NCBI GenBank assembly: GCA_951812285.1
Contig: OX638292.1
Location: 2,131,001-2,195,000 of the forward strand
DNA from: an uncultured Dehalococcoidia bacterium
Lineage (GTDB): Bacteria; Chloroflexota; Dehalococcoidia; Lucifugimonadales; UBA1127
Direction: 5' to 3'
DNA: 64,000 bases
In this document: piece after piece, positions 1 to 64,000 of the stretch
Position numbering within the stretch: the stretch's first letter is position 1
How the letters are laid out: each line of letters opens with the position of its first letter
The notes under the pieces: model-generated
The model's database searches: none
Told to the model about the DNA's origin: nothing
The model's input: only the letters and a program-made list of their open reading frames with translations
Made by a program: the position numbers and the translations under genes

Positions 1-1001
1 GGAATTGGTCCTCCTGCGCCGTGGTGGCTCGGGAATGGAGCTACCTGGACCCCGTACGCAGCCTCTGCGACCGTGAAGGCATTCCGGTGCAGATGGCCAA
101 CGAGGATTTCTCCGGTTTCTGGCACCTGCGGGAGACCCGCGCACTCATCCAGTGGCTACGGGCACGGAAGTCCAGGCTGGTGACGAGTGCGGACCTGAGC
201 GCCTGGCTTGCGGGCCAGCCATCCAATGATTGGATCGACCTGCTGGGGGAGGCCATTGGCGAATACGAGTTGGAGACGGGCGGCCTTGAGACTGCGGAGG
301 ACCACTTCGTTGAATGGCTGGCCGAGTGGGGCCGGGACTACCGCCGGCGCCAGCGGGGACTGCTCCTGCTCACCGCCCACCGGGCCAAGGGGCTGGAGTT
401 CGACCACGTCATCGTGCTGGATGGGGGATGGGACAGACCCGGGCGGGGGGAGGACGCGGACGCCCCGCGGCGGTTGTACTACGTTGCCATGACACGGGCG
501 CGGAAGACCCTTGCTCTCGCTCGCCTCGCCGGGAAGAACCCGATGCTAGACGCGCTAGAATCCGTACCCTCGACGCTGCACCGCGAGGAAGCCATGGCGT
601 TTCCGGAGGCGTCGCCGGAGTTGGACCGCCGCTATCGCCGGCTCAGCCTGCGCGACGTATTCCTGGGCTTCGCCGGATTCCGTCGGCCGGACCATCCCGT
701 CCATGCCGCCATTGCCGCCCTCTCGCCGGGGGATGTCCTTGCGGTGCGCCCAGGGTCGCCGCGATGGGAGCTGGTGGACTCCCACGGATTGGTGGTGGGC
801 CAGATCGCCGGTGGCTTCGAGGGAATCGCCGGAATGCGGTGCGCGTTTGCGACTGTCATGGCCATCGCCTCGTGGGACCAGGAACGTTCCCAACCGGACT
901 ATCGGCAGAGGCTGCAGTGCGAGGCATGGGAGGTCGTTGTGCCGGAGTTGGTGTTTAAACCGGCTTTGGAGTCTCCCAGACGAAATGAAGCCGATTCCTG
1001 A
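1..1001 (+). CDS. UvrD/Rep-type DNA helicase, C-terminal part (5' truncated by window)
   Basis: The reading frame is open from base 3, so the gene begins before the window and the GTG at 21 is only an internal codon. The visible part is the second RecA-like half of a superfamily 1A helicase. Motif V is seen as TAHRAKGLEF followed by DHVIVLDGGW (about codons 125-145), and motif VI as YYVAMTRARKTL. These bind ATP at the domain interface and couple hydrolysis to 3'-5' unwinding. About 130 residues follow motif VI and resemble no nuclease domain I recognise. The gene converges on the Argonaute operon's last gene with an 80-base gap, so it is a neighbour but not a co-transcribed partner. Confidence 0.85.
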   Translation, partial: NWSSCAVVAREWSYLDPVRSLCDREGIPVQMANEDFSGFWHLRETRALIQWLRARKSRLVTSADLSAWLAGQPSNDWIDLLGEAIGEYELETGGLETAEDHFVEWLAEWGRDYRRRQRGLLLLTAHRAKGLEFDHVIVLDGGWDRPGRGEDADAPRRLYYVAMTRARKTLALARLAGKNPMLDALESVPSTLHREEAMAFPEASPELDRRYRRLSLRDVFLGFAGFRRPDHPVHAAIAALSPGDVLAVRPGSPRWELVDSHGLVVGQIAGGFEGIAGMRCAFATVMAIASWDQERSQPDYRQRLQCEAWEVVVPELVFKPALESPRRNEADS

Positions 1002-1081
1002 CTGGCCCAGCATGTAGGTGGCGACGTGCTTTGACTCGGCGCGCCTCCAAAGGTTGGGTCCCGCCAGCCTGCTGTGGCGGA

Positions 1082-2053
1082 CTAAACAACCTCACTTAAT
1101 CGTTGGTGGAGCGCCGCCACCCCGAAGCGCTTCTGTATATGTTGTTGCCCAGCGAAGCACCGATGCAAATGTGGACAATGGTTGCGGCAAAGACCGCTTG
1201 GCGTAGGTACCGCCCGGTCCGCAGTGTCGGCTGCGTCAATTTCGTGCATCTCCTGAAGGGTGTCAACGATACGGTCACGCTCCGACACGAGCGCTTTCAG
1301 CGTCACCGCTGCGCTAACTGTGAACTCTGTGTCAGCACCGAATTGAAGATTGACGGTCTCCACGTCGATCGAAGTGTCGTCCAGTGCTAGCGATCTGTCC
1401 TTTACGAACCAGTCGCATTTTGGCGACATGATCTCTGACATTGCCCACCATGAACGAACGATTATTCCGGTGTCGAATCGAGGGTAGACCACGGACCCGC
1501 GCGCTTTATAGTCCCGAACCAACACGCGGTGGGTTCCGTCATCAGACGACCTTATTCCCACGATGTCTGGACGGGTTCGTGACCTGAACCCGGGCTTGAG
1601 TTCTACGCCAGCAACTTCCGATTCGTGATACAGCGGGGCTTCCGCCCAAACCAGCAACTGACCACTATCAGGGTCAATGCTCCAGTCCTTCATCCCATCT
1701 CGCATCAAGAGGGCAGCCCGGTGAAGACCGTTGGAAGCAGACGACAGTCGTCTGGCCACTGGGTCATCGAATCGGCTCATGTTCTGCTCTTGAAGGTGCC
1801 TATCTAGCAGTTGGTTAAGTCGCTTGATGGCGGTCTCATCGTCAATCGAATGACCAGCTACATGCAGCGCTTCTAGTTGCCCATGGTAGTCCATCAATGC
1901 GTCATGAGTGGCTCGGCTCACTGACGCAGCCGTGTCGTCCGTCGGAGTAACTCCTGAGCCGTCGGCGTGATTGTCAAACCAAAAGCGAGTCTCACAGTTG
2001 CCGAAGGTATCGACCGCGGACGGTGAATAACTAATGTAATCTGTGCTGGCCAT
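1082..2053 (-). CDS. PD-(D/E)XK nuclease with AddB/Cas4-type Fe-S cluster
   Basis: A 323-residue protein with the layout of the RecB/AddB/Cas4 nuclease group. An early SPSAVDTFGNC segment supplies Cys20. A core RPDIVG (Asp163) is followed by VLVRDYKARG (Asp181-x-Lys183), the metal-binding acidic and lysine residues. A C-terminal CRNHCPHLHRC motif gives Cys289, Cys293 and Cys299. Four cysteines split this way normally hold a 4Fe-4S cluster that staples the nuclease fold. It is last in the leftward Argonaute operon, 40 bases after the metallopeptidase-like gene. Inference: it trims or degrades DNA selected by Argonaute, or prepares guide DNA. The catalytic D-x-K makes it probably active. Confidence 0.75.
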   Translation of the reverse strand: MASTDYISYSPSAVDTFGNCETRFWFDNHADGSGVTPTDDTAASVSRATHDALMDYHGQLEALHVAGHSIDDETAIKRLNQLLDRHLQEQNMSRFDDPVARRLSSASNGLHRAALLMRDGMKDWSIDPDSGQLLVWAEAPLYHESEVAGVELKPGFRSRTRPDIVGIRSSDDGTHRVLVRDYKARGSVVYPRFDTGIIVRSWWAMSEIMSPKCDWFVKDRSLALDDTSIDVETVNLQFGADTEFTVSAAVTLKALVSERDRIVDTLQEMHEIDAADTADRAVPTPSGLCRNHCPHLHRCFAGQQHIQKRFGVAALHQRLSEVV

Positions 2054-2093
2054 ACGACTTCTCCTTGCTTGCAGTTCCTGAATGCCGCAAACT

Positions 2094-3242
2094 CTAAGTT
2101 GGAACGGCCTGATCCTTCAGGTTCGTAACGGCGCCACGCTCCCAGGCATGGTATTCATTGGGAACGGACCAGAACCTCTCCCAAGCAGCATTCAGTAGGT
2201 CGTGAACCTTCCCCGTAGTTTGAAGGGTGACGATCCGGCAATTGATACGTCTTACGCCTTCTAGCGCATGAATTGCTGCTCTCTCCAGTAGTTCCAATGG
2301 ACACGCCCGCCGAAATATCTGACCCTGAGTCGCGCCTGTCGCATTGAGAAGGGCCTGCCATTTCTGTCGGACGGCGGCGGCATCGTCCGTGAATCCAATC
2401 AAATCGAGACCAATCAGCATAGCCTCCATTCTTGCGTGATCTGGTGGGTGCGATAACGGTCCCAAGAGTTGCACTTCATAAGGGTCGGCGTCGTACATTG
2501 CAGCCAAATGAAAGTGGGCCCAAGCATATGCCGGGCCCAGGGTATAGATGGCGAAGAGGTCGCAGAAAATCTCATTTGCCCACCCCATCGTCCAGGCATA
2601 TTCGAGGATGTCAATAATATCTCCGAAATACCGCCGTGGGCCCGTAGACCGTAGGTTTGTTCTTCGTTCTTCAGCGAAGTGAACCAAAGCGGCTCCGAGG
2701 AATCTAGAGTACTCAAGCTGATAGGGCTCGATGGCCGGGTTATTGACCTCAGTGATAAGGGGGTGCGCGATCTCGTGATATAGGTCTGGAAGGTGCAGCA
2801 GGAAGTCTGATTCTGCCAGAGGAACCTCTAGTAGACGGAAGGCGGGACTGATAGAAAAGTATGCACGAGAGAGACAAGTGACCGTGGGTGGTGCCAACGG
2901 ACACCTTATCTCCCTGTGAATATCCGCCACGATCCTGCTCAAGGCAGCGTCGTCTGCGTGCGACCTAGTCAACGCTGCGACTGCAGTAGTTTCCAAATTC
3001 GTAAGATCGGCGCGCAACCTCCGAAAGAGCCGGATTCGTTCTGCTAAGAGGTCTTGACGCAGAATGACTGAGTCCGTTAGGAGATATCCCAAATCGTCTA
3101 TAAGACCATCGATGTACTTGTCACAAATCTGACGCAGCGCTACAAACTCATTGATCTGGGAAGAGTAAGAGATTTTCGCTTTCAAGATCCGCGCGCGCTC
3201 CTGCGCCTGGCATATCGCGGCATCGATGTACCCCTCAATCAT
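2094..3242 (-). CDS. Argonaute-associated gluzincin-like metallopeptidase homologue
   Basis: Start ATG at 3242 is chosen because it overlaps the upstream stop (ATGA), giving 382 residues; the reading frame is open further upstream. The segment DLYHEIAHPL carries HEIAH at about residues 156-160, a zinc-binding HExxH. About 63 residues later comes NEIFCD (Glu224, Asp228), which matches the NExxxD third-ligand helix of gluzincins such as thermolysin. The first 130 residues are helical and charged. No signal peptide or membrane segment is seen, so it should be cytoplasmic. It is translationally coupled behind the 119-aa gene and Argonaute. I do not recognise a named family. A protease activated on target recognition is one possibility, a structural zinc protein another. 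Confidence 0.6.
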   Translation of the reverse strand: MIEGYIDAAICQAQERARILKAKISYSSQINEFVALRQICDKYIDGLIDDLGYLLTDSVILRQDLLAERIRLFRRLRADLTNLETTAVAALTRSHADDAALSRIVADIHREIRCPLAPPTVTCLSRAYFSISPAFRLLEVPLAESDFLLHLPDLYHEIAHPLITEVNNPAIEPYQLEYSRFLGAALVHFAEERRTNLRSTGPRRYFGDIIDILEYAWTMGWANEIFCDLFAIYTLGPAYAWAHFHLAAMYDADPYEVQLLGPLSHPPDHARMEAMLIGLDLIGFTDDAAAVRQKWQALLNATGATQGQIFRRACPLELLERAAIHALEGVRRINCRIVTLQTTGKVHDLLNAAWERFWSVPNEYHAWERGAVTNLKDQAVPT

Positions 3243-3598
3243 CGTTTGCCTCTGAACCCGGCAAGAGCTGCCGAGCATTCTTTGTCTAATTCAAGCGCGA
3301 TGTGTTCAAGTTGAGCGAGTTCGGACGAGTTGGGCGGACCGCCTTCAAGAACCGTGGCGAGCATATCGCAGAGTACGAGGCTCTGGAGGCGTCGACCCAA
3401 CACGATCCTTAGCATCAACGCAGCGTGATCCACCGACTGGTTCGCCGTCGCCTTGCGCAGCAAGTCCGCGATTTGCCGCCTCGCCTCATCAGCTATCGTG
3501 TTTTGAGGATTTCGAAGGGCAATCAGAGCACGGTCCAAGGTGTCCGCGTAGGAACGCAACTGTTGGTAGATGCTGCCGTTCAGCGCTACGTCACTCAA
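3239..3598 (-). CDS. Small helical protein between Argonaute and metallopeptidase
   Basis: An uncharacterised 119-residue protein whose start overlaps the end of the Argonaute gene by 8 bases and whose stop overlaps the next start. Such tight coupling implies matched amounts of product. The sequence is rich in Ala, Leu, Arg and Glu, has no signal peptide or membrane segment, and reads as a bundle of amphipathic helices (for example the DEARRQIADLLRKAT stretch). It shows no catalytic motif. Position suggests a partner or adaptor linking Argonaute to the downstream enzymes, but that is inference from gene order only. Confidence 0.7.
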   Translation of the reverse strand: MSDVALNGSIYQQLRSYADTLDRALIALRNPQNTIADEARRQIADLLRKATANQSVDHAALMLRIVLGRRLQSLVLCDMLATVLEGGPPNSSELAQLEHIALELDKECSAALAGFRGKR

Positions 3599-5993
3599 TT
3601 CGGCCCTCCTCGGCGGATTCGGAGTTCTCTGACTCGTCGTGGTCTACATTGTCGCCAAAGGCAAGCGCATCCTGGTCGTAGCTTCCGGCGTGCTCAGCTA
3701 GACGGATGTCTGTGAGTCTGAGCGAGAATGGAAGCCGCGAACACCCCTCGGGTTGAGTGAGCGCTAGACACGTCTGTGCATAGACGTCTTCCAAGACTAG
3801 ACCGAAGGGCATGGTGCCCTCAACGTACCTCACGTTTAGTGGCTGGGCCGTCCCTTGACGAAGATACTCGCGTCCCGTGGAACAAATGTAACCAGACTTA
3901 CTATTCAGCACGTGGTATTGGCCAAGGCCTGGATTCTCAACCCGAATTCTGCCTCCCTGTTGCGTTTCTACTTCAAATAGACGAAATGAGACAGCTGATG
4001 TCTTATGTATTTCGACAAAGGACGCCGACGTTCCTGTCATCAGTCCTTCTTTGTGCAACGCAACAAGCGCATCCTTCACGCCGTTTATCTCAGACTTGAA
4101 CCACTGGCCATCTCGAAGCAGCACAATGTTCTCAACCCTATCCATCCCTAAAGAGGCCTCTTGCCTCAAGATGTCGAACAACACTCTTCTTACATGGGCT
4201 TGAGCTAGTTTTTCTTTGTCCCTAGAGTAGGATACCTCTGTTCGGATAGATGGCCCTGATTTCCCAAGGAGAGTGAAGCAGGCCGTATTGTTCTGTACAT
4301 CCAAGGCTATAGTAAGATCCGCGTTAAGCGGAGTAGATAGCACGAAGGGCCATCTTTCATTCGTAAGAAGGACTTTGTTGATAGCGACATTGCGTAGGTA
4401 GCCGGCGAGCCGACTCCTCTTCTCAGGTATTGCCATATATGCAGGCCCATTGCTGGCCTGCTGGTGAAGACGATAAGACTCACCCGCCACTCTCGTATGA
4501 ATTACTGACACGAAAAGCTCCTGTTCCCGAAGCTTGGTCATCAACATGGCCGCGAGTTGGTCGTGTTCGCCTCTACCTCGGTCGAGTTCATGAATCATGA
4601 CGATGCCGTATCCGGGATCCAGCCCGGCAGATTCAACGGCTCCGAGGACAGCACTCGCCTGGGCGGCAAATGTTCTCTCCACACGATCCTCATAGTCGAT
4701 GATGGTCGGGGCATAGGGCACTTCTTGATCGTAAAGCGTGTTTACCTCAGCTCTCAGATCGCCGACAAAGGCCGGACCGTAGCTCTCTGCCACCGACCTC
4801 GGCATCACGAGGTACTGCCGATCGAGTGGCTTTCGAGAATAAGGTCCAATCTTGGGGTCACGAAGCGCTCCCAGCCGTTCTTTGCCTAGATCCTTGAGAC
4901 TAACATTGGAAGATCCCCTAGTCCCCCGCACAGAAAGGACGACCCGGTGGCCGAACTCTATGTCCGGCGGCAGAAGTGCCCTTTTCGGAACAGTAAGAGC
5001 ATTTGATGAAACGCGAACGATTGGATTCGCGCTATCAGTCCTGCCCAAGGAACTACTGACGAAGGCATTGATCAGAGAACGACGCAGGTGTGGCGGGAGA
5101 ATAGTGTCGCGGTGAATGCGCCTTACCCGAGAGTCAGCCGTTCCGAACACTGGATAGCAGAGGGCGGCAGCCGCATGCCTTGTTTCGCCATCATTTGTCA
5201 AGTATCCAACAGCCGGGCTCTCAGGTGGCAGTCCTGCTACGTCTTTCGGAAACGGCTTGGGAGCATTGCTCATTATGAAATCGAAAAGCGATGTTGCTCC
5301 CTGATCATCGAGTTTCAGCAGTTGTTCGCGAACAGTGAGGCCTGAATAGATAGTTGGCCGTATTTCGTACCATGCAAGACCATAGTGATACACACAGCGC
5401 GACCCTTTAAGATTTGCAAATGCATTCTGGGAAAGTACGACAGGAAGAGGACTATGTGACACGTATTTGTGCGTGACATCAACACAGACGCCAAAGCCGG
5501 ACGTTTCGCTGTAAACTACGCGCACGGAGTAGCCTCTGTAGACATCAATGCCTTCCTTAGTTAGGATCGGCTCCCTCTCGAACTGTGGATACCCGCTAGA
5601 GGGCTGCCAATACCGGCGATCGTGATAGAAAAACCCATTGATTATGAATTGAAGAAACCTCATACAGATTTGTTCGGTGTCCGGCGAAGGATCCACATAA
5701 TCTAGAGTGGTAATTTCGGAAGTCGGTTCGAAGTACGCGGTTGTGTTGGACACTTGAAACGGTGAAGGAGGTTCATCGGCATCTACAGAGACGATGAGGT
5801 ACAACTCGCCCCTGTCTTCAGTCACCGCAACCGGACTCCTGAGACGCTGGCTAATATCGCGGATGAGAACTTGAACGTTGCGATCGTAGTCTACCTGACC
5901 ACTAGTGAGCCCCTTGATCCGGTAAGAACGGTACTTGCTCTCAAGGCCGGCCAAGTTCAGGATTGGAAATACGTTGGTTTCTATCTTGCCCAT
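3591..5993 (-). CDS. Prokaryotic Argonaute, long form with intact DEDD catalytic tetrad
   Basis: 800 residues, normal for a long prokaryotic Argonaute (N, L1, PAZ, L2, MID, PIWI). Residues 150-185 (VYRGYSVRVV, then GVCVDVTHKYVSHSPL) look like the PAZ region. Residues about 460-500 resemble MID. PIWI follows from about 540: IALDV gives Asp565, DKEKL gives Glu594, VLLRDGQ gives Asp628 and LTDIRLAE gives Asp762. The Glu-to-Asp spacing is 34, as I recall for Thermus thermophilus Argonaute, so the slicer tetrad appears complete. Such proteins use short nucleic-acid guides to cut matching DNA or RNA. An AGGGG ribosome site precedes the ATG. It is the first enzyme gene after the XRE regulator, 154 bases away. 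Confidence 0.85.
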   Translation of the reverse strand: MGKIETNVFPILNLAGLESKYRSYRIKGLTSGQVDYDRNVQVLIRDISQRLRSPVAVTEDRGELYLIVSVDADEPPSPFQVSNTTAYFEPTSEITTLDYVDPSPDTEQICMRFLQFIINGFFYHDRRYWQPSSGYPQFEREPILTKEGIDVYRGYSVRVVYSETSGFGVCVDVTHKYVSHSPLPVVLSQNAFANLKGSRCVYHYGLAWYEIRPTIYSGLTVREQLLKLDDQGATSLFDFIMSNAPKPFPKDVAGLPPESPAVGYLTNDGETRHAAAALCYPVFGTADSRVRRIHRDTILPPHLRRSLINAFVSSSLGRTDSANPIVRVSSNALTVPKRALLPPDIEFGHRVVLSVRGTRGSSNVSLKDLGKERLGALRDPKIGPYSRKPLDRQYLVMPRSVAESYGPAFVGDLRAEVNTLYDQEVPYAPTIIDYEDRVERTFAAQASAVLGAVESAGLDPGYGIVMIHELDRGRGEHDQLAAMLMTKLREQELFVSVIHTRVAGESYRLHQQASNGPAYMAIPEKRSRLAGYLRNVAINKVLLTNERWPFVLSTPLNADLTIALDVQNNTACFTLLGKSGPSIRTEVSYSRDKEKLAQAHVRRVLFDILRQEASLGMDRVENIVLLRDGQWFKSEINGVKDALVALHKEGLMTGTSASFVEIHKTSAVSFRLFEVETQQGGRIRVENPGLGQYHVLNSKSGYICSTGREYLRQGTAQPLNVRYVEGTMPFGLVLEDVYAQTCLALTQPEGCSRLPFSLRLTDIRLAEHAGSYDQDALAFGDNVDHDESENSESAEEGRIE

Positions 5994-6147
5994 ATCTCAT
6001 CCCCTAAATAGGCTGATTCCCGCATGACTCGCCAGTGTGGACGATCCACAAAAGATCCGTGTATCCCCGACCTTTTGCTTCAACACACTGCTTCTAAGAG
6101 TGGCAGACGATTCTGTGAGTCAGAGAAGCCGGCTTCGTCATTCATTC

Positions 6148-6519
6148 CTATGCCCCGCGCCGTCCCTTCCTGGCACGTGAGCGGAGGAAAGAAAGGTAGT
6201 CAAGCAACTCGGTTTCCTCTGCTGGCGTGATTTTGCCGAAACGACGGAAAACTACTGATGCGGATCGTGCCTCGGTCGTTTCTGGAGAGGGCGAGGGATA
6301 CCCAGCTAGTTCCATGAGAGAATCGTACGGAACACCGTAGAGCTCGGCGAGTTTGTAAAGTTTGACCGGTGACGGTTGTTTGACCTTCCCCGATTCCATT
6401 TGGCTGACAAAGGCGTTGGAGATGCCTGACCTACCTTCCACTTGCCTAAGGGAAAGTGCCTTGGCCTCGCGCATGGCCCTGAGGTATTTGCCTAGTTTCA
6501 GTTGATTTTCATTCTCCAT
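6148..6519 (-). CDS. XRE-family transcriptional regulator of the Argonaute operon
   Basis: 123 residues with an N-terminal Cro/CI helix-turn-helix (LRQVEGRSGISNAFVSQMES region, about residues 22-42) and a short C-terminal helical tail. The frame is open upstream, but the ATG at 6519 is chosen because a good promoter ends six bases before it; an upstream ATG would lie inside the -35/operator region. It reads in the same direction as Argonaute, 154 bases ahead, so it likely controls itself and perhaps the whole cluster. Chromosomal relatives often repress until a signal relieves them. Confidence 0.85.
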   Translation of the reverse strand: MENENQLKLGKYLRAMREAKALSLRQVEGRSGISNAFVSQMESGKVKQPSPVKLYKLAELYGVPYDSLMELAGYPSPSPETTEARSASVVFRRFGKITPAEETELLDYLSFLRSRARKGRRGA

Positions 6520-6559
6520 GTGCTCACAATAGCAAAGGATGCTTGACATGTCAAGCATC
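6520..6559 (-). promoter_or_regulatory. Promoter with perfect 22-bp operator for the XRE gene
   Basis: A perfect 22-base inverted repeat (arms GATGCTTGACA and TGTCAAGCATC) occupies 6538-6559. Read leftward, the same bases supply a consensus -35 TTGACA (6554-6549), a 17-base spacer and a -10 TATTGT (6531-6526). The start codon follows after only six bases, so the message is probably leaderless. A regulator bound to the palindrome would cover the -35 box, the arrangement expected of autorepression. Confidence 0.75.
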
Positions 6560-6836
6560 AAAAGGACAATTGGAATTCACCCTCCGGTGCCTTCACGTCC
6601 TCCCGAAACGGGAGGGCTGGCCGGGGCCCTCGTCAAGGTGCTAAAGACGTGGTTTTGGGCGCTCCGCTGGGAGTGACCTACGCCCTTCATTCGCTTCACC
6701 GTCTCGGCAGTTGCCCACCCAAGTGCGAAAACGCCGTTTCAAACGGTCGCTTCAGAGGGCAGATGGCCGCTGCTAGTGCGTGCGGCCACCTGCCCAGTCT
6801 CTCCCTACCAGACCTTGAATGGCCAAGGCCTGGCCC

Positions 6837-7334
6837 CTAGAACAGCCGCAGCGCCCCGGGTTGCTGTTGCTCCGCCCCTTTCGCGGCGGCCCCGGCCTGC
6901 GCGGGCGCCTGCCCCCTCCGCGTCTGACGCCTGGCAGGGGGAGCGGGTTTCTCGTGGGCCGGATAATTGGGCGCCTCCTCCCACTTGGCTCTTGCCCGTT
7001 CCACCACCGCTAGGGCCTCCTGCGTCAGCCCGGAGAGGTCCGGGTCGTCGAATGACTCGATGTGCGGGTCCGAGGAAGGCTGCTGCACCCCGATGGTGGC
7101 CCTGCCTCCCTTGACGGACAAGACGATCTTCAGGTCATCGGAAGAGCCGGTCTCGTCTCCGAGGGCCTGCTCCCTGGCGTCATCGGAACCCTGCCGTTCC
7201 TGTGCGGACTCCTCGTCGGCGTCCCGCTCATCGGCAACCGCGGCTTCCGTGCCGTCCGCCGCATCGCCGAAGAGACTCTCGTCTATGCTCGGTGAATCCG
7301 AGGGGGTTGCTTCCGTTCCGTCCTCGTCAGGCAT
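6837..7334 (-). CDS. Element core protein, second copy of the 18.9-kb gene
   Basis: A 165-residue uncharacterised protein that is clearly a relative of the 174-aa protein at 18,870-19,394. Both have an acidic N-terminal half, a shared core (DLKIVLSVKGGRA here, ELKVVVSVRGERA there), a DPHIE(S/A)FD motif and the same LRLF C-terminus. A GGAAAGGAG ribosome site precedes the ATG, and the frame is open throughout, so it may still be expressed. It lies directly after a broken DUF2958 gene, the same order as the intact pair at 19 kb. Function unknown; the acidic N-terminus and conserved end suggest an interaction protein. Confidence 0.7.
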   Translation of the reverse strand: MPDEDGTEATPSDSPSIDESLFGDAADGTEAAVADERDADEESAQERQGSDDAREQALGDETGSSDDLKIVLSVKGGRATIGVQQPSSDPHIESFDDPDLSGLTQEALAVVERARAKWEEAPNYPAHEKPAPPARRQTRRGQAPAQAGAAAKGAEQQQPGALRLF

Positions 7335-7383
7335 GGTCGCTCCTTTCCTTGCTGCTTCTCTGGCTGCGCTCTGCCGCGGGTCC

Positions 7384-7590
7384 CTACCGCGCCTGGCGCC
7401 TAATCTCGCCGAGGGTCTGCGGCGCCCAGTACAGGTCGCGCTCCACGGCGGGAACGCCGCCGAAAACGGTGACCTCCGCCAGCTCGGTGAGGTCGAAGTA
7501 GCCCAGCTCGGTCTCGAACCCCTCGACGAGGCCGAAGCAGAGACCGGTCTCGGCCTCCCACTCGGTGATGTACCAGCGCCAGCCGGTGTG
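7384..7590 (-). pseudogene. Truncated DUF2958 gene, 3' remnant
   Basis: The last 67 codons of a DUF2958 protein survive, from TGWRWYITEW to IRRQAR. By eye 59 of 67 residues match the intact protein at 19,449-19,832. Upstream of codon Thr-Gly-Trp the match stops abruptly at about 7,590 and is replaced by a group II intron tail. The longer open frame running to 7866 is therefore a chance read-through of intron and transposase DNA, not the native N-terminus. DUF2958 is a small domain typical of plasmids and conjugative elements, with no known activity. Confidence 0.8.
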
Positions 7591-7686
7591 TAAGGTAGGC
7601 CGCCGACGAGTTACCCCGGTTGCCCGAAGCACTCTTCCGTCGGCCCCCTTCCGAACCGGACGTGCGGCTTTCTCCGCATCCGGCGC
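7591..7686 (-). ncRNA. 3' remnant of a group II intron (domains V and VI)
   Basis: On the minus strand 7686-7653 is exactly 34 bases and folds as domain V: an outer stem of CCGGA with UCCGG, a two-base CG bulge, an inner stem UGCGG with CCGCA, and a GAAA-type loop. The first bases read GCGCC, giving a CGC rather than AGC catalytic triad, as in IIC introns. It is followed by a domain VI-like hairpin in which GCCGACG pairs with CGTCGGC at 7602-7645. The intron's 5' part and maturase are missing; a transposase fragment abuts it. The 3' side joins the DUF2958 remnant at about 7590. Confidence 0.65.
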
Positions 7687-8358
7687 AGGGAGGGGCTGGT
7701 GAAGAGGCCTGAGATGCGGCTGGCTGCGGGCAAGGAATACCATCGGAAGACCACCGGCCCCCACCAGATGTGGGCCACCGACGCCTCCTACTTCAGGGTG
7801 GTCGGCTGGGGCTACTACTACCTGGTCACCGTTATGGACGACTACTCCCGATTCATCCTGGCCCACAAGCTTCAGAGGGACATGACATCCGACTCCTTCA
7901 TCGAGGTTGTGCAGGAGGCAGTGGACAGGACTAGCATGGATCAGGTCCCAGTAACAAACCGCACCAGGCTGCTGAGCGACAACGGACCGGGTTACGTGTC
8001 AAGGGCCTTCAGGGACTACCTGGGCATGGTGGGCATCGGGCACATACTCGCTGCTCCTTTCCACCCTCAGACCAACGGGAAGCTGGAGCGCTACCATCAG
8101 ACCCTCAAGGGGGGCGTGAACCAGTTGCCGTTTGAGCTGCCCTCAGACCTGGAGGCGGCTATCGTAGCCTTCGTCAGCTACTACAACTACCGGCGCTATC
8201 ACAAGGCCCTGGGAAACGTGACGCCGTCCGACGTGCTAAGGGGCAGGCGAGATGAGATTCTACAACGCAGGAAGGAGATACAGACTCAGACAATCGAAAG
8301 GCGAAGACAGCACAACAGGGCACTCAGGGTGCTTACCAGACCTCCATCCGACCCATGA
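7681..8358 (+). pseudogene. IS481/IS3-type transposase, 5'-truncated remnant
   Basis: About 225 codons of an rve-core (DDE) transposase. WATDASY holds the first Asp, LLSDNGPGY the second and HPQTNGKLERYHQTLK the Glu. The homologous frame can be followed upstream of the GTG at 7699 to about 7681 (RREGLVKRP). There it meets the intron domain V, so the N-terminal helix-turn-helix half is gone. The catalytic core itself is intact. No terminal inverted repeat could be identified on either side. Its insertion, or a recombination next to it, probably removed the rest of the intron and the 5' end of the DUF2958 gene. Confidence 0.8.
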
Positions 8359-8600
8359 TCTCTCGGGTTCTAGAGTGTGCCATTGTTGCTGGTTGCCAAC
8401 ACTTCAAAGGCTTGCCTCGACTTTGAATACCTTACACCCCTCAATACACGGCTTTCCTGCCTCTTGTGCCACACGGTGTTCAGACTCTTCAAGGGTCCGA
8501 TCTCAAGCCGAGGATCGTCGAACAGTTGGCCCAGAGACCCAACAGCATTCGAACGGGACCCACTGTTAATTGAGTCAGGCTCAACTTGACTTGCCGGGGG
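8359..8600. other. Gene-free spacer between transposase remnant and restriction-like module
   Basis: No open frame with a ribosome site and protein-like sequence is seen on either strand. It probably contains the outer end of the insertion sequence, but no repeat was found to prove that. Confidence 0.5.
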
Positions 8601-8630
8601 TTGACTTTTGGTACTAGTATAATGATACTA
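8601..8630 (+). promoter_or_regulatory. Promoter/operator of the XRE-methyltransferase operon
   Basis: TTGACT (8601-8606) and GATACT (8624-8629) are spaced by 17 bases. An inverted repeat TAGTAT-AATG-ATACTA (8615-8630) overlaps the -10 box, a likely site for the XRE protein encoded 41 bases downstream. A TATAAT at 8618 is too close to this -35 to pair with it. Confidence 0.55.
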
Positions 8631-8670
8631 AGCAAACGCATGTTCTAAGTTCTTTAGGGGTGCCGGCACA

Positions 8671-8901
8671 GTGTTCTCATCTGCAATCCTCATTCGCATT
8701 CGCAAGGAACACGGACTCACTCAAGAGGAAGTGGCTCGTCGCAGTGGCTTGGCCACCGTCACGATCTCAAAGTTGGAGGAGGGCCAGAATACTGACCCTA
8801 GGATGAGCACGCTCGCGAAGCTGGCGGCAGCTCTTGAGTGCCCGCCGAGTGTGTTCTTTGAGGAACTGCTAACAATCCGTGACATAGGTGAACGGTCATG
8901 A
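8671..8901 (+). CDS. Small XRE-family regulator of the methyltransferase module
   Basis: 76 residues, nearly all one Cro/CI helix-turn-helix (LTQEEVARRSGLATVTISKL, about residues 16-35). The start is GTG with an AGGGG-like site a little upstream. Its stop overlaps the next ATG (ATGA), so it is translated with the methyltransferases. Small controller proteins of this kind in restriction-modification operons delay nuclease production until the DNA is methylated. Here that role is inferred from position and from the palindrome in its promoter. Confidence 0.85.
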   Translation: MFSSAILIRIRKEHGLTQEEVARRSGLATVTISKLEEGQNTDPRMSTLAKLAAALECPPSVFFEELLTIRDIGERS

Positions 8902-10775
8902 ATCCCCTCAGTTCTACGCTAAGCCTCAAGGAACATACGCAGGCTTCAACCCGAACCAAGCCCGGAGACGCTCTTAGCATCCTTTACGAGAGACAATTAA
9001 GGGCCACCCGTGGGGGTTCCCTCTACAATGCTTTCCCCTACCCGACCAAGATCTCCCCCGAAGCTATTGCGCTCTTTATCGCAAGTCATACGAATCCAGG
9101 CGACACAGTATTTGATGGGTTTGCCGGAAGCGGAACAACTGGCCTTGCCGCCCTGCTGTGTGAGGACCCTCCACCACGACTTCGTGCGGAGGCTGAAGGT
9201 CTAGGCTTAGACGTTCAGTGGGGCGCAAGGAACGCCGTGCTATACGAGCTTAGTGCACTCGGCTCGCTCGTCGCGAGTACACTGACGAATCCCCCAAATC
9301 CCGTAGTCTTCCAAAGAGCCGCTAGTGAGATGCTGTCAAACGTTGAGCGATCTTCAGGTTGGATGTATGACGCGGCGGATGTTAACAAGTACAGCGGAAA
9401 GATCCGGTATGTAATATCGTCAGACATTGTCACTTGCCCAGGCTGCAGGCAAGAAGTGACCCTATGGGACGCTTGCGTGGCGCTGCACCCCGCCCGAATT
9501 GGGCCAAACTTCGTCTGTCCAAGATGTGCCTACGTGTGCACCGCCGACTGCCCTGAACGGCTGACGACAATAAACAGAGACGAATTTCTCGGGTCCTTCC
9601 AAGAGGTCAGGAGGCGCGAGCCTGTCCGGGTCTGTGGAGCAAGTGACGGAAAATCTTGGTCACGCCCACCAAATCAAGCAGACATGGATCTTCTCTGGCA
9701 CGTTGAACGAGAACCCATCCCAGACTCAGTTCCTAGAGCCCTTGTTCCATGGGGTGACTTATATCGTCGCGGCTACCACACAGGAATGACCCACGTGCAT
9801 CACTTCTACACACGAAGAAACCTGATTGCCTTTGGCCGCCTATGGGAACGGACAGCGGGATATGACCATTCGGTGCGTCAAGCACTTCGGTTCTGGCTTC
9901 TCAGCTACAACGCCTCACACTCGACAACCATGACTAGAGTCGTAGCGAAAGCCGGGCAAGAAGACCTTGTCGTTACTAGTGCTCAACCAGGGGTGTTGTA
10001 CGTGAGTGGGTTGCCTGTTGAAAAAAATATCTTCGACGGACTGAGGCGGAAACTCGAAACGATCACAAAAGCGTTCTCTGTCACATACGCAAAGGCGGGT
10101 ACAATTAAGGTAGTTGAAGACTCGAGCTGTCGAGTAGGTCTTCCAGACTCTAGTATTGACTACGTGTTCACGGACCCACCCTTTGCCGGGAATATCCCTT
10201 ACGCCGAGGTCAACTTCATTAACGAAGCCTGGCTAGGTCGCTACACCGACCGGACCGACGAAATCATCGTCAGCAATAGCCAAGGCAAGACAACGACCGA
10301 ATACGAAGAGCTCCTAACCCAAGCGTTGACTGAAGTTAATCGCATCCTCAAGCCCAACGGTAGAGCCACATTGGTCTTTCACTCCTCAACGGCCGATGTT
10401 TGGAGTGCACTGCAGAATGCGTACACTGCGGCAGGATTTGGCGTTGAGCATGCAAGTGTCCTAAACAAGACGCAGGGCAGCTTCAAACAGGTGACTACCA
10501 ATGGTGCCGTGAAGGGCGACCCGGTGCTATTGTTGGCTAAGCAGCTTCGCGAAAATGCCGCGCCCAACCAAGACATTTGGGAGACTGCTGAGAGATTGCT
10601 GAGAACTGCCATGCGCCACGTGGATCCTGAAGAACGCACCATCCAGAGGCTGTATTCCCGTTTAGTGAACTACTGCTTGGTCAATCACGAGAGGGTCCAA
10701 GTCGATGCCGAAGCCTTCTATAGGTGGTGCGCGAGACAACCTGACTTGGCGGTGAAGGCCGTTGCGAGCGACTGA
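8898..10775 (+). CDS. DNA methyltransferase with internal zinc-ribbon (beta-class order)
   Basis: 625 residues. DGFAGSGTTG (73-82) is the S-adenosylmethionine-binding motif and TDPPFAG (about 425-431) the catalytic DPP(F/Y) motif of amino-methyltransferases acting on adenine N6 or cytosine N4. An insertion between them carries two CxxC pairs (Cys180/183 and Cys207/210), a probable zinc ribbon for DNA contact. The order (motif I well before motif IV with a large insertion) and size are unusual for a simple restriction methylase. ATGA overlap with the XRE gene upstream and a 14-base overlap downstream show a tightly coupled operon. Substrate specificity cannot be read from sequence. Confidence 0.8.
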   Translation: MNPLSSTLSLKEHTQASTRTKPGDALSILYERQLRATRGGSLYNAFPYPTKISPEAIALFIASHTNPGDTVFDGFAGSGTTGLAALLCEDPPPRLRAEAEGLGLDVQWGARNAVLYELSALGSLVASTLTNPPNPVVFQRAASEMLSNVERSSGWMYDAADVNKYSGKIRYVISSDIVTCPGCRQEVTLWDACVALHPARIGPNFVCPRCAYVCTADCPERLTTINRDEFLGSFQEVRRREPVRVCGASDGKSWSRPPNQADMDLLWHVEREPIPDSVPRALVPWGDLYRRGYHTGMTHVHHFYTRRNLIAFGRLWERTAGYDHSVRQALRFWLLSYNASHSTTMTRVVAKAGQEDLVVTSAQPGVLYVSGLPVEKNIFDGLRRKLETITKAFSVTYAKAGTIKVVEDSSCRVGLPDSSIDYVFTDPPFAGNIPYAEVNFINEAWLGRYTDRTDEIIVSNSQGKTTTEYEELLTQALTEVNRILKPNGRATLVFHSSTADVWSALQNAYTAAGFGVEHASVLNKTQGSFKQVTTNGAVKGDPVLLLAKQLRENAAPNQDIWETAERLLRTAMRHVDPEERTIQRLYSRLVNYCLVNHERVQVDAEAFYRWCARQPDLAVKAVASD

Positions 10776-12885
10776 CGCACGACTCCATGCACGCGCTTTC
10801 GCGCGTCAATTTGAGTCAACCTTGCCGACCGAGCAACGGAAGGCACTGGGCCAGTTTTTCACGGGCTTGCCCCTAGGCAAACTTCTAGCCCATCTTGCCC
10901 TTACTCATGACACAGAAACTGTGTTGGACCCTATGGCCGGCCACGGTGACCTACTCGACGCAACATGGGAGACAGCTGAGAGTCGAGCCATCCCCCTCCG
11001 AAGGCTGGATGGAATCGAGGTTGATGCACTCACTGCCTCTGTCTGCCGCGAACGACTCTCAATGATCTCAAAGAGAAGCGCCGCTCCTTCGTGCCGTATC
11101 TTGACCGGCAGTGCGTTTGAACTCCACGACGTGGGTCAGTTACCTCTTGGGAGTTACGACCTCGTCATCACTAACCCACCGTATGTCAGATACCAAGTCC
11201 GGCAAGGGCGAGGCGGCGATGAACTTAGCGTCCGGGCAGGTCTTCAAGCCATCGCCACGCAGCGTGCCCCCAGTTTGGAACTGACTCTTTGGCGGAGGAT
11301 CATAGCAGGATATTCAGGCCTGGCGGACCTATCAATTCCCTCGTGGTTGCTTGCAGGGCTTCTTGTCCGTCCCGGTGGACGCCTAGCGCTAGTCGTCCCA
11401 GCGACGTGGCGCTCCCGTAACTATGGCGATGTCATACGCTACATGCTCCTGCGCTGCTTCGCTGCCGAGTACATTGTTGAGGATGTTCGGGCCGGATGGT
11501 TTAGCGAAGCCTTGGTTAGGACACACCTCATCGTTGCTAAGCGTTTGTCACCTGAAGAGACAGCGATTCCAGTCACTGAGAGACGCTTCTTCCCTCAATG
11601 CAGATGGATACAGGTTGCGCCAGAGGCTGGAACCCCCGATTCCGTTGTTGGTGGCCTATTTTGGGGCGAGAAGCCCGAAGCTGACTTTCTCAATTGGCTG
11701 CAAGGCGAAGCGAGAGGTAAACTACAGGGCATCACACTCGATGACTTCTGTCTGCAAGATGAATGGAGTCTGCTTAGGAGCCGCCTCAGTGAGAAGCGGT
11801 GGTTCCGAACCATTGAGCCTTCGAATCCAACACTGCCGATTTTCGGCCATACAGTTCGTAAGCCCTCCCCAAGCCTACCTGATGCTGTGAGACGCTTAGT
11901 CGCTGAAGACGGCGGTGGGCTGTGTACACTCGAAGATCTTGGGATTCATGTCGGCCAGGGTCTTCGTACTGGCTGCAATCCTTTCTTCTATGTGACTGAG
12001 CGCTCGCACTCTCATGACGGCCTTGTGCTTGTGCAAACTTCAGAGTCCTTTGGGGGACGACTATTCGAAGTGCCGAAGGAAGCGCTCCGGCCAGTCCTTC
12101 ACCGCCAGTCCGATATCCCAACCCTGCTTGATGGCAACCTGCCGCCAATTCGGGTACTTGATTTGCGAGGCTGGGCGCTCCCGGAGGATGCGGAGGTTGT
12201 CTCAAGCAATTCCTCAGCCTATCTTGCCGCGGGAGAAGAAGTACCGCAAACGATGCCTTCAGAGTTGGCTGACTTAGTCCGATTGGCCGCACAATCAAGC
12301 CTACGTGGGCAGTCCGGTTGGATACGCATTCCTGATATGTCCGCGGTGCGCACTAACATTCGGCCTCCCAGGAAGGGCAGCACACCAAGGTTCTGGTATA
12401 TGCTTTCGAGCTTTGCGCCACGGCACTTGCCTTCGGCCTTCGTTCCTCGGGTAAACCACAAACGACCGTGGGTTGAGGTGAATCTAGATCCACCTGTGCT
12501 AGTTGATGCAAACTTCAGCTCGTTCTGGTCCACTCGAAGTCTGTGGACCGGAATTGCGCTAAAGGCACTGCTCAACAGTGTCTGGTGTCAAACCCTTATG
12601 GAGGCACTTGGTACTCCACTTGGCGGAGGTGCTCTCAAATTAGAGGCTACCCACCTCCGAAGAATGCCGGTGCCATGGCTATCTGACGAGTCCATTGAGG
12701 TACTAGAAATGGCAGGAAAACAACTCACGCGAGACTCAATTGAGACGCAGAGAGAAGTGGACGAGGTAGTACTTCGCGTCGTCTTAGGTGCCTCAGGTCA
12801 AGATGGAGACTCTAGGGAAGTCGCGCTCAAGTTGCGCAAGATGTCGCGTGATCTTGAATTGAAGCGCCAGAGAGCAACCAAATGA
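10762..12885 (+). CDS. N6-adenine DNA methyltransferase, gamma-type with target-recognition region
   Basis: 707 residues, starting at a TTG preceded by GGTGAAGG inside the upstream gene. Motif I is LDPMAGHGDLLDA (about 56-68) and motif IV TNPPYVRY (about 138-145), the signature of adenine-N6 methylases of the Eco57I/type I HsdM sort. QRKALGQFFTG near residue 28 is the usual N-terminal tag of that family. The C-terminal 350 residues lack recognisable motifs and probably recognise target DNA. The stop overlaps the next start (ATGA). I see no nuclease motif, so cleavage must come from a neighbour. Confidence 0.8.
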   Translation: MRATDARLHARAFARQFESTLPTEQRKALGQFFTGLPLGKLLAHLALTHDTETVLDPMAGHGDLLDATWETAESRAIPLRRLDGIEVDALTASVCRERLSMISKRSAAPSCRILTGSAFELHDVGQLPLGSYDLVITNPPYVRYQVRQGRGGDELSVRAGLQAIATQRAPSLELTLWRRIIAGYSGLADLSIPSWLLAGLLVRPGGRLALVVPATWRSRNYGDVIRYMLLRCFAAEYIVEDVRAGWFSEALVRTHLIVAKRLSPEETAIPVTERRFFPQCRWIQVAPEAGTPDSVVGGLFWGEKPEADFLNWLQGEARGKLQGITLDDFCLQDEWSLLRSRLSEKRWFRTIEPSNPTLPIFGHTVRKPSPSLPDAVRRLVAEDGGGLCTLEDLGIHVGQGLRTGCNPFFYVTERSHSHDGLVLVQTSESFGGRLFEVPKEALRPVLHRQSDIPTLLDGNLPPIRVLDLRGWALPEDAEVVSSNSSAYLAAGEEVPQTMPSELADLVRLAAQSSLRGQSGWIRIPDMSAVRTNIRPPRKGSTPRFWYMLSSFAPRHLPSAFVPRVNHKRPWVEVNLDPPVLVDANFSSFWSTRSLWTGIALKALLNSVWCQTLMEALGTPLGGGALKLEATHLRRMPVPWLSDESIEVLEMAGKQLTRDSIETQREVDEVVLRVVLGASGQDGDSREVALKLRKMSRDLELKRQRATK

Positions 12886-15800
12886 CGGCAAACGTTGCAG
12901 AAGCCCAGGAACTGATTAGGCGCTGCAGGAACTTACGCTACACTGGCGAGAGTGAATCTGTACTTCGGAGCGAAGTGTTATCTCGTCTCCGCGTGGTATT
13001 CGGCCAACCTGAGGACGATGCATGGGTGAGCCGCTACAGCACAGGAACCGAAGCACATACAGTCGTTGGGCAAGCAGGAGGAAGCACAGCAAGTAGGTTC
13101 ATCGATAACTTGGTCGGGGCGACGACTATCGAATACGAATCGGACCTACGGGTGACTTCCAAACGGAATGAGGGTCTACACCAAGTTAGAGAGCACACCT
13201 CTGGGCTTGTCCGCAGCGGCATTTCCGAATCACAGGTCCGAGGAGTTCTTTCCGACACGATTGAGTGGTATGCCTACGACGTTAGGTTGGCCCCTGGCGC
13301 AAGCCCTGCAACCTGCACGACCGACGATATCATTCTGGAACTTGTCGATTCCCTCGTCCTCGATAGCGATGATGTGTCCAATGCGGAGCACTTGATTAGA
13401 TTCCTAAGGAGGCACCTAGCGCGCGAGCAGTCACGGCCCCTTAGGGCTGTTCTCTTGACCAATGATCTTGGGCTCGACGGCAGCTCTTACCTTCAAAGCG
13501 TCAGTTCGCTCCTTGGGATCTTGCAGGAAGCAAGGGAAGCCGACCCGTCCATTGAGCTCGCTACGGACTTATGGTCACAGTTTGTGGATTTCCTTGAGGG
13601 CGAGTCGATGGGTTTCCGTGCAAACGAATATGTAGATGAATTGTATCTGTGCCTGCTTGCCCGATTGCTCGCTGCGAATGTTCTCCACGGGCACGCGTTG
13701 TTAAGTGACGCAGATGAGATTAAGGCCATACTTGACGGAACCCATTTCCGTAACCGCTACCTAATAGAGAATATGGTTGAGCACGACTATTTTGGATGGA
13801 CGAGCGGACCTGGATACATCGAAATGTTGTTGCCGGTGGCCAGGCAGATCCAAGGCGACCTTTACGCCTATGACTTTGCCTCCCCACCCGAAGAGGACTT
13901 GTTTGGGCGCCTGATGGCTCAATTGGCGGGCAGGAGCCAGCGAAAACTCCTTGGCCAAGAATGGACTCCGTCATGGTTGGCTAGGCTCCTGGCAGAACGG
14001 TGTTTGGACAATCTGCCAGAAGGCGAGACTCCCAGAATCGTGGACATGTGCTGTGGCTCGGGCTCAATCTTAGCCGAAGTCCTAAGAGCCGCTAGAAGGA
14101 GGCAAGGCCTAAACAACTTGGCCTCTCTGCATGAAGTGGCTACTGGTTTCGACATTGACCCCTTGGCGGTGAGTCTTGCTAAGGCCACATGGACCGCAAC
14201 CTTGGCAAGTGAGATTAGATCAACCACCGGGCCAATTGTCATCCCCATTTACCACGCCGATTCCCTCTTTGCGGTTACTCCCTTGTCAAAGGAGCTACCC
14301 CTATTCGGCGCAAGTGATGCTATCGAGGTTTCCTTGGATGGTGAAGTCATCAGCATCCCGAACATTCTGGTGCAGCCCGAGTATGCACGCCTCTTTGAGC
14401 ACATTGTGGATTGGGCATATGACGAGGCCCTCGACGCGAAGAAAGAAGGCACCTCTGAGCACCTAACTCAGCGTGTTGCCAATGAGTACTTGAAAGCGGC
14501 GGCGGCGTCAGTGGACACAAGGATTCCGGCTGACCTTGAAGAACCGCTCGGAATGGTCGTCTATGCCTTAGCTCGCCGTATGGCCGAACTTGCCATTGCC
14601 GAACGCAATGGCATTTGGGGGTTTATTCTTCGGAATGCGTACCGCCCGGGTCTACTCACTGGTCAGTTCAATGGGCTGGTATCCAATCCGCCCTGGCTTA
14701 CGATGAGTCGATTGGCTGACAACCCATACCGCTCGCTCCTAAGGGAAAGAGCGCAAGCTTATGGCATCCAACCACCAGGGCAGTCATTCTTGCATCTTGA
14801 GCTGGGCACTACACACCTGTTGCACGCTGTTGACCGCTACCTGACAGAATATGCATCTGTGGCTTGTCTGGTCCCGGGCACCATTCTCAATGGTCACCAT
14901 CATGAACCGTTTCGTAGGCAAGGGTTCATGGAAGCCCGACGTCCTGTGCATCTCCACATCCAAGAAGTGTGGCAGGTCGCGCCCGGCACCTTCAAATATC
15001 CTGGGGCAGCGATCATAGGCCTACGGAGCCAAGCAACGCCCCTGCATCAATCCCCAGGGATCGCCGGATTCGTTGCCACGCAGACCGGCCTGGAGAGAGT
15101 GGACTTCACGGAACGAACCCTTGGTTTGAATCGCTCAGCTTGGGTGCTGGAGAGACAAGGAACGCCGGCAGCCATTCATGGCACAGCGAGAATGCCACAA
15201 CAAGGGGCAGATTTGATGCCAAGGACGGCAGTTTGCGTTGAGGTCTTGGACGACAGGGGTTCTGAATTTAGGGTGGACACTCCAGGGCGGGACTCACGTT
15301 GGGCCTTTACAATTAAGGCCGCGAAGGAGTTAAAGGGAGTCCGATTCCCTGGGCACGTTGCTCCGCCGTTCCTATATTGGATGGCGCAGTCTGAAAACTT
15401 GCTTCCATTCCTACTTGGAGATCACTGTGCGCCTGTGGCACTCCCTGCTTTGCGCCACGACACCGGAGAATGGGAGGTCGTGGATCAATCAGAGATTCGC
15501 CGCCGAGGGTTCATCCAAACTGCTAGAAGGTTTCGAGACATTGACCATGAACTCCAGCGAATTGGAAAGGGCACACCATTACATCAACGCATAGAAGAGC
15601 GGCGCAAGTTAACAATGCAAGAATTTGGAAGCGGCAATTTCTTGGTTGTTACTGGGGCGGGTGGCAAGTACACTTGTGCCGCGTGTGTCGATCTAGTTGA
15701 TGGACAAAGGTTGGTCGTAGACCAAACCCTCTATTGGCAAGTAGTCGACAATCCTGATGAAGCTTGGTATCTCGTGGGTATGTTGAACAGTGACGCAATG

Positions 15801-16130
15801 ACTCAAGCCGTGGCACCATTCAATCCCAAGGGGGCCTTTGGAGAACGTCACATCCATTCCCTTCCTCATCGCATGATGCCTCCCTTTGACCCGGCAGTGC
15901 GCGAACATACCAGAGTCTCCGAGCTAGCAAGACAGTCAAGTGACCTGGTCAGAAATATGGTAGCTACCGACTCCCTCATCCAGAATCCATCCAAGCCGCT
16001 TCACCTTAGGAGGAGTAGGGTTAGGAGACAGCTCTTGTCCATGCCACAATTCCAAGAGATGGAATCTATTTGCGCGCTCCTTCTGGGAACTACGGCAATG
16101 GATGAAGAGGGGGCGTCACACCTCCAATAG
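12882..16130 (+). CDS. Large Eco57I-like DNA methyltransferase with degenerate nuclease-like N-terminus
   Basis: 1,082 residues. Residues 70-110 (RFIDNL, IEYESDL, then a Gln-Val-Arg-Glu-His stretch) look like a PD-(D/E)XK core in which the Lys of ExK is replaced by Glu (Glu84-Tyr-Glu86). The methyltransferase core follows: EWTPSWLA, motif I VDMCCGSGSIL (about 386-396), FDIDPLAV, and motif IV SNPPWLT (about 602-608). The remaining 470 residues may recognise the target. The layout matches type IIG or BREX PglX-like proteins, but no PglZ or BrxC gene is present. The operon overlap (ATGA) links it to the previous methylase. Confidence 0.75.
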   Translation: MTANVAEAQELIRRCRNLRYTGESESVLRSEVLSRLRVVFGQPEDDAWVSRYSTGTEAHTVVGQAGGSTASRFIDNLVGATTIEYESDLRVTSKRNEGLHQVREHTSGLVRSGISESQVRGVLSDTIEWYAYDVRLAPGASPATCTTDDIILELVDSLVLDSDDVSNAEHLIRFLRRHLAREQSRPLRAVLLTNDLGLDGSSYLQSVSSLLGILQEAREADPSIELATDLWSQFVDFLEGESMGFRANEYVDELYLCLLARLLAANVLHGHALLSDADEIKAILDGTHFRNRYLIENMVEHDYFGWTSGPGYIEMLLPVARQIQGDLYAYDFASPPEEDLFGRLMAQLAGRSQRKLLGQEWTPSWLARLLAERCLDNLPEGETPRIVDMCCGSGSILAEVLRAARRRQGLNNLASLHEVATGFDIDPLAVSLAKATWTATLASEIRSTTGPIVIPIYHADSLFAVTPLSKELPLFGASDAIEVSLDGEVISIPNILVQPEYARLFEHIVDWAYDEALDAKKEGTSEHLTQRVANEYLKAAAASVDTRIPADLEEPLGMVVYALARRMAELAIAERNGIWGFILRNAYRPGLLTGQFNGLVSNPPWLTMSRLADNPYRSLLRERAQAYGIQPPGQSFLHLELGTTHLLHAVDRYLTEYASVACLVPGTILNGHHHEPFRRQGFMEARRPVHLHIQEVWQVAPGTFKYPGAAIIGLRSQATPLHQSPGIAGFVATQTGLERVDFTERTLGLNRSAWVLERQGTPAAIHGTARMPQQGADLMPRTAVCVEVLDDRGSEFRVDTPGRDSRWAFTIKAAKELKGVRFPGHVAPPFLYWMAQSENLLPFLLGDHCAPVALPALRHDTGEWEVVDQSEIRRRGFIQTARRFRDIDHELQRIGKGTPLHQRIEERRKLTMQEFGSGNFLVVTGAGGKYTCAACVDLVDGQRLVVDQTLYWQVVDNPDEAWYLVGMLNSDAMTQAVAPFNPKGAFGERHIHSLPHRMMPPFDPAVREHTRVSELARQSSDLVRNMVATDSLIQNPSKPLHLRRSRVRRQLLSMPQFQEMESICALLLGTTAMDEEGASHLQ

Positions 16131-16155
16131 TTCTAGTCATACGGACGGGCAATTG

Positions 16156-17241
16156 ATGCCGACAATTCACCAGAGCCCACTCCACCCGGAGCAGATACTG
16201 TTTGCACTAAAGGACCTGGCTCAAGATGGTCTTGAGAGGGTGAGAGTGGCAGTTGCCTATGCTACGCGAGCAGGCTGCGAGAGCTTGGTGAGCGCTCTGG
16301 AAGAGAAAATAGGCCCAAGTGCAATGGCTTTGTCACCTAAGTTGCTCGTTACGTCCTTTGACTTCGGTCATACTGAACCTGAGGCCCTCAAATACTGGAG
16401 ATCACTTCCCAACAGTGAGGTCAAGATCGCCAATGTCCACAGGCCCAGGGGAACTCTAGACCTGTCGGCTGGCGCTTCGAACTTCCACCCCAAAGCCTAT
16501 TTGTTTGACTATTCTTCAATTGCATCCATCCTCGTTGGGTCGCCTAACCTTACCCGCCGAGCACTAACAGTGAATACCGAAGTCGCCATCACCGAGACAA
16601 ACCTCGGCAACGAGGCCAGTGAAAGGTTGTGGATTGAGTCGTGGCATTCAGGCGAATCACTCTCGGATGACCTGCTTGAAGAGTACGCTTTGGCTAGGCC
16701 CCACCGACCCGTGCCAAACATGGATCCACCGATTCAGGGACCCCCAGTCCTACCCTCCAAGACTGTCATACGCCTGATTGACGCGATCGACTCAGGGCTT
16801 GACCCATCGCGGTATCGCAGTATGTGGATTCAAGCGGGTACGATGACTTCAGGAGGGTCTCACAATCAATTGGAACTACCTCGGGGGACCAATCTGTTCT
16901 TCGGATTCAACTACGACACCTATGGGCCAGAGCACATTACCATTGGACAACCGATCCTGATGGCCAAGGGTCGGGTATGGAGTGACCGACAGCTGTCCTG
17001 GCACGCTGGCGGTGGGCAAAACGCAATGGAGCGGCTAAACCTCCCGACTCAAGCACAAGGCGGATACCAGTATGCAGACACGGCAATTCTCTTCAGGCGC
17101 ACTTCAACGGGATTCGAATTGACGGTTGCCCCATGGGGGAGCAGTCGGGCAAATGCGTGGCTAAACGCGTCGGCAGGTAGTGGCACGCTATTTCGCACCG
17201 GGCTTGGAGATACGTCAAGACTGTGCGGGTTGTTGAACTAG
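16156..17241 (+). CDS. PLD-family (HKD) nuclease, probable restriction effector
   Basis: 361 residues from the ATG at 16156, preferred over one at 16102 because GGACGGG lies seven bases ahead and the earlier start would sit inside the upstream gene. FHPKAYLFD followed by GSPNLT (about residues 111-133) is a complete HxKx4D...GS motif of the phospholipase D nucleases, as in BfiI and NgoFVII. Only one HKD motif is visible, so two subunits would build one metal-independent active site. The C-terminal half should recognise DNA. As the only clear nuclease of the five-gene operon it is the likely effector. DNA breakage rather than lipid hydrolysis is inferred from context. Confidence 0.75.
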   Translation: MPTIHQSPLHPEQILFALKDLAQDGLERVRVAVAYATRAGCESLVSALEEKIGPSAMALSPKLLVTSFDFGHTEPEALKYWRSLPNSEVKIANVHRPRGTLDLSAGASNFHPKAYLFDYSSIASILVGSPNLTRRALTVNTEVAITETNLGNEASERLWIESWHSGESLSDDLLEEYALARPHRPVPNMDPPIQGPPVLPSKTVIRLIDAIDSGLDPSRYRSMWIQAGTMTSGGSHNQLELPRGTNLFFGFNYDTYGPEHITIGQPILMAKGRVWSDRQLSWHAGGGQNAMERLNLPTQAQGGYQYADTAILFRRTSTGFELTVAPWGSSRANAWLNASAGSGTLFRTGLGDTSRLCGLLN

Positions 17242-17532
17242 TGCGTTGGCGCCTTTTGGGTAAAGCCTTCCCACCTGGTCGCAGCTCACCATCTCGCTGT
17301 CTTGTTGAACGCCGCCCTCGTCTTGAGCCACATTCGGACAGGGCAGCCGGTACCGGTCTAGCTTGTCTTCCCGCAGGAAGAGGGATTGGACAAGTCAAAT
17401 AGGCAGCGCCCATGTCGGGCGGCCATTTGGAGAGCCGTACGCAATCCACTTAGGCCCCCTGGCGCAGGTAACGCTGGAACAGTCACAACGTGCTTAGGCG
17501 TGGTGAACGAACCAGAGAAATTCCAAGGAACA

Positions 17533-17560
17533 GAAGGGGGTGCTAGGCGGCACCCCCTTC
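17533..17560. terminator. 11-bp hairpin, relic terminator/processing stem
   Basis: GAAGGGGGTGC (17533-17543) and GCACCCCCTTC (17550-17560) pair perfectly around a six-base loop. It is 44 bases after the conserved 20-mer at 17,470, as the hairpin at 34,784 is 47 bases after its own copy. There is no long T-run, so transcription stop is not certain. Confidence 0.55.
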
Positions 17561-18115
17561 CCTAACGTTATCCCGGATTCATTGGCGCGTCACACTGAGT
17601 GAATCACATGAGGTGACTCTCCGTGGCAGAAGACCCCAGTGTAAGAGGGCGCAGCCGACGCCTAGTCCCGTCAAGGGCACTCATACTTCCGAATTGCAGA
17701 CAACTTGGGTAGCGGCCTTCACACACTAGCGTGCATGATCCCTTGCGCCCACCTGGCAAGATTCGCGGAGATCGAGAACCCGGCTCCCACGGGCCAATCC
17801 CGCGCCTTGATCGCTCGCGTCGCCGAGGACTGGGCTCTACATTCCTTCGCGGCCTTACTGCATTCTTCCGTCCCGCGTCTGAACCCTACCCGATTGGTCT
17901 CAGTGCCAGTGCCAGATCTCCGCCTCCCCTTTGTGAATACCCACCATCCGACACCGTCTCCTTCCCCCGACACCGATTTGCAGGCTGATGCTCCCGGCGA
18001 CGTGGTGCGCCGCTATCACCCTTGGTCAGCGCCATGTCCCTCGGTGAGATCCTATTCGGCAGCCGCTCTCCCCCAGCAGCCTTCGCCTGCCCGTTCCACC
18101 ACTCCCGTGCGAACC

Positions 18116-18266
18116 TGCTGTTCTCAGCTACGTTACGTGTTGGCACCACATCGCGCTGACGCCCACAAGTCCCTGCAAGTCCAAGCTGCGTCTTGCAGAA
18201 CCCCGCCACCTGCCCTTCAATCACGTGGGTGCCGGGCCGAGACCCCGCCTCGAACCCGGCACCCAC
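18116..18266 (-). repeat. Structured leader element, copy A
   Basis: Read leftward it contains a perfect 12-bp stem (18,266-18,255 with 18,236-18,225), then a GCAAG...CTTGC hairpin with conserved loop (18,197-18,175), then TAGCTGAGAACAGCA (18,130-18,116). The 23-mer matches copy B at 35,685-35,707 at 21 of 23 positions, and the 15-mer matches at 14 of 15. Order and approximate spacing are kept while the sequence between has diverged, which points to selection on structure before the downstream gene decayed. Confidence 0.65.
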
Positions 18267-18378
18267 TCCCATTTCGCCGCAAATTGTAGAGGCCCCGGCG
18301 CAGCATGACAGCTAGCCGCTGCTACCGTCGGGCCTGAAACGCAAAAAGGGGCGCACACATGGGTGCCTGGGCCAGCTC

Positions 18379-18666
18379 CTACCCCGAATTGGGTGCCAGA
18401 CCGGTCTCTTGTAGGAGGGTGGCGGCGAGCAGGCGATACTCATCCGCCTCGTCCCACCGACCCTCGGCCTCCAGGTCCCGGATGCGTCGAACGGCGAAGG
18501 GTACAGCCCAGGGCTTACAGCCCTCGCAGATGACGTAATCAAATTTCCCGTACAGCCGATCCTCAAGATAGCTGCTCACGCCTGTCAGGCGGTCGGTTTC
18601 GCTGGCGGCCCCACAGAAGGCCACCTCCTGGCTCGCGTTCTCATCAAATGAGTGCATCTCTATCAC
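18379..18666 (-). CDS. Small cysteine-containing protein, last gene of maintenance operon
   Basis: 95 residues from a GTG six bases after GGAGG; the frame is open further upstream to 18,792, but that part has no ribosome site at its start. A CEGC pair near residue 48 plus an earlier Cys could hold a metal. The rest (RRIRDLEAEGRWDEADEYRL) is helical and charged. No family recognised. It closes the leftward operon, 204 bases after the previous gene. Confidence 0.5.
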   Translation of the reverse strand: MIEMHSFDENASQEVAFCGAASETDRLTGVSSYLEDRLYGKFDYVICEGCKPWAVPFAVRRIRDLEAEGRWDEADEYRLLAATLLQETGLAPNSG

Positions 18667-18869
18667 TTCGTACCTCCTGTTCGACTCTGACGTCGCTCTC
18701 GATGTCCTGTCGTCGCGAAGCTTCACCGGCTCTTCTCCTTCCTCAAATGCAAAAAGGTCACACATATGGATGGGCGGGGGAGGCCGTCGCACTTTCTGCG
18801 ACGACCTTCCCCCGTATCTCCGCCGTCAACGTCCCGCGCCGACCGGCTCCGGGGCCCTGAACGCTGCCC

Positions 18870-19394
18870 CTAGAAGAGCCGCAATGCCTCCGGCTGCTGC
18901 TCCGCCCCGTCCTGAGGCGCCTGGCTCTCGGATTGCGCCTGGGCGCCCCGCTGCCGCCGCTTGGCGGGCGTCGCCGTCTTGGCGGGCACCGGACGGGTGT
19001 GCGCCGGGTGCTTGGGAGACTCCTCCCATTGGGCCCGCGCCCGCTCGACCACCGCCGGGACCTCCCGGGCCAGGGCGGGCAGGTCGCGGCCGTCGAAGGC
19101 CTCGATGTGCGGGTCCGCGCCGGCCCGCTGCACCCCGACGATGGCCCGCTCTCCGCGGACGGAGACGACCACCTTCAACTCCTCCGCCGTGGCGGCCTCT
19201 GCCTCTGGGTCGACGGTGTTGCCCTCCTCGACGCTGGCGTCCTGGGTCTCCCACTCGCCCTCCGCGCTCTCGACCGTGGCCTGCTCGCCCGCAGCGCTTG
19301 CGGCCGGCGCAGACGGTTCGTCGTCGCCGAAGAGGCCTGCGCTAGTGGTTGCGGCGTCGGGGATTGGTGTGGCAGTGCTGGCTTCTTGTGCCAT
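18870..19394 (-). CDS. Element core protein with acidic N-terminus and LRLF tail
   Basis: 174 residues preceded by a strong AAGGAGG site. The first 75 residues are acidic and low in complexity. A compact middle (ELKVVVSVRGERA, then DPHIEAFDGRDL) is followed by a basic Ala/Lys/Arg linker and the end PEALRLF. Its diverged copy at 6,837-7,334 keeps the middle and the tail, so these are the functional parts. No enzyme motif is visible. It follows DUF2958 in both copies, and the pair may act together. Function unknown. Confidence 0.75.
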   Translation of the reverse strand: MAQEASTATPIPDAATTSAGLFGDDEPSAPAASAAGEQATVESAEGEWETQDASVEEGNTVDPEAEAATAEELKVVVSVRGERAIVGVQRAGADPHIEAFDGRDLPALAREVPAVVERARAQWEESPKHPAHTRPVPAKTATPAKRRQRGAQAQSESQAPQDGAEQQPEALRLF

Positions 19395-19448
19395 GGCGCC
19401 TTCCCTCCTTCTTGTGTTCCTCGCACGCGGAGGCCGCGCGCGCCTCTC

Positions 19449-19832
19449 CTAGCGTGCTTCCCGTCGGATAGCGCCGATGGTCTGCGGCTCCCAGTACAGG
19501 TCCCGCTCCACGGCGGGGACGCCGCCGAACACTGTCACCTCTGCGAGCTCCGTCAGGTCGAAGTAGCCCCACTCCGTCTCGAACCCCTCGACCAGTCCGA
19601 AGCAGAGCCCGGTCGCCGCGTCCCACTCGGTGACGTACCAGCGCCAGCCCGTGTAGGGGCTGAAGAACTTGACGGGGGCGAGGACGGCGTCGGCGTCCTT
19701 CGCGTCCTCGTTGGCGCCGAGGGCGGGGACCGTCCTCCCCACCTCCTCGGTCATGAGCGCGTGCCCGCGCGTGCCGCTGTGCCGGTCCCGCCAGATACCG
19801 GTGGCCCAGGCGTTTCCCATCGTCTCGTGCAT
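19449..19832 (-). CDS. DUF2958 domain protein
   Basis: 127 residues. The C-terminal half (TGWRWYVTEWD, LCFGLVEGFETEWGYFDL, TELAEVTVFGGVPAVERD) is the DUF2958 signature, a small domain common on plasmids and conjugative elements beside PRTRC, RadC and SSB genes. Its activity is unknown. A GGAGG seven bases before the ATG supports the start. A truncated copy with 59 of 67 matching residues lies at 7,384-7,590. Confidence 0.85.
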   Translation of the reverse strand: MHETMGNAWATGIWRDRHSGTRGHALMTEEVGRTVPALGANEDAKDADAVLAPVKFFSPYTGWRWYVTEWDAATGLCFGLVEGFETEWGYFDLTELAEVTVFGGVPAVERDLYWEPQTIGAIRREAR

Positions 19833-19882
19833 GGTGTCTCCTCCGGTTGCTGATTCAGTGCCGTGCCGGTGCAGGCCCGCCC

Positions 19883-20689
19883 CTAGGCGGGCCCGTGCTC
19901 GCCGCCCAGGGTCCGCGCCACCGCCTCCGGGGTGGCGTAGGTTGGCGTGACCGTCCCCTGCTCCATGTCCAGGTAAAGGGCCATGAAGGGGCAGGTGCCC
20001 GCCACCAAGCGGCGAACGGCCTGGAGGGCCAGGGCCGCCACCACCTGGTTGATGACGGGGTCCTGGTCGGTGAGGTCCAGGGCGGCGGCGCAGTCCACGT
20101 CCGGCGGGGCCGTGGGCACGGCCGTGAGGAGGTCTGGGCGCTGCACCGTGGGGGCCGGGAGGAGGTGGCAGGTCTCGCCCGTGAAGGCTCCTTCGTCCCA
20201 GGTCACCTCGTCGGCAACGTTGCCGATGAGGATCTGCCCCCAGTTAGTGTCGTTGCCGGCGTCCACCAGCCACACGCCGGGGTTGCCGGGGAGGCAGTCG
20301 GCCATGGCCCGGCGGGCGGCGGCGTTGTCGACGCAGCCCAGGATGAGGCCCGCCCCGTCAGGGGCGAGGCCGGGGTAGCGACGCATCCCGTAGGCCTCCG
20401 CGTCCTCCCGGAAGGGGTAAACGGAGTAGCCCACGGGCCGCCGGTAGGCCCGGGCCAGCCGGTCGGCCAGCGCCTGGCTCTTGAATCGCCCCACGTCCTC
20501 GGGGAGAAAGTTCTGCCGGAGCAGGTTGTGGGGCTCCACCCGGTCGTGGTCGACCAGGACGATGGTGGCCTCCCGCCCCTGGTAGAGGCGGCAGAGCCCC
20601 TCGGCCACGAAGCCGCCGGTCCCGCCGCAGCCCACCACGGTGATCCACGGGTTGTCGGTTAGGTAGGTGTTGTCCAGGTAGTAGGGCAC
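19883..20689 (-). CDS. PRTRC system ThiF-family (E1-like) protein
   Basis: 268 residues with a GTG start eight bases after GGAGG. TVVGCGGTGGFVAEGL (about 18-33) is the nucleotide-binding glycine loop of ThiF/MoeB/E1 enzymes. HNLLRQNFLPEDVG and LGCVDNAAARRA are the further signatures around the ATP and adenylate pocket, with a Cys at the position of LGC. E1-like enzymes adenylate the C-terminus of a ubiquitin-like protein. Here the partners are the small Ub-like protein at 23,072, the B protein at 21,326 and the JAMM protein at 20,695, all in one operon. Confidence 0.85.
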   Translation of the reverse strand: MPYYLDNTYLTDNPWITVVGCGGTGGFVAEGLCRLYQGREATIVLVDHDRVEPHNLLRQNFLPEDVGRFKSQALADRLARAYRRPVGYSVYPFREDAEAYGMRRYPGLAPDGAGLILGCVDNAAARRAMADCLPGNPGVWLVDAGNDTNWGQILIGNVADEVTWDEGAFTGETCHLLPAPTVQRPDLLTAVPTAPPDVDCAAALDLTDQDPVINQVVAALALQAVRRLVAGTCPFMALYLDMEQGTVTPTYATPEAVARTLGGEHGPA

Positions 20690-20694
20690 GGGGC

Positions 20695-21312
20695 TTACCT
20701 CCTCGGTCGTCTCGGTCGCGCGGGGCGCCTTGGCCCCGTTGCTTCGTCCGCCAATCGAATGCCCGGCACCGTGCCGGAAAACACCTGGGCCAGGGCCACC
20801 GGGGCGAAGTGGCCGTAGACGCCGACCCGGAGCCGGAGCTCCGGCAGCGCCGTGCCGAGGCGCCCCGCCACCCCGTAGACGCGGAGCCCCTGCTCGTCGG
20901 CGTCGTCGGTGGCTGAGAAGAAAGCCCGCGCGCGCCCGTGGGAGTGGACCTCGGCCACCACCCCCGCCGGGGGCGCGTAGCGCAGCGAGACCCCCGTCCC
21001 CGCCTGCGGGGGGACCACCAGCCGGTAGGCGTCCCCGTCCCAGCGGACGGCGAAGAGCCGCTCGGAGTCGGGATCCTCGCCGAACCAGGCGAGCCCCGCC
21101 GCCAGGAGGCCGAGGGGGATGGGGCCGTGGCGGAGGGTCACCCCCGCCTCCAGGGGCGCGAGCCCGCGCACCCGGCAGGGGGCGGCCAGCACCCGGGCCG
21201 CGAGGTGCGGGCCCTGGGCCTGGACGTAGACGCCGTTCGCCGCGAGGACGTAGTCGTAGCCGACGCCCGGGGCGCCGACGGTGCCGCCGGGGTGGTTGAC
21301 CAGGTGGCCCAC
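20695..21312 (-). CDS. PRTRC system protein A, JAMM metalloprotease-like
   Basis: 205 residues if translation begins at the GTG at 21312, just after the B gene's stop; there is no ribosome site, so coupled translation is likely. The open frame extends upstream inside gene B but that part is not protein-like. EVHSHGRARAFFSATDD gives His123-x-His125 and Ser133-x-x-Asp136, exactly the HxHx7SxxD of JAB1/MPN/Mov34 (JAMM) enzymes. These remove or trim ubiquitin-like tags. With ThiF, B and C it forms a bacterial conjugation-deconjugation set. The C-terminus is basic. Confidence 0.8.
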   Translation of the reverse strand: MGHLVNHPGGTVGAPGVGYDYVLAANGVYVQAQGPHLAARVLAAPCRVRGLAPLEAGVTLRHGPIPLGLLAAGLAWFGEDPDSERLFAVRWDGDAYRLVVPPQAGTGVSLRYAPPAGVVAEVHSHGRARAFFSATDDADEQGLRVYGVAGRLGTALPELRLRVGVYGHFAPVALAQVFSGTVPGIRLADEATGPRRPARPRRPRR

Positions 21313-21325
21313 CGGGGGCGGGGGG

Positions 21326-22027
21326 CTAGCGGAAGCGCCGGCCCTGGGTTGCGGCCAGGGCGTGGGCCACGGTGCACTGGGGCACCAGGTCGTCGAGGGG
21401 GTAGTCAGACTTTCCATCGAGCTCCTCCCAGAGGGCGTGAAGGTCGTCGGGGTGTCTCCTGGAGCGGTTCCGGGTGTCGCCGGTCCCCGAGAAGTAGGAC
21501 TGGAAGAAGCTCTCGGGGATATCGTCCACCTCCTCGGGGAACCGGTGGGTGCCGGGGCATGCCCGCCCGTCACTGAAGACGTTGAAGGCGGGTGCCCGGA
21601 AGAGCTGCTCCTCGGGGTCCGTAGGCCGTTCCCTGGCGGCGTAGACCCAGGGGGCCCGACCCGGGGAGCAGACGAAGACCAGCCCCGGCATGGGGAGCCG
21701 GAGCCGCGCGGGAGGCTTGAAGGCCTCCCGCTGCAGCGCCACCGCCCAGACCCGGGGCGGCCGCCAGAGGGCCACCACCTGCCCCGTCTCCCCCTGCTGC
21801 CACCAGAGGGCGTCTTTGGGCAGGAGCCCCGAGGAGAACCCCAGGTGGCGGGTCACGGCGTGGGCGACGGCGTCGGCCGACACCGTCCGCACCCACGAGA
21901 GGTCCGCGTCGAAGCCCCGCAGGAGCACCGTCTCCTCGTAGACCTCCAGCTGCAGCCGGAGGGCGTCCCGTGGGGCCTCATCGATGCCCGGCAGGGACCA
22001 CCGGGCCGACTCGGTTTTCGTGGTCAT
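21326..22027 (-). CDS. PRTRC system protein B (E2-like)
   Basis: 233 residues; GGAGG lies nine bases before the ATG and the start overlaps the upstream gene by 50 bases. It has the PRTRC B profile: a beta-rich first half, RLPMPGLVFVCSPG, then AFNVFSDGRACPGTHRFPE, a Cys-containing loop in the place of the E2 active site. Family B proteins have been proposed as E2-like carriers of the small ubiquitin-like protein. The proposal rests on remote similarity; the Cys here fits it. Confidence 0.75.
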   Translation of the reverse strand: MTTKTESARWSLPGIDEAPRDALRLQLEVYEETVLLRGFDADLSWVRTVSADAVAHAVTRHLGFSSGLLPKDALWWQQGETGQVVALWRPPRVWAVALQREAFKPPARLRLPMPGLVFVCSPGRAPWVYAARERPTDPEEQLFRAPAFNVFSDGRACPGTHRFPEEVDDIPESFFQSYFSGTGDTRNRSRRHPDDLHALWEELDGKSDYPLDDLVPQCTVAHALAATQGRRFR

Positions 22028-22856
22028 GGTCGCTTGCCTCCTTGTCGTGATCGGGGAGCCGCGCCAGGATGGCGTCCAGCATCCGGGCGAAGCGGGCGGG
22101 CAGGTCCTCCTCCAGCCAGTCGGCCAGCGCCCCGACGGCGTCCATCAGGGCCGCGGCCCGCCGCCACTCGGCGGTGGCTTCCTGGATGATGTCGTCCTCC
22201 CAGGGGTCGGCGAACCCGTCGTACATTCCGTCGTCGTAGCTTGCGTCCAGGAAGAAATTGCCCGTCTCGGCCCAGATCCACCGGGCGGCCTGTGCGGCAG
22301 CCGTGTAGCCGGCGCCCGCCGCCGCGGCGTCCAGGGCCTCCAGGTGAATGCCACCCGGCGGGATCCTCCCCAGGGTCTCCGGCGGGATGTGGGCGGCGGC
22401 GGCCTCGAGCCACGCCACCCGGAGCCCGTCGGGCTCCAGGTAGGGGACGTCGGGGGGCGCGGCCAGGAGCGCTAGGGCCGCGAGACCCTCCCGGTAGCCG
22501 TCCCAAAGTTCGTGGAGCCCCTCCTCGCCGATGCCCATGAGCTCGTAGGGCATGCCCCGGCGGAGCCAGGTGAAGGGGGGGTCGTCGCCCTCGTCCAGGT
22601 AGAAGTCGAGATGGGGCGTGTAGAGGGGGAAGTGGCGCGCGGCGAAGAGGCGGGTGAAGCGGGCCACCCGCTCCCGGACGTCGGGGGCCCCAAGCGTCGC
22701 CTCCGCCTCCTCGGGGAAGAGGCGACGCACCAGCCCCGCGAACCAGGCGTAGTCATCGGCGAAGCCCACCAGCGTCACCAGCTCCCGCAGCGACGGCGGG
22801 CGCCGCAGGAGCCGGGACGCCAGGGAACGCAGGCTCAGCGGGGCCGGAGCGTCCAC
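21978..22856 (-). CDS. PRTRC-operon protein, probably the F component
   Basis: 292 residues from a GTG with GGGAGG seven bases ahead. No catalytic motif. The C-terminal part (AEWRRAAALMDAVGALADWLEEDLPARF, in overlapping pieces) resembles the PRTRC F proteins that sit between C and B in other elements, a resemblance I hold only moderately. The end is basic and histidine-rich. Overlaps with both neighbours (22 and 50 bases) show it is translated as part of the PRTRC block. Confidence 0.55.
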   Translation of the reverse strand: MDAPAPLSLRSLASRLLRRPPSLRELVTLVGFADDYAWFAGLVRRLFPEEAEATLGAPDVRERVARFTRLFAARHFPLYTPHLDFYLDEGDDPPFTWLRRGMPYELMGIGEEGLHELWDGYREGLAALALLAAPPDVPYLEPDGLRVAWLEAAAAHIPPETLGRIPPGGIHLEALDAAAAGAGYTAAAQAARWIWAETGNFFLDASYDDGMYDGFADPWEDDIIQEATAEWRRAAALMDAVGALADWLEEDLPARFARMLDAILARLPDHDKEASDHDHENRVGPVVPAGHR

Positions 22857-23059
22857 CGGAGGGCCTCCCGCAGGCGGCCCGTGGCCGCCGCGTACTCCTG
22901 GGCCTGCACGCAGGCCAGCTCCACCTCGTGCTGCCGTGCGGCCGCGGCGTCCATGTCCAGGGCGCCGTCGGGCCGGGTGAGCTCCGCCGTGAGCTCCAGG
23001 ATGCGCAGGTCCACCGGCGGGGCCGCCGCCAGGAGACCCGCCAGGGTGCGGGCGTCCAT
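22835..23059 (-). CDS. Small protein between PRTRC C and F-like genes
   Basis: 74 residues, helical, with a GGGGAGG site seven bases before the ATG. It begins 12 bases after the PRTRC C gene and overlaps the next gene by 22 bases. No motif or family recognised. Its place and size suggest an accessory part of the PRTRC pathway. Confidence 0.65.
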   Translation of the reverse strand: MDARTLAGLLAAAPPVDLRILELTAELTRPDGALDMDAAAARQHEVELACVQAQEYAAATGRLREALRWTLRPR

Positions 23060-23071
23060 GGTCGTCCTCCC

Positions 23072-23272
23072 CTAGTCCAGGCGGCGGGCGCCCTTGGTGC
23101 CCACCCGCCGCTGGAACTCGTAGATGGTGTCCTCACCTCGCTTGGTCTCCTTGACCGCCGCGTTGGCGATCTCGCCGTAGAAGTCGGCGAGGGTCGCCTT
23201 GACCTGCTCGACGGTCATCTCCGGGTCCGGGTCGGGGAACTCCCGCTCGTCGTAGACGAAGATCCGTGCCAT
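23072..23272 (-). CDS. PRTRC system protein C, prokaryotic ubiquitin-like protein
   Basis: 66 residues, the usual length. MARIFVYDEREFPDPDPEMT, a central helix (EQVKATLADFYGEIANA) and a final beta strand (TIYEFQRRVGTKG) are the Prok_Ub/PRTRC C pattern, a beta-grasp fold. It ends GARRLD rather than in a bare GlyGly. A processing step or a non-covalent role is therefore possible. An AAGGAG site precedes the ATG. Its E1-, E2- and JAMM-like partners are encoded just downstream. Confidence 0.8.
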   Translation of the reverse strand: MARIFVYDEREFPDPDPEMTVEQVKATLADFYGEIANAAVKETKRGEDTIYEFQRRVGTKGARRLD

Positions 23273-23359
23273 CGTGGGTCTCCTTTCCGCGTCGTGTGTC
23301 TCGTGCCACGTGCGGGGAGGCTGCCGTCGTCTGTCGGCAGCCTCCCCGTTGCGGGGGGC

Positions 23360-25672
23360 CTAGCGGCCCGCGCCAACCGGCTCCCGCTCGCGCTCCACCT
23401 CCAGCGCCCAGGCGAAGAGGGAGGCGCCGGCGGGCGGGGGCCCCGCGCGCCGGCCCCGGCCCCTGGGCGCGGCGGGTTCCTCGGCCATGAACTCGGCCCA
23501 GGAGAAGAGGGACTGGTGCGGCTCCGGGGTATCGTCCTCCTGCGCCGCGTCGCCGGGGACGGGCTCCGGTGGGGCTGGGACGTCGGTGAGCCAATCGGTT
23601 GCCGGGGTCTCCGGCTCCATTTCAGGCGCATGCCAGCCGTCGTCGACCAGCAGGGTCTCGGCCTCCGCCTCGGCGTCCCGGGCGCGGGCGAAGAGGTCCT
23701 CCACCGTCTCGGCCTCCTCCTCGCCGGTCACCAGCTTCCGGGCCAGGGCCAGCATCAGGTCGTCGCCGTCGTCCCCGTAGGCGGCCAGCCCGTCCTCGGG
23801 CAGCTCGCCCTCGACGGCCAGTGACGACTGGAGCTTCTGGGCCACCAGCTTCAGCGCGTCGGCCTGCAGGGTGTTCCGGTAGGCCATGAAGACCACCTTG
23901 ACCCCGCTCTGCTGCCCGATGCGCCAGGACCGCCGGGATGCCTGGCGCATGGTGTAGACCGAGTAGTCGGTCTCGTACCAGACGATGGTGGGGAAGGCGA
24001 TGAGGTCGAGGCCCGTGGCCACCAGCCGGGGGTGGCAGACCAGCACGTCCACGCCCTCGTCCACCCGCTCGGCCACCCAGGCCTCCCGCCGATCCGGGGG
24101 CACGGCGTCGGCCTTCATGACGGCCGTCCTGAGGCCGTGGCGGGTAAGGACGTCCCGAAGGCGCCCGGTGATGTCCCGGGTGCCGGTGTGGGTGGCGTAG
24201 ACGAGCACCCGGCGGCCGGCCATCCGCTCCTTGGCCGCCAGGTCCACCAGGGCCTGTTCCTTGGGGTAGAGGCGCCCCTCGGCGAGGGGCGGGACCGCCG
24301 CCAGCGGGCGGCCCGTCTGGGGGTCGAAGACCGTCTCCCCTCGGGTGCACCCGTCGGGGTAGGCCAGGAGGGTCTGCAGGTAGGCGGCCAGGAGCCGCTT
24401 GGAGCCCTTCGAGAGGGCGTCGGCCAGGGCCTCCTTGAGCTTCTCGGCCAGGTGGCCGTAGGCCGTGCGCTGGGAGTAGCCGGTGGCGTCCGCCTCCCGC
24501 TCGAGGCCCGCGAGGAGCACCTGCTCCTCGTAGGGCGGCAGCCCCGAGGCCACGTCCGCGAGGCGGAGGAAGACCGAGCTCCCGATGAGGTGGAAGAGGG
24601 CGGCGGGGGCGAGGCCGGGGCGCTCCCGCACCACCTTCCGGTAGGCCCGGCGGCGGCTCTGGCGCCCGTCCTCCACCGACTCCCCGTCGTCCTTGCCCAC
24701 CGTGTACTCCTCGAAGCCGTACCGCTGCACCCAGCGGCGCTCGTCGCTGCGGCCGAACTCCGTCCGGATCTCCGGGGAGAACCGGTAGAGGAGGTGGAAG
24801 AGGGTGGACGCGTACCCGCCCAAGAGCGTGCCCGTCAAGGTGAGGGAACGGCCGCAGGCGTCGGCCAGCACCCCGGCGGCGACGCCCTGGGCCGATCCCC
24901 TCCCCTTGTACTCGTGCACCTCGTCCCCGACCAGCAGGTCGAAGAAGCCCCGCATCCGGTGCTTGACGTAGTCGGCCAGCGGGTAGCGCCGGGGCCCGGT
25001 GTTGTCGGCCTGCCAGAGGGGGGAGCGGCAGGCGTGGCAGAACCGCTTCTTGCGGGAGAGCTCCGCGTCCGTCAGGGGAACCCCGTCGGGGTCCGTGACG
25101 TGGGCATGGCAGGTGGGGCAGCAGGGGACCCGGAAGGGTTCCCCGGTCTCCTCGTCCCGCGCCAGCCTGCCCCCGAGTCCCTCGTAGCCCGCCGTGGCCC
25201 AGCGGTGGACCAGCGCGGGCGTCCAGCGGTAGGAGAGCTTGGCCCGCTCCCGGGACATGACGGCGAAAAGGGGGCCGGGGCCGCCCAGGGTGCGCAGCCG
25301 CTCCAAGTCGGTGATGGAGCTGACCACGGCGGCGTGGGCGCCGGGCACCGTCTCCTCCACCTCCCGCTTCCACTTGCGGGTCAGGTGGGGCGGGGCGAGC
25401 ACCAGGATGCGGCGGAAGCCCGCCAGGTGGGCGGCCGCGGCGGCGATGAAGGTCTTGCCGGTGCCCATCTCGCCGACGACGGTGGTGCCCCGGTTGGCCC
25501 CCAGGGAGAGGGCCGTCCCCCGGATGGCGTCGGCCTGGGCCCCAAGCGGGGTGCGCAAGAGGGGCGGCAGGGCCGTGCCCTGCTCGGCGGGCCGGTACAG
25601 GGGCGGGTAGGACTCCACCACCCTGCGGGCGATGGCGTCCCGGTAGGCGTCGATGAAGCCTGCCAGGTCCAT
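23360..25672 (-). CDS. SNF2-type superfamily 2 helicase with zinc-ribbon insertion
   Basis: 770 residues from the ATG at 25672 (AAAGGAGG ahead); the longer frame has no ribosome site. Motif I is GEMGTGKT (67-74), motif II GDEVHEY (about 233) and motif III TGTLLGG. The second lobe has VLVYATHTGTRD, a CHPRLVATGLDL stretch and the QASRRSWRIGQQ motif VI typical of SNF2 proteins. Two CxxC pairs (CCPTCHAHV and FCHACRSPL) form a zinc-binding insertion between motifs I and II. It should translocate on double-stranded DNA. In a maintenance operon it may strip proteins or assist replication. The C-terminal 120 residues are acidic and disordered. Confidence 0.8.
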   Translation of the reverse strand: MDLAGFIDAYRDAIARRVVESYPPLYRPAEQGTALPPLLRTPLGAQADAIRGTALSLGANRGTTVVGEMGTGKTFIAAAAAHLAGFRRILVLAPPHLTRKWKREVEETVPGAHAAVVSSITDLERLRTLGGPGPLFAVMSRERAKLSYRWTPALVHRWATAGYEGLGGRLARDEETGEPFRVPCCPTCHAHVTDPDGVPLTDAELSRKKRFCHACRSPLWQADNTGPRRYPLADYVKHRMRGFFDLLVGDEVHEYKGRGSAQGVAAGVLADACGRSLTLTGTLLGGYASTLFHLLYRFSPEIRTEFGRSDERRWVQRYGFEEYTVGKDDGESVEDGRQSRRRAYRKVVRERPGLAPAALFHLIGSSVFLRLADVASGLPPYEEQVLLAGLEREADATGYSQRTAYGHLAEKLKEALADALSKGSKRLLAAYLQTLLAYPDGCTRGETVFDPQTGRPLAAVPPLAEGRLYPKEQALVDLAAKERMAGRRVLVYATHTGTRDITGRLRDVLTRHGLRTAVMKADAVPPDRREAWVAERVDEGVDVLVCHPRLVATGLDLIAFPTIVWYETDYSVYTMRQASRRSWRIGQQSGVKVVFMAYRNTLQADALKLVAQKLQSSLAVEGELPEDGLAAYGDDGDDLMLALARKLVTGEEEAETVEDLFARARDAEAEAETLLVDDGWHAPEMEPETPATDWLTDVPAPPEPVPGDAAQEDDTPEPHQSLFSWAEFMAEEPAAPRGRGRRAGPPPAGASLFAWALEVEREREPVGAGR

Positions 25673-25834
25673 GCTTTCCTCCTTTCGGCTGTGCCGGGGA
25701 GGACGACGGACGCATAGCACGCCCCCGCCGGCAGCGAAGCGTGCATTTGTCCTCAGCACGCCTCCCGGCGCTTGATGCTTGGGTGCGGGCGCTCGCCTTC
25801 GGGCGGGCCCGTGGTCAGTGTTCTCGTTGCTGGG

Positions 25835-26050
25835 CTATGCGGCGGCGGGGCTGCCGTCCAAACGGGCCTCCCGCCGGGCGGCCTCCCAGCAGCCGCCCCT
25901 GAGGTGGTAGTGGAGGGCCGGCGTGGCCAGGGCCCGGCCGCCGACGATGTCCACGCTGGCGGTGTGGACGGCGGGCTCCTCCGGGGCGATGGGCCGCCCG
26001 CAGCGGGCGCAGGTCTCGGGCCCAGGCGGCCGTGGGCGGGTCGGGCGCAT
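25835..26050 (-). CDS. Small zinc-ribbon protein
   Basis: 71 residues from an ATG with AAAGGAG ahead. TCARCGRPIAPEE holds a CxxC pair; a later His and Cys (LHYHLRGGCW) could complete a zinc site. Uncharacterised; in other elements such short zinc proteins lie between the DUF6094 and helicase genes. Confidence 0.6.
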   Translation of the reverse strand: MRPTRPRPPGPETCARCGRPIAPEEPAVHTASVDIVGGRALATPALHYHLRGGCWEAARREARLDGSPAAA

Positions 26051-26093
26051 GGCGTCTCCTTTCGCGTGATTGCGTTGAAGGTGAAGGACGCCC

Positions 26094-27131
26094 CTAGGCG
26101 GCGATGTCGGTGATGGCCCCGCTCCACAGGTCCAGGGCCATGACGCTGGTGGTGAGCCGTTCCCGGTAGACCTCCTTGTCCGGGGTGTCCTCCACCAGTT
26201 CGAAGGCCTTGCCGGTGCGGCCCTTGACCAGCACCCGGCCTTCCCCGCCCTCGAGGACAAGGTTGTCCAGGAAGCCGGCCGCCACCAGCATGGCCATGTG
26301 GCCCCGCCTGAGCGGCATCAGGGGCCGCGTCCGCGCGGCCGCCTCGGGCCAGAGGGCGGCGGTGACGTCCCTACTCGCCCAGAGCCCCGCCCGCCGCGCC
26401 TCCGCCGCCGCGGCTGCGGGGTCCACGGTGCGGGTGGTGAAGAGGACGGGGCCGCCCGACGAGGCGGGCGGGGCGTAGAGGGGGTAGCGGTGGGGCTCCA
26501 GCGCCTCCGGCTCCCCCGCGACCCAGGCAAGGAGCTGCTCTTCGGCGCGGGCGTCGAGAGCGGGCTCCTCCCGCCGGTAGCCCAGGACGGCGACCTGGTC
26601 GAAGGCCTCCACCTCGGGGGCGGGGAAGGCCCAGCACCGGAGCCGCCCGTAGTGGGAGGCCAGGTAGCGGGCCGAGACGGAGAGCCGTGCGCGGGGGACG
26701 ATGAAGACCAGGAGCCCCCCGTGGGCCAGGTAGCGGGTGCAGTGGGTGAGGAAACGGTGCTCCGTCCGCTTCGTTTCGGAATCATAATCATATGGCGGGT
26801 TCAGGAGGAGCAGGCCGAAGGCCCCGTTGGCGATGGAGGTCGCGAAGAGGTCGGCGCCCAGGGCGTGGTCGAGAACGCCGGCCGCCTCGGCGGCCCGTTC
26901 CCGGTGGAGCTCCACCCCGTAGGTCTCCACGGGGACGCCCCCGGGGGTGCGGATGGCGTCGGCCAACTGGGCCAGGGCCTCCCCGGCCCCGCAGCAGGGG
27001 TCCAGAACCCGCAGGGTCTCCTGGTTCCGGCCCCGGTAGGTGTACGGGGTGCGGACGAGGGTGCCCAGCATCCCGGTCACCCGGGGCGGCGTGGGGTAGA
27101 ATCCTCCCTTTGCCTGTGCGGCTAGGCGCAT
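26094..27131 (-). CDS. DUF6094-type N6-adenine methyltransferase-like protein
   Basis: 345 residues. FYPTPPRVTGML, then LDPCCGAGEALAQLA (motif I, about 43-57), VELHRERA and LLLNPPYDYD (motif IV, about 108-117) identify a gamma-class adenine methyltransferase of the DUF6094 type found on plasmids. It could protect element DNA from host restriction. No nuclease accompanies it in this operon. The start ATG lies after AAAGGAGACGCGCC. Confidence 0.8.
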   Translation of the reverse strand: MRLAAQAKGGFYPTPPRVTGMLGTLVRTPYTYRGRNQETLRVLDPCCGAGEALAQLADAIRTPGGVPVETYGVELHRERAAEAAGVLDHALGADLFATSIANGAFGLLLLNPPYDYDSETKRTEHRFLTHCTRYLAHGGLLVFIVPRARLSVSARYLASHYGRLRCWAFPAPEVEAFDQVAVLGYRREEPALDARAEEQLLAWVAGEPEALEPHRYPLYAPPASSGGPVLFTTRTVDPAAAAAEARRAGLWASRDVTAALWPEAAARTRPLMPLRRGHMAMLVAAGFLDNLVLEGGEGRVLVKGRTGKAFELVEDTPDKEVYRERLTTSVMALDLWSGAITDIAA

Positions 27132-27163
27132 GGCGCGTCTCCTTTCTTGTTGGGGTTGGGGTG

Positions 27164-27559
27164 CTAGCGGGCCCCAGGGCCAGGGGCGTCGCCCACCACC
27201 TCCCCGACGGCCCGGGTGCGCACGAAGCAGAGGGCCTGGTGGGTCCGCAACTCCCGGGCGCAGGCGGTGCAGTAGGCGGTGACGATCTCGGCGTCCCGGG
27301 CCACCGTCATGCGGCGGACCAGGACGTGGCTGCCGTCCGCCCGCAGGTGCCGGTAGAGGGTCAGGTGCGGGTTCCGGCGCTCGGCGGCCGTGGCGGGCCG
27401 GTAGAAGTGGGGCTGGCCGCTGGTGCAGCGGTGGTCGGCCCCCGCGTGGCGGCAGTAGGGGCAGCGGCGGCCGTCAAGGGCGAAGCGCGCCCACGCCCCG
27501 GCGTTGCGGGCGCTGCGCCTGCGGTTGCGGCGGGCGGCGGGCCTGAGGGTCCTATCCAC
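27164..27559 (-). CDS. Zinc-finger protein of the maintenance operon
   Basis: 131 residues from the GTG at 27559, which overlaps the upstream stop and has GGAGGAGG ahead. RCPYCRHAGADHRCTSG and AYCTACAREL give two CxxC pairs for one or two zinc ribbons, after a strongly basic N-terminus. Such proteins usually bind nucleic acid. Function unknown. Confidence 0.65.
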   Translation of the reverse strand: MDRTLRPAARRNRRRSARNAGAWARFALDGRRCPYCRHAGADHRCTSGQPHFYRPATAAERRNPHLTLYRHLRADGSHVLVRRMTVARDAEIVTAYCTACARELRTHQALCFVRTRAVGEVVGDAPGPGAR

Positions 27560-28181
27560 CGTCCGCCTCCTCCGGCAGGACGAGGGCCCCAGCCGCCACC
27601 GCCTCGGAGAGGTCCTCCCGCAGCGCCTCCATAGCCGGGGCGCACCGGTAGGCGACCACCCCTTCGGCCTCCAGGCGGACGGCCTCCCCCCGCCGGAGCG
27701 CCCGCCGCCAGAGCCAGGGTGCCCACGACGGGTGCAGGGGCAGGGGGGAGCGGCGGTCCAGGAACCGGTAGTGGAGGGCCGGGGCCTCGGCCTCGCCCGG
27801 GGCCAGGAGCAGGAACCCCTCCCGCTCGAAGGCGTACTCCGCCAGTTTCGTGTAGACGAGGGCGTGCCACCCCCCCGTCTGGGGAAGGCGGGCGATCTTC
27901 GTGGTCCAGGTGCCCACCGTCTCCTGGGGCACATGGCAGCGCTGGAAGCCGCCGGCCAGCGCCGTGCCGTCGGCCCCCCGGACCAGGTGGGCCGTCTCCG
28001 GCGGCTGCTTGAGGAGGGACCCCCAGATGGCCTTGAGCGCCGTCTGGGCCCCCACCATGGAGAGGAACCAGAGGCCCTGGGTGTCGGGGTCCCGGGCGTA
28101 GGCGTCGGCGGTGGCCGAGAAGCCGCCCGCCGTGATGGTGAACAGGCCCTCGGGGTCGATGGGCCCGGCTGCGTCGAGCAT
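27552..28181 (-). CDS. Uncharacterised maintenance-operon protein
   Basis: 209 residues with no recognisable family. The N-terminus (LFTITAGGFSATADAYARD) looks soluble and beta-rich. There is a Trp-rich middle and an acidic C-terminus, and no signal peptide. A GGAGGCAAC site precedes the start. Its stop overlaps the zinc-finger gene's start, suggesting a functional pair. Confidence 0.65.
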   Translation of the reverse strand: MLDAAGPIDPEGLFTITAGGFSATADAYARDPDTQGLWFLSMVGAQTALKAIWGSLLKQPPETAHLVRGADGTALAGGFQRCHVPQETVGTWTTKIARLPQTGGWHALVYTKLAEYAFEREGFLLLAPGEAEAPALHYRFLDRRSPLPLHPSWAPWLWRRALRRGEAVRLEAEGVVAYRCAPAMEALREDLSEAVAAGALVLPEEADGG

Positions 28182-28256
28182 GCTGTTGCCTCCTGTAGGG
28201 GAATGGGCGCGGGGCGTCCCGCGTGGGTGGGAGCCGCGGGAACCGGGCCGCCCGCG

Positions 28257-28763
28257 TTAGAAGAGCTCCCGGTCCTTGAGGCTCACGAAGCCGCTCCCGC
28301 CCACCACCACGTGGTCCAGGAGCTCGATGCCCAGGAGCTTCGCCGCCTGGGCCAGGTCCCGGGTGACGCGGACGTCCTCGGGGCTGGGGTCCGGGTCCCC
28401 GGAAGGGTGGTTGTGGACGACGATGACCTTGGGGGCGGCCTCCACCACGGCGGGGCGGAGCTCCTCCGCCGGCCGGGCTTCCGAGGAGTTCGCGGTGCCC
28501 TGGTAGATGACCCGCACCCCCACCACCCGGTTGCGGGCGTCCAGGAGCAGCACCCGCAGCTGCTCCTGCGCCAGGGCCGCCATCTCCGCCCCCACCAGGG
28601 CGTGGACATCGGCGGAACTGCCCATGGCCGGGGTGGGAGCGCCGGGGCGCGCGGGCTTGAGGCTCACCTCGTAGCGGACGGCCAGCTCACCCAGCAGGGA
28701 GAGGTTGGTGCGCAGTGCGTCCAGCAGGACGGCCGTCTCGGGCTGCGGTTCTTTGCGGGGCAT
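28257..28763 (-). CDS. radC: RadC/JAB-domain protein
   Basis: 168 residues from the ATG at 28763 (GGGAGGAAGCC ahead). VHNHPSGDPDPSPEDVRVT is the HxHPSG...S..D metal site of RadC-type JAB domains, preceded by RVIYQGTANSSEARPAEEL, the usual RadC core. The N-terminal helix-hairpin-helix of chromosomal RadC is missing, as in most plasmid and phage versions. Biochemical role unknown; frequently found beside SSB and DUF2958 on mobile DNA. Confidence 0.85.
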   Translation of the reverse strand: MPRKEPQPETAVLLDALRTNLSLLGELAVRYEVSLKPARPGAPTPAMGSSADVHALVGAEMAALAQEQLRVLLLDARNRVVGVRVIYQGTANSSEARPAEELRPAVVEAAPKVIVVHNHPSGDPDPSPEDVRVTRDLAQAAKLLGIELLDHVVVGGSGFVSLKDRELF

Positions 28764-28866
28764 GGCTTCCTCCCGGTCGGGTGTCGGCAACGAAGGCGGG
28801 GCCGCCTCCGGACGGGAGACGGCCCCGGGGCGCGCCCCATAGGGCGTCTGGGTGCTTGGCTACCGC

Positions 28867-29259
28867 CTAGAAGGGGGAGCGCTCCTCCGCCCCCGCCGGG
28901 ACCTCGGCCTCCCCGTGGGCGCCGTTGCCGTTGCCGTTCCTGTTGTCCAGGAAGACCACCTCGGCGGCGTGCACCTCCGTGGAGTAGCGCCGCTGGCCGT
29001 CGTTCCCCTCGTAGGTCTTCTGCACCAGCCGCCCGGCCACGTAGATCCGCTCGCCCTTGGCCACGTACTGGTTGACGGCCTCCGCCAGCTTCGCCCAGCA
29101 GGTCACCGTGTGCCAGTCGGTCTCCGTCTCCCCGTTCTGCCGGGGCCGGTCCGTGGCCAGCCGCAGCTGGGTCACGGCGGTGCCGTTCGGCGTGTACCGC
29201 ATCTCCGGGTCCCCGCCGACGCGGCCCAGGAGCTCCACCTTGTTGATCGTCTTCGCCAT
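28867..29259 (-). CDS. ssb: Single-stranded DNA-binding protein
   Basis: 130 residues. NKVELLGRVGGDPEMRYTPN starts an OB fold; WHTVTCWAKLAEAVNQYV and RIYVAGRLV are conserved SSB blocks, and the tail is acidic and ends SPF rather than the canonical DIPF. It coats single strands during replication or transfer and recruits partners through the tail. GGAGG is followed by the ATG. Confidence 0.9.
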   Translation of the reverse strand: MAKTINKVELLGRVGGDPEMRYTPNGTAVTQLRLATDRPRQNGETETDWHTVTCWAKLAEAVNQYVAKGERIYVAGRLVQKTYEGNDGQRRYSTEVHAAEVVFLDNRNGNGNGAHGEAEVPAGAEERSPF

Positions 29260-29458
29260 GTCTGTCCTCCTTGGTTGTGTGGCGCGGGGTCAGGTGCTCC
29301 GCGCCCGAAAGGTGTCTGCGGGACCGCGCTCCCGTTGCGTGAGCGGGGCCCCGTGGTGCGCCGGACGTTGCGGCGCATAGGCGAATTCCCGTAGGGAATG
29401 AACAGCGAGCGGGGCCGCCCCTCTGCAGGCAACCCCGTTTCCCGCCCCCAGCGGGCGG

Positions 29459-30499
29459 CTAGGTGACGCGGACGTACTCGGACTCCTGCTCCGTCACGAT
29501 CTCCGCCCGCACCTCGGGGGCCAGGGCGGCGTTCAGCTTCCGGTAGTCGACGGCGTACCGGTGGCTCTGCACCAGGCTCACGGTGTGGCCGCCCAGGGCC
29601 TGCTTGGTCTCCCCCCGCTGGCGCATCCACGCCTTCAGGGTGTCCAGGGCCTCCCGCTTGGCCCCCTCCGGCTCCTTCAGGGCCTCGTGGGCCTCCGCGT
29701 AGGCGGCCACCGCCGCCAGGGCCTTCGCCTCCGTCACGGGAGGAGCGTCGTCCCCCTCGGTGTCCGGCTCGGGGGATACGGCGTCCGGCCGGCAGGTGGT
29801 GACGAAGGGGCAGGCGGCGCACTGCCAGCTGCCCGCGTCGAAATCGCGGTCCGGCAAGGCGTCGGGGTCGGGGCCGACGGCCGCGTGGTGGGCGGTCAGG
29901 GGGGCCAGCCACTGCCCCACACGCTCCAGGGCGCGGGTGACGCGCACCGCGGGGATCACCTCGAAGTCCCAGGCGCGGCTCCCCGTGTCCAGGGCGGCGA
30001 TGACGGCGTCCCGCGCCTCGCCGTAGCGCCCCAGGGTGTAGACGGCGGCCTGGGCCACCGCCCCGGGATGGCTCCGCTCGGCCCCCAGGGTCTGCCAGCG
30101 CTTGAAGGCGTCCGGCCCCCGGGTCTTGACCTCCACCACCGTCTCGCCGCCGAAGAGGGGCATGACTCCCACGGCGTCCACGTGGCCCGTCACGGTGAGG
30201 GCGTCGCCGTAGCGGACCGAGACCGCCTGGGGCGCCTGGGGGTCGGCGGGGGTGATCGTCCACCCGGCGCGCTCCATAGCCCGGAGCACCACCGGCTCCA
30301 GGGCGTTCCCCGCTTCCAGCACCGTCTGGACCTCGGGGGTGGGCGGGTCCGTGACCGGGTGGCCGGTGGCCGCGTACCAGAGGGTGCGGCGGCAGCCGGT
30401 GGCCGCCGAGGCCCGCACCTCCAGCCCGCCGGCGTCCGTGAACCGCGCCGACGGGCGGGCGTAGACGTCCTCCCGCGGCTGCGTCGCCTGCGTTGTCAT
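29459..30499 (-). CDS. RecB/YqaJ-like PD-(D/E)XK exonuclease
   Basis: 346 residues. GHVDAVGVM (Asp at about 110) and TVVEVKTRGPDAF (Glu-x-Lys at about 122) form the nuclease core, and a Gln (VAQAAVYTLGRYG) follows as in RecB-family enzymes. CAACPFVTTC may hold zinc or iron-sulfur. The C-terminal helix region is typical of phage and element exonucleases that work with an annealing protein. Its operon neighbour at 31,029 is a Rad52-like annealase, so together they may form a Red-like recombination pair. Confidence 0.75.
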   Translation of the reverse strand: MTTQATQPREDVYARPSARFTDAGGLEVRASAATGCRRTLWYAATGHPVTDPPTPEVQTVLEAGNALEPVVLRAMERAGWTITPADPQAPQAVSVRYGDALTVTGHVDAVGVMPLFGGETVVEVKTRGPDAFKRWQTLGAERSHPGAVAQAAVYTLGRYGEARDAVIAALDTGSRAWDFEVIPAVRVTRALERVGQWLAPLTAHHAAVGPDPDALPDRDFDAGSWQCAACPFVTTCRPDAVSPEPDTEGDDAPPVTEAKALAAVAAYAEAHEALKEPEGAKREALDTLKAWMRQRGETKQALGGHTVSLVQSHRYAVDYRKLNAALAPEVRAEIVTEQESEYVRVT

Positions 30500-30586
30500 A
30501 GCGCTTGCTCCCTTCCGAAACGACGAGGGCGGGGCCGTCCCCCAATCGGGAGAGGGCCCCGCCTCTTGCTGCGTTGCGTGCGCCGC

Positions 30587-30949
30587 CTAGGCGGCGTGGC
30601 CGAGGTACTCCTGGAGCACCTGGGCGACCCCGTCGCCCAGGCCCAGGACGTAGGTGTGCCGTCCGTCCGGCAGGACGTTGGGCCAGGGCTGCATCTCCTG
30701 GACGCCCCGGCACTGGGCCACCACCTCCTCGAGCGGCGTGCCCCGCCGCAGGTGCAGGGAGATGAGCCGGCACGCCAGCTCGGCGACGCCGTGCTCGAAG
30801 CCCCCGGCCTTGCCCAGTCTGCCGAAGACCTCGACGGGCCTGCCGCCCGCGTCCAGGGACACCGTGACGTAGAGGGCGCCGTGCTCCGTCTGGAGCCGGG
30901 TGGTGACGCTCTCAAGGGTGCGGGGCCGCCCCCGCGTGGCCGTGGTCAT
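30587..30949 (-). CDS. TSCPD-domain protein
   Basis: 120 residues. The central block (GALYVTVSLDAGGRPVEVF, then RLGKAGG) and RLISLHLRRGTPLEEVVAQ match the TSCPD domain normally found at the C-terminus of B12-dependent ribonucleotide reductase. Stand-alone copies occur in phages and elements. A zinc- or nucleotide-related role is suspected but unproven. AAGGAGGAGG precedes the ATG. Placed between the exonuclease and Rad52-like genes. Confidence 0.65.
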   Translation of the reverse strand: MTTATRGRPRTLESVTTRLQTEHGALYVTVSLDAGGRPVEVFGRLGKAGGFEHGVAELACRLISLHLRRGTPLEEVVAQCRGVQEMQPWPNVLPDGRHTYVLGLGDGVAQVLQEYLGHAA

Positions 30950-31028
30950 GGCCCTCCTCCTTGCCGCTGGTTGCGCGGCGGGGCCGCCCCTCCGACCGGG
31001 ACGGCCCCGCGTGGGTCACCTGCTCGCG

Positions 31029-31820
31029 CTAGGCCTTGGCGCCCTCCTGCGCGGTCCCGTTCTCCCGGGCCTTGCGCTCCGCCGCCTCCACCAGCGCCCG
31101 GAGGCCGGCGGCGTCCAGCTCCTCGAAGGTCTTCCCGGTCTTGCCCTTCACCGCAGCCGCCACCTGGGCCGCGTCGAACCCCTGGGCCGCGCCCAGGGCC
31201 AGGAGCTGCTCCCGCAGCGCCGGGACCTCGTCGACGGGTCCCGCGGAAGGGGCGCCCTGGGGCGCCGGGGACGCGGGTTCCTGCTTGGCGGGCGGCGCCG
31301 CGGGGGCAGGGGCCGCTGGCGGCTCCCCGGCCAGGCCGTTGCCGAAGCGCTGGCCGAAGCTCCGGAGCGCCCGCTTCAACCCGTCAGTGACGGCCCCCTT
31401 CACCGCCGTCTCGTGGCCGTCGGCCGTCTCCTCGGCCACGGCGTGGTAGCCCACGTCGGTGCGGGGCTGGGCCCCGGGCACGCTCGCCCGCACCACGGCG
31501 GTGTAGGCCCGGAACCTGCGGATCTCGCCGGTCTTGGCGTCCGCCTGCTCGAACTCCCGCAGGACGACGTCGCCCAGGAGCTCGTACCCCCAGCCGCCGA
31601 AGCCGAAGATGGCGTTGGCCTCGTCGATGACCGTGTGGCCCTCCAGGTAGGGGAAGGTCTTGTTGCCGCGGCCCTTGCGGTGGGACACCAGGGCCGGGTC
31701 CAGGGGCGCCTCCAGGGCCCGGACCACCGCCGGGGCCAGCCCGTCCCAGAGGAAGGGCGGGAGCTGCTCGGCAGCGTCCGGGTGGGCGCCGTTGCCGTTC
31801 GTGCTGTGCGTGTTCACCAT
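31029..31820 (-). CDS. Rad52/Rad22-like single-strand annealing protein
   Basis: 263 residues from the ATG at 31820 with GGAG ahead. FPYLEGHTVIDEANAIFGFG, GGWGYELLGDVVLREFEQ and GHETAVKGAVTDGLKRALRS are the three characteristic Rad52 blocks that form the DNA-binding ring. A Pro/Ala linker leads to a small helical end domain (about 200-250). It would anneal complementary single strands during element replication or repair. The exonuclease at 29,459 and SSB at 28,867 are in the same operon. Confidence 0.85.
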   Translation of the reverse strand: MVNTHSTNGNGAHPDAAEQLPPFLWDGLAPAVVRALEAPLDPALVSHRKGRGNKTFPYLEGHTVIDEANAIFGFGGWGYELLGDVVLREFEQADAKTGEIRRFRAYTAVVRASVPGAQPRTDVGYHAVAEETADGHETAVKGAVTDGLKRALRSFGQRFGNGLAGEPPAAPAPAAPPAKQEPASPAPQGAPSAGPVDEVPALREQLLALGAAQGFDAAQVAAAVKGKTGKTFEELDAAGLRALVEAAERKARENGTAQEGAKA

Positions 31821-32045
31821 GGCGTACTCCTTCGTGTGCGATTGTGGTTGCCTGCGTGGCGGGTCCCCAAGGGGAACCGTGTGCGGGCCGTGGCCCGGAG
31901 TGCGGTGGGCATGGATCGACCTGGGCCGCGTGGGAGGGGGTGGTGCCGGGGCTCCGCCAAACGCGGGCGGAGGCGGGGTTGCGGGCGTCGGGTATACTCG
32001 GGGCACTGGCTGCGGGGATGTGGGGATGCCAACGGGAGCCCGGCC

Positions 32046-33131
32046 TTAGGGAGTAGTACGGAGTTCCCCGGCAGTGTGGAGCGCAGCAGCCAGACCCCTC
32101 AGAACGGCGGTCCGCCCCCCGGGGCGGGCCGCTAGTTCTGCCACGTCCCCGGCGCCCGGGGGCAGGGGCAGGGCCGCGGCCCTGGGTCCCAGGAGGGCCC
32201 GCAGGTGGGCGGCGGCCGAGCGGCCCGCGGCGTCGCCGTCGAAGGCGAGGACCACCCGCGGGCAGCCCCGGAGCGCCGCCGCCACCCGCCCCAGGCCCTG
32301 GGTCCCCAGGGCGCAGACGGCGGGGAGGCCCAGGGCGGCCAGGGCCAGCCAGTCGAAGAGGCCCTCGGCAACCACCGCCCAGGGGGGCGTGGGGCCGAGC
32401 CGCCCCAGGCCCAGGACGGGCTTGGGGCCGGGTAGGGCCTGGAACCGGGGCGCGGCGCCGGGGGCGACGGCGCGCCCCGCCAGCCAGGTGACGCGGCCGT
32501 GGGCGATCTCCGGCACGACGACCATGCCCGCGAACCGCTCCCGGCCCCCCGCCAAGAGGAGGCCTGCGCCCCGCAGGCGTCCCCGGGAGAACCCGGCGGC
32601 GGCCAGGGCCTCCGGGAGGCAGTGGCCGCGGCCACTGCCGGGGGCGTAGCCCAGCCCCAGCCGGCCGGCGGCGTCGGGGTCGATGCCCCGGGAGCGCAGG
32701 TAGTCCTGCGCCGCGCCGCTGCGCCGGAGCGCGCCGGCGTAGTGGCGCGCCGCCGCCCGGAGGGCCGCCGGGTCCCGGCGCGGCTGGCCGGTTCCGGCCG
32801 ACGGCCGGAACGGGGTGGCGGGAGGCCCCGCCGGTGTGCCGGCTGCAGCCGGCGCACCGGCCAGCCGCTCCACGGCTGTGGGCAGGGAGAGCCCCTCCCT
32901 GCGCTGGAGGTAGTCCAGCACGTCGCCGCCGGCGCCGCAGCCGAAGCAGTAGTAGCGCTGGCTATCGGCGTACACCGTGAAACTTCCCTCCGCCTCATCG
33001 TGGAAGGGGCAGACCCCCTGGCGCACCCGGCCCCCGGCCCGCAGCGCCACCCCCGACGCCTCCACCACGTCCCCCAGGGGGTGCGCGGCCTTGAGCGCGG
33101 GGAGATCGACGCGGGCGGGGGCTAGCACCAT
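32046..33131 (-). CDS. CHC2 zinc-finger/Toprim primase (DnaG-like)
   Basis: 361 residues. The ATG at 33131 overlaps the upstream stop and follows GGGGGGAGG; the longer frame upstream is an artefact. CPFHDEAEGSF and YYCFGCGAGGD form the CHC2-type zinc ribbon (about 38-65). A Toprim domain follows with VVAEGLFDWLAL (catalytic Glu, about 235) and VVLAFDGDAAGRSAA (DxD, about 280). It lacks the helicase-binding domain of full DnaG. It should make primers for the element's own replication or for the transferred strand. Confidence 0.85.
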   Translation of the reverse strand: MVLAPARVDLPALKAAHPLGDVVEASGVALRAGGRVRQGVCPFHDEAEGSFTVYADSQRYYCFGCGAGGDVLDYLQRREGLSLPTAVERLAGAPAAAGTPAGPPATPFRPSAGTGQPRRDPAALRAAARHYAGALRRSGAAQDYLRSRGIDPDAAGRLGLGYAPGSGRGHCLPEALAAAGFSRGRLRGAGLLLAGGRERFAGMVVVPEIAHGRVTWLAGRAVAPGAAPRFQALPGPKPVLGLGRLGPTPPWAVVAEGLFDWLALAALGLPAVCALGTQGLGRVAAALRGCPRVVLAFDGDAAGRSAAAHLRALLGPRAAALPLPPGAGDVAELAARPGGRTAVLRGLAAALHTAGELRTTP

Positions 33132-33595
33132 GCGTCGCCTCCCCCCAGGGCCCGGAGGCCCCGCAGGCTGCGACGGGACACCGTCTTCCCGGGCGCCCAC
33201 GCCATGCCCAGGGTGGCCGCCACCCGCAGCGCGCCGCCGTCGTCGGGGACGAGGGCGGCGGCGCGCCCGGTGCCCGGGCTGTAGACCGCCACCGGCTGCC
33301 CCCGGAAGCGGCGCTTCACCAGCCCCAGCCACTCGGCATGGGCCCACCGCGCCGACCCGGCGTCGGCCCGCGCGGTCTCCGCCCCGGCCATGGCCGCCAG
33401 GGCGCCGTCGACGTCTCCGGCCTGCCGGAGCCGCCGGGCGGCGTGCACCGCCCGCACCAACGTGTCCGAGCACCGGGACGCCGCGTCGTCCCCGAAGTTC
33501 CGCGTGAAGAGCGCGTCCATCATCCGGTCCACCAGCGCCTCCAGGCTGTGCCCGAAGGTCCCGTCCTGTCCTGCCGTCATCGCCATCGTGGTCAT
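33122..33595 (-). CDS. Uncharacterised maintenance-operon protein
   Basis: 157 residues from the ATG at 33595, six bases after AAGGAGG; the longer frame reads through the hairpin leader and is rejected. The N-terminal half is helical, with repeated Ala-rich turns (VRAVHAARRLRQAGDVDGAL). The second half (GQPVAVYSPGTGRAAALVP) is beta-like. No family recognised. It overlaps the primase start by 10 bases. Confidence 0.65.
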   Translation of the reverse strand: MTTMAMTAGQDGTFGHSLEALVDRMMDALFTRNFGDDAASRCSDTLVRAVHAARRLRQAGDVDGALAAMAGAETARADAGSARWAHAEWLGLVKRRFRGQPVAVYSPGTGRAAALVPDDGGALRVAATLGMAWAPGKTVSRRSLRGLRALGGGDAWC

Positions 33596-33660
33596 GTCAT
33601 CCTCCTTCTCTGTGTGGGTCTGCGTGTGGGTCTGCTCAGGGCCAAGCCGGCCCGGGATCC

Positions 33661-33720
33661 GCGCACCGTCCGGTGCGAACGCCCGCGCCGACGCATCGGC
33701 GCGGGTCCTGCCAGGGGCGT
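33661..33720 (-). repeat. Leader repeat, copy 1
   Basis: A 60-base element in the 5' leader of the 157-aa gene. It matches 34,095-34,154 at 49 of 60 positions. Its core is an inverted repeat (CCCGCGCCGA with TCGGCGCGGG) followed by a conserved TCCTGCCA. Confidence 0.65.
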
Positions 33721-33755
33721 GGATGGGGTGGGAAGCGCACCCACCCGCAAACGCG

Positions 33756-33792
33756 GCACGGGCCGCGTCCCGGTATGGGACGCGGCCCGTGC
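33756..33792. terminator. Perfect 16-bp stem-loop between operon genes
   Basis: GCACGGGCCGCGTCCC (33756-33771) pairs fully with GGGACGCGGCCCGTGC (33777-33792) around a five-base loop. It lies 36 bases after the 78-aa gene's stop. There is no T-run, so it may mark an RNA-processing or attenuation point instead of a simple terminator. Confidence 0.6.
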
Positions 33793-33827
33793 GGTTCGAG
33801 CGCCGGCCGGCGGGTTGGCGCCGCCCG

Positions 33828-34064
33828 TCAGCGACGGGGAGTCCGGCGGTCCCGCCCAAGCAGGAGCCGCCGGAGCGCCAGCGCGCACAGCGCGAGGCCC
33901 AGCGCGTTCAGGGCGAAGGCCCCGATGTCGCCGCCCCGCACTAGCGGCATCGCCAGCATGGCCAGGACGACCACGAGGGCGGTGAGCCGCCCGTGGCGCC
34001 GGACGAACCCGGCGACGACCGCCGCGCGGCGCGCACCGCGCGTGAGTGATCCGATTTGCTGCAT
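33828..34064 (-). CDS. Small two-helix membrane protein
   Basis: 78 residues from the ATG at 34064, with GAGGAGGG five bases ahead; the longer upstream frame has no such site. Two hydrophobic segments (LTALVVVLAMLAMPLV and FALNALGLALCALALRRLLL) are separated by a short loop, and both ends are Arg-rich. Function unknown. Confidence 0.65.
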   Translation of the reverse strand: MQQIGSLTRGARRAAVVAGFVRRHGRLTALVVVLAMLAMPLVRGGDIGAFALNALGLALCALALRRLLLGRDRRTPRR

Positions 34065-34094
34065 GGAACCCTCCTCTCGTTCTGCCCGTGGGCC

Positions 34095-34154
34095 GCGCAC
34101 CCTTATGCGCCAACGCCCGCACCGACGCCCCGGCGCGGGTCCTGCCAAGGGCGC
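34095..34154 (-). repeat. Leader repeat, copy 2
   Basis: Same 60-base element as at 33,661, here 31 bases upstream of the 78-aa membrane-protein gene. The stem and the TCCTGCCA block are conserved, while loop bases vary. Confidence 0.65.
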
Positions 34155-34164
34155 ACGACGGCTA

Positions 34165-34835
34165 GGGAGTCGGCGTGCGCAGGGGGGCCATGGCGGGACG
34201 CCTGGCAGCCGGGGGCTGCGGCGCCAATGCGGCGGCTGGCCTGCGGGGCGCCGCAGACCAGCCGAAGGGGGACGGCCCGGCGCAGCCGGACCGCATTGCG
34301 GGAGTGGGTGGTGGTGTGCCGGGCACACCACCACCGGGGATCGAGCGCCGGGACGCTGGCACGCCCCGGGCCAACGGGGGCCGACTGCGGCCCCAGGGAT
34401 TGGCTGCGCCTCCCTTCCGAGCACGCGGTCCGGGGAGCTCTGTGCCCCTCCGTCCGCCAGCTCGCGCGTCTGGCCTACGCTCTCTCGTTTGGGCGAGACT
34501 TCCTGCGCACACCTGCGGCGGCGCCGTGGACGACACCCTCGTCCTGGGGCCATCGTCGGACCGGATGCGCGGCGCCGGTCCGTTTCGCCATGCCGCTGGA
34601 AGAAGGGCTTGTCACTCCAACCAGCTGGCGTTCCTCGTGGTCGGCCGTGGGGAGAGCCGTGCTCAATCCCGCGCGGGCCGCCGGGTCAGGAACCAGACCC
34701 CCAGGTTTCTCGGGTGAAACGCTGGAAAAGCCACAACACCCCTGAGTTTGGGACAGAGGACCGGCGACGTTCCACCCGACAAAGGGGGGTGCGCACCCGC
34801 ACCCCCCGTCGCCCCGCCATCCCGCCTCCGGCCGG
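34165..34835. other. Long gene-free stretch with strong hairpins
   Basis: About 670 bases inside the operon without a convincing gene. Open frames on both strands lack ribosome sites and look like GC-rich chance frames. A nearly uninterrupted palindrome lies at 34,308-34,334 (13-base arms GTGGTGGTGTGCC and GGCACACCACCAC). A transfer origin, replication origin or regulatory RNA could lie here. Confidence 0.45.
34784..34807. terminator. 10-bp hairpin after the first operon gene
   Basis: GGGGGGTGCG (34784-34793) pairs with CGCACCCCCC (34798-34807) around a CACC loop, 28 bases after the stop of the coiled-coil gene. A counterpart exists at 17,533. No T-run on the leftward strand. Confidence 0.5.
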
Positions 34836-35615
34836 TCACCGCCACCAGAACCCCAGGGTCACGGCCCGCCGCGCCCAGCGGAGCGCCTCCCGCCGGAGGC
34901 GCTCCCGGTGGACCGTCACCAGCGCGCGGCGCCGCCAGGCCAGTTCCCCCGCCCGCTCCGCAGGGTGCAGCGGCTCCCGCGCCGGCGGCAGCGTCAGCCC
35001 GTGCTCCCCCAGCAACACCAGTTCCAGCTCCAGCACCCGCGTCCGGTTCCGCGCCCGCTCGATCCGGTCCCCGGCGGCCCGGGACCCCATCCGGCGCCGC
35101 CACTCGGCGATCAGCGGCGCCGCGGCGCCGTAGACCGCCGCCTCGTCGTCCACGGGCTCGCGCGTCACCACCGCCGAGGCGACCTCCCGCCGCCGCCCGG
35201 TGTCCGGCCCGCCGCCCGGGTCTTCGGCCCGCGGGACCCGCGCCGTTTCCCCCGGCCCGCTGCTCCGGCCCCGCCGCCGGGGCCGTGCAGCACCGACCGG
35301 CTGGCCCTCCATCCCGCCGGCCCCCTCCTCCAGCGCCGCCACCCGCGCCTCCAGGTCGCCGAGCCGCTCCCGGTGCGCCACCAGCTCCGCCCCGTCTCCG
35401 GCGACCAGCCGACGCTCCAGCGCCTGCTGCACCCGCCGGGTCAACACCCCCCGCTCCCGGCACCCCTCCAGCGTCCGGATGTCCACCTCCAGAGCCTCCG
35501 CCGTGGCCCGCGTACCCAGCTCCTGCACCATCCCCTGGAGCACGCTCATCAGCCGCAGTTGGTGCACGTCCTCCACCCGCTGCGCCGCTGCGCGCAGCAC
35601 CTCGTCCTTCGCCAT
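34836..35615 (-). CDS. Coiled-coil protein with possible HTH, first gene of maintenance operon
   Basis: 259 residues from the ATG at 35615 (GGAGGAAGG ahead). Residues 30-65 (LGTRATAEALEVDIRTLEGC) read like a helix-turn-helix. A short coiled coil follows (ERLGDLEARVAALEEG). The C-terminal 100 residues are Arg-rich with repeated Glu/Leu helices. It may be a DNA-binding regulator or partition-like protein. It is preceded by a long structured leader and is the gene whose flanks are duplicated at 17.5-18.3 kb. Confidence 0.6.
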   Translation of the reverse strand: MAKDEVLRAAAQRVEDVHQLRLMSVLQGMVQELGTRATAEALEVDIRTLEGCRERGVLTRRVQQALERRLVAGDGAELVAHRERLGDLEARVAALEEGAGGMEGQPVGAARPRRRGRSSGPGETARVPRAEDPGGGPDTGRRREVASAVVTREPVDDEAAVYGAAAPLIAEWRRRMGSRAAGDRIERARNRTRVLELELVLLGEHGLTLPPAREPLHPAERAGELAWRRRALVTVHRERLRREALRWARRAVTLGFWWR

Positions 35616-35635
35616 GCTCACCTTCCTCCGCCAAT

Positions 35636-35791
35636 TGCTGTTTTCAGCTAGGGGCCTTGCACGCCCCTCCGGCTTTTCCGGCCCGCAAGTCGTAGCTGCG
35701 TCTTGCACAAAGCGGCAAGGGGACGGCCCGCAAACCCGGCCTCGTCCCCCTCCCTCGATGCACCCTGGCGCATAGCTGCGCCAGCTACGAC
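35636..35791 (-). repeat. Structured leader element, copy B
   Basis: Read leftward, the leader contains a TGGCGCA-loop-TGCGCCA hairpin (35,766-35,783), a GGGGACG/CGTCCCC hairpin (35,719-35,749), a GCAAG...CTTGC hairpin (35,685-35,707) and TAGCTGAAAACAGCA (35,650-35,636) just before the ribosome site. CAGCTACGAC (35,782-35,791) can also pair with GTCGTAGCTG (35,689-35,698), an alternative long-range fold that would exclude the small hairpins. That is the logic of an attenuator or riboswitch-like leader. Confidence 0.6.
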
Positions 35792-35952
35792 AGGGACGCC
35801 GTCTTCCGCTCCCGACCCACGGGGCATCTCCTGTACGCGGGTAGTACACCACGATTCTGGGGCTCTCCATGAGTCCCTGGACGGTCGTGCGTCCATGCAC
35901 CCCCCTCCGTTGCATTTCGCTGCCCGCAGCTGACCCCCACACTGTTGATTCT

Positions 35953-35964
35953 GAACATTCGTTC
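35953..35964. promoter_or_regulatory. GAAC-N4-GTTC operator between the two core operons
   Basis: GAACATTCGTTC, overlapping a second inverted repeat GTTCT-AACA-AGAAC. It lies 25 bases before the conjugation operon and about 340 bases before the leftward operon. The same GAAC-N4-GTTC pattern sits in the promoter of the XRE gene at 59.1 kb. It also resembles the LexA box of Gram-positive bacteria, so either protein could bind. Confidence 0.5.
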
Positions 35965-35988
35965 TAACAAGAACTCACGGAGGTGCCC

Positions 35989-36585
35989 ATGCTTCGACTC
36001 CAGCATGCCTCGATCCCGCGCCTCGGCAGGATGGCCATCGTCCTCCTCATCGCCGCGGCGGCCCTGCTGCCCGTCCTCCCCGCCGCCGCCCAAGCCCCGC
36101 CCGGCACCGTCATGGTGAACGCCCGCGGGGACCTGGTGGAGCGCCGGGACGACGGGAGCTTCATCGCCCGCCCCGTCTTCGACAGCCCCCTGGCAGTGCT
36201 CCACTACGGCCTCCGGGACGCGGACACCGGCACGTGGCTCACGGGCGTCTACCGGGTCATCGACGGCGACCGCGCCCTGGCCCACGGCTGGGAGTACTCC
36301 TTCGTCTACCCCGACCTGCCCGAGCACCCCGACCTGGACCCCGAGGAGGCCTACCTCCTGGTGATGCTGACGGCGGAGACCCTCGGGGACGCCCTCCAGA
36401 CCCACTACGCCGTCGTCCCCGTCCACCAGCCCGACAACCTCTGGGACCGGGTGCTGGCGGCCCTCAACCCCGAGCGGTGGGCCCGCGCCCTGGCCGCCTG
36501 GATCATCCAGGGCGTGCACGGGACCCTGTGCGGGGCGGTGGAGCGGGCCGTGGGCGGCGACGTCGACAACTGCGAGGGGGTGTAG
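35989..36585 (+). CDS. Secreted protein, first gene of conjugation operon
   Basis: 198 residues from the ATG at 35989, six bases after ACGGAGG. A signal peptide is clear: basic start, then MAIVLLIAAAALLPVLPAAA with an AQA cleavage-like end at about residue 35. The mature part is acidic, with no known domain. A Cys pair near the end (LCGAVERAVGG, DNC) may form a disulfide. It probably acts outside the membrane in the mating channel. Confidence 0.7.
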   Translation: MLRLQHASIPRLGRMAIVLLIAAAALLPVLPAAAQAPPGTVMVNARGDLVERRDDGSFIARPVFDSPLAVLHYGLRDADTGTWLTGVYRVIDGDRALAHGWEYSFVYPDLPEHPDLDPEEAYLLVMLTAETLGDALQTHYAVVPVHQPDNLWDRVLAALNPERWARALAAWIIQGVHGTLCGAVERAVGGDVDNCEGV

Positions 36586-36587
36586 CC

Positions 36588-37547
36588 GTGGAGGACGTCT
36601 TCACCGGCACCCCCGCGTCCCTGACCTACGCCCATCCCCTGGTGCGGGAGGCCTGGTCCATCGTCTGGTACATCACCACCGGCGCCCTGGTCTGCATCCT
36701 GGGCTGGATGGGGCTCACCATGATCGTCGGCCACCACCTGGGGCGGGAGCAGGCGGGCTGGCGGGAGCTGGCGCCCCGGCTGGTCCTTGGCCTCGTGGCC
36801 GCGGCCTCCTCCCTCTGGTGGTGCGCCCTGGTCCTGGACCTGGCCCACGCCGTCTCCACCTACGTGGCCACCGTCCTGGACGTGCGTCCCGGCGACCTGC
36901 TCCGCTCCACCGTGGACACCCTGCTGACGGCGGTGCAGGCTGGGAGCGTGGGCATGGCCCTCTTCATGGCCGTTTTGTACATGATCTATGGGTTCTTCGT
37001 CCTGTATGTGCTTATCCAGATGCTGCTCCGCATCGCCCTCATCGACCTGCTCCTAGCCCTGGCCCCCATCGCCCTGGGCCTCTGGATCCTGCCCCACACG
37101 GCGGGCTGGGGACGGCACTGGCTCCGGACCTTCCTCATCACCGTCTTCCAGCAGGCGGTGCAGCTGATCGCCCTGGCCCTGGGCATCGGGTTCCTCAACG
37201 AGTTCGCGGGCATCGCCGCATTTGAGCCGGTGCAAGACCTGGTCTGGAAGCTGCTGCTCTCCATGGGATTCATCTACCTGGCCGGCCGGGTGCCGTCCCT
37301 CTTGGGCAACGCCAACACCTTCGACCACTGGCTCCAGACCCTCCACTTCGGCATGGCCCTGCCGGGCTCCCTGGCCCGCAACGTCCGGACCGTCGCCATG
37401 CTGGCCAGCGGCGCCGCCGCCGGGCCCGCGGGCGTGGCCGCCGCCGGGGCGGGGGCGTCGGTGGCGGCCCGGGGCGTGCGCTCCGCCGTGGACCTGGCGT
37501 CATCCGCCGGGGCGGCGGTGACGTCGCCCCGGAGCAGCGGCGAGTAG
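36588..37547 (+). CDS. VirB6/TrbL-like conjugal transfer membrane protein
   Basis: 319 residues from a GTG two bases after the previous stop. At least six hydrophobic segments are visible, for example IVWYITTGALVCILGWMGLT, FMAVLYMIYGFFVLYVLIQM and ALIDLLLALAPIALGLWIL. Their order with an Ala/Gly-rich cytoplasmic tail is that of TrbL/VirB6 proteins, the inner-membrane core of type IV secretion channels. It is followed by pilin, VirB3-, VirB4- and VirD4-like genes, which supports the call. Confidence 0.8.
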   Translation: MEDVFTGTPASLTYAHPLVREAWSIVWYITTGALVCILGWMGLTMIVGHHLGREQAGWRELAPRLVLGLVAAASSLWWCALVLDLAHAVSTYVATVLDVRPGDLLRSTVDTLLTAVQAGSVGMALFMAVLYMIYGFFVLYVLIQMLLRIALIDLLLALAPIALGLWILPHTAGWGRHWLRTFLITVFQQAVQLIALALGIGFLNEFAGIAAFEPVQDLVWKLLLSMGFIYLAGRVPSLLGNANTFDHWLQTLHFGMALPGSLARNVRTVAMLASGAAAGPAGVAAAGAGASVAARGVRSAVDLASSAGAAVTSPRSSGE

Positions 37548-37686
37548 ATGGAGCGTGAAGGAGGAGTCATGGGCCCATAGGGGAGCGGTGACGCCGCGGG
37601 ACGACACCGAGACACGGAGGGGGCGCGCAGAGCCCCGGAGCAGAAGAACGCAACACAGCGCGCGAGCGCGAGGAGGGAGAAGAAGA

Positions 37687-37977
37687 ATGGAACAGTTGAC
37701 GCAGACGATTTCGAACCTTGTGGGGATCATGCTTGGCCTGGTGGGGGCCGTCGGGGTGGGATTTTTCATCTACGGCGCCTACCTCTATCTCACGGCCTCG
37801 GGAGCGCCCCACCAGATGGAGCGGGGCAAGAGCGCCATGATGACGGCCATCGCCGGCATCGTGCTGGCCATGGTGGCCTTCGGCGTGGTCGAAGTGGTCA
37901 TGGACGCCGTGGTGGACCCGGTGGTCGACGTGGACGTCCCCAGCCCGGCGACGCCCACACCGACGCCGACCTCTTAG
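37687..37977 (+). CDS. VirB2/TrbC-like pilin
   Basis: 96 residues from the ATG at 37687 (GAGGAGGG ahead; the longer frame is rejected). Two hydrophobic helices (IMLGLVGAVGVGFFIYGAYL and MTAIAGIVLAMVAFGVVEVV) are separated by a short charged loop containing GAPHQMERGK, the usual type IV pilin subunit layout of Gram-positive-type elements. The C-terminus is a Pro-Thr run, odd for a pilin and probably exposed. Confidence 0.7.
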   Translation: MEQLTQTISNLVGIMLGLVGAVGVGFFIYGAYLYLTASGAPHQMERGKSAMMTAIAGIVLAMVAFGVVEVVMDAVVDPVVDVDVPSPATPTPTPTS

Positions 37978-38017
37978 GGGACGTCGAGGAGCTCAAGAAT
38001 ACTAGGAGGATGTAACG

Positions 38018-39847
38018 ATGCGAGAACACGAAGTGCCCACCCACGTGCAGGCCGAGGACCGGGTGCTGCTGTGGTTCACCTTTCCCCAGATCGTGGCCCT
38101 GACGGCGGTGGCGGCCCTGGCCTACGGGGTCTACCGTTACGCGCCCGTCGGGCCGGAGGCGGTCCGCATCGCCCTGGCGGCGGGCTTCGCCCTCACCGGC
38201 GCGGTGCTGACGGCGGGGCAGGTCGGGGGCCGGCGGCTCCCGGCGGTGGCTGCGGACCTGCTGCGGTTCGCCCTGGGGCCCCGCCGGTACGCGGGCCAAG
38301 CCGCCGACCTGGTGCGGGCCGAGGCCCCGGCCCCGGTCGCTGCCGCCGCGACGCCGGGGCTCGGACAGCGCCTGGTCCAGCTGGCGCGTCGCCGACCTCG
38401 CGATGACGCGGACCCTGGCGACGACCCGGTGCGTGCCGAGGATCCGTCGCAGGTCGCCTCCGAGTCGGCGGGGCTCCTGCAGCACCTGGCGGAAAAGGCC
38501 CGTCGGCGGCTCCGCCGGGAGCGCCGGAGCGGCGAGCGGCGCAACGGCCGCCGTCGCCCGGGCCTCGGCTGGCTGAAGAGCGTCCGCCAGAGGCGGGGCA
38601 GCGGGAAGCCCGGTGACGGAACGCGGCGGCAGGGCCGCCGCAGCAAAAGCGCCCGGAAACGGTGGCTCGGGACGGCGGCGACGGTCCTCCTCATGGCGGC
38701 CATCCTGCCCCAGACGGCCCTGGCCCAGGGGCTCAACCCGGCGCAGCAGCAGTGGCGGTCGAACGACATCGCCTTCGAGCCAGGGGCGCCGGTGCCGGGC
38801 CGCCGGCTCTACGTGGAGGCCCTGGAGGTCTCAGGCGGACGGGCCACGGCGACGGTGCGGGCCGCGGCGGCCCTAGAGGTGCGGGCCCAAGCCTACGGCG
38901 GCCCGGGGGGCCGGTCGCTGGTGACGTCCCAGACCGAAACACTGGTCACGGGGCAGGCGGCGGTCTTCGACCTGCCCCTTACAGGAGACGTCCCCTCCCT
39001 CACCCTCTCCTGGGTGGACCGCACCCTGCAGGCGGGGGCCGTCTCTCTCCTCCTCGCCCAGTTGCCCCATCCCCTGCCGACGGCCGAGGGGGAGCTCTGC
39101 GACCTGCGGCTCACGTCTCTGGCGTGGCGACCCGGCGCCATCGACGGCAGGGTGGCCGCCGCCTGCGTGACGTCCCTCCCGGAGACCCTCACCGTGGACA
39201 CCGTCACCGGCCACCGGAGCGCGCAGGCGGAAGTGGTGGGCACCGGGCGGGTGACGGCCGTCACGGGGACCGTCACCGTCGGGAACGGCACGGCATCGGT
39301 GCGCATACCCTTCGTTCGTGACGGAGTGACGTCCTTCAGCCTCCCCGTCGGCGCCGGGGCGGCGACCCACCGCCTGACGGTGGTCGCCAACCTGCAGGCG
39401 ACCCTCGCCGTCTCCCTGCCGCCGGTGGTGGAACTGACCCACCATCCGGCCCGGGTGGAGCAGGTCACCACGACAGTGCAGCTGTATCGCCCGGGGGACA
39501 GCGACTACGACAGCCAGACGGTGACTGTCACCCACGATGACGGCAGCACGTCCTCGGCCACGGCCACGGCCTACGCCTCCGTCCCCGCCGTCAGCGTCTC
39601 GCGGGACGTCACGGTGGACGTGACGCACAAGGAGCACGTGCGGGCCGAGCTGGTAGACCGGGGAGACGTCCAGCGCACCCGCCCGCAGACCACGGCCCTC
39701 GGTGCCGCCATCTTCGCCGACGCCCCCTATCAGACGCTGACCCTGCCCACCCCCGAGCCGGAGCCGCCCGTGGGCACCCAGTCTCCCAGCGGCGACGGTG
39801 CGGTGCAGGAGACCTTCAGCATCCTCGGGTGGACATGGCCGTGGTAG
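38018..39847 (+). CDS. PrgI/VirB3-like protein fused to a large extracellular domain
   Basis: 609 residues. Residues 1-70 (VPTHVQAEDRVLLWFTFPQI, then two membrane segments) are the PrgI family, the VirB3 counterpart that docks VirB4. Residues 100-215 are very Arg-rich and probably cytoplasmic. A further hydrophobic stretch (GTAATVLLMAAILPQTALA, about 217-235) leads to some 370 residues of Thr/Val-rich beta-type sequence likely outside the cell. PrgI proteins are normally about 100-150 residues, so this is an unusual fusion. An AGGAGG site precedes the ATG. Confidence 0.7.
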   Translation: MREHEVPTHVQAEDRVLLWFTFPQIVALTAVAALAYGVYRYAPVGPEAVRIALAAGFALTGAVLTAGQVGGRRLPAVAADLLRFALGPRRYAGQAADLVRAEAPAPVAAAATPGLGQRLVQLARRRPRDDADPGDDPVRAEDPSQVASESAGLLQHLAEKARRRLRRERRSGERRNGRRRPGLGWLKSVRQRRGSGKPGDGTRRQGRRSKSARKRWLGTAATVLLMAAILPQTALAQGLNPAQQQWRSNDIAFEPGAPVPGRRLYVEALEVSGGRATATVRAAAALEVRAQAYGGPGGRSLVTSQTETLVTGQAAVFDLPLTGDVPSLTLSWVDRTLQAGAVSLLLAQLPHPLPTAEGELCDLRLTSLAWRPGAIDGRVAAACVTSLPETLTVDTVTGHRSAQAEVVGTGRVTAVTGTVTVGNGTASVRIPFVRDGVTSFSLPVGAGAATHRLTVVANLQATLAVSLPPVVELTHHPARVEQVTTTVQLYRPGDSDYDSQTVTVTHDDGSTSSATATAYASVPAVSVSRDVTVDVTHKEHVRAELVDRGDVQRTRPQTTALGAAIFADAPYQTLTLPTPEPEPPVGTQSPSGDGAVQETFSILGWTWPW

Positions 39848-40155
39848 CACGTGTCGTCACCGGCGCTTTGCTGGCCCTTGCGGCCCTCTCAGGCATGGGC
39901 GTGGGGCCCAACGACCCACGGGCCCTGCTCACCGAGTTCGACCGGGTTATCACGGCCATGGCCTTCGCGGCGGCGGGCCTCGCCGTCTTCGCCATCGTCT
40001 GGGCCGGCGTCGTCCTCATGGCCGAGGGGACGGAGGAGCGGGGCTCGGGGCGGGCCAAGAACGCCGTCTTCGGGGCCGTGGTGGGGCTGGTGCTGGTCCT
40101 CTCTGCCAAGGCCGTCGCCCTGGCGCTCCTGAGCCAGGTCCACCCCATCTCCTAG
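39835..40155 (+). CDS. Second VirB2-like small membrane protein
   Basis: 106 residues from the ATG at 39835 (a GTG at 39829 is possible), overlapping the previous gene by 13 bases. Three hydrophobic stretches, the last two (AMAFAAAGLAVFAIVWAGVV and AVFGAVVGLVLVLSAKAVAL) separated by EGTEERGSGRAK, match the pilin-type topology of the protein at 37,687. It is either a second pilin or a channel component. Confidence 0.65.
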   Translation: MAVVARVVTGALLALAALSGMGVGPNDPRALLTEFDRVITAMAFAAAGLAVFAIVWAGVVLMAEGTEERGSGRAKNAVFGAVVGLVLVLSAKAVALALLSQVHPIS

Positions 40156-40242
40156 GCGGCAGGAGACGTCACCCACACCGACGGTCGTCACATCCATGAC
40201 GGTGTGCCGACCCGGAACGATTCAGAGACAGGAGGAATGCGC

Positions 40243-42435
40243 GTGAAGTCGATCTTAGGCAGGAAGAAGCAACGGCAGGATGAGCAGTCGCAGCAGAACG
40301 GGGCAATGCCCCCCCTTCCCCGGTGCTTCATGCTCTCGCATGTGGAAGAGGAGTCCCTGGTGCGCCTGGACGGCGTCAGGCTGGGGGTCTGCGAGGTGCT
40401 GGGGCTGGAGATGGACGAGCCCCGGTTGGGATCCTTCGCCGGGGCCCTGAACGCCCTGGACTTCGCCGCGCAACTCCTGGTCCGCCAGCATGGGCCCGTT
40501 TTGGGACGTCTCCGGGACGAGCTCGCGGCGGCCGAGCCGGCGTCCCTGCCGCCCCAGACCCGCGGGGCGGCGGAATCCCTGCGGGGGCTCCTGAGCCGTC
40601 TCGAGCAGCGGGAGGGCGTGCTGGACCGGCGCTTCTACGCCGTCGCCGAGCTCGGACGCCAGGGCGACCTGCGGGGGCTCCTGTCCCGGGCGGGCCTCTC
40701 TGTGCACCCCCTCCAGGGCCGGCAGCTTCGCATGTTCGTCGCCGCCTGCGCCCTGGGCGGCTCGCCGTCCGAGGTGGACGGGGACGTCTCCGTCGAGGTC
40801 GAGGTGAACCGGGGCGACGTGCGGGTGGGCGAGCGTCACATCCGGGCCCTGCACTTGGCCAACTGGCCCCGGGCCCTGGCCCCCGGTTTCCTGCAGGGGC
40901 TCATGGCCGCCGGCGCCCACATGGACCTCTCCCTCCACCTGGGGCCCATCCCCGCGGAGCAGGCGGCCCGGACCCTGGAGTGGCAGAAGGTGAGTTTCGA
41001 GTCGGCCCACGCCCTCTCCCAGCGGCGGGGCCGCACCATGTCCCCCGAGGCGGAGATCGCCCTGGAGGACGTCACACGCCTGCGCGACGAGGTGCAGCGG
41101 GGCCGGGAGCGCCTCTTCCACGCCTCCCTCTCTCTCACGCTCCACGCCGCCGATGCGGCGTCGCTGAAGGAGGCGACCCAGCGGGCACGGGCCCACTTCG
41201 GCGCCACCCTGGGGAAGCTGGACCCCCTCCCCTTCCGCCAGCGCGAGGGGGTGCTGGCCTCCCTGCCCCTGGGGCTCAACGCCGTGAACCAGTGGCGGAC
41301 CCTGGACACCTCCTCCCTGGCCCGCCTCTACCCCTTCTCGCCCCCGGACCTGGACACCCGGTCGGGCACCCTCTACGGCCTGGACCTGCGCTCCTCGTCC
41401 CCGGTGGTCTACGACCCCTTCGACGGCACGCACCTGAACGCCAACACCGCCGTCCTAGCCCGGTCGGGATCGGGAAAGTCCTTTGCGACGAAGCTGGGAG
41501 TGCTCCGGGGCCTCTGCCGGGGGGTGCGGGCCTATGTCATCGACCCCGAGGGGGAGTACGCCGACATGGCCCGGGCCGCCGGGGGGCGCGTGCTCTCGCC
41601 GGGCGTCCCCGGCCAGGGCATGAACCCCTTCGTCCTCGACCGGAGCGACGGCGAGGAGATGCTGCTCAGGATCGGCAGCCTCAGACGCCTCATCGAGGTC
41701 ATGGTGGGCGAGCGCCTCAGCGTCGAGCGTCGGGCTGCCCTAGACCACGTCCTGGCCACCTACTACGCCGAACCCCGGGAGGGGGCCGGCTTCAAGGACT
41801 TCTACGCCTACCTCAAGGCAGAGGACAGCGACGGGCTGGCGGGGCTGCTGCGGCCCTTCGCCACCGGCAGCCTCCGCCATCTGTTGTCGGACGAGGGCGA
41901 CGACCTCCTGACCAACGAGGCGCTGGTGACCGTCTTCGACCTGCGCCTCCTGGAGCCCGAGCTCCGCCCCGCCGCCACCATGGTCTGCACCGAGACGGTG
42001 TGGGCGGCGGCCGCCCGGGACCCCCGGCCCCGGCTCCTGGTCGTGGACGAGGTCTGGAGCATCATGCAGCACCCCGAGGGGGCCGCCTTCATGGTCTCCA
42101 TGGCCAAGCGCGCGCGGAAGCACCGGCTGGGGCTCCATTTCATCACCCAGGACGTCCAGGACCTGCTCTCGGAGGACACCTCCCGGGCCATCACCGGCCA
42201 CTCGGGGCGGGCCCTCCTGCAGAACGCCGCCTTCAAGCTCCTCCTCCAGCAGGACGCGGCGGCGATATCGGCCGTGGGCGGGGCCTTCGACCTGCCCCAC
42301 GACCTGCAGCGCTGGCTCCTCTCCTGCCCCCGGGGCGACGGGCTGCTCTTGGCCAAGGGCAACCGCTTCCCCGTCCGCATCGAGGCCACCCCCGAGGAGA
42401 CGGCCATCATCGAGTGGCGTCCCGGCCCTCGCTAG
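40243..42435 (+). CDS. VirB4-family conjugation ATPase
   Basis: 730 residues if it begins at the GTG at 40243, seven bases after GGAGG; an ATG at 40237 is too close to that site. NTAVLARSGSGKSFATKLG (about 405-415) is the Walker A loop, RAYVIDPEGEYADMA follows, LLVVDEVWSIMQ (about 598) is Walker B, and HFITQDVQDLL is a TrwB/VirB4 motif. It powers pilus assembly and substrate transfer on the inner membrane face, docked on the PrgI-like protein. Confidence 0.9.
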   Translation: MKSILGRKKQRQDEQSQQNGAMPPLPRCFMLSHVEEESLVRLDGVRLGVCEVLGLEMDEPRLGSFAGALNALDFAAQLLVRQHGPVLGRLRDELAAAEPASLPPQTRGAAESLRGLLSRLEQREGVLDRRFYAVAELGRQGDLRGLLSRAGLSVHPLQGRQLRMFVAACALGGSPSEVDGDVSVEVEVNRGDVRVGERHIRALHLANWPRALAPGFLQGLMAAGAHMDLSLHLGPIPAEQAARTLEWQKVSFESAHALSQRRGRTMSPEAEIALEDVTRLRDEVQRGRERLFHASLSLTLHAADAASLKEATQRARAHFGATLGKLDPLPFRQREGVLASLPLGLNAVNQWRTLDTSSLARLYPFSPPDLDTRSGTLYGLDLRSSSPVVYDPFDGTHLNANTAVLARSGSGKSFATKLGVLRGLCRGVRAYVIDPEGEYADMARAAGGRVLSPGVPGQGMNPFVLDRSDGEEMLLRIGSLRRLIEVMVGERLSVERRAALDHVLATYYAEPREGAGFKDFYAYLKAEDSDGLAGLLRPFATGSLRHLLSDEGDDLLTNEALVTVFDLRLLEPELRPAATMVCTETVWAAAARDPRPRLLVVDEVWSIMQHPEGAAFMVSMAKRARKHRLGLHFITQDVQDLLSEDTSRAITGHSGRALLQNAAFKLLLQQDAAAISAVGGAFDLPHDLQRWLLSCPRGDGLLLAKGNRFPVRIEATPEETAIIEWRPGPR

Positions 42436-42485
42436 GGGGGTCTTCGACCCATCTGGTTTCGAAAAGACGAATTGGAGGTTATGTC

Positions 42486-45167
42486 ATGGAATCCAACGCT
42501 AACCATGGTCGCTCCGACGGCGGCGACCCTGTCGCCGAAGCCGCCGAGCGCCAGGAGCCCGTAGGGCCGCGGGGGACGGGCGTCAACGCCCTGGACATCC
42601 TGCTGGGCCCCGACCGCCGAAAGCGTCCGCCGGTCCTCCTCTCCGTCACCCCGCCCCGCACCGGGGAGCGCACCATGCTGGGGGTCGAGAACCTGCTCCA
42701 GTCCATCGCCGTCCCCGAGCCCTTCGCCCTGGAACTGGCCGCCGGCGCCGGCGGCGTTGCCCTCTACGCCCGCTGCCTGGACGGCGAGGTGGTGCGCGGC
42801 CAGTTCGCCTCCCACTACGCCCAGGCGCGCCTCCGGGAGGTCCCGCCCGAGGAGGACCCCCTGCGGCTCCGAAACGGCGAGGCCGCCTGGGGCATGACCC
42901 TCTCGGTGCAGGGCCCCGAGTACGTGCCGCTCCGCACCTTCGGCGACCGGGACCTGCTGGACGCCGGCTCCGACCCCCTGCTGGCCATCCTGGGTGCGCT
43001 CTCGGCGCTCCGGGAGGGGGAGCGGGTGGTGGCTCGGCTCCTGCTGCGCTCCCTGGGTCCCGACTGGTCGAAGCGCCACCAGGAGCTGGCCCTCAAGGGC
43101 CCCAGGGGCGACCGGCCCCTCTCCGCCGGCGGCGAGCAGGTCTGGGCCCACCAAGCCGACGGCGCCAGCCTCGCCCTCCTGGGCCTGGTGGTGCTGGCCG
43201 CCCTGCGGGGCTACCTCTGGGTCCGGGACGGCGAGACCCTGACGGCCGCCCTCTTCGGGGCCGGGTTCCTAGCGGGCATGACCCTGGGCAGCTGGGCCTG
43301 GTGGCGCTGGAACCGCTCCCGGAGCCGCGCCTACGACCCCCTCCTGATCCGCGAGAAGACCGCCCGCGTCGCCTTCGACGCCGAGCTCCAGGTCACGGCC
43401 GTCATGCCCAGCGAGGACGGGGCGCCCCGGGCGGCCGAGCTCCTCCGGCGCGTCGCCGCCGCCTACCGCCACTACGACCACCCCGCCGGGGCCCGCTTCC
43501 GGGTGAGCCCGGTCCGGCGCACCCTCCTCCCCGCCGCCGTCCTCCACCCCCGCGGCCCCGGCCTCTTCGGCGGCCGGAGCGTCCTGGGGGTGCGGGAGGC
43601 CGCCGCCCTCTGGCACCCGCCGGGGGCCGGGGACGAGACGCCCCTGGTGGAGCGCACGGCCGCCAGGACCCTCCTCCCCCAGGCGCGGCCCGCGGAGGGC
43701 GCCCTGGTGGGGGACACCACCGAGGAGCGCTCCCGGGAAGTCCGCTTCCCCGAGGACCTGCAGCGCCGCCACCACCTCTACCTGGCCCGCACCCGCATGG
43801 GCAAGTCCACCTTGATGCAGCACATCGTCGCCCACAAACTCCGGGAGAAGGCGGCGGGACGGGACGGGGACGCCATCGTCGTCGTCGACCCCCACGCCGA
43901 CCTGGTGGACGCGCTGCTGGAGCAGGTGCCGCCGGAGATCGCCGGGCAGGTGCGCCTCATCGATCTGGCCGACGCGGCCCGCGCTCCCGGCATCAACCTC
44001 TTGGACGCCCACGTCTTCGCCGACCGGGACCGCACCGCCGACTCGGTGGTCCGGGTGGCCCGGGGCCTCTGGGAGCAGTGGGGGCCGCGGATGCAGTCCA
44101 TCCTGGAGCACACGGTCAAGACCCTCCACGAGGCCAACGCCCACCCCGACACCGACGCCCGCGACCAGCACACCATCCTGGACGGCCTCAGACTCCTGTC
44201 CGACGCCAAGTTTCGCGGGCAGGTGCTGGCCCGGGTCGACGACCCCTACCTCCTGGACTGGTGGGCGCGGGACTTCGGCGGCTGGCACCGGGACTACCGG
44301 GCCGAGGCCCTGGCCCCGGTCCAGACCCGCCTGGGCTACTACGCCTCCTCCCGGCGCGCCCGGGCCATCCTGGGGCAGCCCGCCTCCACCGTCGACGTGC
44401 GCCGCACCATCCTGGACGGGGGCGTCCTCCTCATCTCCACCGCCCAGGGGCAGGCGGGCCGCGATGTCGCCGCCCTGGTGGGGGCCTCCCTCCTCAACCT
44501 GGTGGACGCCGTGGTGCGCGAGCAGGGGAGCCTGCCGCCGGAGCACCGGCGGGGCGTGCTGGTGGTGGTGGACGAGATGCAGACCATGCCCGGGGTCGAC
44601 TACGAAGGCATGCTCTCGGAGCTGGGGAAGTTCGGGGCCAGCTTCATCCTGGCCAGCCAGAGCCTGTCCAAGCTGGAGGACCTCTCCCGCGGCATGCGGG
44701 ACACCATCCTGGCCAACGTCGGCTGCCTGGCCGTCTTCCAGGTGTCGGGCGCCGACGCACGGCAGCTGGTCTGGGAGATGGGCAAGGAGCGGGTCACCGA
44801 GGACGACATCACCTCCCTGGAGGTCCACCACTGCTACGTGCGGGCCACGGTGGGGACCCGGCGGATGCCCGCCTTCTCCATGCAGGTGCGGAAGCCCGAG
44901 GCGGGCGACCCGGAGACCGCGGCCCGGATCCGGGAGGCGTCCCTGGACTACACCACGGCGGTGGAGGAGGTGGCCTACCGGGACGCGGACGCCGAGGAGC
45001 GGATCGCCGCCTACCGCCGGGGCCTGGCCGGGATCACCGACAAGACCCCCGAGAAACCGGCCGCGAAGCAGCCCCATGCGGGCCGAACCCGCAAGGGCAA
45101 GGAGGCCGGCGCCGGCGAGCCCGACAACCCGGCGGCACGGGCCGGCAGCCAGGAGCGGGAGGAATGA
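42486..45167 (+). CDS. VirD4-like coupling ATPase (type IV secretion DNA translocase)
   Basis: 893 residues from the ATG at 42486, seven bases after GGAGG; a much longer open frame upstream is antisense-like read-through of the VirB4 gene. Two hydrophobic segments at about 222-265 anchor it. LARTRMGKSTLMQHIV (about 434-449) is Walker A, IVVVDPHADLVDALL and LVVVDEMQTMPG (about 690) give Walker B, and FILASQSLSKLEDL is the sensor motif. It should receive the relaxosome and feed DNA to the channel. The C-terminus is charged and disordered. Confidence 0.85.
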   Translation: MESNANHGRSDGGDPVAEAAERQEPVGPRGTGVNALDILLGPDRRKRPPVLLSVTPPRTGERTMLGVENLLQSIAVPEPFALELAAGAGGVALYARCLDGEVVRGQFASHYAQARLREVPPEEDPLRLRNGEAAWGMTLSVQGPEYVPLRTFGDRDLLDAGSDPLLAILGALSALREGERVVARLLLRSLGPDWSKRHQELALKGPRGDRPLSAGGEQVWAHQADGASLALLGLVVLAALRGYLWVRDGETLTAALFGAGFLAGMTLGSWAWWRWNRSRSRAYDPLLIREKTARVAFDAELQVTAVMPSEDGAPRAAELLRRVAAAYRHYDHPAGARFRVSPVRRTLLPAAVLHPRGPGLFGGRSVLGVREAAALWHPPGAGDETPLVERTAARTLLPQARPAEGALVGDTTEERSREVRFPEDLQRRHHLYLARTRMGKSTLMQHIVAHKLREKAAGRDGDAIVVVDPHADLVDALLEQVPPEIAGQVRLIDLADAARAPGINLLDAHVFADRDRTADSVVRVARGLWEQWGPRMQSILEHTVKTLHEANAHPDTDARDQHTILDGLRLLSDAKFRGQVLARVDDPYLLDWWARDFGGWHRDYRAEALAPVQTRLGYYASSRRARAILGQPASTVDVRRTILDGGVLLISTAQGQAGRDVAALVGASLLNLVDAVVREQGSLPPEHRRGVLVVVDEMQTMPGVDYEGMLSELGKFGASFILASQSLSKLEDLSRGMRDTILANVGCLAVFQVSGADARQLVWEMGKERVTEDDITSLEVHHCYVRATVGTRRMPAFSMQVRKPEAGDPETAARIREASLDYTTAVEEVAYRDADAEERIAAYRRGLAGITDKTPEKPAAKQPHAGRTRKGKEAGAGEPDNPAARAGSQEREE

Positions 45168-46849
45168 CGCTCGCCGCGCGCCCCCTCGCCATCCTCCGGC
45201 AGCTGACCGAGACGCCCTTCGCCGATCGGCTGGAGCTGGCCGCCTTCTCGGGGCTGCCCGACCGCACCGTCTACCGCGCCGCCGCGCGGCTGGTGCGGGA
45301 CGGACTGGCGGCCTGGCTCCCCCACGCCACGCCCCTGGTCCCCTTCACCCGCCGCTACTACGCCACCGCCGCCGGGCTGCGGGAATTGGCCTTCGAGCAG
45401 GGAATGCGGCCGGAGGATCTCCTTCTCGACAACCCCGTGTCGACCGAGTGGCAGCGGGCGCTCTTGGAGCGCCTCGACGGCGCCGCCGGCATCTACCGTC
45501 TGGCGGCGGCCATCGCCATCGAGGAGGGGGCCGTGCGCTTCCAGTGGCACCGGGCCCTGCGGCTGGACGCCTCCATGGCCCTGCCCGACGGCCGCTCCCT
45601 GTGCATCCTCCGCTTCGGGCACACCAGCGACCGGACCGGGGCCGCCAAACGGGTTCGCAACCTCCTCCGCGGACCCCTGCCCGGGGCGCTCCTCATCCTG
45701 ATGCCCGACCCGGTGCGGCTCCGCCACGCCCAGCGGCTGCTGGCCCGGGCGCCGATCCGGGTCTTCCTGGCCGTCGAGAGAGAGGCGGTGGGCGCCGGGC
45801 CGGAGGCGCCCGTCTGGCATCCGCCCACCATCGCCGCGGACCTGGGCCTGCACTATGTGCTGTCACATATTCGGCCTGGCGGCATCGTTCCGGCGGAGCC
45901 GTGGCACCGGAAGGTAACGATGCCGGGGGAGTTGGCGCTGGGTGGCGGCAACGCCGAGATGCCCGCATACCTCCTGACCGGAGCGCTCAAGCCCGCCGAG
46001 AAGCGCGCCCTCGACCTGATCTTCGACTGGCCCTGGATCACTTCGGCGCAGCTCGCGGGGATGCTGGGGGTCAAGGAGGAGAGGGTGCTCAAAGTGCTTG
46101 CTCGGCTGGGGGAGTGTGGGCTGGCGGAAGGGGCGGATATCACGGGGACACGGCGATGGACCGTGTCTGACCGAGGACTGGCCTGGCTGGGACGACGGGA
46201 CCGCACACTGATCAGCGTCTTGCGGGATAGGTGGGGCGCCACGCCTCGAGACGTGACTGCCCCCCCAACCTGGCGGGACGTCCCGGGCAGGATCACGCGG
46301 CAGTTGCTACGCAACCTCGAGCACACGGACGCCGTCTATGGCTTCATGGCGGATTTGGCTGTGTGGGCGCGGTCGCACGGGTGGGAGGTGGTGCAGATGG
46401 ACCCGGCCTTCCGGGCGTCGCGGTACTTCTCCTTGCACGGACACCGCTACGCCGTCCACCCCGACGCCTTCGGTCTGTTGCGTCAACCGGGGCGGGATGT
46501 GCCCTTCTTTCTGGAGTGGGAGCGCCGCGCGGTGCGGCCCGTCACCATGGCGGAACGGCTCGCACCCTATTTGCGTTACTTCTCGACCCGAAGGCCCACC
46601 AACGATCACGGGGCAAGGCCTGTGCTGATCGTGATTCTCCCCGATGCACTTGCCGCAACGCACTTTCAGAGGGCGGCAAAGGCCGCTATGCGCCGCTCTG
46701 GACTACACGTGCCCCTGCGGATAGCTTACCCGTCCAACCACGGCAATGATAATCAAGAGCCCCCAGACGCGTTGCGCGTGTTGAAACTTGGCCTAGTTGA
46801 CCACTTACCTCCGAGTGATCTTGAGTCCAACGTAAACCACATAGAGTGA
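45164..46849 (+). CDS. Replication-relaxation family protein
   Basis: 561 residues, start overlapping the coupling-protein stop (ATGA) after GGGAGG. Two winged-helix modules are visible, one at 20-55 (DRLELAAFSGLPDRTVYRAA) and one near 275-310 (ITSAQLAGMLGVKEERVLKV). Each is followed by a nuclease-like region with conserved HGHRYAVHPDAFG and FFLEWERRAVRP blocks, the pattern of the Replic_Relax family thought to act at the transfer or replication origin. The last 20 residues overlap a convergent cargo gene, so the end may be foreign. Confidence 0.75.
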   Translation: MTLAARPLAILRQLTETPFADRLELAAFSGLPDRTVYRAAARLVRDGLAAWLPHATPLVPFTRRYYATAAGLRELAFEQGMRPEDLLLDNPVSTEWQRALLERLDGAAGIYRLAAAIAIEEGAVRFQWHRALRLDASMALPDGRSLCILRFGHTSDRTGAAKRVRNLLRGPLPGALLILMPDPVRLRHAQRLLARAPIRVFLAVEREAVGAGPEAPVWHPPTIAADLGLHYVLSHIRPGGIVPAEPWHRKVTMPGELALGGGNAEMPAYLLTGALKPAEKRALDLIFDWPWITSAQLAGMLGVKEERVLKVLARLGECGLAEGADITGTRRWTVSDRGLAWLGRRDRTLISVLRDRWGATPRDVTAPPTWRDVPGRITRQLLRNLEHTDAVYGFMADLAVWARSHGWEVVQMDPAFRASRYFSLHGHRYAVHPDAFGLLRQPGRDVPFFLEWERRAVRPVTMAERLAPYLRYFSTRRPTNDHGARPVLIVILPDALAATHFQRAAKAAMRRSGLHVPLRIAYPSNHGNDNQEPPDALRVLKLGLVDHLPPSDLESNVNHIE

Positions 46850-47752
46850 GGTCCCAGGTTCCTCAGGCCATGCAAAGTGGATCCGAAACGGTGGGTGATT
46901 CACCTTGCCATGCCAAGTGCAATCAATGAATTCGCCGACTCGGTCTGGATGTCGGAATCTCAGCTCCGTCCTAAACTCACTCTTTTCCGTGATTGACGAA
47001 TCTGAAAACCATGCCCGGTCGCCTGTGAAGTGGTTCTGATAGATTCGGTTGCCCTCTTCGTTTCGTCGACCAGCGGCATCCGTGTTGTTCGCCAGACTTT
47101 CCAAGACAGCCAACCGGTCAAATATGCGCATTGCAGCCCCTGGGACGAATGGCTGCCCCTTTAGCGGGTTGAAGCACTCGTTCGCAAAGGTCAATCCCAA
47201 GAACTTGGCTCGTGAGGTATCCTCTAGACGTGACCACGAATTGATGGGGGGCTCAGCTGCCCTGAGGGCCACTAGCAAGTCTTCAACTTGCCAGTAGTTG
47301 AGAACTTGAACTGTTTGTTCCGCACGTTCCCCAAGGCCCACCTCAATGTGCCGGCGGGTCCATCCGGATGGATCGAGGCTCACTAGCCTTCTATCTATAC
47401 CATTCACAGTACAGTGAGCGGTTTCGCCGATTGCGGAGTCTGTAATTATGTCTCCGTTACACCATATCCAGTCTTCTGGCGAGTGCCTGTCGAAATCCTC
47501 CCAGAATGGCCCCCAGCGTGTAAGCCACTGAGCCACAGATCTCTTTTCACTCTCAGGAAGTCTCTGCAATGCTTCGTACAGGGACATCGACTCACTGATG
47601 GACTTATTCAATACCTGCTTATTTGCATAGACTTCTATCCCAAACTCACCTGCACTCCTTCGGAGCAACATCACGGTCTTGATCGAGTCACGAAAGGAGG
47701 ACATGTCGGCAAATTGCCCGTGAAGCGATAGATCGTTGAGCAGGAGATTCAT
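46805..47752 (-). CDS. Uncharacterised protein of an AAA/DUF262 cargo module
   Basis: 315 residues, no family recognised. Sequence is soluble, with many aromatic residues (WTRRHIEVGLGERAEQTVQV, DRAWFSDSS). A run near the C-terminus (CTWHGKVNHPPFRIHFAW) looks like a beta-rich domain. It starts directly after the ATPase gene, so the two are co-translated. Its 3' end overlaps the conjugation operon's last gene by 45 bases on the other strand, the edge of the cargo insertion. Base use is clearly less G+C-rich than the operon beside it. Confidence 0.65.
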   Translation of the reverse strand: MNLLLNDLSLHGQFADMSSFRDSIKTVMLLRRSAGEFGIEVYANKQVLNKSISESMSLYEALQRLPESEKRSVAQWLTRWGPFWEDFDRHSPEDWIWCNGDIITDSAIGETAHCTVNGIDRRLVSLDPSGWTRRHIEVGLGERAEQTVQVLNYWQVEDLLVALRAAEPPINSWSRLEDTSRAKFLGLTFANECFNPLKGQPFVPGAAMRIFDRLAVLESLANNTDAAGRRNEEGNRIYQNHFTGDRAWFSDSSITEKSEFRTELRFRHPDRVGEFIDCTWHGKVNHPPFRIHFAWPEEPGTSLYVVYVGLKITRR

Positions 47753-48892
47753 CTACTCGCCCCACCCAGCAAAATAGTCCATGTCTTTGTCGAACTGGTC
47801 AAAGAATCCCTGAGGCCAGGCATCGATGTTCCCTGAACTGTCCACAGTAGGGCTCAAGACTTGTGGTGCATCCGAGGTACGTGCCCGGAAGAAGTGAATC
47901 ATCACTTCCTGGGACTCTATGAGATTCGCCTTCACAGCTCGCCGAATGCCATTCAGCAGATGGTCGCTGTGCGTCTCGACGATGACTTGAACGCCGGTTT
48001 GCGCAACCTCAGCCAAGAACCGGCCCATCAGAGCCTGGCCTGCTGGGTGGAGGTGCACTTCTGGGTTTTCAATGAGCATGACGTTGCCTCTAGGAAGTGA
48101 CAAGGCGGCAACAACTATCGGAAGAACTTGCGTAATGCCAAATCCACAGTGGATAGGCCGTAGGAATCCCGTGGCTTCAGATGTCCTCACGCCCAACGTT
48201 ACAATGTTTGCGTTTGGCACCGATTGAACGTCAATCGCACAGCCGGGAAAGAACTCGTCCAGTCTAGCCCCGACCTGGTGCAGCAGCGTGGGCGGAACAG
48301 CGTTGATCCTTAACCCGCTCATCACTCTTGTGTCTCGTCCCCTCTCCAGGACGCTTACGGCGTTCTCTCCCCGGGGGCCTACTCGATTGTGTGTGTGCGG
48401 GTCCTCCAGTGGGTAAAATTCACGAGGGCCTTCCCGTTCTGCGGTGATGTATGTGATATCTCTGATTGCCTCTGCAAGTGCCGTAACCGCCTCGCCTACA
48501 TCAAGCGGCACGAGGTACCGCAAGAGTTCGGGCTGGTCGGCTGATTCACCCGTCGCCTCGATCCGTGTGACCTGCAGGGACATATCACTGCGTTCGCCGC
48601 TGAAAGACCATTGACAGGATGAATTGTCACCCTTGAGTCCTATCCCAAAACCGTCACGTCCACTTACGTGGTCAATGACATCGGTTGCAGTTCCCAAGTA
48701 GACCGCGGATCCATTCAAGTGGACACGGTTTGACCACTCCTTGTCCTGCATGGTCTGGTGAAGAAGTGCTAAGGAGTGGAGAACGGAAGACTTGCCCGAG
48801 GCATTGGTTCCAGACAGTAAGGTTAGGGAGCCGAGTGGGAGATTCAGCAATTCAAAGCACTTAAAGTTGGTCAGACTGAGTTGATTAATCAC
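47753..48892 (-). CDS. AAA ATPase of the OLD/DUF3696-like group
   Basis: 379 residues from a GTG overlapping the DUF262 stop, with AAGGA eight bases ahead; an ATG at 48901 is an alternative. LTLLSGTNASGKSSVLHSL (about 24-42) is Walker A, NVMLIENPEVHLHPAGQ is Walker B, and VIVETHSDHLLNGIRRAVK is the C-terminal motif of DUF3696-type ATPases. The nucleotide-binding domain is ABC/SMC-like, with no Toprim nuclease seen. Its partners are a DUF262 protein and the 315-aa protein. Confidence 0.8.
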   Translation of the reverse strand: MINQLSLTNFKCFELLNLPLGSLTLLSGTNASGKSSVLHSLALLHQTMQDKEWSNRVHLNGSAVYLGTATDVIDHVSGRDGFGIGLKGDNSSCQWSFSGERSDMSLQVTRIEATGESADQPELLRYLVPLDVGEAVTALAEAIRDITYITAEREGPREFYPLEDPHTHNRVGPRGENAVSVLERGRDTRVMSGLRINAVPPTLLHQVGARLDEFFPGCAIDVQSVPNANIVTLGVRTSEATGFLRPIHCGFGITQVLPIVVAALSLPRGNVMLIENPEVHLHPAGQALMGRFLAEVAQTGVQVIVETHSDHLLNGIRRAVKANLIESQEVMIHFFRARTSDAPQVLSPTVDSSGNIDAWPQGFFDQFDKDMDYFAGWGE

Positions 48893-49991
48893 CAAACACA
48901 TCCTTAAAGAGGGCGTTAGCCATACCGAAGCGCTGCTTGACGCGCATAGTCTGGTTGGTTCCCAGGGTAATGGCGTCGTCAAAAACTGGATCTTCCAACA
49001 AACCATAGAAGCCGAAGAGCAGCGCGTCTTCCTGCTGACTGACTATGTCCGATGAGTACTTAGAGAGTCCGGTACTCATCACGTCCCACAAGGATGCGTT
49101 GATAAAGCTACGACGAGTGTCCCTTCCTTCCGTGTGTTTCCTAAACGCGTACCTGCCGAACAGTTTGAAGTTGTTCGCCAGTCCTTGACGTAGTTGGCGA
49201 GACAGATCATTGAGTTCCTCAGGTTCAAGGCTATTCATCTTCTTGAGCGTCTGAGAGAGGAATAGGTCCATATCGCCACGATACTCATCGAGAGACAGGA
49301 GCTGAAATCCACAGAACCGGTTAATGAACTCTCTGTCTCGCATTTGAGCCCTGTTGAGGCTATTGCCAATAGCTGCCACAAATAGTTCTTGCTCGGCTTC
49401 ATCCCTCAAGAATCGTGTCCCTTGTCCCGTATAGAGGCAGTTCCTCATTTGCTGCCGGGTCAATCGAACACCACTGTTTACCCGCTCGAATATGTCAAGC
49501 CTCGCGCGTTCAGGGGCCTTTGAATCAATTACATACAGCGTCAGATTGCAGTCTTCAATCCGATTCTGGAGCCGGGCAGAAAGGTCACCGAATCGCTTGC
49601 GATTGAGCTCGTGCTGTTCGGGGAGGCGGAGACGGAGACGCCGGTCAGAAACAAAGCTCTTGAAGGTGGAGAGTCGCTGTAGTCCATCTACAACTACCAT
49701 ACGACCGTCCTCGTTCTCAGCAATGTAAAAGACTGGGAGGGGAATACGCATGAGCACCGATTCTATCAGTTTGCTTTGCTGTGCTTCAGACCATATAAAA
49801 TCCCTTTGAAAGTCAGGATCCATGATGAAATTCTCTTGATCAATGCGACGCAACACATCGTGGATGGTCCTGTTTTCGTTTCGGATTAACATGGTATCTA
49901 GAGGATATTCGCCCAATTCCTCCTCATCATCAGGGGTTCCAATGCCTTCAATCTCCTCTTCCAAAGGGGAGACTTGCAGATCCTCGACCAT
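48885..49991 (-). CDS. DUF262 (ParB-like nuclease fold) protein
   Basis: 368 residues. IMDPDFQRDFIWSEAQQSKL, RIPLPVFYIAENED and VVVDGLQRLSTF (102-106 DGLQR) are the DUF262 signature shared with GmrS and BrxU, a nucleotide-hydrolysing ParB/Srx fold. GmrSD-type proteins add DUF1524 with an HNH; here no HNH is seen, so nuclease activity may reside elsewhere. First gene of the three-gene module; overlaps the ATPase gene by 8 bases. Confidence 0.85.
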   Translation of the reverse strand: MVEDLQVSPLEEEIEGIGTPDDEEELGEYPLDTMLIRNENRTIHDVLRRIDQENFIMDPDFQRDFIWSEAQQSKLIESVLMRIPLPVFYIAENEDGRMVVVDGLQRLSTFKSFVSDRRLRLRLPEQHELNRKRFGDLSARLQNRIEDCNLTLYVIDSKAPERARLDIFERVNSGVRLTRQQMRNCLYTGQGTRFLRDEAEQELFVAAIGNSLNRAQMRDREFINRFCGFQLLSLDEYRGDMDLFLSQTLKKMNSLEPEELNDLSRQLRQGLANNFKLFGRYAFRKHTEGRDTRRSFINASLWDVMSTGLSKYSSDIVSQQEDALLFGFYGLLEDPVFDDAITLGTNQTMRVKQRFGMANALFKDVFGD

Positions 49992-50181
49992 TTCGCCTCC
50001 GATCTATCCTAGTGACGTCGTATTCGCTCTGACCGAACTCGCAGCCTGCCATCTTGATGCATGCTGCAGCTGTCGGTCAAGAAGATGCCGGGTTTGCACA
50101 AGAGCACAAAAGGTCGGCAAGTTGAACGATGAGTCCACTCTCTGGTCGCGGAACTAGTGCTCCTTGGAGAGTCTTGAAGTG

Positions 50182-50502
50182 TCAGCGTCCCGCTGGGGGC
50201 ATGTAGTTCACACCATCAAGCCGAATCTGTGCCGTCGCCAACTCATCTGCGGTGAACAGTGTCCTCCACTGGGGATGCAGAACCACGGCCTCGACGGACA
50301 AGTCGAGACGGCCCTCTATCCAGAGCCGCGTAAAGCCCTCGGAGATAGTGCTGCTGTTGAGCAGCGACTTGGCGGTGGTGACGCCACCACGCTCAGTAAG
50401 CATCACGAGGAAGCGCGTGGGATAGTAGCCGAATGTCGATGCTTCGGTGTATATCCTCTGCATCTCCTTGTGAAAGGGGGCCTCTAAGTCGCCGTTAGGC
50501 AT
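50182..50502 (-). CDS. Small conserved-type protein of unknown function
   Basis: 106 residues. The sequence HKEMQRIYTEASTFGYYPTR, then LTERGGVTTAKSLL and GRLDLSVEAVVLHPQWRTLF, follows the pattern of a widespread family of small proteins of unknown role seen as single genes in many genomes. No membrane segment or metal motif. It lies 190 bases upstream of DUF262 on the same strand, probably its own unit. Confidence 0.65.
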   Translation of the reverse strand: MPNGDLEAPFHKEMQRIYTEASTFGYYPTRFLVMLTERGGVTTAKSLLNSSTISEGFTRLWIEGRLDLSVEAVVLHPQWRTLFTADELATAQIRLDGVNYMPPAGR

Positions 50503-50650
50503 CTCTCATCATCTCCATGTCATTGCGGAGTTGGCGATTCAGGAGCAACGTTGGCCCATAGTACCTACTCACCTCGGCCCCTCGCTCATGTCTTGAGGGA
50601 AGTGCAAAGCCCCTAGGGGTATTATACGGGCACAACGTGTGGAGGGGTAA

Positions 50651-50842
50651 ATGGTGCTGGAGGGCATTGTAACGGCGTTTCTCGGCGCGATCTTGGTGGG
50701 GTTGGTGCTGAGACACACCGACGCCCTATTTGGGGCGGCGCGGGGCACTTGGCGGGCACTGGGGGGCTGTGGTGCAGGTGGGTGGAGGAAACGTGAGCGG
50801 AGCACCTCATCTCCCGCTACCGCCGGAGCCACGGCGGGATAG
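50651..50842 (+). CDS. Possible single-pass small membrane protein
   Basis: 63 residues; TGGAGGGG lies five bases before the ATG. IVTAFLGAILVGLVLRH is a single membrane segment, followed by a Gly/Arg/Ser tail. No relative recognised. Accepted only because of the good ribosome site and hydrophobic stretch. Confidence 0.4.
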   Translation: MVLEGIVTAFLGAILVGLVLRHTDALFGAARGTWRALGGCGAGGWRKRERSTSSPATAGATAG

Positions 50843-51082
50843 CGGGGCCGCCCCTGGATCTGTATCCCTTGCCCGTAGAGCGGGCCATTTGCCTAGTAAA
50901 CGTCTGGGACGTCCTAAGGCGGGCGCTTTCTCAGATTGCCGGAGGGCCACGGTGGCTGCGGCACACATGGGGAGTGCGGCGGGTGTGCTTTACGGTAGAC
51001 ATGGTGCGTACGGTGGTTGGGCGCAGGTTGGTACACAAGCTCGCAGTGCAGAAGGCCAGGGCAGTATATGGTGCGGTGAGGC
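50843..51082. other. Spacer among small membrane-protein genes
   Basis: Open frames exist here but none combines a ribosome site with convincing sequence; nothing called. Confidence 0.4.
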
Positions 51083-51268
51083 ATGGGGGTCACAGCGGTG
51101 CTGTTCGAGGCGCTTCTGGTTGTCGGGGTTGCCGTGGTGGGGGTGGCAATCCTCGTGGTACTGTTGGTGCTGGAGCCTATCAAGTTGGTGCGACGGGTGT
51201 CCCTATGGGCAGAATGGGCACGGCGGCAGCTTGTCGTAGCACCGGATGAGCGCGTAGATAAGGGCTAG
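51083..51268 (+). CDS. Possible small hydrophobic protein
   Basis: 61 residues with a long hydrophobic segment (FEALLVVGVAVVGVAILVVL) and a charged tail. Only a weak GGTGAGG precedes the ATG, and its 3' end overlaps a convergent gene by 66 bases, so it may be a chance frame. Confidence 0.3.
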   Translation: MGVTAVLFEALLVVGVAVVGVAILVVLLVLEPIKLVRRVSLWAEWARRQLVVAPDERVDKG

Positions 51269-51457
51269 GATTGCCGCCAATAGGCCAATGATGACGAACC
51301 AGTAGGCGGAGGCTTGCACGGCCTTCAGCAACTCCGTGAGGGCAACGGTGGGGTTGTGAAGGTACCGCCATAACATGAAGGTAGCCACGGCAAAGGCACC
51401 GGACAGGACGGCGATGAGCACGACATCACGTATCGTCCCCCCAATGCTGACTTCCAC
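51203..51457 (-). CDS. Two-helix small membrane protein
   Basis: 84 residues from a GTG five bases after AGGAGG. Two membrane segments (VVLIAVLSGAFAVATFMLWRY and WFVIIGLLAAILALIYALI) and a CPFCP end that could bind metal or form a disulfide. It follows the 61-aa membrane gene by 15 bases, so they form a pair. Confidence 0.6.
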   Translation of the reverse strand: MEVSIGGTIRDVVLIAVLSGAFAVATFMLWRYLHNPTVALTELLKAVQASAYWFVIIGLLAAILALIYALIRCYDKLPPCPFCP

Positions 51458-51472
51458 ATGCACCTCCTATCA

Positions 51473-51658
51473 CTAGGCTTGCGCCACCTGGATTAAGACA
51501 ACTAGGGCAAAGCAAAGGCCTGCCGACCACCAGGCATACCACGCCACCTGGCGTACCAACCTGCGAGCGTCACGGCCAAGCTCCCGGAGGTTAGCAAATA
51601 CGGTAGCGAAAATGGCCACGACCACGGCCACCGCCAGTATCCCAATTACCAGTTCCAT
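51473..51658 (-). CDS. Two-helix small membrane protein
   Basis: 61 residues with two hydrophobic segments (LVIGILAVAVVVAIFATVFA and SAGLCFALVVLIQVAQA) around a basic loop (ELGRDARRLVRQ). The ribosome site is weak. Its stop lies just before the AGGAGG of the next small gene, which supports reality. Function unknown; the size fits toxins, holins or regulators. Confidence 0.55.
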   Translation of the reverse strand: MELVIGILAVAVVVAIFATVFANLRELGRDARRLVRQVAWYAWWSAGLCFALVVLIQVAQA

Positions 51659-51839
51659 GCGCCCATTGTCTCATGTGCACCCCGCCCGTCAACGTTACAC
51701 GCTAGGGCAGGCGCGGCGGCCCGGCTCAGATGGATAATGGCGCGTGTGGCGTAGTAGTCTTTCATCACAACCAAGGGGAAGGTGGGCAACATGGGGCAGG
51801 CAAGTGCATGGGCCGTAGTGGTGATGGAGTTTGGCGGTG

Positions 51840-52010
51840 CTAGCTGGTGCTCTCTAGACCTATGGGAATCGCTACAATACAACCGGCAGCGAAAAGCACA
51901 GCCCCAAGAACAGCCAGGGCCTGCCGAAGTAGAGAACCCTGGGCTGCTGCTCTAGACAACGAGCCAAGCCCAAGGCCGGACGCCACTAAAGCTATTGCCA
52001 GCACAACCAT
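51840..52010 (-). CDS. 56-residue membrane protein
   Basis: ATG at 52010 with AGGAGAT eight bases ahead and a TAG at 51842-51840. Translation gives two hydrophobic halves (VVLAIALVASGLGLGSLS, then LAVLGAVLFAAGCIVAIPIG) joined by a short polar turn. It is on the same strand and of the same build as the two genes downstream, so the three may form one cassette of membrane peptides. Confidence 0.5.
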   Translation of the reverse strand: MVVLAIALVASGLGLGSLSRAAAQGSLLRQALAVLGAVLFAAGCIVAIPIGLESTS

Positions 52011-52091
52011 GTTGACTTATCTCCTGTGTGCCCCTCATTGAGGCAGGTTGTTAACCACACCCAGCGCCCTAAAGCAATTGGGGCACGAGAG

Positions 52092-52120
52092 AGAGAAGTG
52101 CAATAGTCCCCCACTTCTCT
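52092..52120. terminator. 9-bp stem-loop between small genes
   Basis: AGAGAAGTG (52092-52100) pairs with CACTTCTCT (52112-52120); on the plus strand GAGTTTTCC follows. It lies downstream of the GIY-YIG-like gene, which ends at 52173 on the minus strand. Confidence 0.35.
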
Positions 52121-52172
52121 GAGTTTTCCACAGATCCGTAGGGTCCAGTGCTTTTCGGCAGGTATGGTTTGC

Positions 52173-52562
52173 TCACGTGAGCCAACGCGGTAGAAACAAT
52201 TGCATTCCTGTCGGTTGCTCAAAGATGTTCCAGGGCGGCAGGTTGACTTCAATCAGGGGCGCATCAGGAAAGGCGTCACCCTCGACGGGATGTAGTGTGG
52301 ACGCAAGGTAGGCTTCCACTCCACTCCTGCTATTGGGCTCTACATTCGCCCACGTTACCCGAAGGCCCGGCTCATGTTGCATTATCCTTGGGGAAATGCT
52401 GTGGCGGTAGAGTCGCTCTGCGATGTGTCCCTGACCAACATAGATTGTTGGCCCAGTGAACTGCCAGATGATGTAGACCCCCTCATCGAAGGGCAATACT
52501 CCGGGGAACGGTACAGGGAATTCGTGGAAGCCCCGTCCAGGTCTCTCCCATTGCATATGCAT
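52173..52562 (-). CDS. GIY-YIG-like nuclease-domain protein
   Basis: 129 residues from an ATG behind AAGGAAGG. EGVYIIWQFTGPTIYVGQG then IAERLYRH reproduces the start of the GIY-YIG fold: a GVY strand, an IYVGQG strand and the Arg on the following helix. A Glu further on (RSGVEAYLASTLHP) may be the metal ligand. It is a short single-domain form, such as is found beside defence genes. Cleavage activity is inferred only from motif similarity. Confidence 0.6.
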   Translation of the reverse strand: MHMQWERPGRGFHEFPVPFPGVLPFDEGVYIIWQFTGPTIYVGQGHIAERLYRHSISPRIMQHEPGLRVTWANVEPNSRSGVEAYLASTLHPVEGDAFPDAPLIEVNLPPWNIFEQPTGMQLFLPRWLT

Positions 52563-52598
52563 CACACCTTCCTTTGAGCATGCTGACCCGGATAGAAA

Positions 52599-52862
52599 CT
52601 ACGCACCACCCAGGTGCTCTATGGCCTGGTGAATTACCCGCCGTGCATGAGCATCCTGCCCGGAGATTTCCTTGGCAAGGTAGTAGACGGCGTGGAAGAC
52701 GTCGCGCATTTCGTCAAGGTCGCGTCGGCGTCGTGGTAATAGGTCCAGTTTCGACAGACGGTTGTAGCGGATAGTGAACTTCTTGATTTGCCCCTGAGAT
52801 GGAGCGTCCTTTGCCAAGTCAGACTCCCCAATCATCACAGTCCCCTGCATGAAATCCCACAT
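52599..52862 (-). CDS. Small uncharacterised protein
   Basis: Up to 87 residues; the true start may be an internal ATG (MQGTVMIGE) because no ribosome site precedes 52862. The C-terminal half (DLDEMRDVFHAVYYLAKEIS) is helical and reads like a real protein. No family recognised. Confidence 0.45.
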   Translation of the reverse strand: MWDFMQGTVMIGESDLAKDAPSQGQIKKFTIRYNRLSKLDLLPRRRRDLDEMRDVFHAVYYLAKEISGQDAHARRVIHQAIEHLGGA

Positions 52863-52959
52863 AAGAACTGTCTTGGTGGTTCGGGCCTCTCCGCACTACT
52901 GCCAATACCATCCTGGGACTCTGCAAGGCCGTCTACATTGCGGTTAGACTACGGTGTAG

Positions 52960-53670
52960 TCATAGGTTTGGGTGAACACCTAATCTTGCCAACCGATACT
53001 CCCTAACAAAGGCGCGGGCCAGACTTGCGTATGCCTTGTCGCCACCAACAAAGTCTCGCAGTTCATTCTTCAATGTCTCAACCTTGATGGCATTGCTCTC
53101 TCCCTTGGAAGCCTTCTTGATTTCGTACAACAGCCCCAGGTAACACCGCCTTAGACCGCGCAAGGTGTCTCTCCTTTTCTTAACGTGATGCGATTGATAT
53201 AGCTTGGTTGTCCGGATTGTTTCCTCGCCCAAGGGGCTCCCAGCTCTAGGTATTGCTAGACCTAAGGTTGCCTCCAAGGAAACCGGGCTGCCCAATCCGA
53301 TGTCTCCATCCTCCTTTACAATGAACGAGACGTGGTCCTCAGGATCAAGTGCGGGGTCTGATGGATCGAGAATCAGGAGATCTCCACCGGGCGATGTCGG
53401 GAACTGATCCGACTTGGCGCCGTTGCAGGCCGTACACGCCAATAGTAGGTTGTTCCAATCATATGCAAGGTGCGGAAACTTGGACCTCGGGCGAACGTGC
53501 TCAACCTCTTTCCCACGACCGCTGTCCGGGATGTAGTCTTCGCAGTAGCAGCATTTTCCGTGCTGCATCTTGTGCAGCGCCTTTACGACACTAGGTCGGT
53601 TGTATCGATTCTGAGCGGAAGACGTTGATAGGACGGATGGTGCAGAACTTGTACGCTTGATTTGAATCAC
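52960..53670 (-). CDS. ptuB: Septu PtuB-like HNH endonuclease
   Basis: 236 residues if started at the GTG at 53670, seven bases after GAGGG; the ATG at 53703 lies inside the ATPase gene. Zinc knuckle CCYC (Cys40, Cys43) and LACTACN (Cys79, Cys82) flank VEHVRPRSKF (His58) and DWNNLL (Asn73), a complete HNH fold. Together with the upstream ATPase this is the Septu pair, an anti-phage system that degrades or nicks nucleic acid on infection. The C-terminal half is helical and contacts PtuA in known systems. Confidence 0.8.
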   Translation of the reverse strand: MIQIKRTSSAPSVLSTSSAQNRYNRPSVVKALHKMQHGKCCYCEDYIPDSGRGKEVEHVRPRSKFPHLAYDWNNLLLACTACNGAKSDQFPTSPGGDLLILDPSDPALDPEDHVSFIVKEDGDIGLGSPVSLEATLGLAIPRAGSPLGEETIRTTKLYQSHHVKKRRDTLRGLRRCYLGLLYEIKKASKGESNAIKVETLKNELRDFVGGDKAYASLARAFVREYRLARLGVHPNL

Positions 53671-53680
53671 GCAATTGCCC

Positions 53681-54937
53681 TCAGATTTCTTGCTCAAGCT
53701 CATCGATTACGGATCTCTGTCTCATTTCAGCCCACTGCGCAGCATTGAGTTCGACATCGGTCTGCCCCAGCCTAATCGATTGAATCAGTCTGACCATTTC
53801 CAAGTATTCTACGGCACGCTCTCTTTGCCCTTCACTCAGAGACTCATTGCCAGCCAAGAATGAGAGCTCCTCTAGAATGTGTTCTGAGTCGGGGTCGTAA
53901 TCAACCACGTAGTCAAAGGCCTCGGATGCGAGTATCTGATCCGTCCTCCTGCCACCGAGGGGCTCGATACTGGCTGCCTCCACTCCCTTGTCGTCTGCTT
54001 TCCTGAGATGATAGTGGCGGTGAGGCCCGTCGGCGGACATGGAACGGAAAGTCCTTGCCACGAGTGGAGAGTGTGTGGCAGTAAAGAACTGGACTTGAGG
54101 CCAGGTCTTTCGAAGATCCGAGACTATTCGCTTCTGCCACTTGGGGTGAAGATGCTGTTCAATCTCGTCTATGATGACGATACCGTCCATGGGCCTCCCC
54201 AATTGTCTTCCGGAAGCCACCGCCCATCCCAGGAAGTCAGTAACCCAAAGAAAGGTGGATTTGTAACCGTCTGCAAGGTCGCGGAGAGCAACCGTTACGT
54301 CGTGGGGGTCCCTGACTGAAATCCCCATATCGCTAGTGCCGTTTTCCGCCAGGTTGACGCTGGATAGCCCTAGTATGTCTTTCAGAGCTTCTAATATGTT
54401 CTCTTGTCTAGTGTGTTGTAACCGTCGGATAGTCAGTTCTGGATTCTGCAGGCCTTCGCTATAGTTAAATAAGTTGTAGACGGCGCTGATAGCCGTGTAG
54501 CCCGCAATGTCTCCAGTTCCCGACGTGCCACGGCCGGCCCCGTAGCCGCAAACAAAAATACGGTGCCAAGGAAAATCCTTCCTTGGCGTGGTCTTCTGCC
54601 CAAGACTCTCCAATTGCCGGTTGAGTCTAGTCAGAGACGTTTCTACTCGAAACTCTCCTTCAACGCGGCCGCCTACAAGGTCGACGAGGTCAATGCGAAT
54701 GGTGGCTTTGTCTTTGCCGTCTCGGATGTATCCGCTGTCAGACTCCCGCAAGAGGCCGGCAGCACTCGAACCATCGCACAATCCTAAGGCAATTGCCTTC
54801 AGCAACGTAGTCTTCCCGGAAGCATTGTCTCCGGTCAATAGAGTCCAAGGAGCTGTTGCTGCTCCCACATTGGGTTCGACTACGACATTCTCGAAGCAGC
54901 GAAAGTTCTTGAGCTCAACTCGGTTGACATATAGCAT
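53681..54937 (-). CDS. ptuA: Septu PtuA-like ATPase
   Basis: 418 residues from the ATG at 54937, where the conserved LYVNRVELKNFRCFE begins; a TTG at 54970 would add 11 poorly conserved residues. LLTGDNASGKTTLLKA is Walker A (36-43), GIVIIDEIEQHLHPKW Walker B (about 250) and FFTATHSPLVARTF the D-loop/H-loop segment. This is the ABC/SMC-like ATPase of Septu, which regulates the HNH partner. The gene ends 10 bases before the PtuB start. Confidence 0.8.
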   Translation of the reverse strand: MLYVNRVELKNFRCFENVVVEPNVGAATAPWTLLTGDNASGKTTLLKAIALGLCDGSSAAGLLRESDSGYIRDGKDKATIRIDLVDLVGGRVEGEFRVETSLTRLNRQLESLGQKTTPRKDFPWHRIFVCGYGAGRGTSGTGDIAGYTAISAVYNLFNYSEGLQNPELTIRRLQHTRQENILEALKDILGLSSVNLAENGTSDMGISVRDPHDVTVALRDLADGYKSTFLWVTDFLGWAVASGRQLGRPMDGIVIIDEIEQHLHPKWQKRIVSDLRKTWPQVQFFTATHSPLVARTFRSMSADGPHRHYHLRKADDKGVEAASIEPLGGRRTDQILASEAFDYVVDYDPDSEHILEELSFLAGNESLSEGQRERAVEYLEMVRLIQSIRLGQTDVELNAAQWAEMRQRSVIDELEQEI

Positions 54938-55003
54938 CGGTTTGTCTTGACCTTCTTCATTCTTACCCAAATAGGGGCCGAAAACTATTGTGAGTAGGGG
55001 CCG

Positions 55004-56335
55004 CTATGTTCCCCGAACGGGCACCATGGCGCCTTGGCCATAGTAGGTCACCGGCGCCTGCCTGAGCGGTCTTCTGACTGAATGGGGGTCAATGCCCATC
55101 TTGAGGCAGTTGGTGACACCAACGGCCTCCCAATAGTTCTCAACTGGGAAGAACTGGCCCTCTTCCCAAGGCAGCTTAGAAAGGTCATTACGCATTATGT
55201 TGGAGTTCTCCCTGACCGCGATAACCTTGATACCCTGTTGGAGCGCAGCTAGGGTCGGAAGGCCCAGACAGCCGTCAGGGATGATCAGACAAGAGATATT
55301 CTCTGCACCCAAACCCTCTTGAATCCCCGTTTCTTTGCCGACGATTGATGGGCTGCGTTGCAGTCCTCTTAACACGCTCTGGAAGAACGTTACAGAAATG
55401 ACCTCAGCGGCCATCCTGGCGTCCACCACACCTACATCCATCTCAGCGACTTCCCTCGACTCAAACATGGGACTGTGCGCCGCTGGCACTCCGTACTTCA
55501 AAGAGATGGCGTGAGTAAGCATTGCTTCGACACCACCCCAAGGGTTTATTAGGTCTCCCTCTTGGTAGTAGTAGCTACTGTGAAGGTGGGAAGGAATTTC
55601 TATGACGGATGCGAGTGCCACCGCGTCGAATCCGCCTAGTCGTGCGTCAAGAATCTCCCATATTTGCTCAATACCCTTTACGGTCCCTCCTGCTGAACCA
55701 GAAGGGCCGTAGTCGCCATTCATTTTGAAGCTCGGGTCTACCATCACCACTTCCGTGGTCTGTAACCCAAAGTAGGCGCGGGCTGCGTTAACGGCATTTA
55801 TTGCCGCGTCTGTGAACAGCCGGTCCTCGTGAGCTTGGACAATCACCAGCAGTCTGTTTGAGCGAACGGGAATTAGTCGAGAAGTGCCCATCAGCACCTT
55901 GGCTATAACGCTCCCTTCCACGTAGTGAGTGTTTGATGGAATGTGAATGAGATCAGAGGCATTGAGTACGTTCGGGTGAGTAATCATTAAATCGCAGGAG
56001 CTCGCAACAAGATTGGCTGCCGGGCTCGCGTCCCCCGCGTGGCCTCCAACCTCCGCTCCAATCCCAGTGGGAACCAGCATCACCGCATTGAAAGAAGTCG
56101 TGTCTTCGTAAGCCCTTCTCTCGAACCTGAAAATGGATTCCGACTGGCTACCCCCGACATGAACGTTGACATCGCAGTCCCACGTCTCCTCGTTTGACTG
56201 AGTGACAGCGAACCTAATCGGTGCCTCTGTTGGGCCCAACCATTTGGCCACGCTCGTCTGCAATGCCCCGAACAGTCCCGTGGGCCCTAGGGGAGCCTGG
56301 ACTTGAATGGATTGTGTAGTGAGATACTCAGTCAT
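55004..56335 (-). CDS. DUF3326 protein
   Basis: 443 residues from the ATG at 56335 (GGAAG ahead), overlapping the upstream stop by eight bases. VMLVPTGIGAEVGGHAGDAS, CDLMITHPNVLNASDLIHIP and YVEGSVIAKVLMG are the DUF3326 signature. The family is known mostly from cyanobacteria and Chloroflexota and has no established function. Linked here to a PLP-dependent decarboxylase, suggesting a joint metabolic or cofactor role. The Septu ATPase follows 67 bases downstream in the same direction. Confidence 0.8.
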   Translation of the reverse strand: MTEYLTTQSIQVQAPLGPTGLFGALQTSVAKWLGPTEAPIRFAVTQSNEETWDCDVNVHVGGSQSESIFRFERRAYEDTTSFNAVMLVPTGIGAEVGGHAGDASPAANLVASSCDLMITHPNVLNASDLIHIPSNTHYVEGSVIAKVLMGTSRLIPVRSNRLLVIVQAHEDRLFTDAAINAVNAARAYFGLQTTEVVMVDPSFKMNGDYGPSGSAGGTVKGIEQIWEILDARLGGFDAVALASVIEIPSHLHSSYYYQEGDLINPWGGVEAMLTHAISLKYGVPAAHSPMFESREVAEMDVGVVDARMAAEVISVTFFQSVLRGLQRSPSIVGKETGIQEGLGAENISCLIIPDGCLGLPTLAALQQGIKVIAVRENSNIMRNDLSKLPWEEGQFFPVENYWEAVGVTNCLKMGIDPHSVRRPLRQAPVTYYGQGAMVPVRGT

Positions 56336-57644
56336 TGGACTTCCAGAATGACGCGAAGTCATGATAGTCAAATCTCTTGGCCACTCGATATTGCCCGTCT
56401 GGGTCCAGTATACCGACCTGTGGTAGGTTTACACCGTTAAAGCGGTGAGCTTTGGCTAGGCTGTAGGCGCCAGCTTCCCTGAAGACAACTCTTTGGCCTA
56501 CCTCTAGCGGCGTAGGAAGTCTGTAGGTACCGAAGATGTCACCGGCCAAACAAGTGGCTCCTGCTATTACATACTCAAACGGTCCATCATCCAAATGCCC
56601 TACCACGTCGGGCTGATAGTCGAATTCGAGGACTTCGGGCATGTGGTTGATGGTGGTGTCCAACACTGCAATCCGTTTGCCGTCCACCTCAAAAGTGTCC
56701 AATACGCTCCCAATCAAGTAGCCGGCCGCGCGAACCAAACCTGCACCAGGTTCAATGAAGACCTCCGCACCGAACCTGGCCCTGATTAGCTCTGCGGCCT
56801 CAACCAAGGGGTCGAGGGACACGCCCTCTAGGAGGTACCCTCCGCCTAGATTAACCCATTTAACTTCTTGCCACTTGGGGATCGCATTGATGAGCGCCAC
56901 AACATTATCTAGCAGTTCGTGAAAGTTCTCGGAATCCGAGTTGGAGTGGAAGTGTAACCCTTCCACTTGGGTTGGACTATCGGCCAATAACTGGGGCACT
57001 TGGTCGATTGTTACTCCCAACTTTGACCCGAGCCGGGATGGGTCGTACCTGCAATCAGAAACGTAGGAGACCTTCGTATTGACCCTGATGCCCAAACTTT
57101 TTGTGGACCCAATCACACTGCCAAAGCTCTTGAGCTGCGCGAGGGAATTAGCGGAGATGAAATCACACAGAGTGCACAGTTCTGAAAATTCTTTAGGTCT
57201 GATGCCAGGTGATGTGAAGTGAGTCTTGGCTCCCGGGAAAGAGTCTTTGATGAGTCTTGCCTCAAAGGGGGAGCTTACAGCGAATCCATCTAAGTGGGGG
57301 GCAAAGATCTCAAGCACATCGAGCAAAGCCAAAGCCTTGATTGCGTATAGAACCTTCACGCTCGCTTTCTCTCGAGCAATCAAGCCAAGGCCCAACAGAC
57401 TCACGAGCTCTGATTGGTCGAACACGAGTGCTGGAGTTTCGATCTTGCTGACCACTTCCTGTGAAGGTAAGCAAGGGTCAGAAGCAAGGTCGAATTGCCC
57501 AACGTCGGTGGGTAGACCTGCTGAGGGACCAATTGAGGGAGAGCATACATCTGTCAGACGACTCTTGCTGCCCAATTCACTACTCTGCTTGCTGGCGGGT
57601 GAAAATTCCCCATCCGGAAATTCGGGTGGGCCGTATTGAGTCAT
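56328..57644 (-). CDS. PLP-dependent decarboxylase, Orn/DAP/Arg group 2 type
   Basis: About 438 residues. KIETPALVFDQSEL opens the TIM barrel; the Lys in LYAIKAL (about residue 103) binds pyridoxal phosphate; FHSNSDSEN, FIEPGAGLVRAAG and GATCLAGDIFG supply the His, phosphate-binding Gly and Cys-x4-Asp residues of this fold. Closest in feel to carboxynorspermidine or diaminopimelate decarboxylases. The first 65 residues do not match the family and lack a ribosome site, so the start is uncertain. Coupled to DUF3326. Confidence 0.7.
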   Translation of the reverse strand: MTQYGPPEFPDGEFSPASKQSSELGSKSRLTDVCSPSIGPSAGLPTDVGQFDLASDPCLPSQEVVSKIETPALVFDQSELVSLLGLGLIAREKASVKVLYAIKALALLDVLEIFAPHLDGFAVSSPFEARLIKDSFPGAKTHFTSPGIRPKEFSELCTLCDFISANSLAQLKSFGSVIGSTKSLGIRVNTKVSYVSDCRYDPSRLGSKLGVTIDQVPQLLADSPTQVEGLHFHSNSDSENFHELLDNVVALINAIPKWQEVKWVNLGGGYLLEGVSLDPLVEAAELIRARFGAEVFIEPGAGLVRAAGYLIGSVLDTFEVDGKRIAVLDTTINHMPEVLEFDYQPDVVGHLDDGPFEYVIAGATCLAGDIFGTYRLPTPLEVGQRVVFREAGAYSLAKAHRFNGVNLPQVGILDPDGQYRVAKRFDYHDFASFWKSND

Positions 57645-57827
57645 GGGTGAATGGCATCGCACAGGAAATGCCAGGCAGAACTGCTTCTATCATTAGCAAC
57701 GTCGCCATGACACAACTCTAGCGACATAGCACGGGGATGTATAGTCCTTAGGAGATTCCATATCGAGTTGGGACGCATTCGGATCCTCCAGTGTGATGCG
57801 GCCTATCCTTCCTATCCTTGTTTGCCG

Positions 57828-58223
57828 TCACGCCACCTTCTCCACCATCCACCTCAATCGAGAATTCGCACCTTGTTGGGCCGTCACCAGCGCCGTCGCC
57901 TGATAGGCCAGCATAGCTACGTAGCAGTGGAGGGTGATGCGACGGAGCCCCCTCGTGTAGTGCCGCTCCAACCGCCTGCTCTGCTTCAGCGACTTGAAGG
58001 TACGCTCAATGGCCCGTCGCTTGGCGTACAGGGCCTGCCACTCTGCGCCGTTGCGAGGGAGGACGCCGACGACTCGCAGGTTGCGGGCGGGATCCTCCCA
58101 CACTTCATCGTTGCAGTACGAAAGCAGTGCATAAGTTCCCCTTAAGACCCATTGCTCCGCCGTCGGTCTTGCCTCCACTCCCCGCACCCGCCCAAGGGCT
58201 ATCTCCAGATCCCAGCACAACAC
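57828..58223 (-). pseudogene. DDE transposase remnant (IS4/IS1182-like C-terminus)
   Basis: Only the last 130 codons remain. RRAIERTFKSLKQSRRLERH contains the catalytic Glu, and YTRGLRRITLHCYVAMLAY is the usual C-terminal helix of IS4-clan enzymes. The two Asp residues are missing upstream. It marks an old insertion between the cargo and the control region. Confidence 0.7.
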
Positions 58224-58258
58224 CGCCGCGCTGGAGTCGCAGTGCGGCGGCGTTGTGC
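58215..58258. terminator. 15-bp stem after the ImmA-like gene
   Basis: GCACAACACCGCCGC (58215-58229) pairs with GCGGCGGCGTTGTGC (58244-58258) with a single mismatch. It sits right after the ImmA-like stop, at the edge of the transposase remnant, and may be a bidirectional terminator or an insertion-sequence end. Confidence 0.5.
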
Positions 58259-58264
58259 ATACAG

Positions 58265-58717
58265 TTAGTTATGTACTTCCCTCAAGTCTAAGTGCGCTTG
58301 GAAGCAGATCAACTCCTCCGGCACTCCAAAGTACTCTGCAATCTCCCACGCCCCTGCGAGGCCCTCATCAACCGCCTCCTTCGCGTCCAACAGCAGGGCA
58401 TGAGCAAAGTCCTCCGCCTCCCTCTCCAGCCTATTCCCGAGACTCGTGTATTTCCGCATCCACATGTGATTGCCGGGATGGAGGAGTTTGTGACCGATTG
58501 CATGGGCAACAACCCACCGACGCCACCCTGGTGTCAACCTATCCGCCACGCCGATGCAGTCGTCTACCATGAGCTCCTGCAAGGACTCCAGCTTCAATTC
58601 AACCACTGCCAATCCCAGAATATTGGCCACGGATTCAGCGTCGACTTGGCCGCTGAGGCCAAGCTTCTTTCTTAGTTCCGTCGCCTTTCGCCGAGCTCCA
58701 TTGACCCGCATGTTCAC
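58265..58717 (-). CDS. ImmA/IrrE-family protein lacking the catalytic Glu
   Basis: 150 residues, ATGA overlap with the XRE gene. The family normally has HExxH; here the motif is VAHAIGHKLLHPG (His72, His76) with Ala73 in place of Glu. The third-ligand helix (RLEREAEDFAHALLL) is present. In ICEBs1 the ImmA protease cleaves the repressor ImmR and starts excision. Without the Glu, hydrolysis should be lost or very weak, so this copy may sense or bind the repressor without cutting it. Confidence 0.8.
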   Translation of the reverse strand: MNMRVNGARRKATELRKKLGLSGQVDAESVANILGLAVVELKLESLQELMVDDCIGVADRLTPGWRRWVVAHAIGHKLLHPGNHMWMRKYTSLGNRLEREAEDFAHALLLDAKEAVDEGLAGAWEIAEYFGVPEELICFQAHLDLREVHN

Positions 58718-59070
58718 CGCCCCCGCAACCGTCGGTCTCGCACAAAGTGGATGAAATCCCGTATCGTCTCGACGTCCTCCGGTGGCAACTCTGCCACTGC
58801 TTGCCGAAAGGAGACTTCCGTCTCATTCAAGAGCTCTTCCAGCACATCATCTCGACCCAAGAGCCAGTCGGTGCTAACGCCGAGCGTTCTGGCTAAGTCT
58901 GTGAGATGCTCCGGTGTGGGTTGCATCTTCCCGGCTTCCCAACACCAGACAGCGTGGTGACTTACCGCCAGAAGAGCGCTGAGGTCCTTTTGGGTCATGC
59001 CGGCATTCTTCCGGACATCCCGAATGCGGGCTCCGAGTTCATCCCAGCGATAGCCGCGGTCCTGCGTCAT
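58714..59070 (-). CDS. XRE-family element repressor (ImmR-like)
   Basis: 118 residues. An N-terminal helix-turn-helix (MTQKDLSALLAVSHHAVWCW, residues 25-44) is followed by STDWLLGRDDVLEEL and an acidic C-terminal tail, as in ImmR and phage repressors. It is co-translated with the ImmA-like protein. The promoter carries a GAAC-N4-GTTC site in its spacer. Likely master repressor of the element. Confidence 0.85.
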   Translation of the reverse strand: MTQDRGYRWDELGARIRDVRKNAGMTQKDLSALLAVSHHAVWCWEAGKMQPTPEHLTDLARTLGVSTDWLLGRDDVLEELLNETEVSFRQAVAELPPEDVETIRDFIHFVRDRRLRGR

Positions 59071-59102
59071 CTAGTCCAACCCTCCTCTTTTTCCCCACAG
59101 AC

Positions 59103-59152
59103 ATGATACCAGAACAATAGTTCTTGACAACCCATCTTTATCTATGATTATA
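59103..59152. promoter_or_regulatory. Divergent promoters with operator at the repressor locus
   Basis: Leftward: -35 TTGTCA (59130-59125), 16-base spacer, -10 TATCAT (59108-59103), with GAACAATAGTTC (59112-59123) filling the spacer. Rightward: TTGACA at 59124-59129 and ATTATA at 59147-59152, 17 apart. One bound repressor could silence both. Confidence 0.6.
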
Positions 59153-59410
59153 TTGACGTTCTAAGCATAGCTTATGTTAAAGGAGGCTTCGTGTTGCGAG
59201 TACATCTACTTCCCCCAGTCCAGTTCACTGGTAAGGCGTTTGGAACAGGTCTCGAGAGCTTCACGTCTCGCAGGTCTTGCTGCAACTGGAAGCAACCGCA
59301 AGCACCTTTGCCCCATTGCCCAAGCTCAATGGTTCGACCTCTTCTGCAACCCTGCGATACAGACCTCGTGGCAGCAAGCATCAAGGACATCACTTCATTG
59401 GAGTGTGTGC
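59153..59410. other. Leader of the small HTH genes
   Basis: No reliable gene. An open frame runs in phase into the 59,411 gene but its start has no ribosome site and the residues are not protein-like. Probably 5' untranslated sequence of the rightward transcript. Confidence 0.4.
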
Positions 59411-59728
59411 ATGAAGACAATTGACCTTTCTCTCTATCTACCCAGCGAGGACGTCTTGTCCTCACTGGTCCGAAGGCAAGTGCCGCTTGAAACGGGTCTG
59501 CTGCCTGAGGACTTCGCCATGCGTCTCGAGTTGTTGAAGGACGCCAGCGGTCTCACATGGAACGCCTTCTCCGACACCCTTGGCGTCGACCCCAAGCTGG
59601 TCTTGCGATGGCGCCAGGGAGCGGAACCCAGCGGTGGTCCAATGCACTCCCTCTTTCGCCTTTCCGCCTGCATACCTCGGGGCCTCGACATCCTGCTAGT
59701 CGAGCGTCTGCCAAAGACATCGCGATAG
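59411..59728 (+). CDS. Small HTH-type protein, paralogue 1
   Basis: 105 residues from the ATG at 59411 with GGAG seven bases ahead. FAMRLELLKDASGLTWNAFS and LGVDPKLVLRWRQGAEPSG form a helix-turn-helix with a WRQG wing, close in build to the next gene. Likely an element regulator or excision factor. Spaced 9 bases from its neighbour. Confidence 0.6.
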   Translation: MKTIDLSLYLPSEDVLSSLVRRQVPLETGLLPEDFAMRLELLKDASGLTWNAFSDTLGVDPKLVLRWRQGAEPSGGPMHSLFRLSACIPRGLDILLVERLPKTSR

Positions 59729-59737
59729 GAGGGCTCC

Positions 59738-60040
59738 ATGCCACGGCGTCACGCGACCTTTCGCCGAGTCCACCACCCCTTTCCATCCGACTTTCCACTC
59801 CGGCTGCGAAGCTTCCAGGAAGCATCCGGGTTCTCATGGAACCATCTCGCCCGCAACCTCGGCACGGACGCCCTCACACTTAGGCGCTGGCGTGCCGGGT
59901 CCCGCCCCAACGCACAACACCTTCTTGCTCTTCTGGCTCTGGCCCAAAGCCTTGGCCTCGAGCACCTGCTCACCACTGCTCCGGGTCCGAAGCAAGTCTC
60001 CCTCTGGCCCATGCTGTCAGAACCCGATCACCACGCCTAG
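59738..60040 (+). CDS. Small HTH-type protein, paralogue 2
   Basis: 100 residues; GGAGG precedes the ATG. FPLRLRSFQEASGFSWNHLA, NLGTDALTLRRWRAGSRPN and HLLALLALAQSLGLEHLL align well with paralogue 1, indicating an ancient tandem duplication. Two DNA-binding proteins in a row next to the recombinase suggest excision or transcription control, as with Xis-like factors. Confidence 0.6.
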   Translation: MPRRHATFRRVHHPFPSDFPLRLRSFQEASGFSWNHLARNLGTDALTLRRWRAGSRPNAQHLLALLALAQSLGLEHLLTTAPGPKQVSLWPMLSEPDHHA

Positions 60041-60122
60041 CCAGGGAGGTCATGGTCACTACAGCCTTGGCCCTCACGCCACTCCCAGACTCTAGGCTCG
60101 ATGCTCGACCCTTCGAATGCCT

Positions 60123-60296
60123 TCAATCCAACCCTTGCCTCAGCTCCGTGGGAATCACTCCCGCCACGCAGACTCCACCTCCGACCTGTTGCGGCCAGTC
60201 AACGCTATTGGGACATGGTGCGCATAACGGGGTGCATGGACGAACTCCCGTGATAGGGATTACGTGCCCGTCTTCGTCAACCCACACTGAGTGCAC
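60123..60296 (-). CDS. Possible 57-residue Cys-containing protein
   Basis: A GTG at 60296 has GGAG five bases ahead. The product is protein-like (VHSVWVDEDGHVIPITGVRP) and has a CTPLCAPC cluster that could bind zinc or iron. A weaker frame lies opposite on the plus strand (60,052-60,300). Only one of the two can be real, and neither is certain. Confidence 0.35.
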   Translation of the reverse strand: MHSVWVDEDGHVIPITGVRPCTPLCAPCPNSVDWPQQVGGGVCVAGVIPTELRQGLD

Positions 60297-60302
60297 GTAA
60301 TC
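60258..60302. repeat. 10-bp inverted repeat
   Basis: GATTACGTGC (60258-60267) and GCACGTAATC (60293-60302) form a perfect inverted repeat around 25 bases, overlapping the start region of the small ORF. Possible operator or processing stem. Confidence 0.4.
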
Positions 60303-60341
60303 TCCAACGTACCAAACTGAGTGGCACTACGACTGCGAGCG

Positions 60342-60566
60342 ATGACAACCATGAAAAGAGATCTACAGACTTCCAAGCGTCAAGCAACGCGACCCGGCCC
60401 CACCAAGTTGGGCGAGGTCAGGATCCACTTCAATCCAGGCCCTGGCGCCCAAGAACGCCTGAAGCGTGCCTTCAGGATTATCCTCACCGCCGCAATGCGC
60501 AACGCCTGCGTAGAAGCTGACGGCAACGCGGCTGAGACCAGCTCTTCTACAGCAGACAGTGACTAG
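60342..60566 (+). CDS. Small uncharacterised protein before the recombinase
   Basis: 74 residues from the ATG at 60342 (another at 60351). KLGEVRIHFNPGPGAQERLK and AFRIILTAAM read as a real folded segment; the ends are low in complexity. No good ribosome site. No family recognised. Confidence 0.45.
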   Translation: MTTMKRDLQTSKRQATRPGPTKLGEVRIHFNPGPGAQERLKRAFRIILTAAMRNACVEADGNAAETSSSTADSD

Positions 60567-60892
60567 TATGAACTTCGTTAGGTGCCCGCTTCTGTTCTTG
60601 GACAATGCCGGCACTCTCGCTCGCTACATCGTTCAAACAAAGGCACCATCCGGACAGGGCCTGGCAATCAACGCAACCAGCAGCAAGAGCCCTGAAGGGC
60701 TGTGCGGTCGGCATGTAGTGCGGTTAGCGCCGACCTTCAGCACCCGCATTCAATTGCCTGCAAGAATCATTGACGTACTTTGCAGTGAGCGGTAAGGTGG
60801 CGGAAAGAGTAGGACCCGGCGGTGCTGGACACACCCCGGGCCGTGGCGCCACCTGCAAGCACAGGTGATGCGAAGGCATTCTAGCATTCGCT
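60567..60892. other. Spacer upstream of the recombinase
   Basis: An open frame spans 60,559-60,795 but lacks a ribosome site and clear protein character. Nothing else seen apart from the terminator that follows. Confidence 0.4.
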
Positions 60893-60926
60893 GACCCGCT
60901 TCCAACAGGAGGCGGGTCTTCTTGTT
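60893..60926 (+). terminator. Rho-independent terminator upstream of recombinase
   Basis: GACCCGC (60893-60899) pairs with GCGGGTC (60912-60918) and is followed by TTCTTGTT. It would insulate the recombinase gene from transcription of the small genes. Confidence 0.6.
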
Positions 60927-60955
60927 AGTTCGCAATCAGGACTCAGGAGGGAACC

Positions 60956-62677
60956 ATGGCAAGAGGCGCAAGGAGAAAGCCGGTGACCAATCGGGCGGCC
61001 ATCTACGCCCGGGTGTCGGACAGGAGTCAGGATGGGGAAGACAAGACTTCCATCCAGGAGCAACTCACGGACATGGATGATTACTGCGCCCGCAGGGGCC
61101 TAAACGTCGTCGAGCGATACCAGGAGGTGGGCCGCGGCTGGTCCAAAAAGCGCCCCCAGTTCCAGCGGATGCTGGCCGACGCCCGCGACGGCCGCTTCGA
61201 CACCATCGTCTGCTGGAAGTCCGACCGCCTCAGCCGTGGAATGTTTCCCGCGGCCGCATTGATGGAGGTGGTGGAGGCATATCAGGTTCGCCTCGAGTCG
61301 GTCATGGACGCCATCGACATGAAAACCTTCGGGCTCATGGCGGCCATCGGCAAGATCGAACTGGACAACTTCCGGGAACGCGCGACCATGGGGAAGCGCG
61401 GGGCGGCCAAGCAAGGGCGCATCCCCTCGGGCAAGATCGCCTATGGGTACCGCGTTGCTTCGGGAGGAATAGCCGAGGTGTACGAGCCGCAGGCCGAAGT
61501 TGTCCGGCGTATGTTTCACGCCTACGTGCATGAAGGTAAGGGAGCCAAACGCATCGCCTGGGACCTGACGGACGAAGGGGTGCCCACCTTCAACGGTGGT
61601 ACGCTTTGGCATGAGCAGACCGTGCACCGGATGCTCAGCAACTCAGTCTACAAGGGTACGTGGGCCTTTGGACGGACGCGCAACATCTCGACGGACGAAG
61701 GCACGAAAGTCTACGAGCAGCCGAGCGAAAGCTGGATCCAAGTGCAAGTCCCACCGCTCGTGGACGAGGAAACCTGGAACCGCGCTCAAAGTGCAAAGAA
61801 AGAGCGGTTCAACCACGCCAAGCGCAACACCAAGCTGTTCTACCTTCTCCAGCACATGCTCCGGTGCAAAGAGTGCGGCCGCAAGTTCAGAGCGCAAGCC
61901 AACTGGCGTACGTCCACTAAAGTCAACGGGGAGAGAGTCTACTACGAAGCCACCGCGCCTAGGCGATACTACTGCTGCACGGGGTCGGACATCCGTCTCC
62001 GCTGCCGCGAGAAGTCCTGGATCCGGGCTGAGAAGCTGGAGAGCCGCATTTGGGACGAGGTACGTGGCGTACTAGAGACGCCGAGTGTCATCATCGCCGG
62101 TATTGAATCGCAGGCAGACCAGGGAATCGAGAGCTTTGCAGAAGAACAAGCACGGGCGGAGCGAGACCTCCGAGAAGTGCAACTCGAAGAGGACCGGCTT
62201 ATCAGGCTCTACGTCGCTGGCAAGATCACCGAAGATCAGCTTGACCATCAACGCAAATTCATTACGGAACGACTGGAGAACCTCCGGGCCAAGCTAGACG
62301 ACTACCGGGCGCGCACGGCAAGGGACGCCTCAATGCAACGGGTTGCCTGGAGCGTGCAAGAATGGGCTAGGGAGGTTGGACAGGGGCTGGACGCTCTGGT
62401 GCCCGAGGAGCAAAGAGTGCTACTGCAAAACGTGGTGGACGAAATCACCATCGATGGTGACAACAACCTTGCGATTACTGTCGCGATCCCTATTGAGCCA
62501 GACGCTGCAATTGCCTCGCACGCATCACCGTCACTGTGTACGTCTGCTTCGTCACCCCATCCTGCGCCGTCACCTCAGTCCCGATCACGTTGCCGCCGAC
62601 AGCAAGCGGCAAGACGCCGTCCATGTCCTCAACCCCGTTCACTTTCACGACGTACGTCGCCCCCTCAGCTGCAGTAG
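60956..62677 (+). CDS. Large serine recombinase (element integrase)
   Basis: 573 codons with GGAGGGAACC before the ATG. Residues 14-160 are the resolvase domain: AIYARVS with nucleophile Ser21, WKSDRLSRG and the conserved Arg residues. The recombinase domain follows (GKIAYGYRV, RRMFHAYVHEGKG, NGGTLWHEQTVHRMLSN), then a zinc ribbon with CKECGRKF and YYCCTG, then a coiled coil. The last 50-55 codons (after IPIEPDAAIASHA) are antisense to the host repeat gene, so they belong to the chromosome, not to the enzyme family. It joins attP to attB without a DNA-breaking cofactor. Confidence 0.9.
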   Translation: MARGARRKPVTNRAAIYARVSDRSQDGEDKTSIQEQLTDMDDYCARRGLNVVERYQEVGRGWSKKRPQFQRMLADARDGRFDTIVCWKSDRLSRGMFPAAALMEVVEAYQVRLESVMDAIDMKTFGLMAAIGKIELDNFRERATMGKRGAAKQGRIPSGKIAYGYRVASGGIAEVYEPQAEVVRRMFHAYVHEGKGAKRIAWDLTDEGVPTFNGGTLWHEQTVHRMLSNSVYKGTWAFGRTRNISTDEGTKVYEQPSESWIQVQVPPLVDEETWNRAQSAKKERFNHAKRNTKLFYLLQHMLRCKECGRKFRAQANWRTSTKVNGERVYYEATAPRRYYCCTGSDIRLRCREKSWIRAEKLESRIWDEVRGVLETPSVIIAGIESQADQGIESFAEEQARAERDLREVQLEEDRLIRLYVAGKITEDQLDHQRKFITERLENLRAKLDDYRARTARDASMQRVAWSVQEWAREVGQGLDALVPEEQRVLLQNVVDEITIDGDNNLAITVAIPIEPDAAIASHASPSLCTSASSPHPAPSPQSRSRCRRQQAARRRPCPQPRSLSRRTSPPQLQ

Positions 62678-64000
62678 CCGACACCGTCGTCTCCGTCACC
62701 CCGTACCCCACCGTCGCCGTGTACGCCGTCGTCCCCGACACAAACACCGGCGCCAACGTCACCCCACTCAGCGACAACGCACTCAGTGAAGCATCCGCCG
62801 ACTTCTCCCGCGTCACCGTCACCGAGTACGTCCCAGTCGTCACGCCATCCTGCGCCGTCACCTCAACCGCGATCACGTTGCTGCCCACAGCCAACGGCAC
62901 GATGCCGTCCCGGTCTGCAACCCCGTTCACTTTCACGACATACGTCGCCCCCGCAGCCGCCGACGCCGACACCGTCGTCTCCGTCACCACGTTCCCCACC
63001 GACGCCGTATACGCCAACGTCCCCGACACAAACGCCGGCACAAGCGTCATCCCGCTCAACGTCAGTGTGCTTAGGGAAGCGTCGGCTGAGCCCGCCCGCG
63101 TCACTGTCACCGTGTACTTCCCTTTCGAAACGCCATCCTGCGCCGTCACCTCAACCGCGATCACGTTGCTGCCCACAGCCAACGGCACGATGCCGTCCAG
63201 GTCGACAGTCCCGTTCACTTTCACGACATACGTCGCCCCCGCAGCCGCTGTCGCCGACACCGTCGTCTCCGTCACCCCGTACCCCACCGACGCCGTGTAC
63301 GCCATCGTCCCCGACGCGAACACCGGCGCCAGCGTCACCCCGCTCAGCGACAGCGACGCTAGCGACGCGTCCCCCGACCCAGCCCGCGTCACCGTCACTG
63401 TGTATGTCTGCTTCGTCACGCCATCCTGCGCCGTCACCTCAACCGAGATCGCACTGCTGCCCACAACTAACGGCACGATGCCGTCCTGGTCTACAACCCC
63501 ATTCAGCTTCACCCCGTACGTCGCCCCCGCAGCCGCCGTCGCCGACACCGTCGTCTCCGTCACCGCATGTCCCACCAACGCCGCATACGCCGTCGTCCCC
63601 GACGCGAACACCGGCGCCAGCGTCACCCCACTCAGCGACAGCGACGCTAGCGACGCGTCCCCCGACCCAGCCCGCGTCACCGTCACTGCGTATGTCTGCT
63701 TCGTCACCCCATCCTGCGCCGTCACCTCAACCGAGATCACATTGCTGCCCACAACCAACGGCACGACGCCGTCCTGATCCACAACCCCGTTCACTTTCAC
63801 GACATACGTCGCCCCCGCAGCAGCCGTCGCCGACACTGTCGCCTCCGTCACCGCGTTCCCTACCGACGCGGTGTACTCCGATGTCCCCGTCGCGAAGGTC
63901 GGCGTCAGCGTGATCCCGCTCAACGTCAGTGTGCTGAGGGAAGCGTCGGCTGAGGCTGCCCGCGTCACCGTCACCGTATACGTCCCTGTCGTCACGCCAT
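62490..64000 (-). CDS. Host cadherin-like beta-sandwich repeat protein, interrupted by the element
   Basis: The frame is open to the window's right edge and begins outside. It holds five tandem domains of about 95 residues, each with DASLS(T/A)L(T/S)LSG, a TPxF or APVF strand, YTASVG and TYVVKVNGV, then a DGVTK-TYTVTV end. This is the cadherin-like beta-sandwich domain common in secreted or surface proteins. The last eight residues before the TAG at 62,490 (RQLQRLAQ) come from element DNA, so the native C-terminus is missing. Extracellular adhesion or wall association is inferred from the family. Confidence 0.85.
   Translation of the reverse strand, partial: GVTTGTYTVTVTRAASADASLSTLTLSGITLTPTFATGTSEYTASVGNAVTEATVSATAAAGATYVVKVNGVVDQDGVVPLVVGSNVISVEVTAQDGVTKQTYAVTVTRAGSGDASLASLSLSGVTLAPVFASGTTAYAALVGHAVTETTVSATAAAGATYGVKLNGVVDQDGIVPLVVGSSAISVEVTAQDGVTKQTYTVTVTRAGSGDASLASLSLSGVTLAPVFASGTMAYTASVGYGVTETTVSATAAAGATYVVKVNGTVDLDGIVPLAVGSNVIAVEVTAQDGVSKGKYTVTVTRAGSADASLSTLTLSGMTLVPAFVSGTLAYTASVGNVVTETTVSASAAAGATYVVKVNGVADRDGIVPLAVGSNVIAVEVTAQDGVTTGTYSVTVTREKSADASLSALSLSGVTLAPVFVSGTTAYTATVGYGVTETTVSATAAEGATYVVKVNGVEDMDGVLPLAVGGNVIGTEVTAQDGVTKQTYTVTVMRARQLQRLAQ
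62505..62525. other. Probable right attachment junction (attR)
   Basis: To the right, the sequence follows the 285-base repeat pattern of the host gene (compare 62,520 with 62,806, 63,096 and 63,386). To the left the pattern stops and recombinase coding begins. The change falls within about 20 bases. The core dinucleotide cannot be fixed without the left end. Confidence 0.6.

What the first reader, a model, noticed from the sequence alone, without database searches (positions are those of the whole stretch)
1082..6519. Argonaute operon with a metallopeptidase-like partner and an Fe-S nuclease
The leftward genes run XRE, full-length Argonaute, 119-aa helical protein, HEIAH/NExxxD gluzincin-like protein and AddB/Cas4-like nuclease, mostly with 4-8 base overlaps. 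Nucleases beside Argonautes are known, but I know of no described system pairing a catalytically complete Argonaute with a zinc-peptidase fold. A guide-triggered protease plus nuclease would be a new defence logic. The activity is inferred; the gene order and motifs are seen.
Basis: partly seen in the sequence, partly recalled or inferred. Interest (0 to 1): 0.88.

Follow-up and report, generated by a model that had tools for sequence, protein, structure and literature searches.

The report
Argonaute defence operon with built-in metallopeptidase
Bacteria from at least eleven phyla share a four-gene set in which a DNA-guided, RNA-cutting Argonaute is nearly always encoded with an iron-sulphur nuclease, a small helical protein and an undescribed zinc-peptidase-like protein, and this window carries a rearranged copy whose nuclease has been swapped for a different one.

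Summary
The window has XRE, full-length Argonaute (DEDD complete), 119-aa helical protein, 382-aa HEIAH protein and PD-(D/E)XK nuclease. The Argonaute belongs to the published DNA-guided, RNA-cleaving PliAgo group, already known to travel with a Cas4-like nuclease and an HTH or sigma factor. New here is that the 119-aa and HEIAH genes are equally universal: 58 of 62 HEIAH loci with room upstream carry nuclease-Ago-small-HEIAH in that order, and a reverse search found both with 7 of 7 such Argonautes. HExxH, ExxxD and HPx4R are invariant in 64 of 64 HEIAH proteins; the confident model puts them on gluzincin-like helices, and ImmA/IrrE (M78) is the nearest profile. A palindromic operator overlaps the promoter before XRE and recurs elsewhere. 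Three loci keep XRE-small-HEIAH without nuclease and Ago. I favour a proteolytic control switch (CapH/CapP or ImmR/ImmA logic), with a guide-triggered or nuclease-activating protease as the live rival. The window is unusual: its nuclease lies last and is unrelated by profile to the canonical one. No activity is shown; substrate and phage defence need experiments.

The parts
6538..6559 (-). Perfect 22-bp palindrome GATGCTTGACATGTCAAGCATC, putative XRE operator; overlaps the -35 box TTGACA of a promoter-like site (hexamers span 6554-6526)
   Evidence: unique in the window; similar repeats upstream of XRE in 26 of 39 loci against 3.9% background
6148..6519 (-). XRE/HTH_31 repressor-like protein, CapH-like over nearly its full length
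   Evidence: (capH E=9e-12, profile 4-99 of 103)
3591..5993 (-). Long Argonaute of the D-R (PliAgo) group, 800 aa, catalytic tetrad D565/E594/D628/D762, MID residues H499 and Y532
   Evidence: PMC9360449
3239..3598 (-). 119-aa all-helical small protein ('S120'), most conserved at its extreme N-terminus (M1, S2) and at L104/E107
   Evidence: (five helices, pLDDT 82.6)
2094..3242 (-). HEIAH protein, 382 aa, gluzincin-type metallopeptidase-like
2763..2777 (-). HExxH motif (H156-E157-I-A-H160) on model helix 153-164
   Evidence: invariant in 64 of 64; helix
2559..2573 (-). E224-x-x-C-D228: putative third zinc ligand and orienting Asp, on model helix 203-235
   Evidence: E and D invariant in 64 of 64; aligned with M78 ExxANxFA by hhalign
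2430..2450 (-). H265-P-x4-R271: invariant downstream His/Arg pair
   Evidence: 64 of 64
1082..2053 (-). PD-(D/E)XK nuclease, Cas4/AddB-like, Cys20/289/293/299; lies last and is not recognised by the profile of the canonical operon nucleases

Best explanation
This is a complete, rearranged copy of a horizontally spread defence-type operon whose core is Fe-S PD-(D/E)XK nuclease, DNA-guided RNA-cleaving Argonaute, small helical partner and gluzincin metallopeptidase. The XRE protein autorepresses the operon through the palindrome over the promoter. The metallopeptidase, with its translationally coupled small partner, is most likely the control switch: on a signal of infection or DNA damage it cleaves the repressor (or, in the sigma-type operons, the ~200-aa partner of the sigma factor), so that nuclease and Ago accumulate, the nuclease helps supply short DNA guides from invading DNA, and Ago cuts complementary transcripts. 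Shown here: the conserved four-gene set, intact catalytic residues, gluzincin-type motif and fold, conserved operator, and separability of XRE+small+HEIAH from nuclease+Ago. Inferred: zinc binding, proteolysis, its substrate, the signal, guide supply by the nuclease, and defence itself.
For: Gene-set conservation from HEIAH outward and from Ago outward. Catalytic residues invariant. AF2 pLDDT 96.4 with HExxH and ExxxD on two helices. VIA matches to the peptidase part of Zmp1, neprilysin and ZMPSTE24. hhalign: M78 ImmA/IrrE E=3e-5 to 7e-5 against 0.006 or worse for M3, M13 and M48 and 0.37 or worse for reversed profiles. XRE matches CapH over almost its whole length in the window, L047, L059 and L005. 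Operator statistics. Three loci with XRE-small-HEIAH but no nuclease/Ago remnants, two of them on separate branches of the tree and with all invariant residues kept. Known precedents: CapH+CapP and PprI/DdrO (PMC13373217, PMC10904395).
Against: HEIAH is kept where XRE is replaced by sigma factor + ~200-aa protein and in one operon without either (L144), so XRE cannot be its only reason to exist. It is not directly next to XRE as ImmA and CapP usually are (the latter from memory). No HEIAH protein passes the PF06114 gathering score, and none gives a CapP-type PADLOC hit. The M78 hhalign probability is only 62-74%. M13 and M48 rather than M78 appear in the structural list.
Confidence: 0.45

Rival explanations
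1. HEIAH is a core effector-side protease: recognition of target RNA by guide-loaded Ago activates HEIAH, which cleaves the nuclease, the small protein or host proteins, giving a guide-triggered proteolytic response (nuclease-protease pair logic).
For: HEIAH and the small protein are kept with nuclease+Ago whatever the upstream regulator is (XRE type 1, XRE type 2, sigma, none). Protease-activated nucleases exist in Hachiman, AVAST and Canu systems (PMC12799240).
Against: XRE-small-HEIAH persists without nuclease and Ago in three loci. The window's nuclease is an unrelated one, which argues against a specific cleavage site in it; no gating insertion was looked for. HExxH proteases known to act with XRE proteins are regulatory.
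Confidence: 0.28
2. The small protein is the direct substrate or inhibitor of HEIAH (an inhibitor/protease or toxin/antitoxin-like pair), and XRE-small-HEIAH is an addiction or abortive-infection module carried along with the Ago genes.
For: The pair overlaps or nearly touches in nearly all loci, is kept in the Ago-less loci, and the small protein's extreme N-terminus is among its most conserved parts while its model confidence is low there.
Against: No toxicity data. The pair is almost never found alone; strict linkage to nuclease+Ago suggests a role within that system.
Confidence: 0.15
3. HEIAH is a zinc-site protein without peptidase activity, acting as a structural or nucleic-acid-binding subunit of the Ago complex.
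For: No sequence family match at curated thresholds; most of the protein is helical and Foldseek finds no clear relative.
Against: The catalytic Glu of HExxH and the downstream His and Arg, not only the zinc ligands, are invariant in 64 of 64.
Confidence: 0.08

Closest known systems
D-R pAgos (PliAgo/RslAgo and PnyAgo/HpeAgo groups), PMC9360449
   Same: The Ago itself; PD-(D/E)XK nuclease distantly related to Cas4; HTH regulator in one group, sigma70 factor in the other. RslAgo of Runella slithyformis and PnyAgo of Pedobacter nyackensis come from organisms whose loci here (L005, L066) carry the full set with small protein and HEIAH.
   Different: The paper's text names only nuclease and HTH/sigma; the small protein and the HEIAH peptidase are not mentioned in the text I could read (its figure is not held). 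In this window the nuclease is last and of another lineage.
CapH+CapP (CBASS and other immune operons) and PprI/DdrO, ImmA/ImmR
   Same: CapH-like XRE with a palindromic operator plus an HExxH peptidase in an immune-type operon; HEIAH profile nearest to M78.
   Different: HEIAH is larger (382 aa), carries an N-terminal helical region and an invariant HPx4R, is coupled to a small helical protein, lies at the far end of the operon, and also occurs with sigma-type operons.
Nuclease-protease pairs in Hachiman/AVAST/Canu (PMC12799240)
   Same: A protease encoded with a nuclease in an immune operon.
   Different: There trypsin-like or caspase-like proteases activate a gated nuclease; here a gluzincin, with no evidence of gating.
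M13 (neprilysin/Zmp1), M48 (ZMPSTE24) and M3 peptidases
   Same: HExxH...ExxxD gluzincin arrangement; for M13 and M48 structural overlap Z 7.2-7.7 over 177-200 residues.
   Different: Profile similarity weaker than to M78; VIA Z below 8 may mean only a common arrangement.

Membership tests
D-R pAgo, PliAgo group | Complete DEDD tetrad in PIWI | tested here: met
   D565, E594, D628 in 43 of 43 and D762 in 42 of 43 aligned Agos; positions match PliAgo D563/E592/D626/D762
D-R pAgo, PliAgo group | RHSY-type MID pocket; paper calls the His and Tyr absolutely conserved in this group | tested here: met
   H499 and Y532 in the window Ago. The R and S positions were not resolved.
D-R pAgo, PliAgo group | Co-encoded PD-(D/E)XK nuclease distantly related to Cas4, and HTH regulator | tested here: met
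   Both present, but the nuclease follows instead of preceding the Ago and is not recognised by the canonical nuclease profile
D-R pAgo, PliAgo group | DNA-guided RNA cleavage between target positions 9' and 10' | not testable with these tools
   needs purified protein
Gluzincin (clan MA(E)) metallopeptidase | HExxH plus downstream Glu ligand with nearby Asp | tested here: met
   64 of 64 sequences; motifs on separate helices of a pLDDT 96 model; ligand geometry itself could not be measured
ImmA/IrrE family (Pfam M78, PF06114) | Match above the curated cut-off | tested here: not met
   No PF06114 hit among the families listed for 64 members; only profile-profile similarity E=3e-5 to 7e-5, prob. 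62-74%. Therefore not filed as M78, only called M78-like.
Peptidase M13 / M48 | Match above the curated cut-off | tested here: not met
   best M13 E=0.052 in one member; M48 E=0.011 in the divergent L144 member, below cut-off
CapH+CapP regulatory pair | XRE matching CapH over its length with an operator at its promoter | tested here: met
CapH+CapP regulatory pair | Peptidase gene directly next to the XRE gene | tested here: not met
   nuclease, Ago and small protein lie between (in the window, Ago and small protein); only the small protein in L017, L047, L059. So not filed as CapHP.
CapH+CapP regulatory pair | Peptidase cleaves XRE on ssDNA binding | not testable with these tools
   biochemistry needed
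Cas4/AddB-type Fe-S nuclease | PD-(D/E)XK residues plus four cysteines (one N-terminal, three C-terminal) | tested here: met
   D163, D181, K183 and C20, C289, C293, C299 in 49 of 49 aligned, window included; the window row is aligned at only about 15% identity

The most novel reading that the evidence does not exclude
A DNA-guided, RNA-sensing Argonaute that, on target recognition, switches on a dedicated zinc peptidase which cleaves operon or host proteins: a guide-triggered proteolytic immunity universal to the D-R pAgo family.
Probability: 0.22. Interest if true: 0.9.

Novelty: new variant of a known kind. Interest (0 to 1): 0.68.

Why it matters
The biological role of the DNA-guided RNA-cleaving Argonautes is unknown. 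Showing that nearly every such operon also carries the same small protein and the same zinc-peptidase-like protein, and that XRE-type operons have a conserved operator, turns an orphan enzyme into a defined 4-6 gene system with testable switch points. It adds a probable protease to Argonaute systems and gives named constructs (Runella, Pedobacter) in which the in-vitro characterised Ago can be tested with its real partners.

Tried and rejected
Chance co-localisation: rejected. HEIAH as a standard Pfam/NCBIfam/PADLOC family: none. Foldseek against PDB for HEIAH gave nothing significant and the small protein gave only helical bundles; PDB sequence profiles for HEIAH and small protein gave only coiled coils, designed and other helical proteins. 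Viral contigs and phage records gave no HEIAH relative. The window nuclease as orthologue of the canonical operon nuclease: not supported; no plasmid relative found. Ago remnants in the Ago-less loci: none. A first palindrome test used a wrongly cut region for its shuffle control (its '357 of 2000' does not concern the operator); replaced. Literature for D-R pAgo plus peptidase: nothing found; preprints and most subscription papers are not held, so absence is weak evidence.

Full report
OBSERVATION. On the minus strand the window holds XRE (6148-6519), Ago (3591-5993, 800 aa), a 119-aa ORF (3239-3598), a 382-aa HEIAH ORF (2094-3242) and a nuclease (1082-2053). Ago/119-aa overlap by 8 bases and 119-aa/HEIAH by 4; XRE/Ago are 154 bases apart and HEIAH/nuclease 40. 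Ago scores E=6e-262 with PADLOC pAgo_II; the nuclease scores E=3e-7 with PDDEXK_1; HEIAH has no significant family match.

THE SET RECURS. tblastn of Ago and of HEIAH independently hit the same five plasmids (Rhizobium, Runella, an Aphanizomenonaceae cyanobacterium, Spirosoma, Emticicia), each with nuclease-Ago-small-HEIAH in one block. The one other genome of the window's phylum with such an Ago, of 400 searched, has HEIAH too. A scan of the 84,980-species genome collection with the HEIAH alignment gave 73 loci. Of 62 with at least 5 kb upstream, 58 have all four genes in the order nuclease-Ago-small-HEIAH; the other four are two Ago-less loci (L017, L059) and two broken ones (L080, L083). 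In the 61 full loci nuclease and Ago overlap in 53, and the small and HEIAH genes are within 50 bases in all. Record titles and the tree span Chloroflexota, Planctomycetota, Verrucomicrobiota, Cyanobacteriota, Bacteroidota, Pseudomonadota, Acidobacteria, Latescibacterota, Cloacimonadota, Tectimicrobiota and KSB1, and the tree mixes phyla, so the operon moves horizontally.

REVERSE TEST. The Ago profile in 395 Bacteroidota genomes found six close and one divergent long Ago, all with small protein and HEIAH, and three short, weakly matching pAgos without them. The divergent branch (L144; a second case in the genome of L017) also has nuclease-Ago-small-HEIAH.

WHAT THE AGO IS. It is of the D-R pAgo class (PMC9360449): DEDD is complete, the His and Tyr that the paper calls conserved in the PliAgo group are present (H499, Y532), and the nearest solved structures are the 7r8f-k entries (E=3e-126), among which 7R8J is named in the paper for PliAgo. 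The paper reports nuclease plus HTH regulator for one group and nuclease plus sigma70 for the other; the passages I read do not mention the small protein or HEIAH, though Fig. 1b is not held. That class cuts RNA with DNA guides in vitro; its role in the cell is open.

WHAT HEIAH IS. In 64 aligned proteins down to about 20% identity, H156, E157, H160, E224, D228, H265, P266 and R271 are invariant. AlphaFold2 gives pLDDT 96.4, with HExxH on helix 153-164, ExxxD on helix 203-235 and H265 just before helix 268-281. Foldseek finds nothing significant; the VIA second look lists M13 Zmp1 (Z 7.5, 185 residues), neprilysin (Z 7.4, 177) and M48 ZMPSTE24 (Z 7.7, 200) over ranges that hold the catalytic part, values that alone would not be decisive. 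Profile-profile comparison ranks M78 (ImmA/IrrE) first at E=3e-5 to 7e-5, aligning HExxH with HExxH and ExxCDxFA with ExxANxFA; M3 0.006-0.008, M48 0.03-0.05, M13 0.05-0.075, reversed profiles 0.37 or worse. I therefore call it a gluzincin, M78-like, but not a member of M78, because no curated threshold is met. From memory, neprilysin also has a His-x5-Arg pair; this is a lead only.

REGULATION. Upstream of the operon lies, where the contig allows a look, either an XRE gene of one of two types or a sigma70 factor plus a ~200-aa protein, with a few exceptions. The window's XRE matches the CapH model over 4-99 of 103 positions (others). Its promoter carries a perfect 22-bp palindrome over the -35 box, unique in the window. 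In 26 of 39 loci with this XRE type a related inverted repeat (TTGCTTG...TTAGCAA and variants) lies in the 170 bases ahead of the XRE HTH region, against 3.9% of random segments; for the second XRE type 5 of 5 testable loci have TGTTGACTTCAA-TCAACA-like repeats against 0.8%. The patterns were chosen after looking at the loci, so the contrast is somewhat optimistic. XRE is thus probably an autorepressor (inference).

AGO-LESS LOCI. L017, L047 and L059 have XRE-small-HEIAH with open reading frames (HEIAH of L059 is cut by the contig end), no nuclease or Ago between them and no remnants. L017 and L047 sit on separate starred branches among Ago-bearing relatives and keep all invariant residues. 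The genomes of L047 and L059 show no such Ago; that of L017 has a divergent complete operon elsewhere; these are draft genomes. This makes XRE+small+HEIAH a separable unit, as expected of a switch, although recent loss of nuclease and Ago cannot be excluded.

THE WINDOW'S PECULIARITY. Ago and HEIAH here are 53% and 61% identical to L011, but the nuclease is about 14% identical to L011's, is not found by a profile of the other 48 nucleases, and stands last instead of first. It keeps the nuclease and cysteine positions in the alignment. The simplest reading is replacement by another Cas4/AddB-like nuclease: the system needs such a nuclease but tolerates a foreign one.

MECHANISM. I weigh a proteolytic switch (0.45) above an Ago-triggered effector protease (0.28), a small-protein/HEIAH inhibitor pair (0.15) and a non-catalytic role (0.08). 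CapH+CapP and PprI/DdrO are precedents for the first (PMC13373217, PMC10904395); nuclease-protease pairs in Hachiman and AVAST are precedents for the second (PMC12799240). The main point against the first is that HEIAH stays where XRE is absent. For the nuclease, guide supply is the likely role; from memory, a 2025 study reported that cyanobacterial pAgos cooperate with Cas4-family nucleases, but it is not in the library and was not checked here; solved PD-(D/E)XK proteins 9iab and 9iac match the nuclease profile weakly.

VERDICT. A real, conserved and largely uncharacterised operon; the Ago and its usual nuclease are known, the universal peptidase-like and small partners appear undescribed in what I could read. 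Novelty: new variant of a known kind.

Noticed in passing
window 3-1001 (+); L146 4852-10002 (G000): The left neighbour, convergent with the nuclease, is the end of a 1716-aa fusion with DEAD/RecQ-like and UvrD-like helicase parts.
   Followed up: partly
window 8671-17241 (+): XRE, a PglX-like methyltransferase, two further large methyltransferase-like proteins (one near type IIG) and a PLD-domain protein in overlapping order: a probable restriction or methylation defence cluster beside the Ago operon.
   Followed up: partly
window 7699-8358 (+): IS481/IS3-type transposase remnant (219 aa, below the family cut-offs) between the Ago operon and the methyltransferase cluster.
   Followed up: no
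window 52960-54970 (-): HNH endonuclease overlapping an AAA_21/AAA_15 ATPase: looks like a two-gene defence pair.
   Followed up: no
window 60956-62677 (+): Large serine recombinase (Resolvase + Recombinase + zinc ribbon), a sign of an integrated element.
   Followed up: no
L009 7296-8684: Distant HEIAH relative (HEVGH...ExxxD, no downstream HPx4R) in Sinorhizobium terangae beside CHAT-AAA, a 1595-aa AAA ATPase and a C25 peptidase, no Ago; PADLOC peptidase_U41 E=4e-11.
   Followed up: partly
L035 419-2764: HEIAH protein fused to a second ~400-aa region with its own HEFLH and DYDADAFA motifs, in an acidobacterial contig cut just upstream.
   Followed up: partly
L005 12232-14411; L007 2567-4980: Multiubiquitin/ThiF/DUF6527 genes (bacterial ubiquitination-like operon) next to two of the plasmid Ago operons.
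   Followed up: no
L047 4882-6564: In an Ago-less locus XRE-small-HEIAH is followed on the same strand by an Eco57I-type methyltransferase, so the unit may serve another defence gene there.
   Followed up: no
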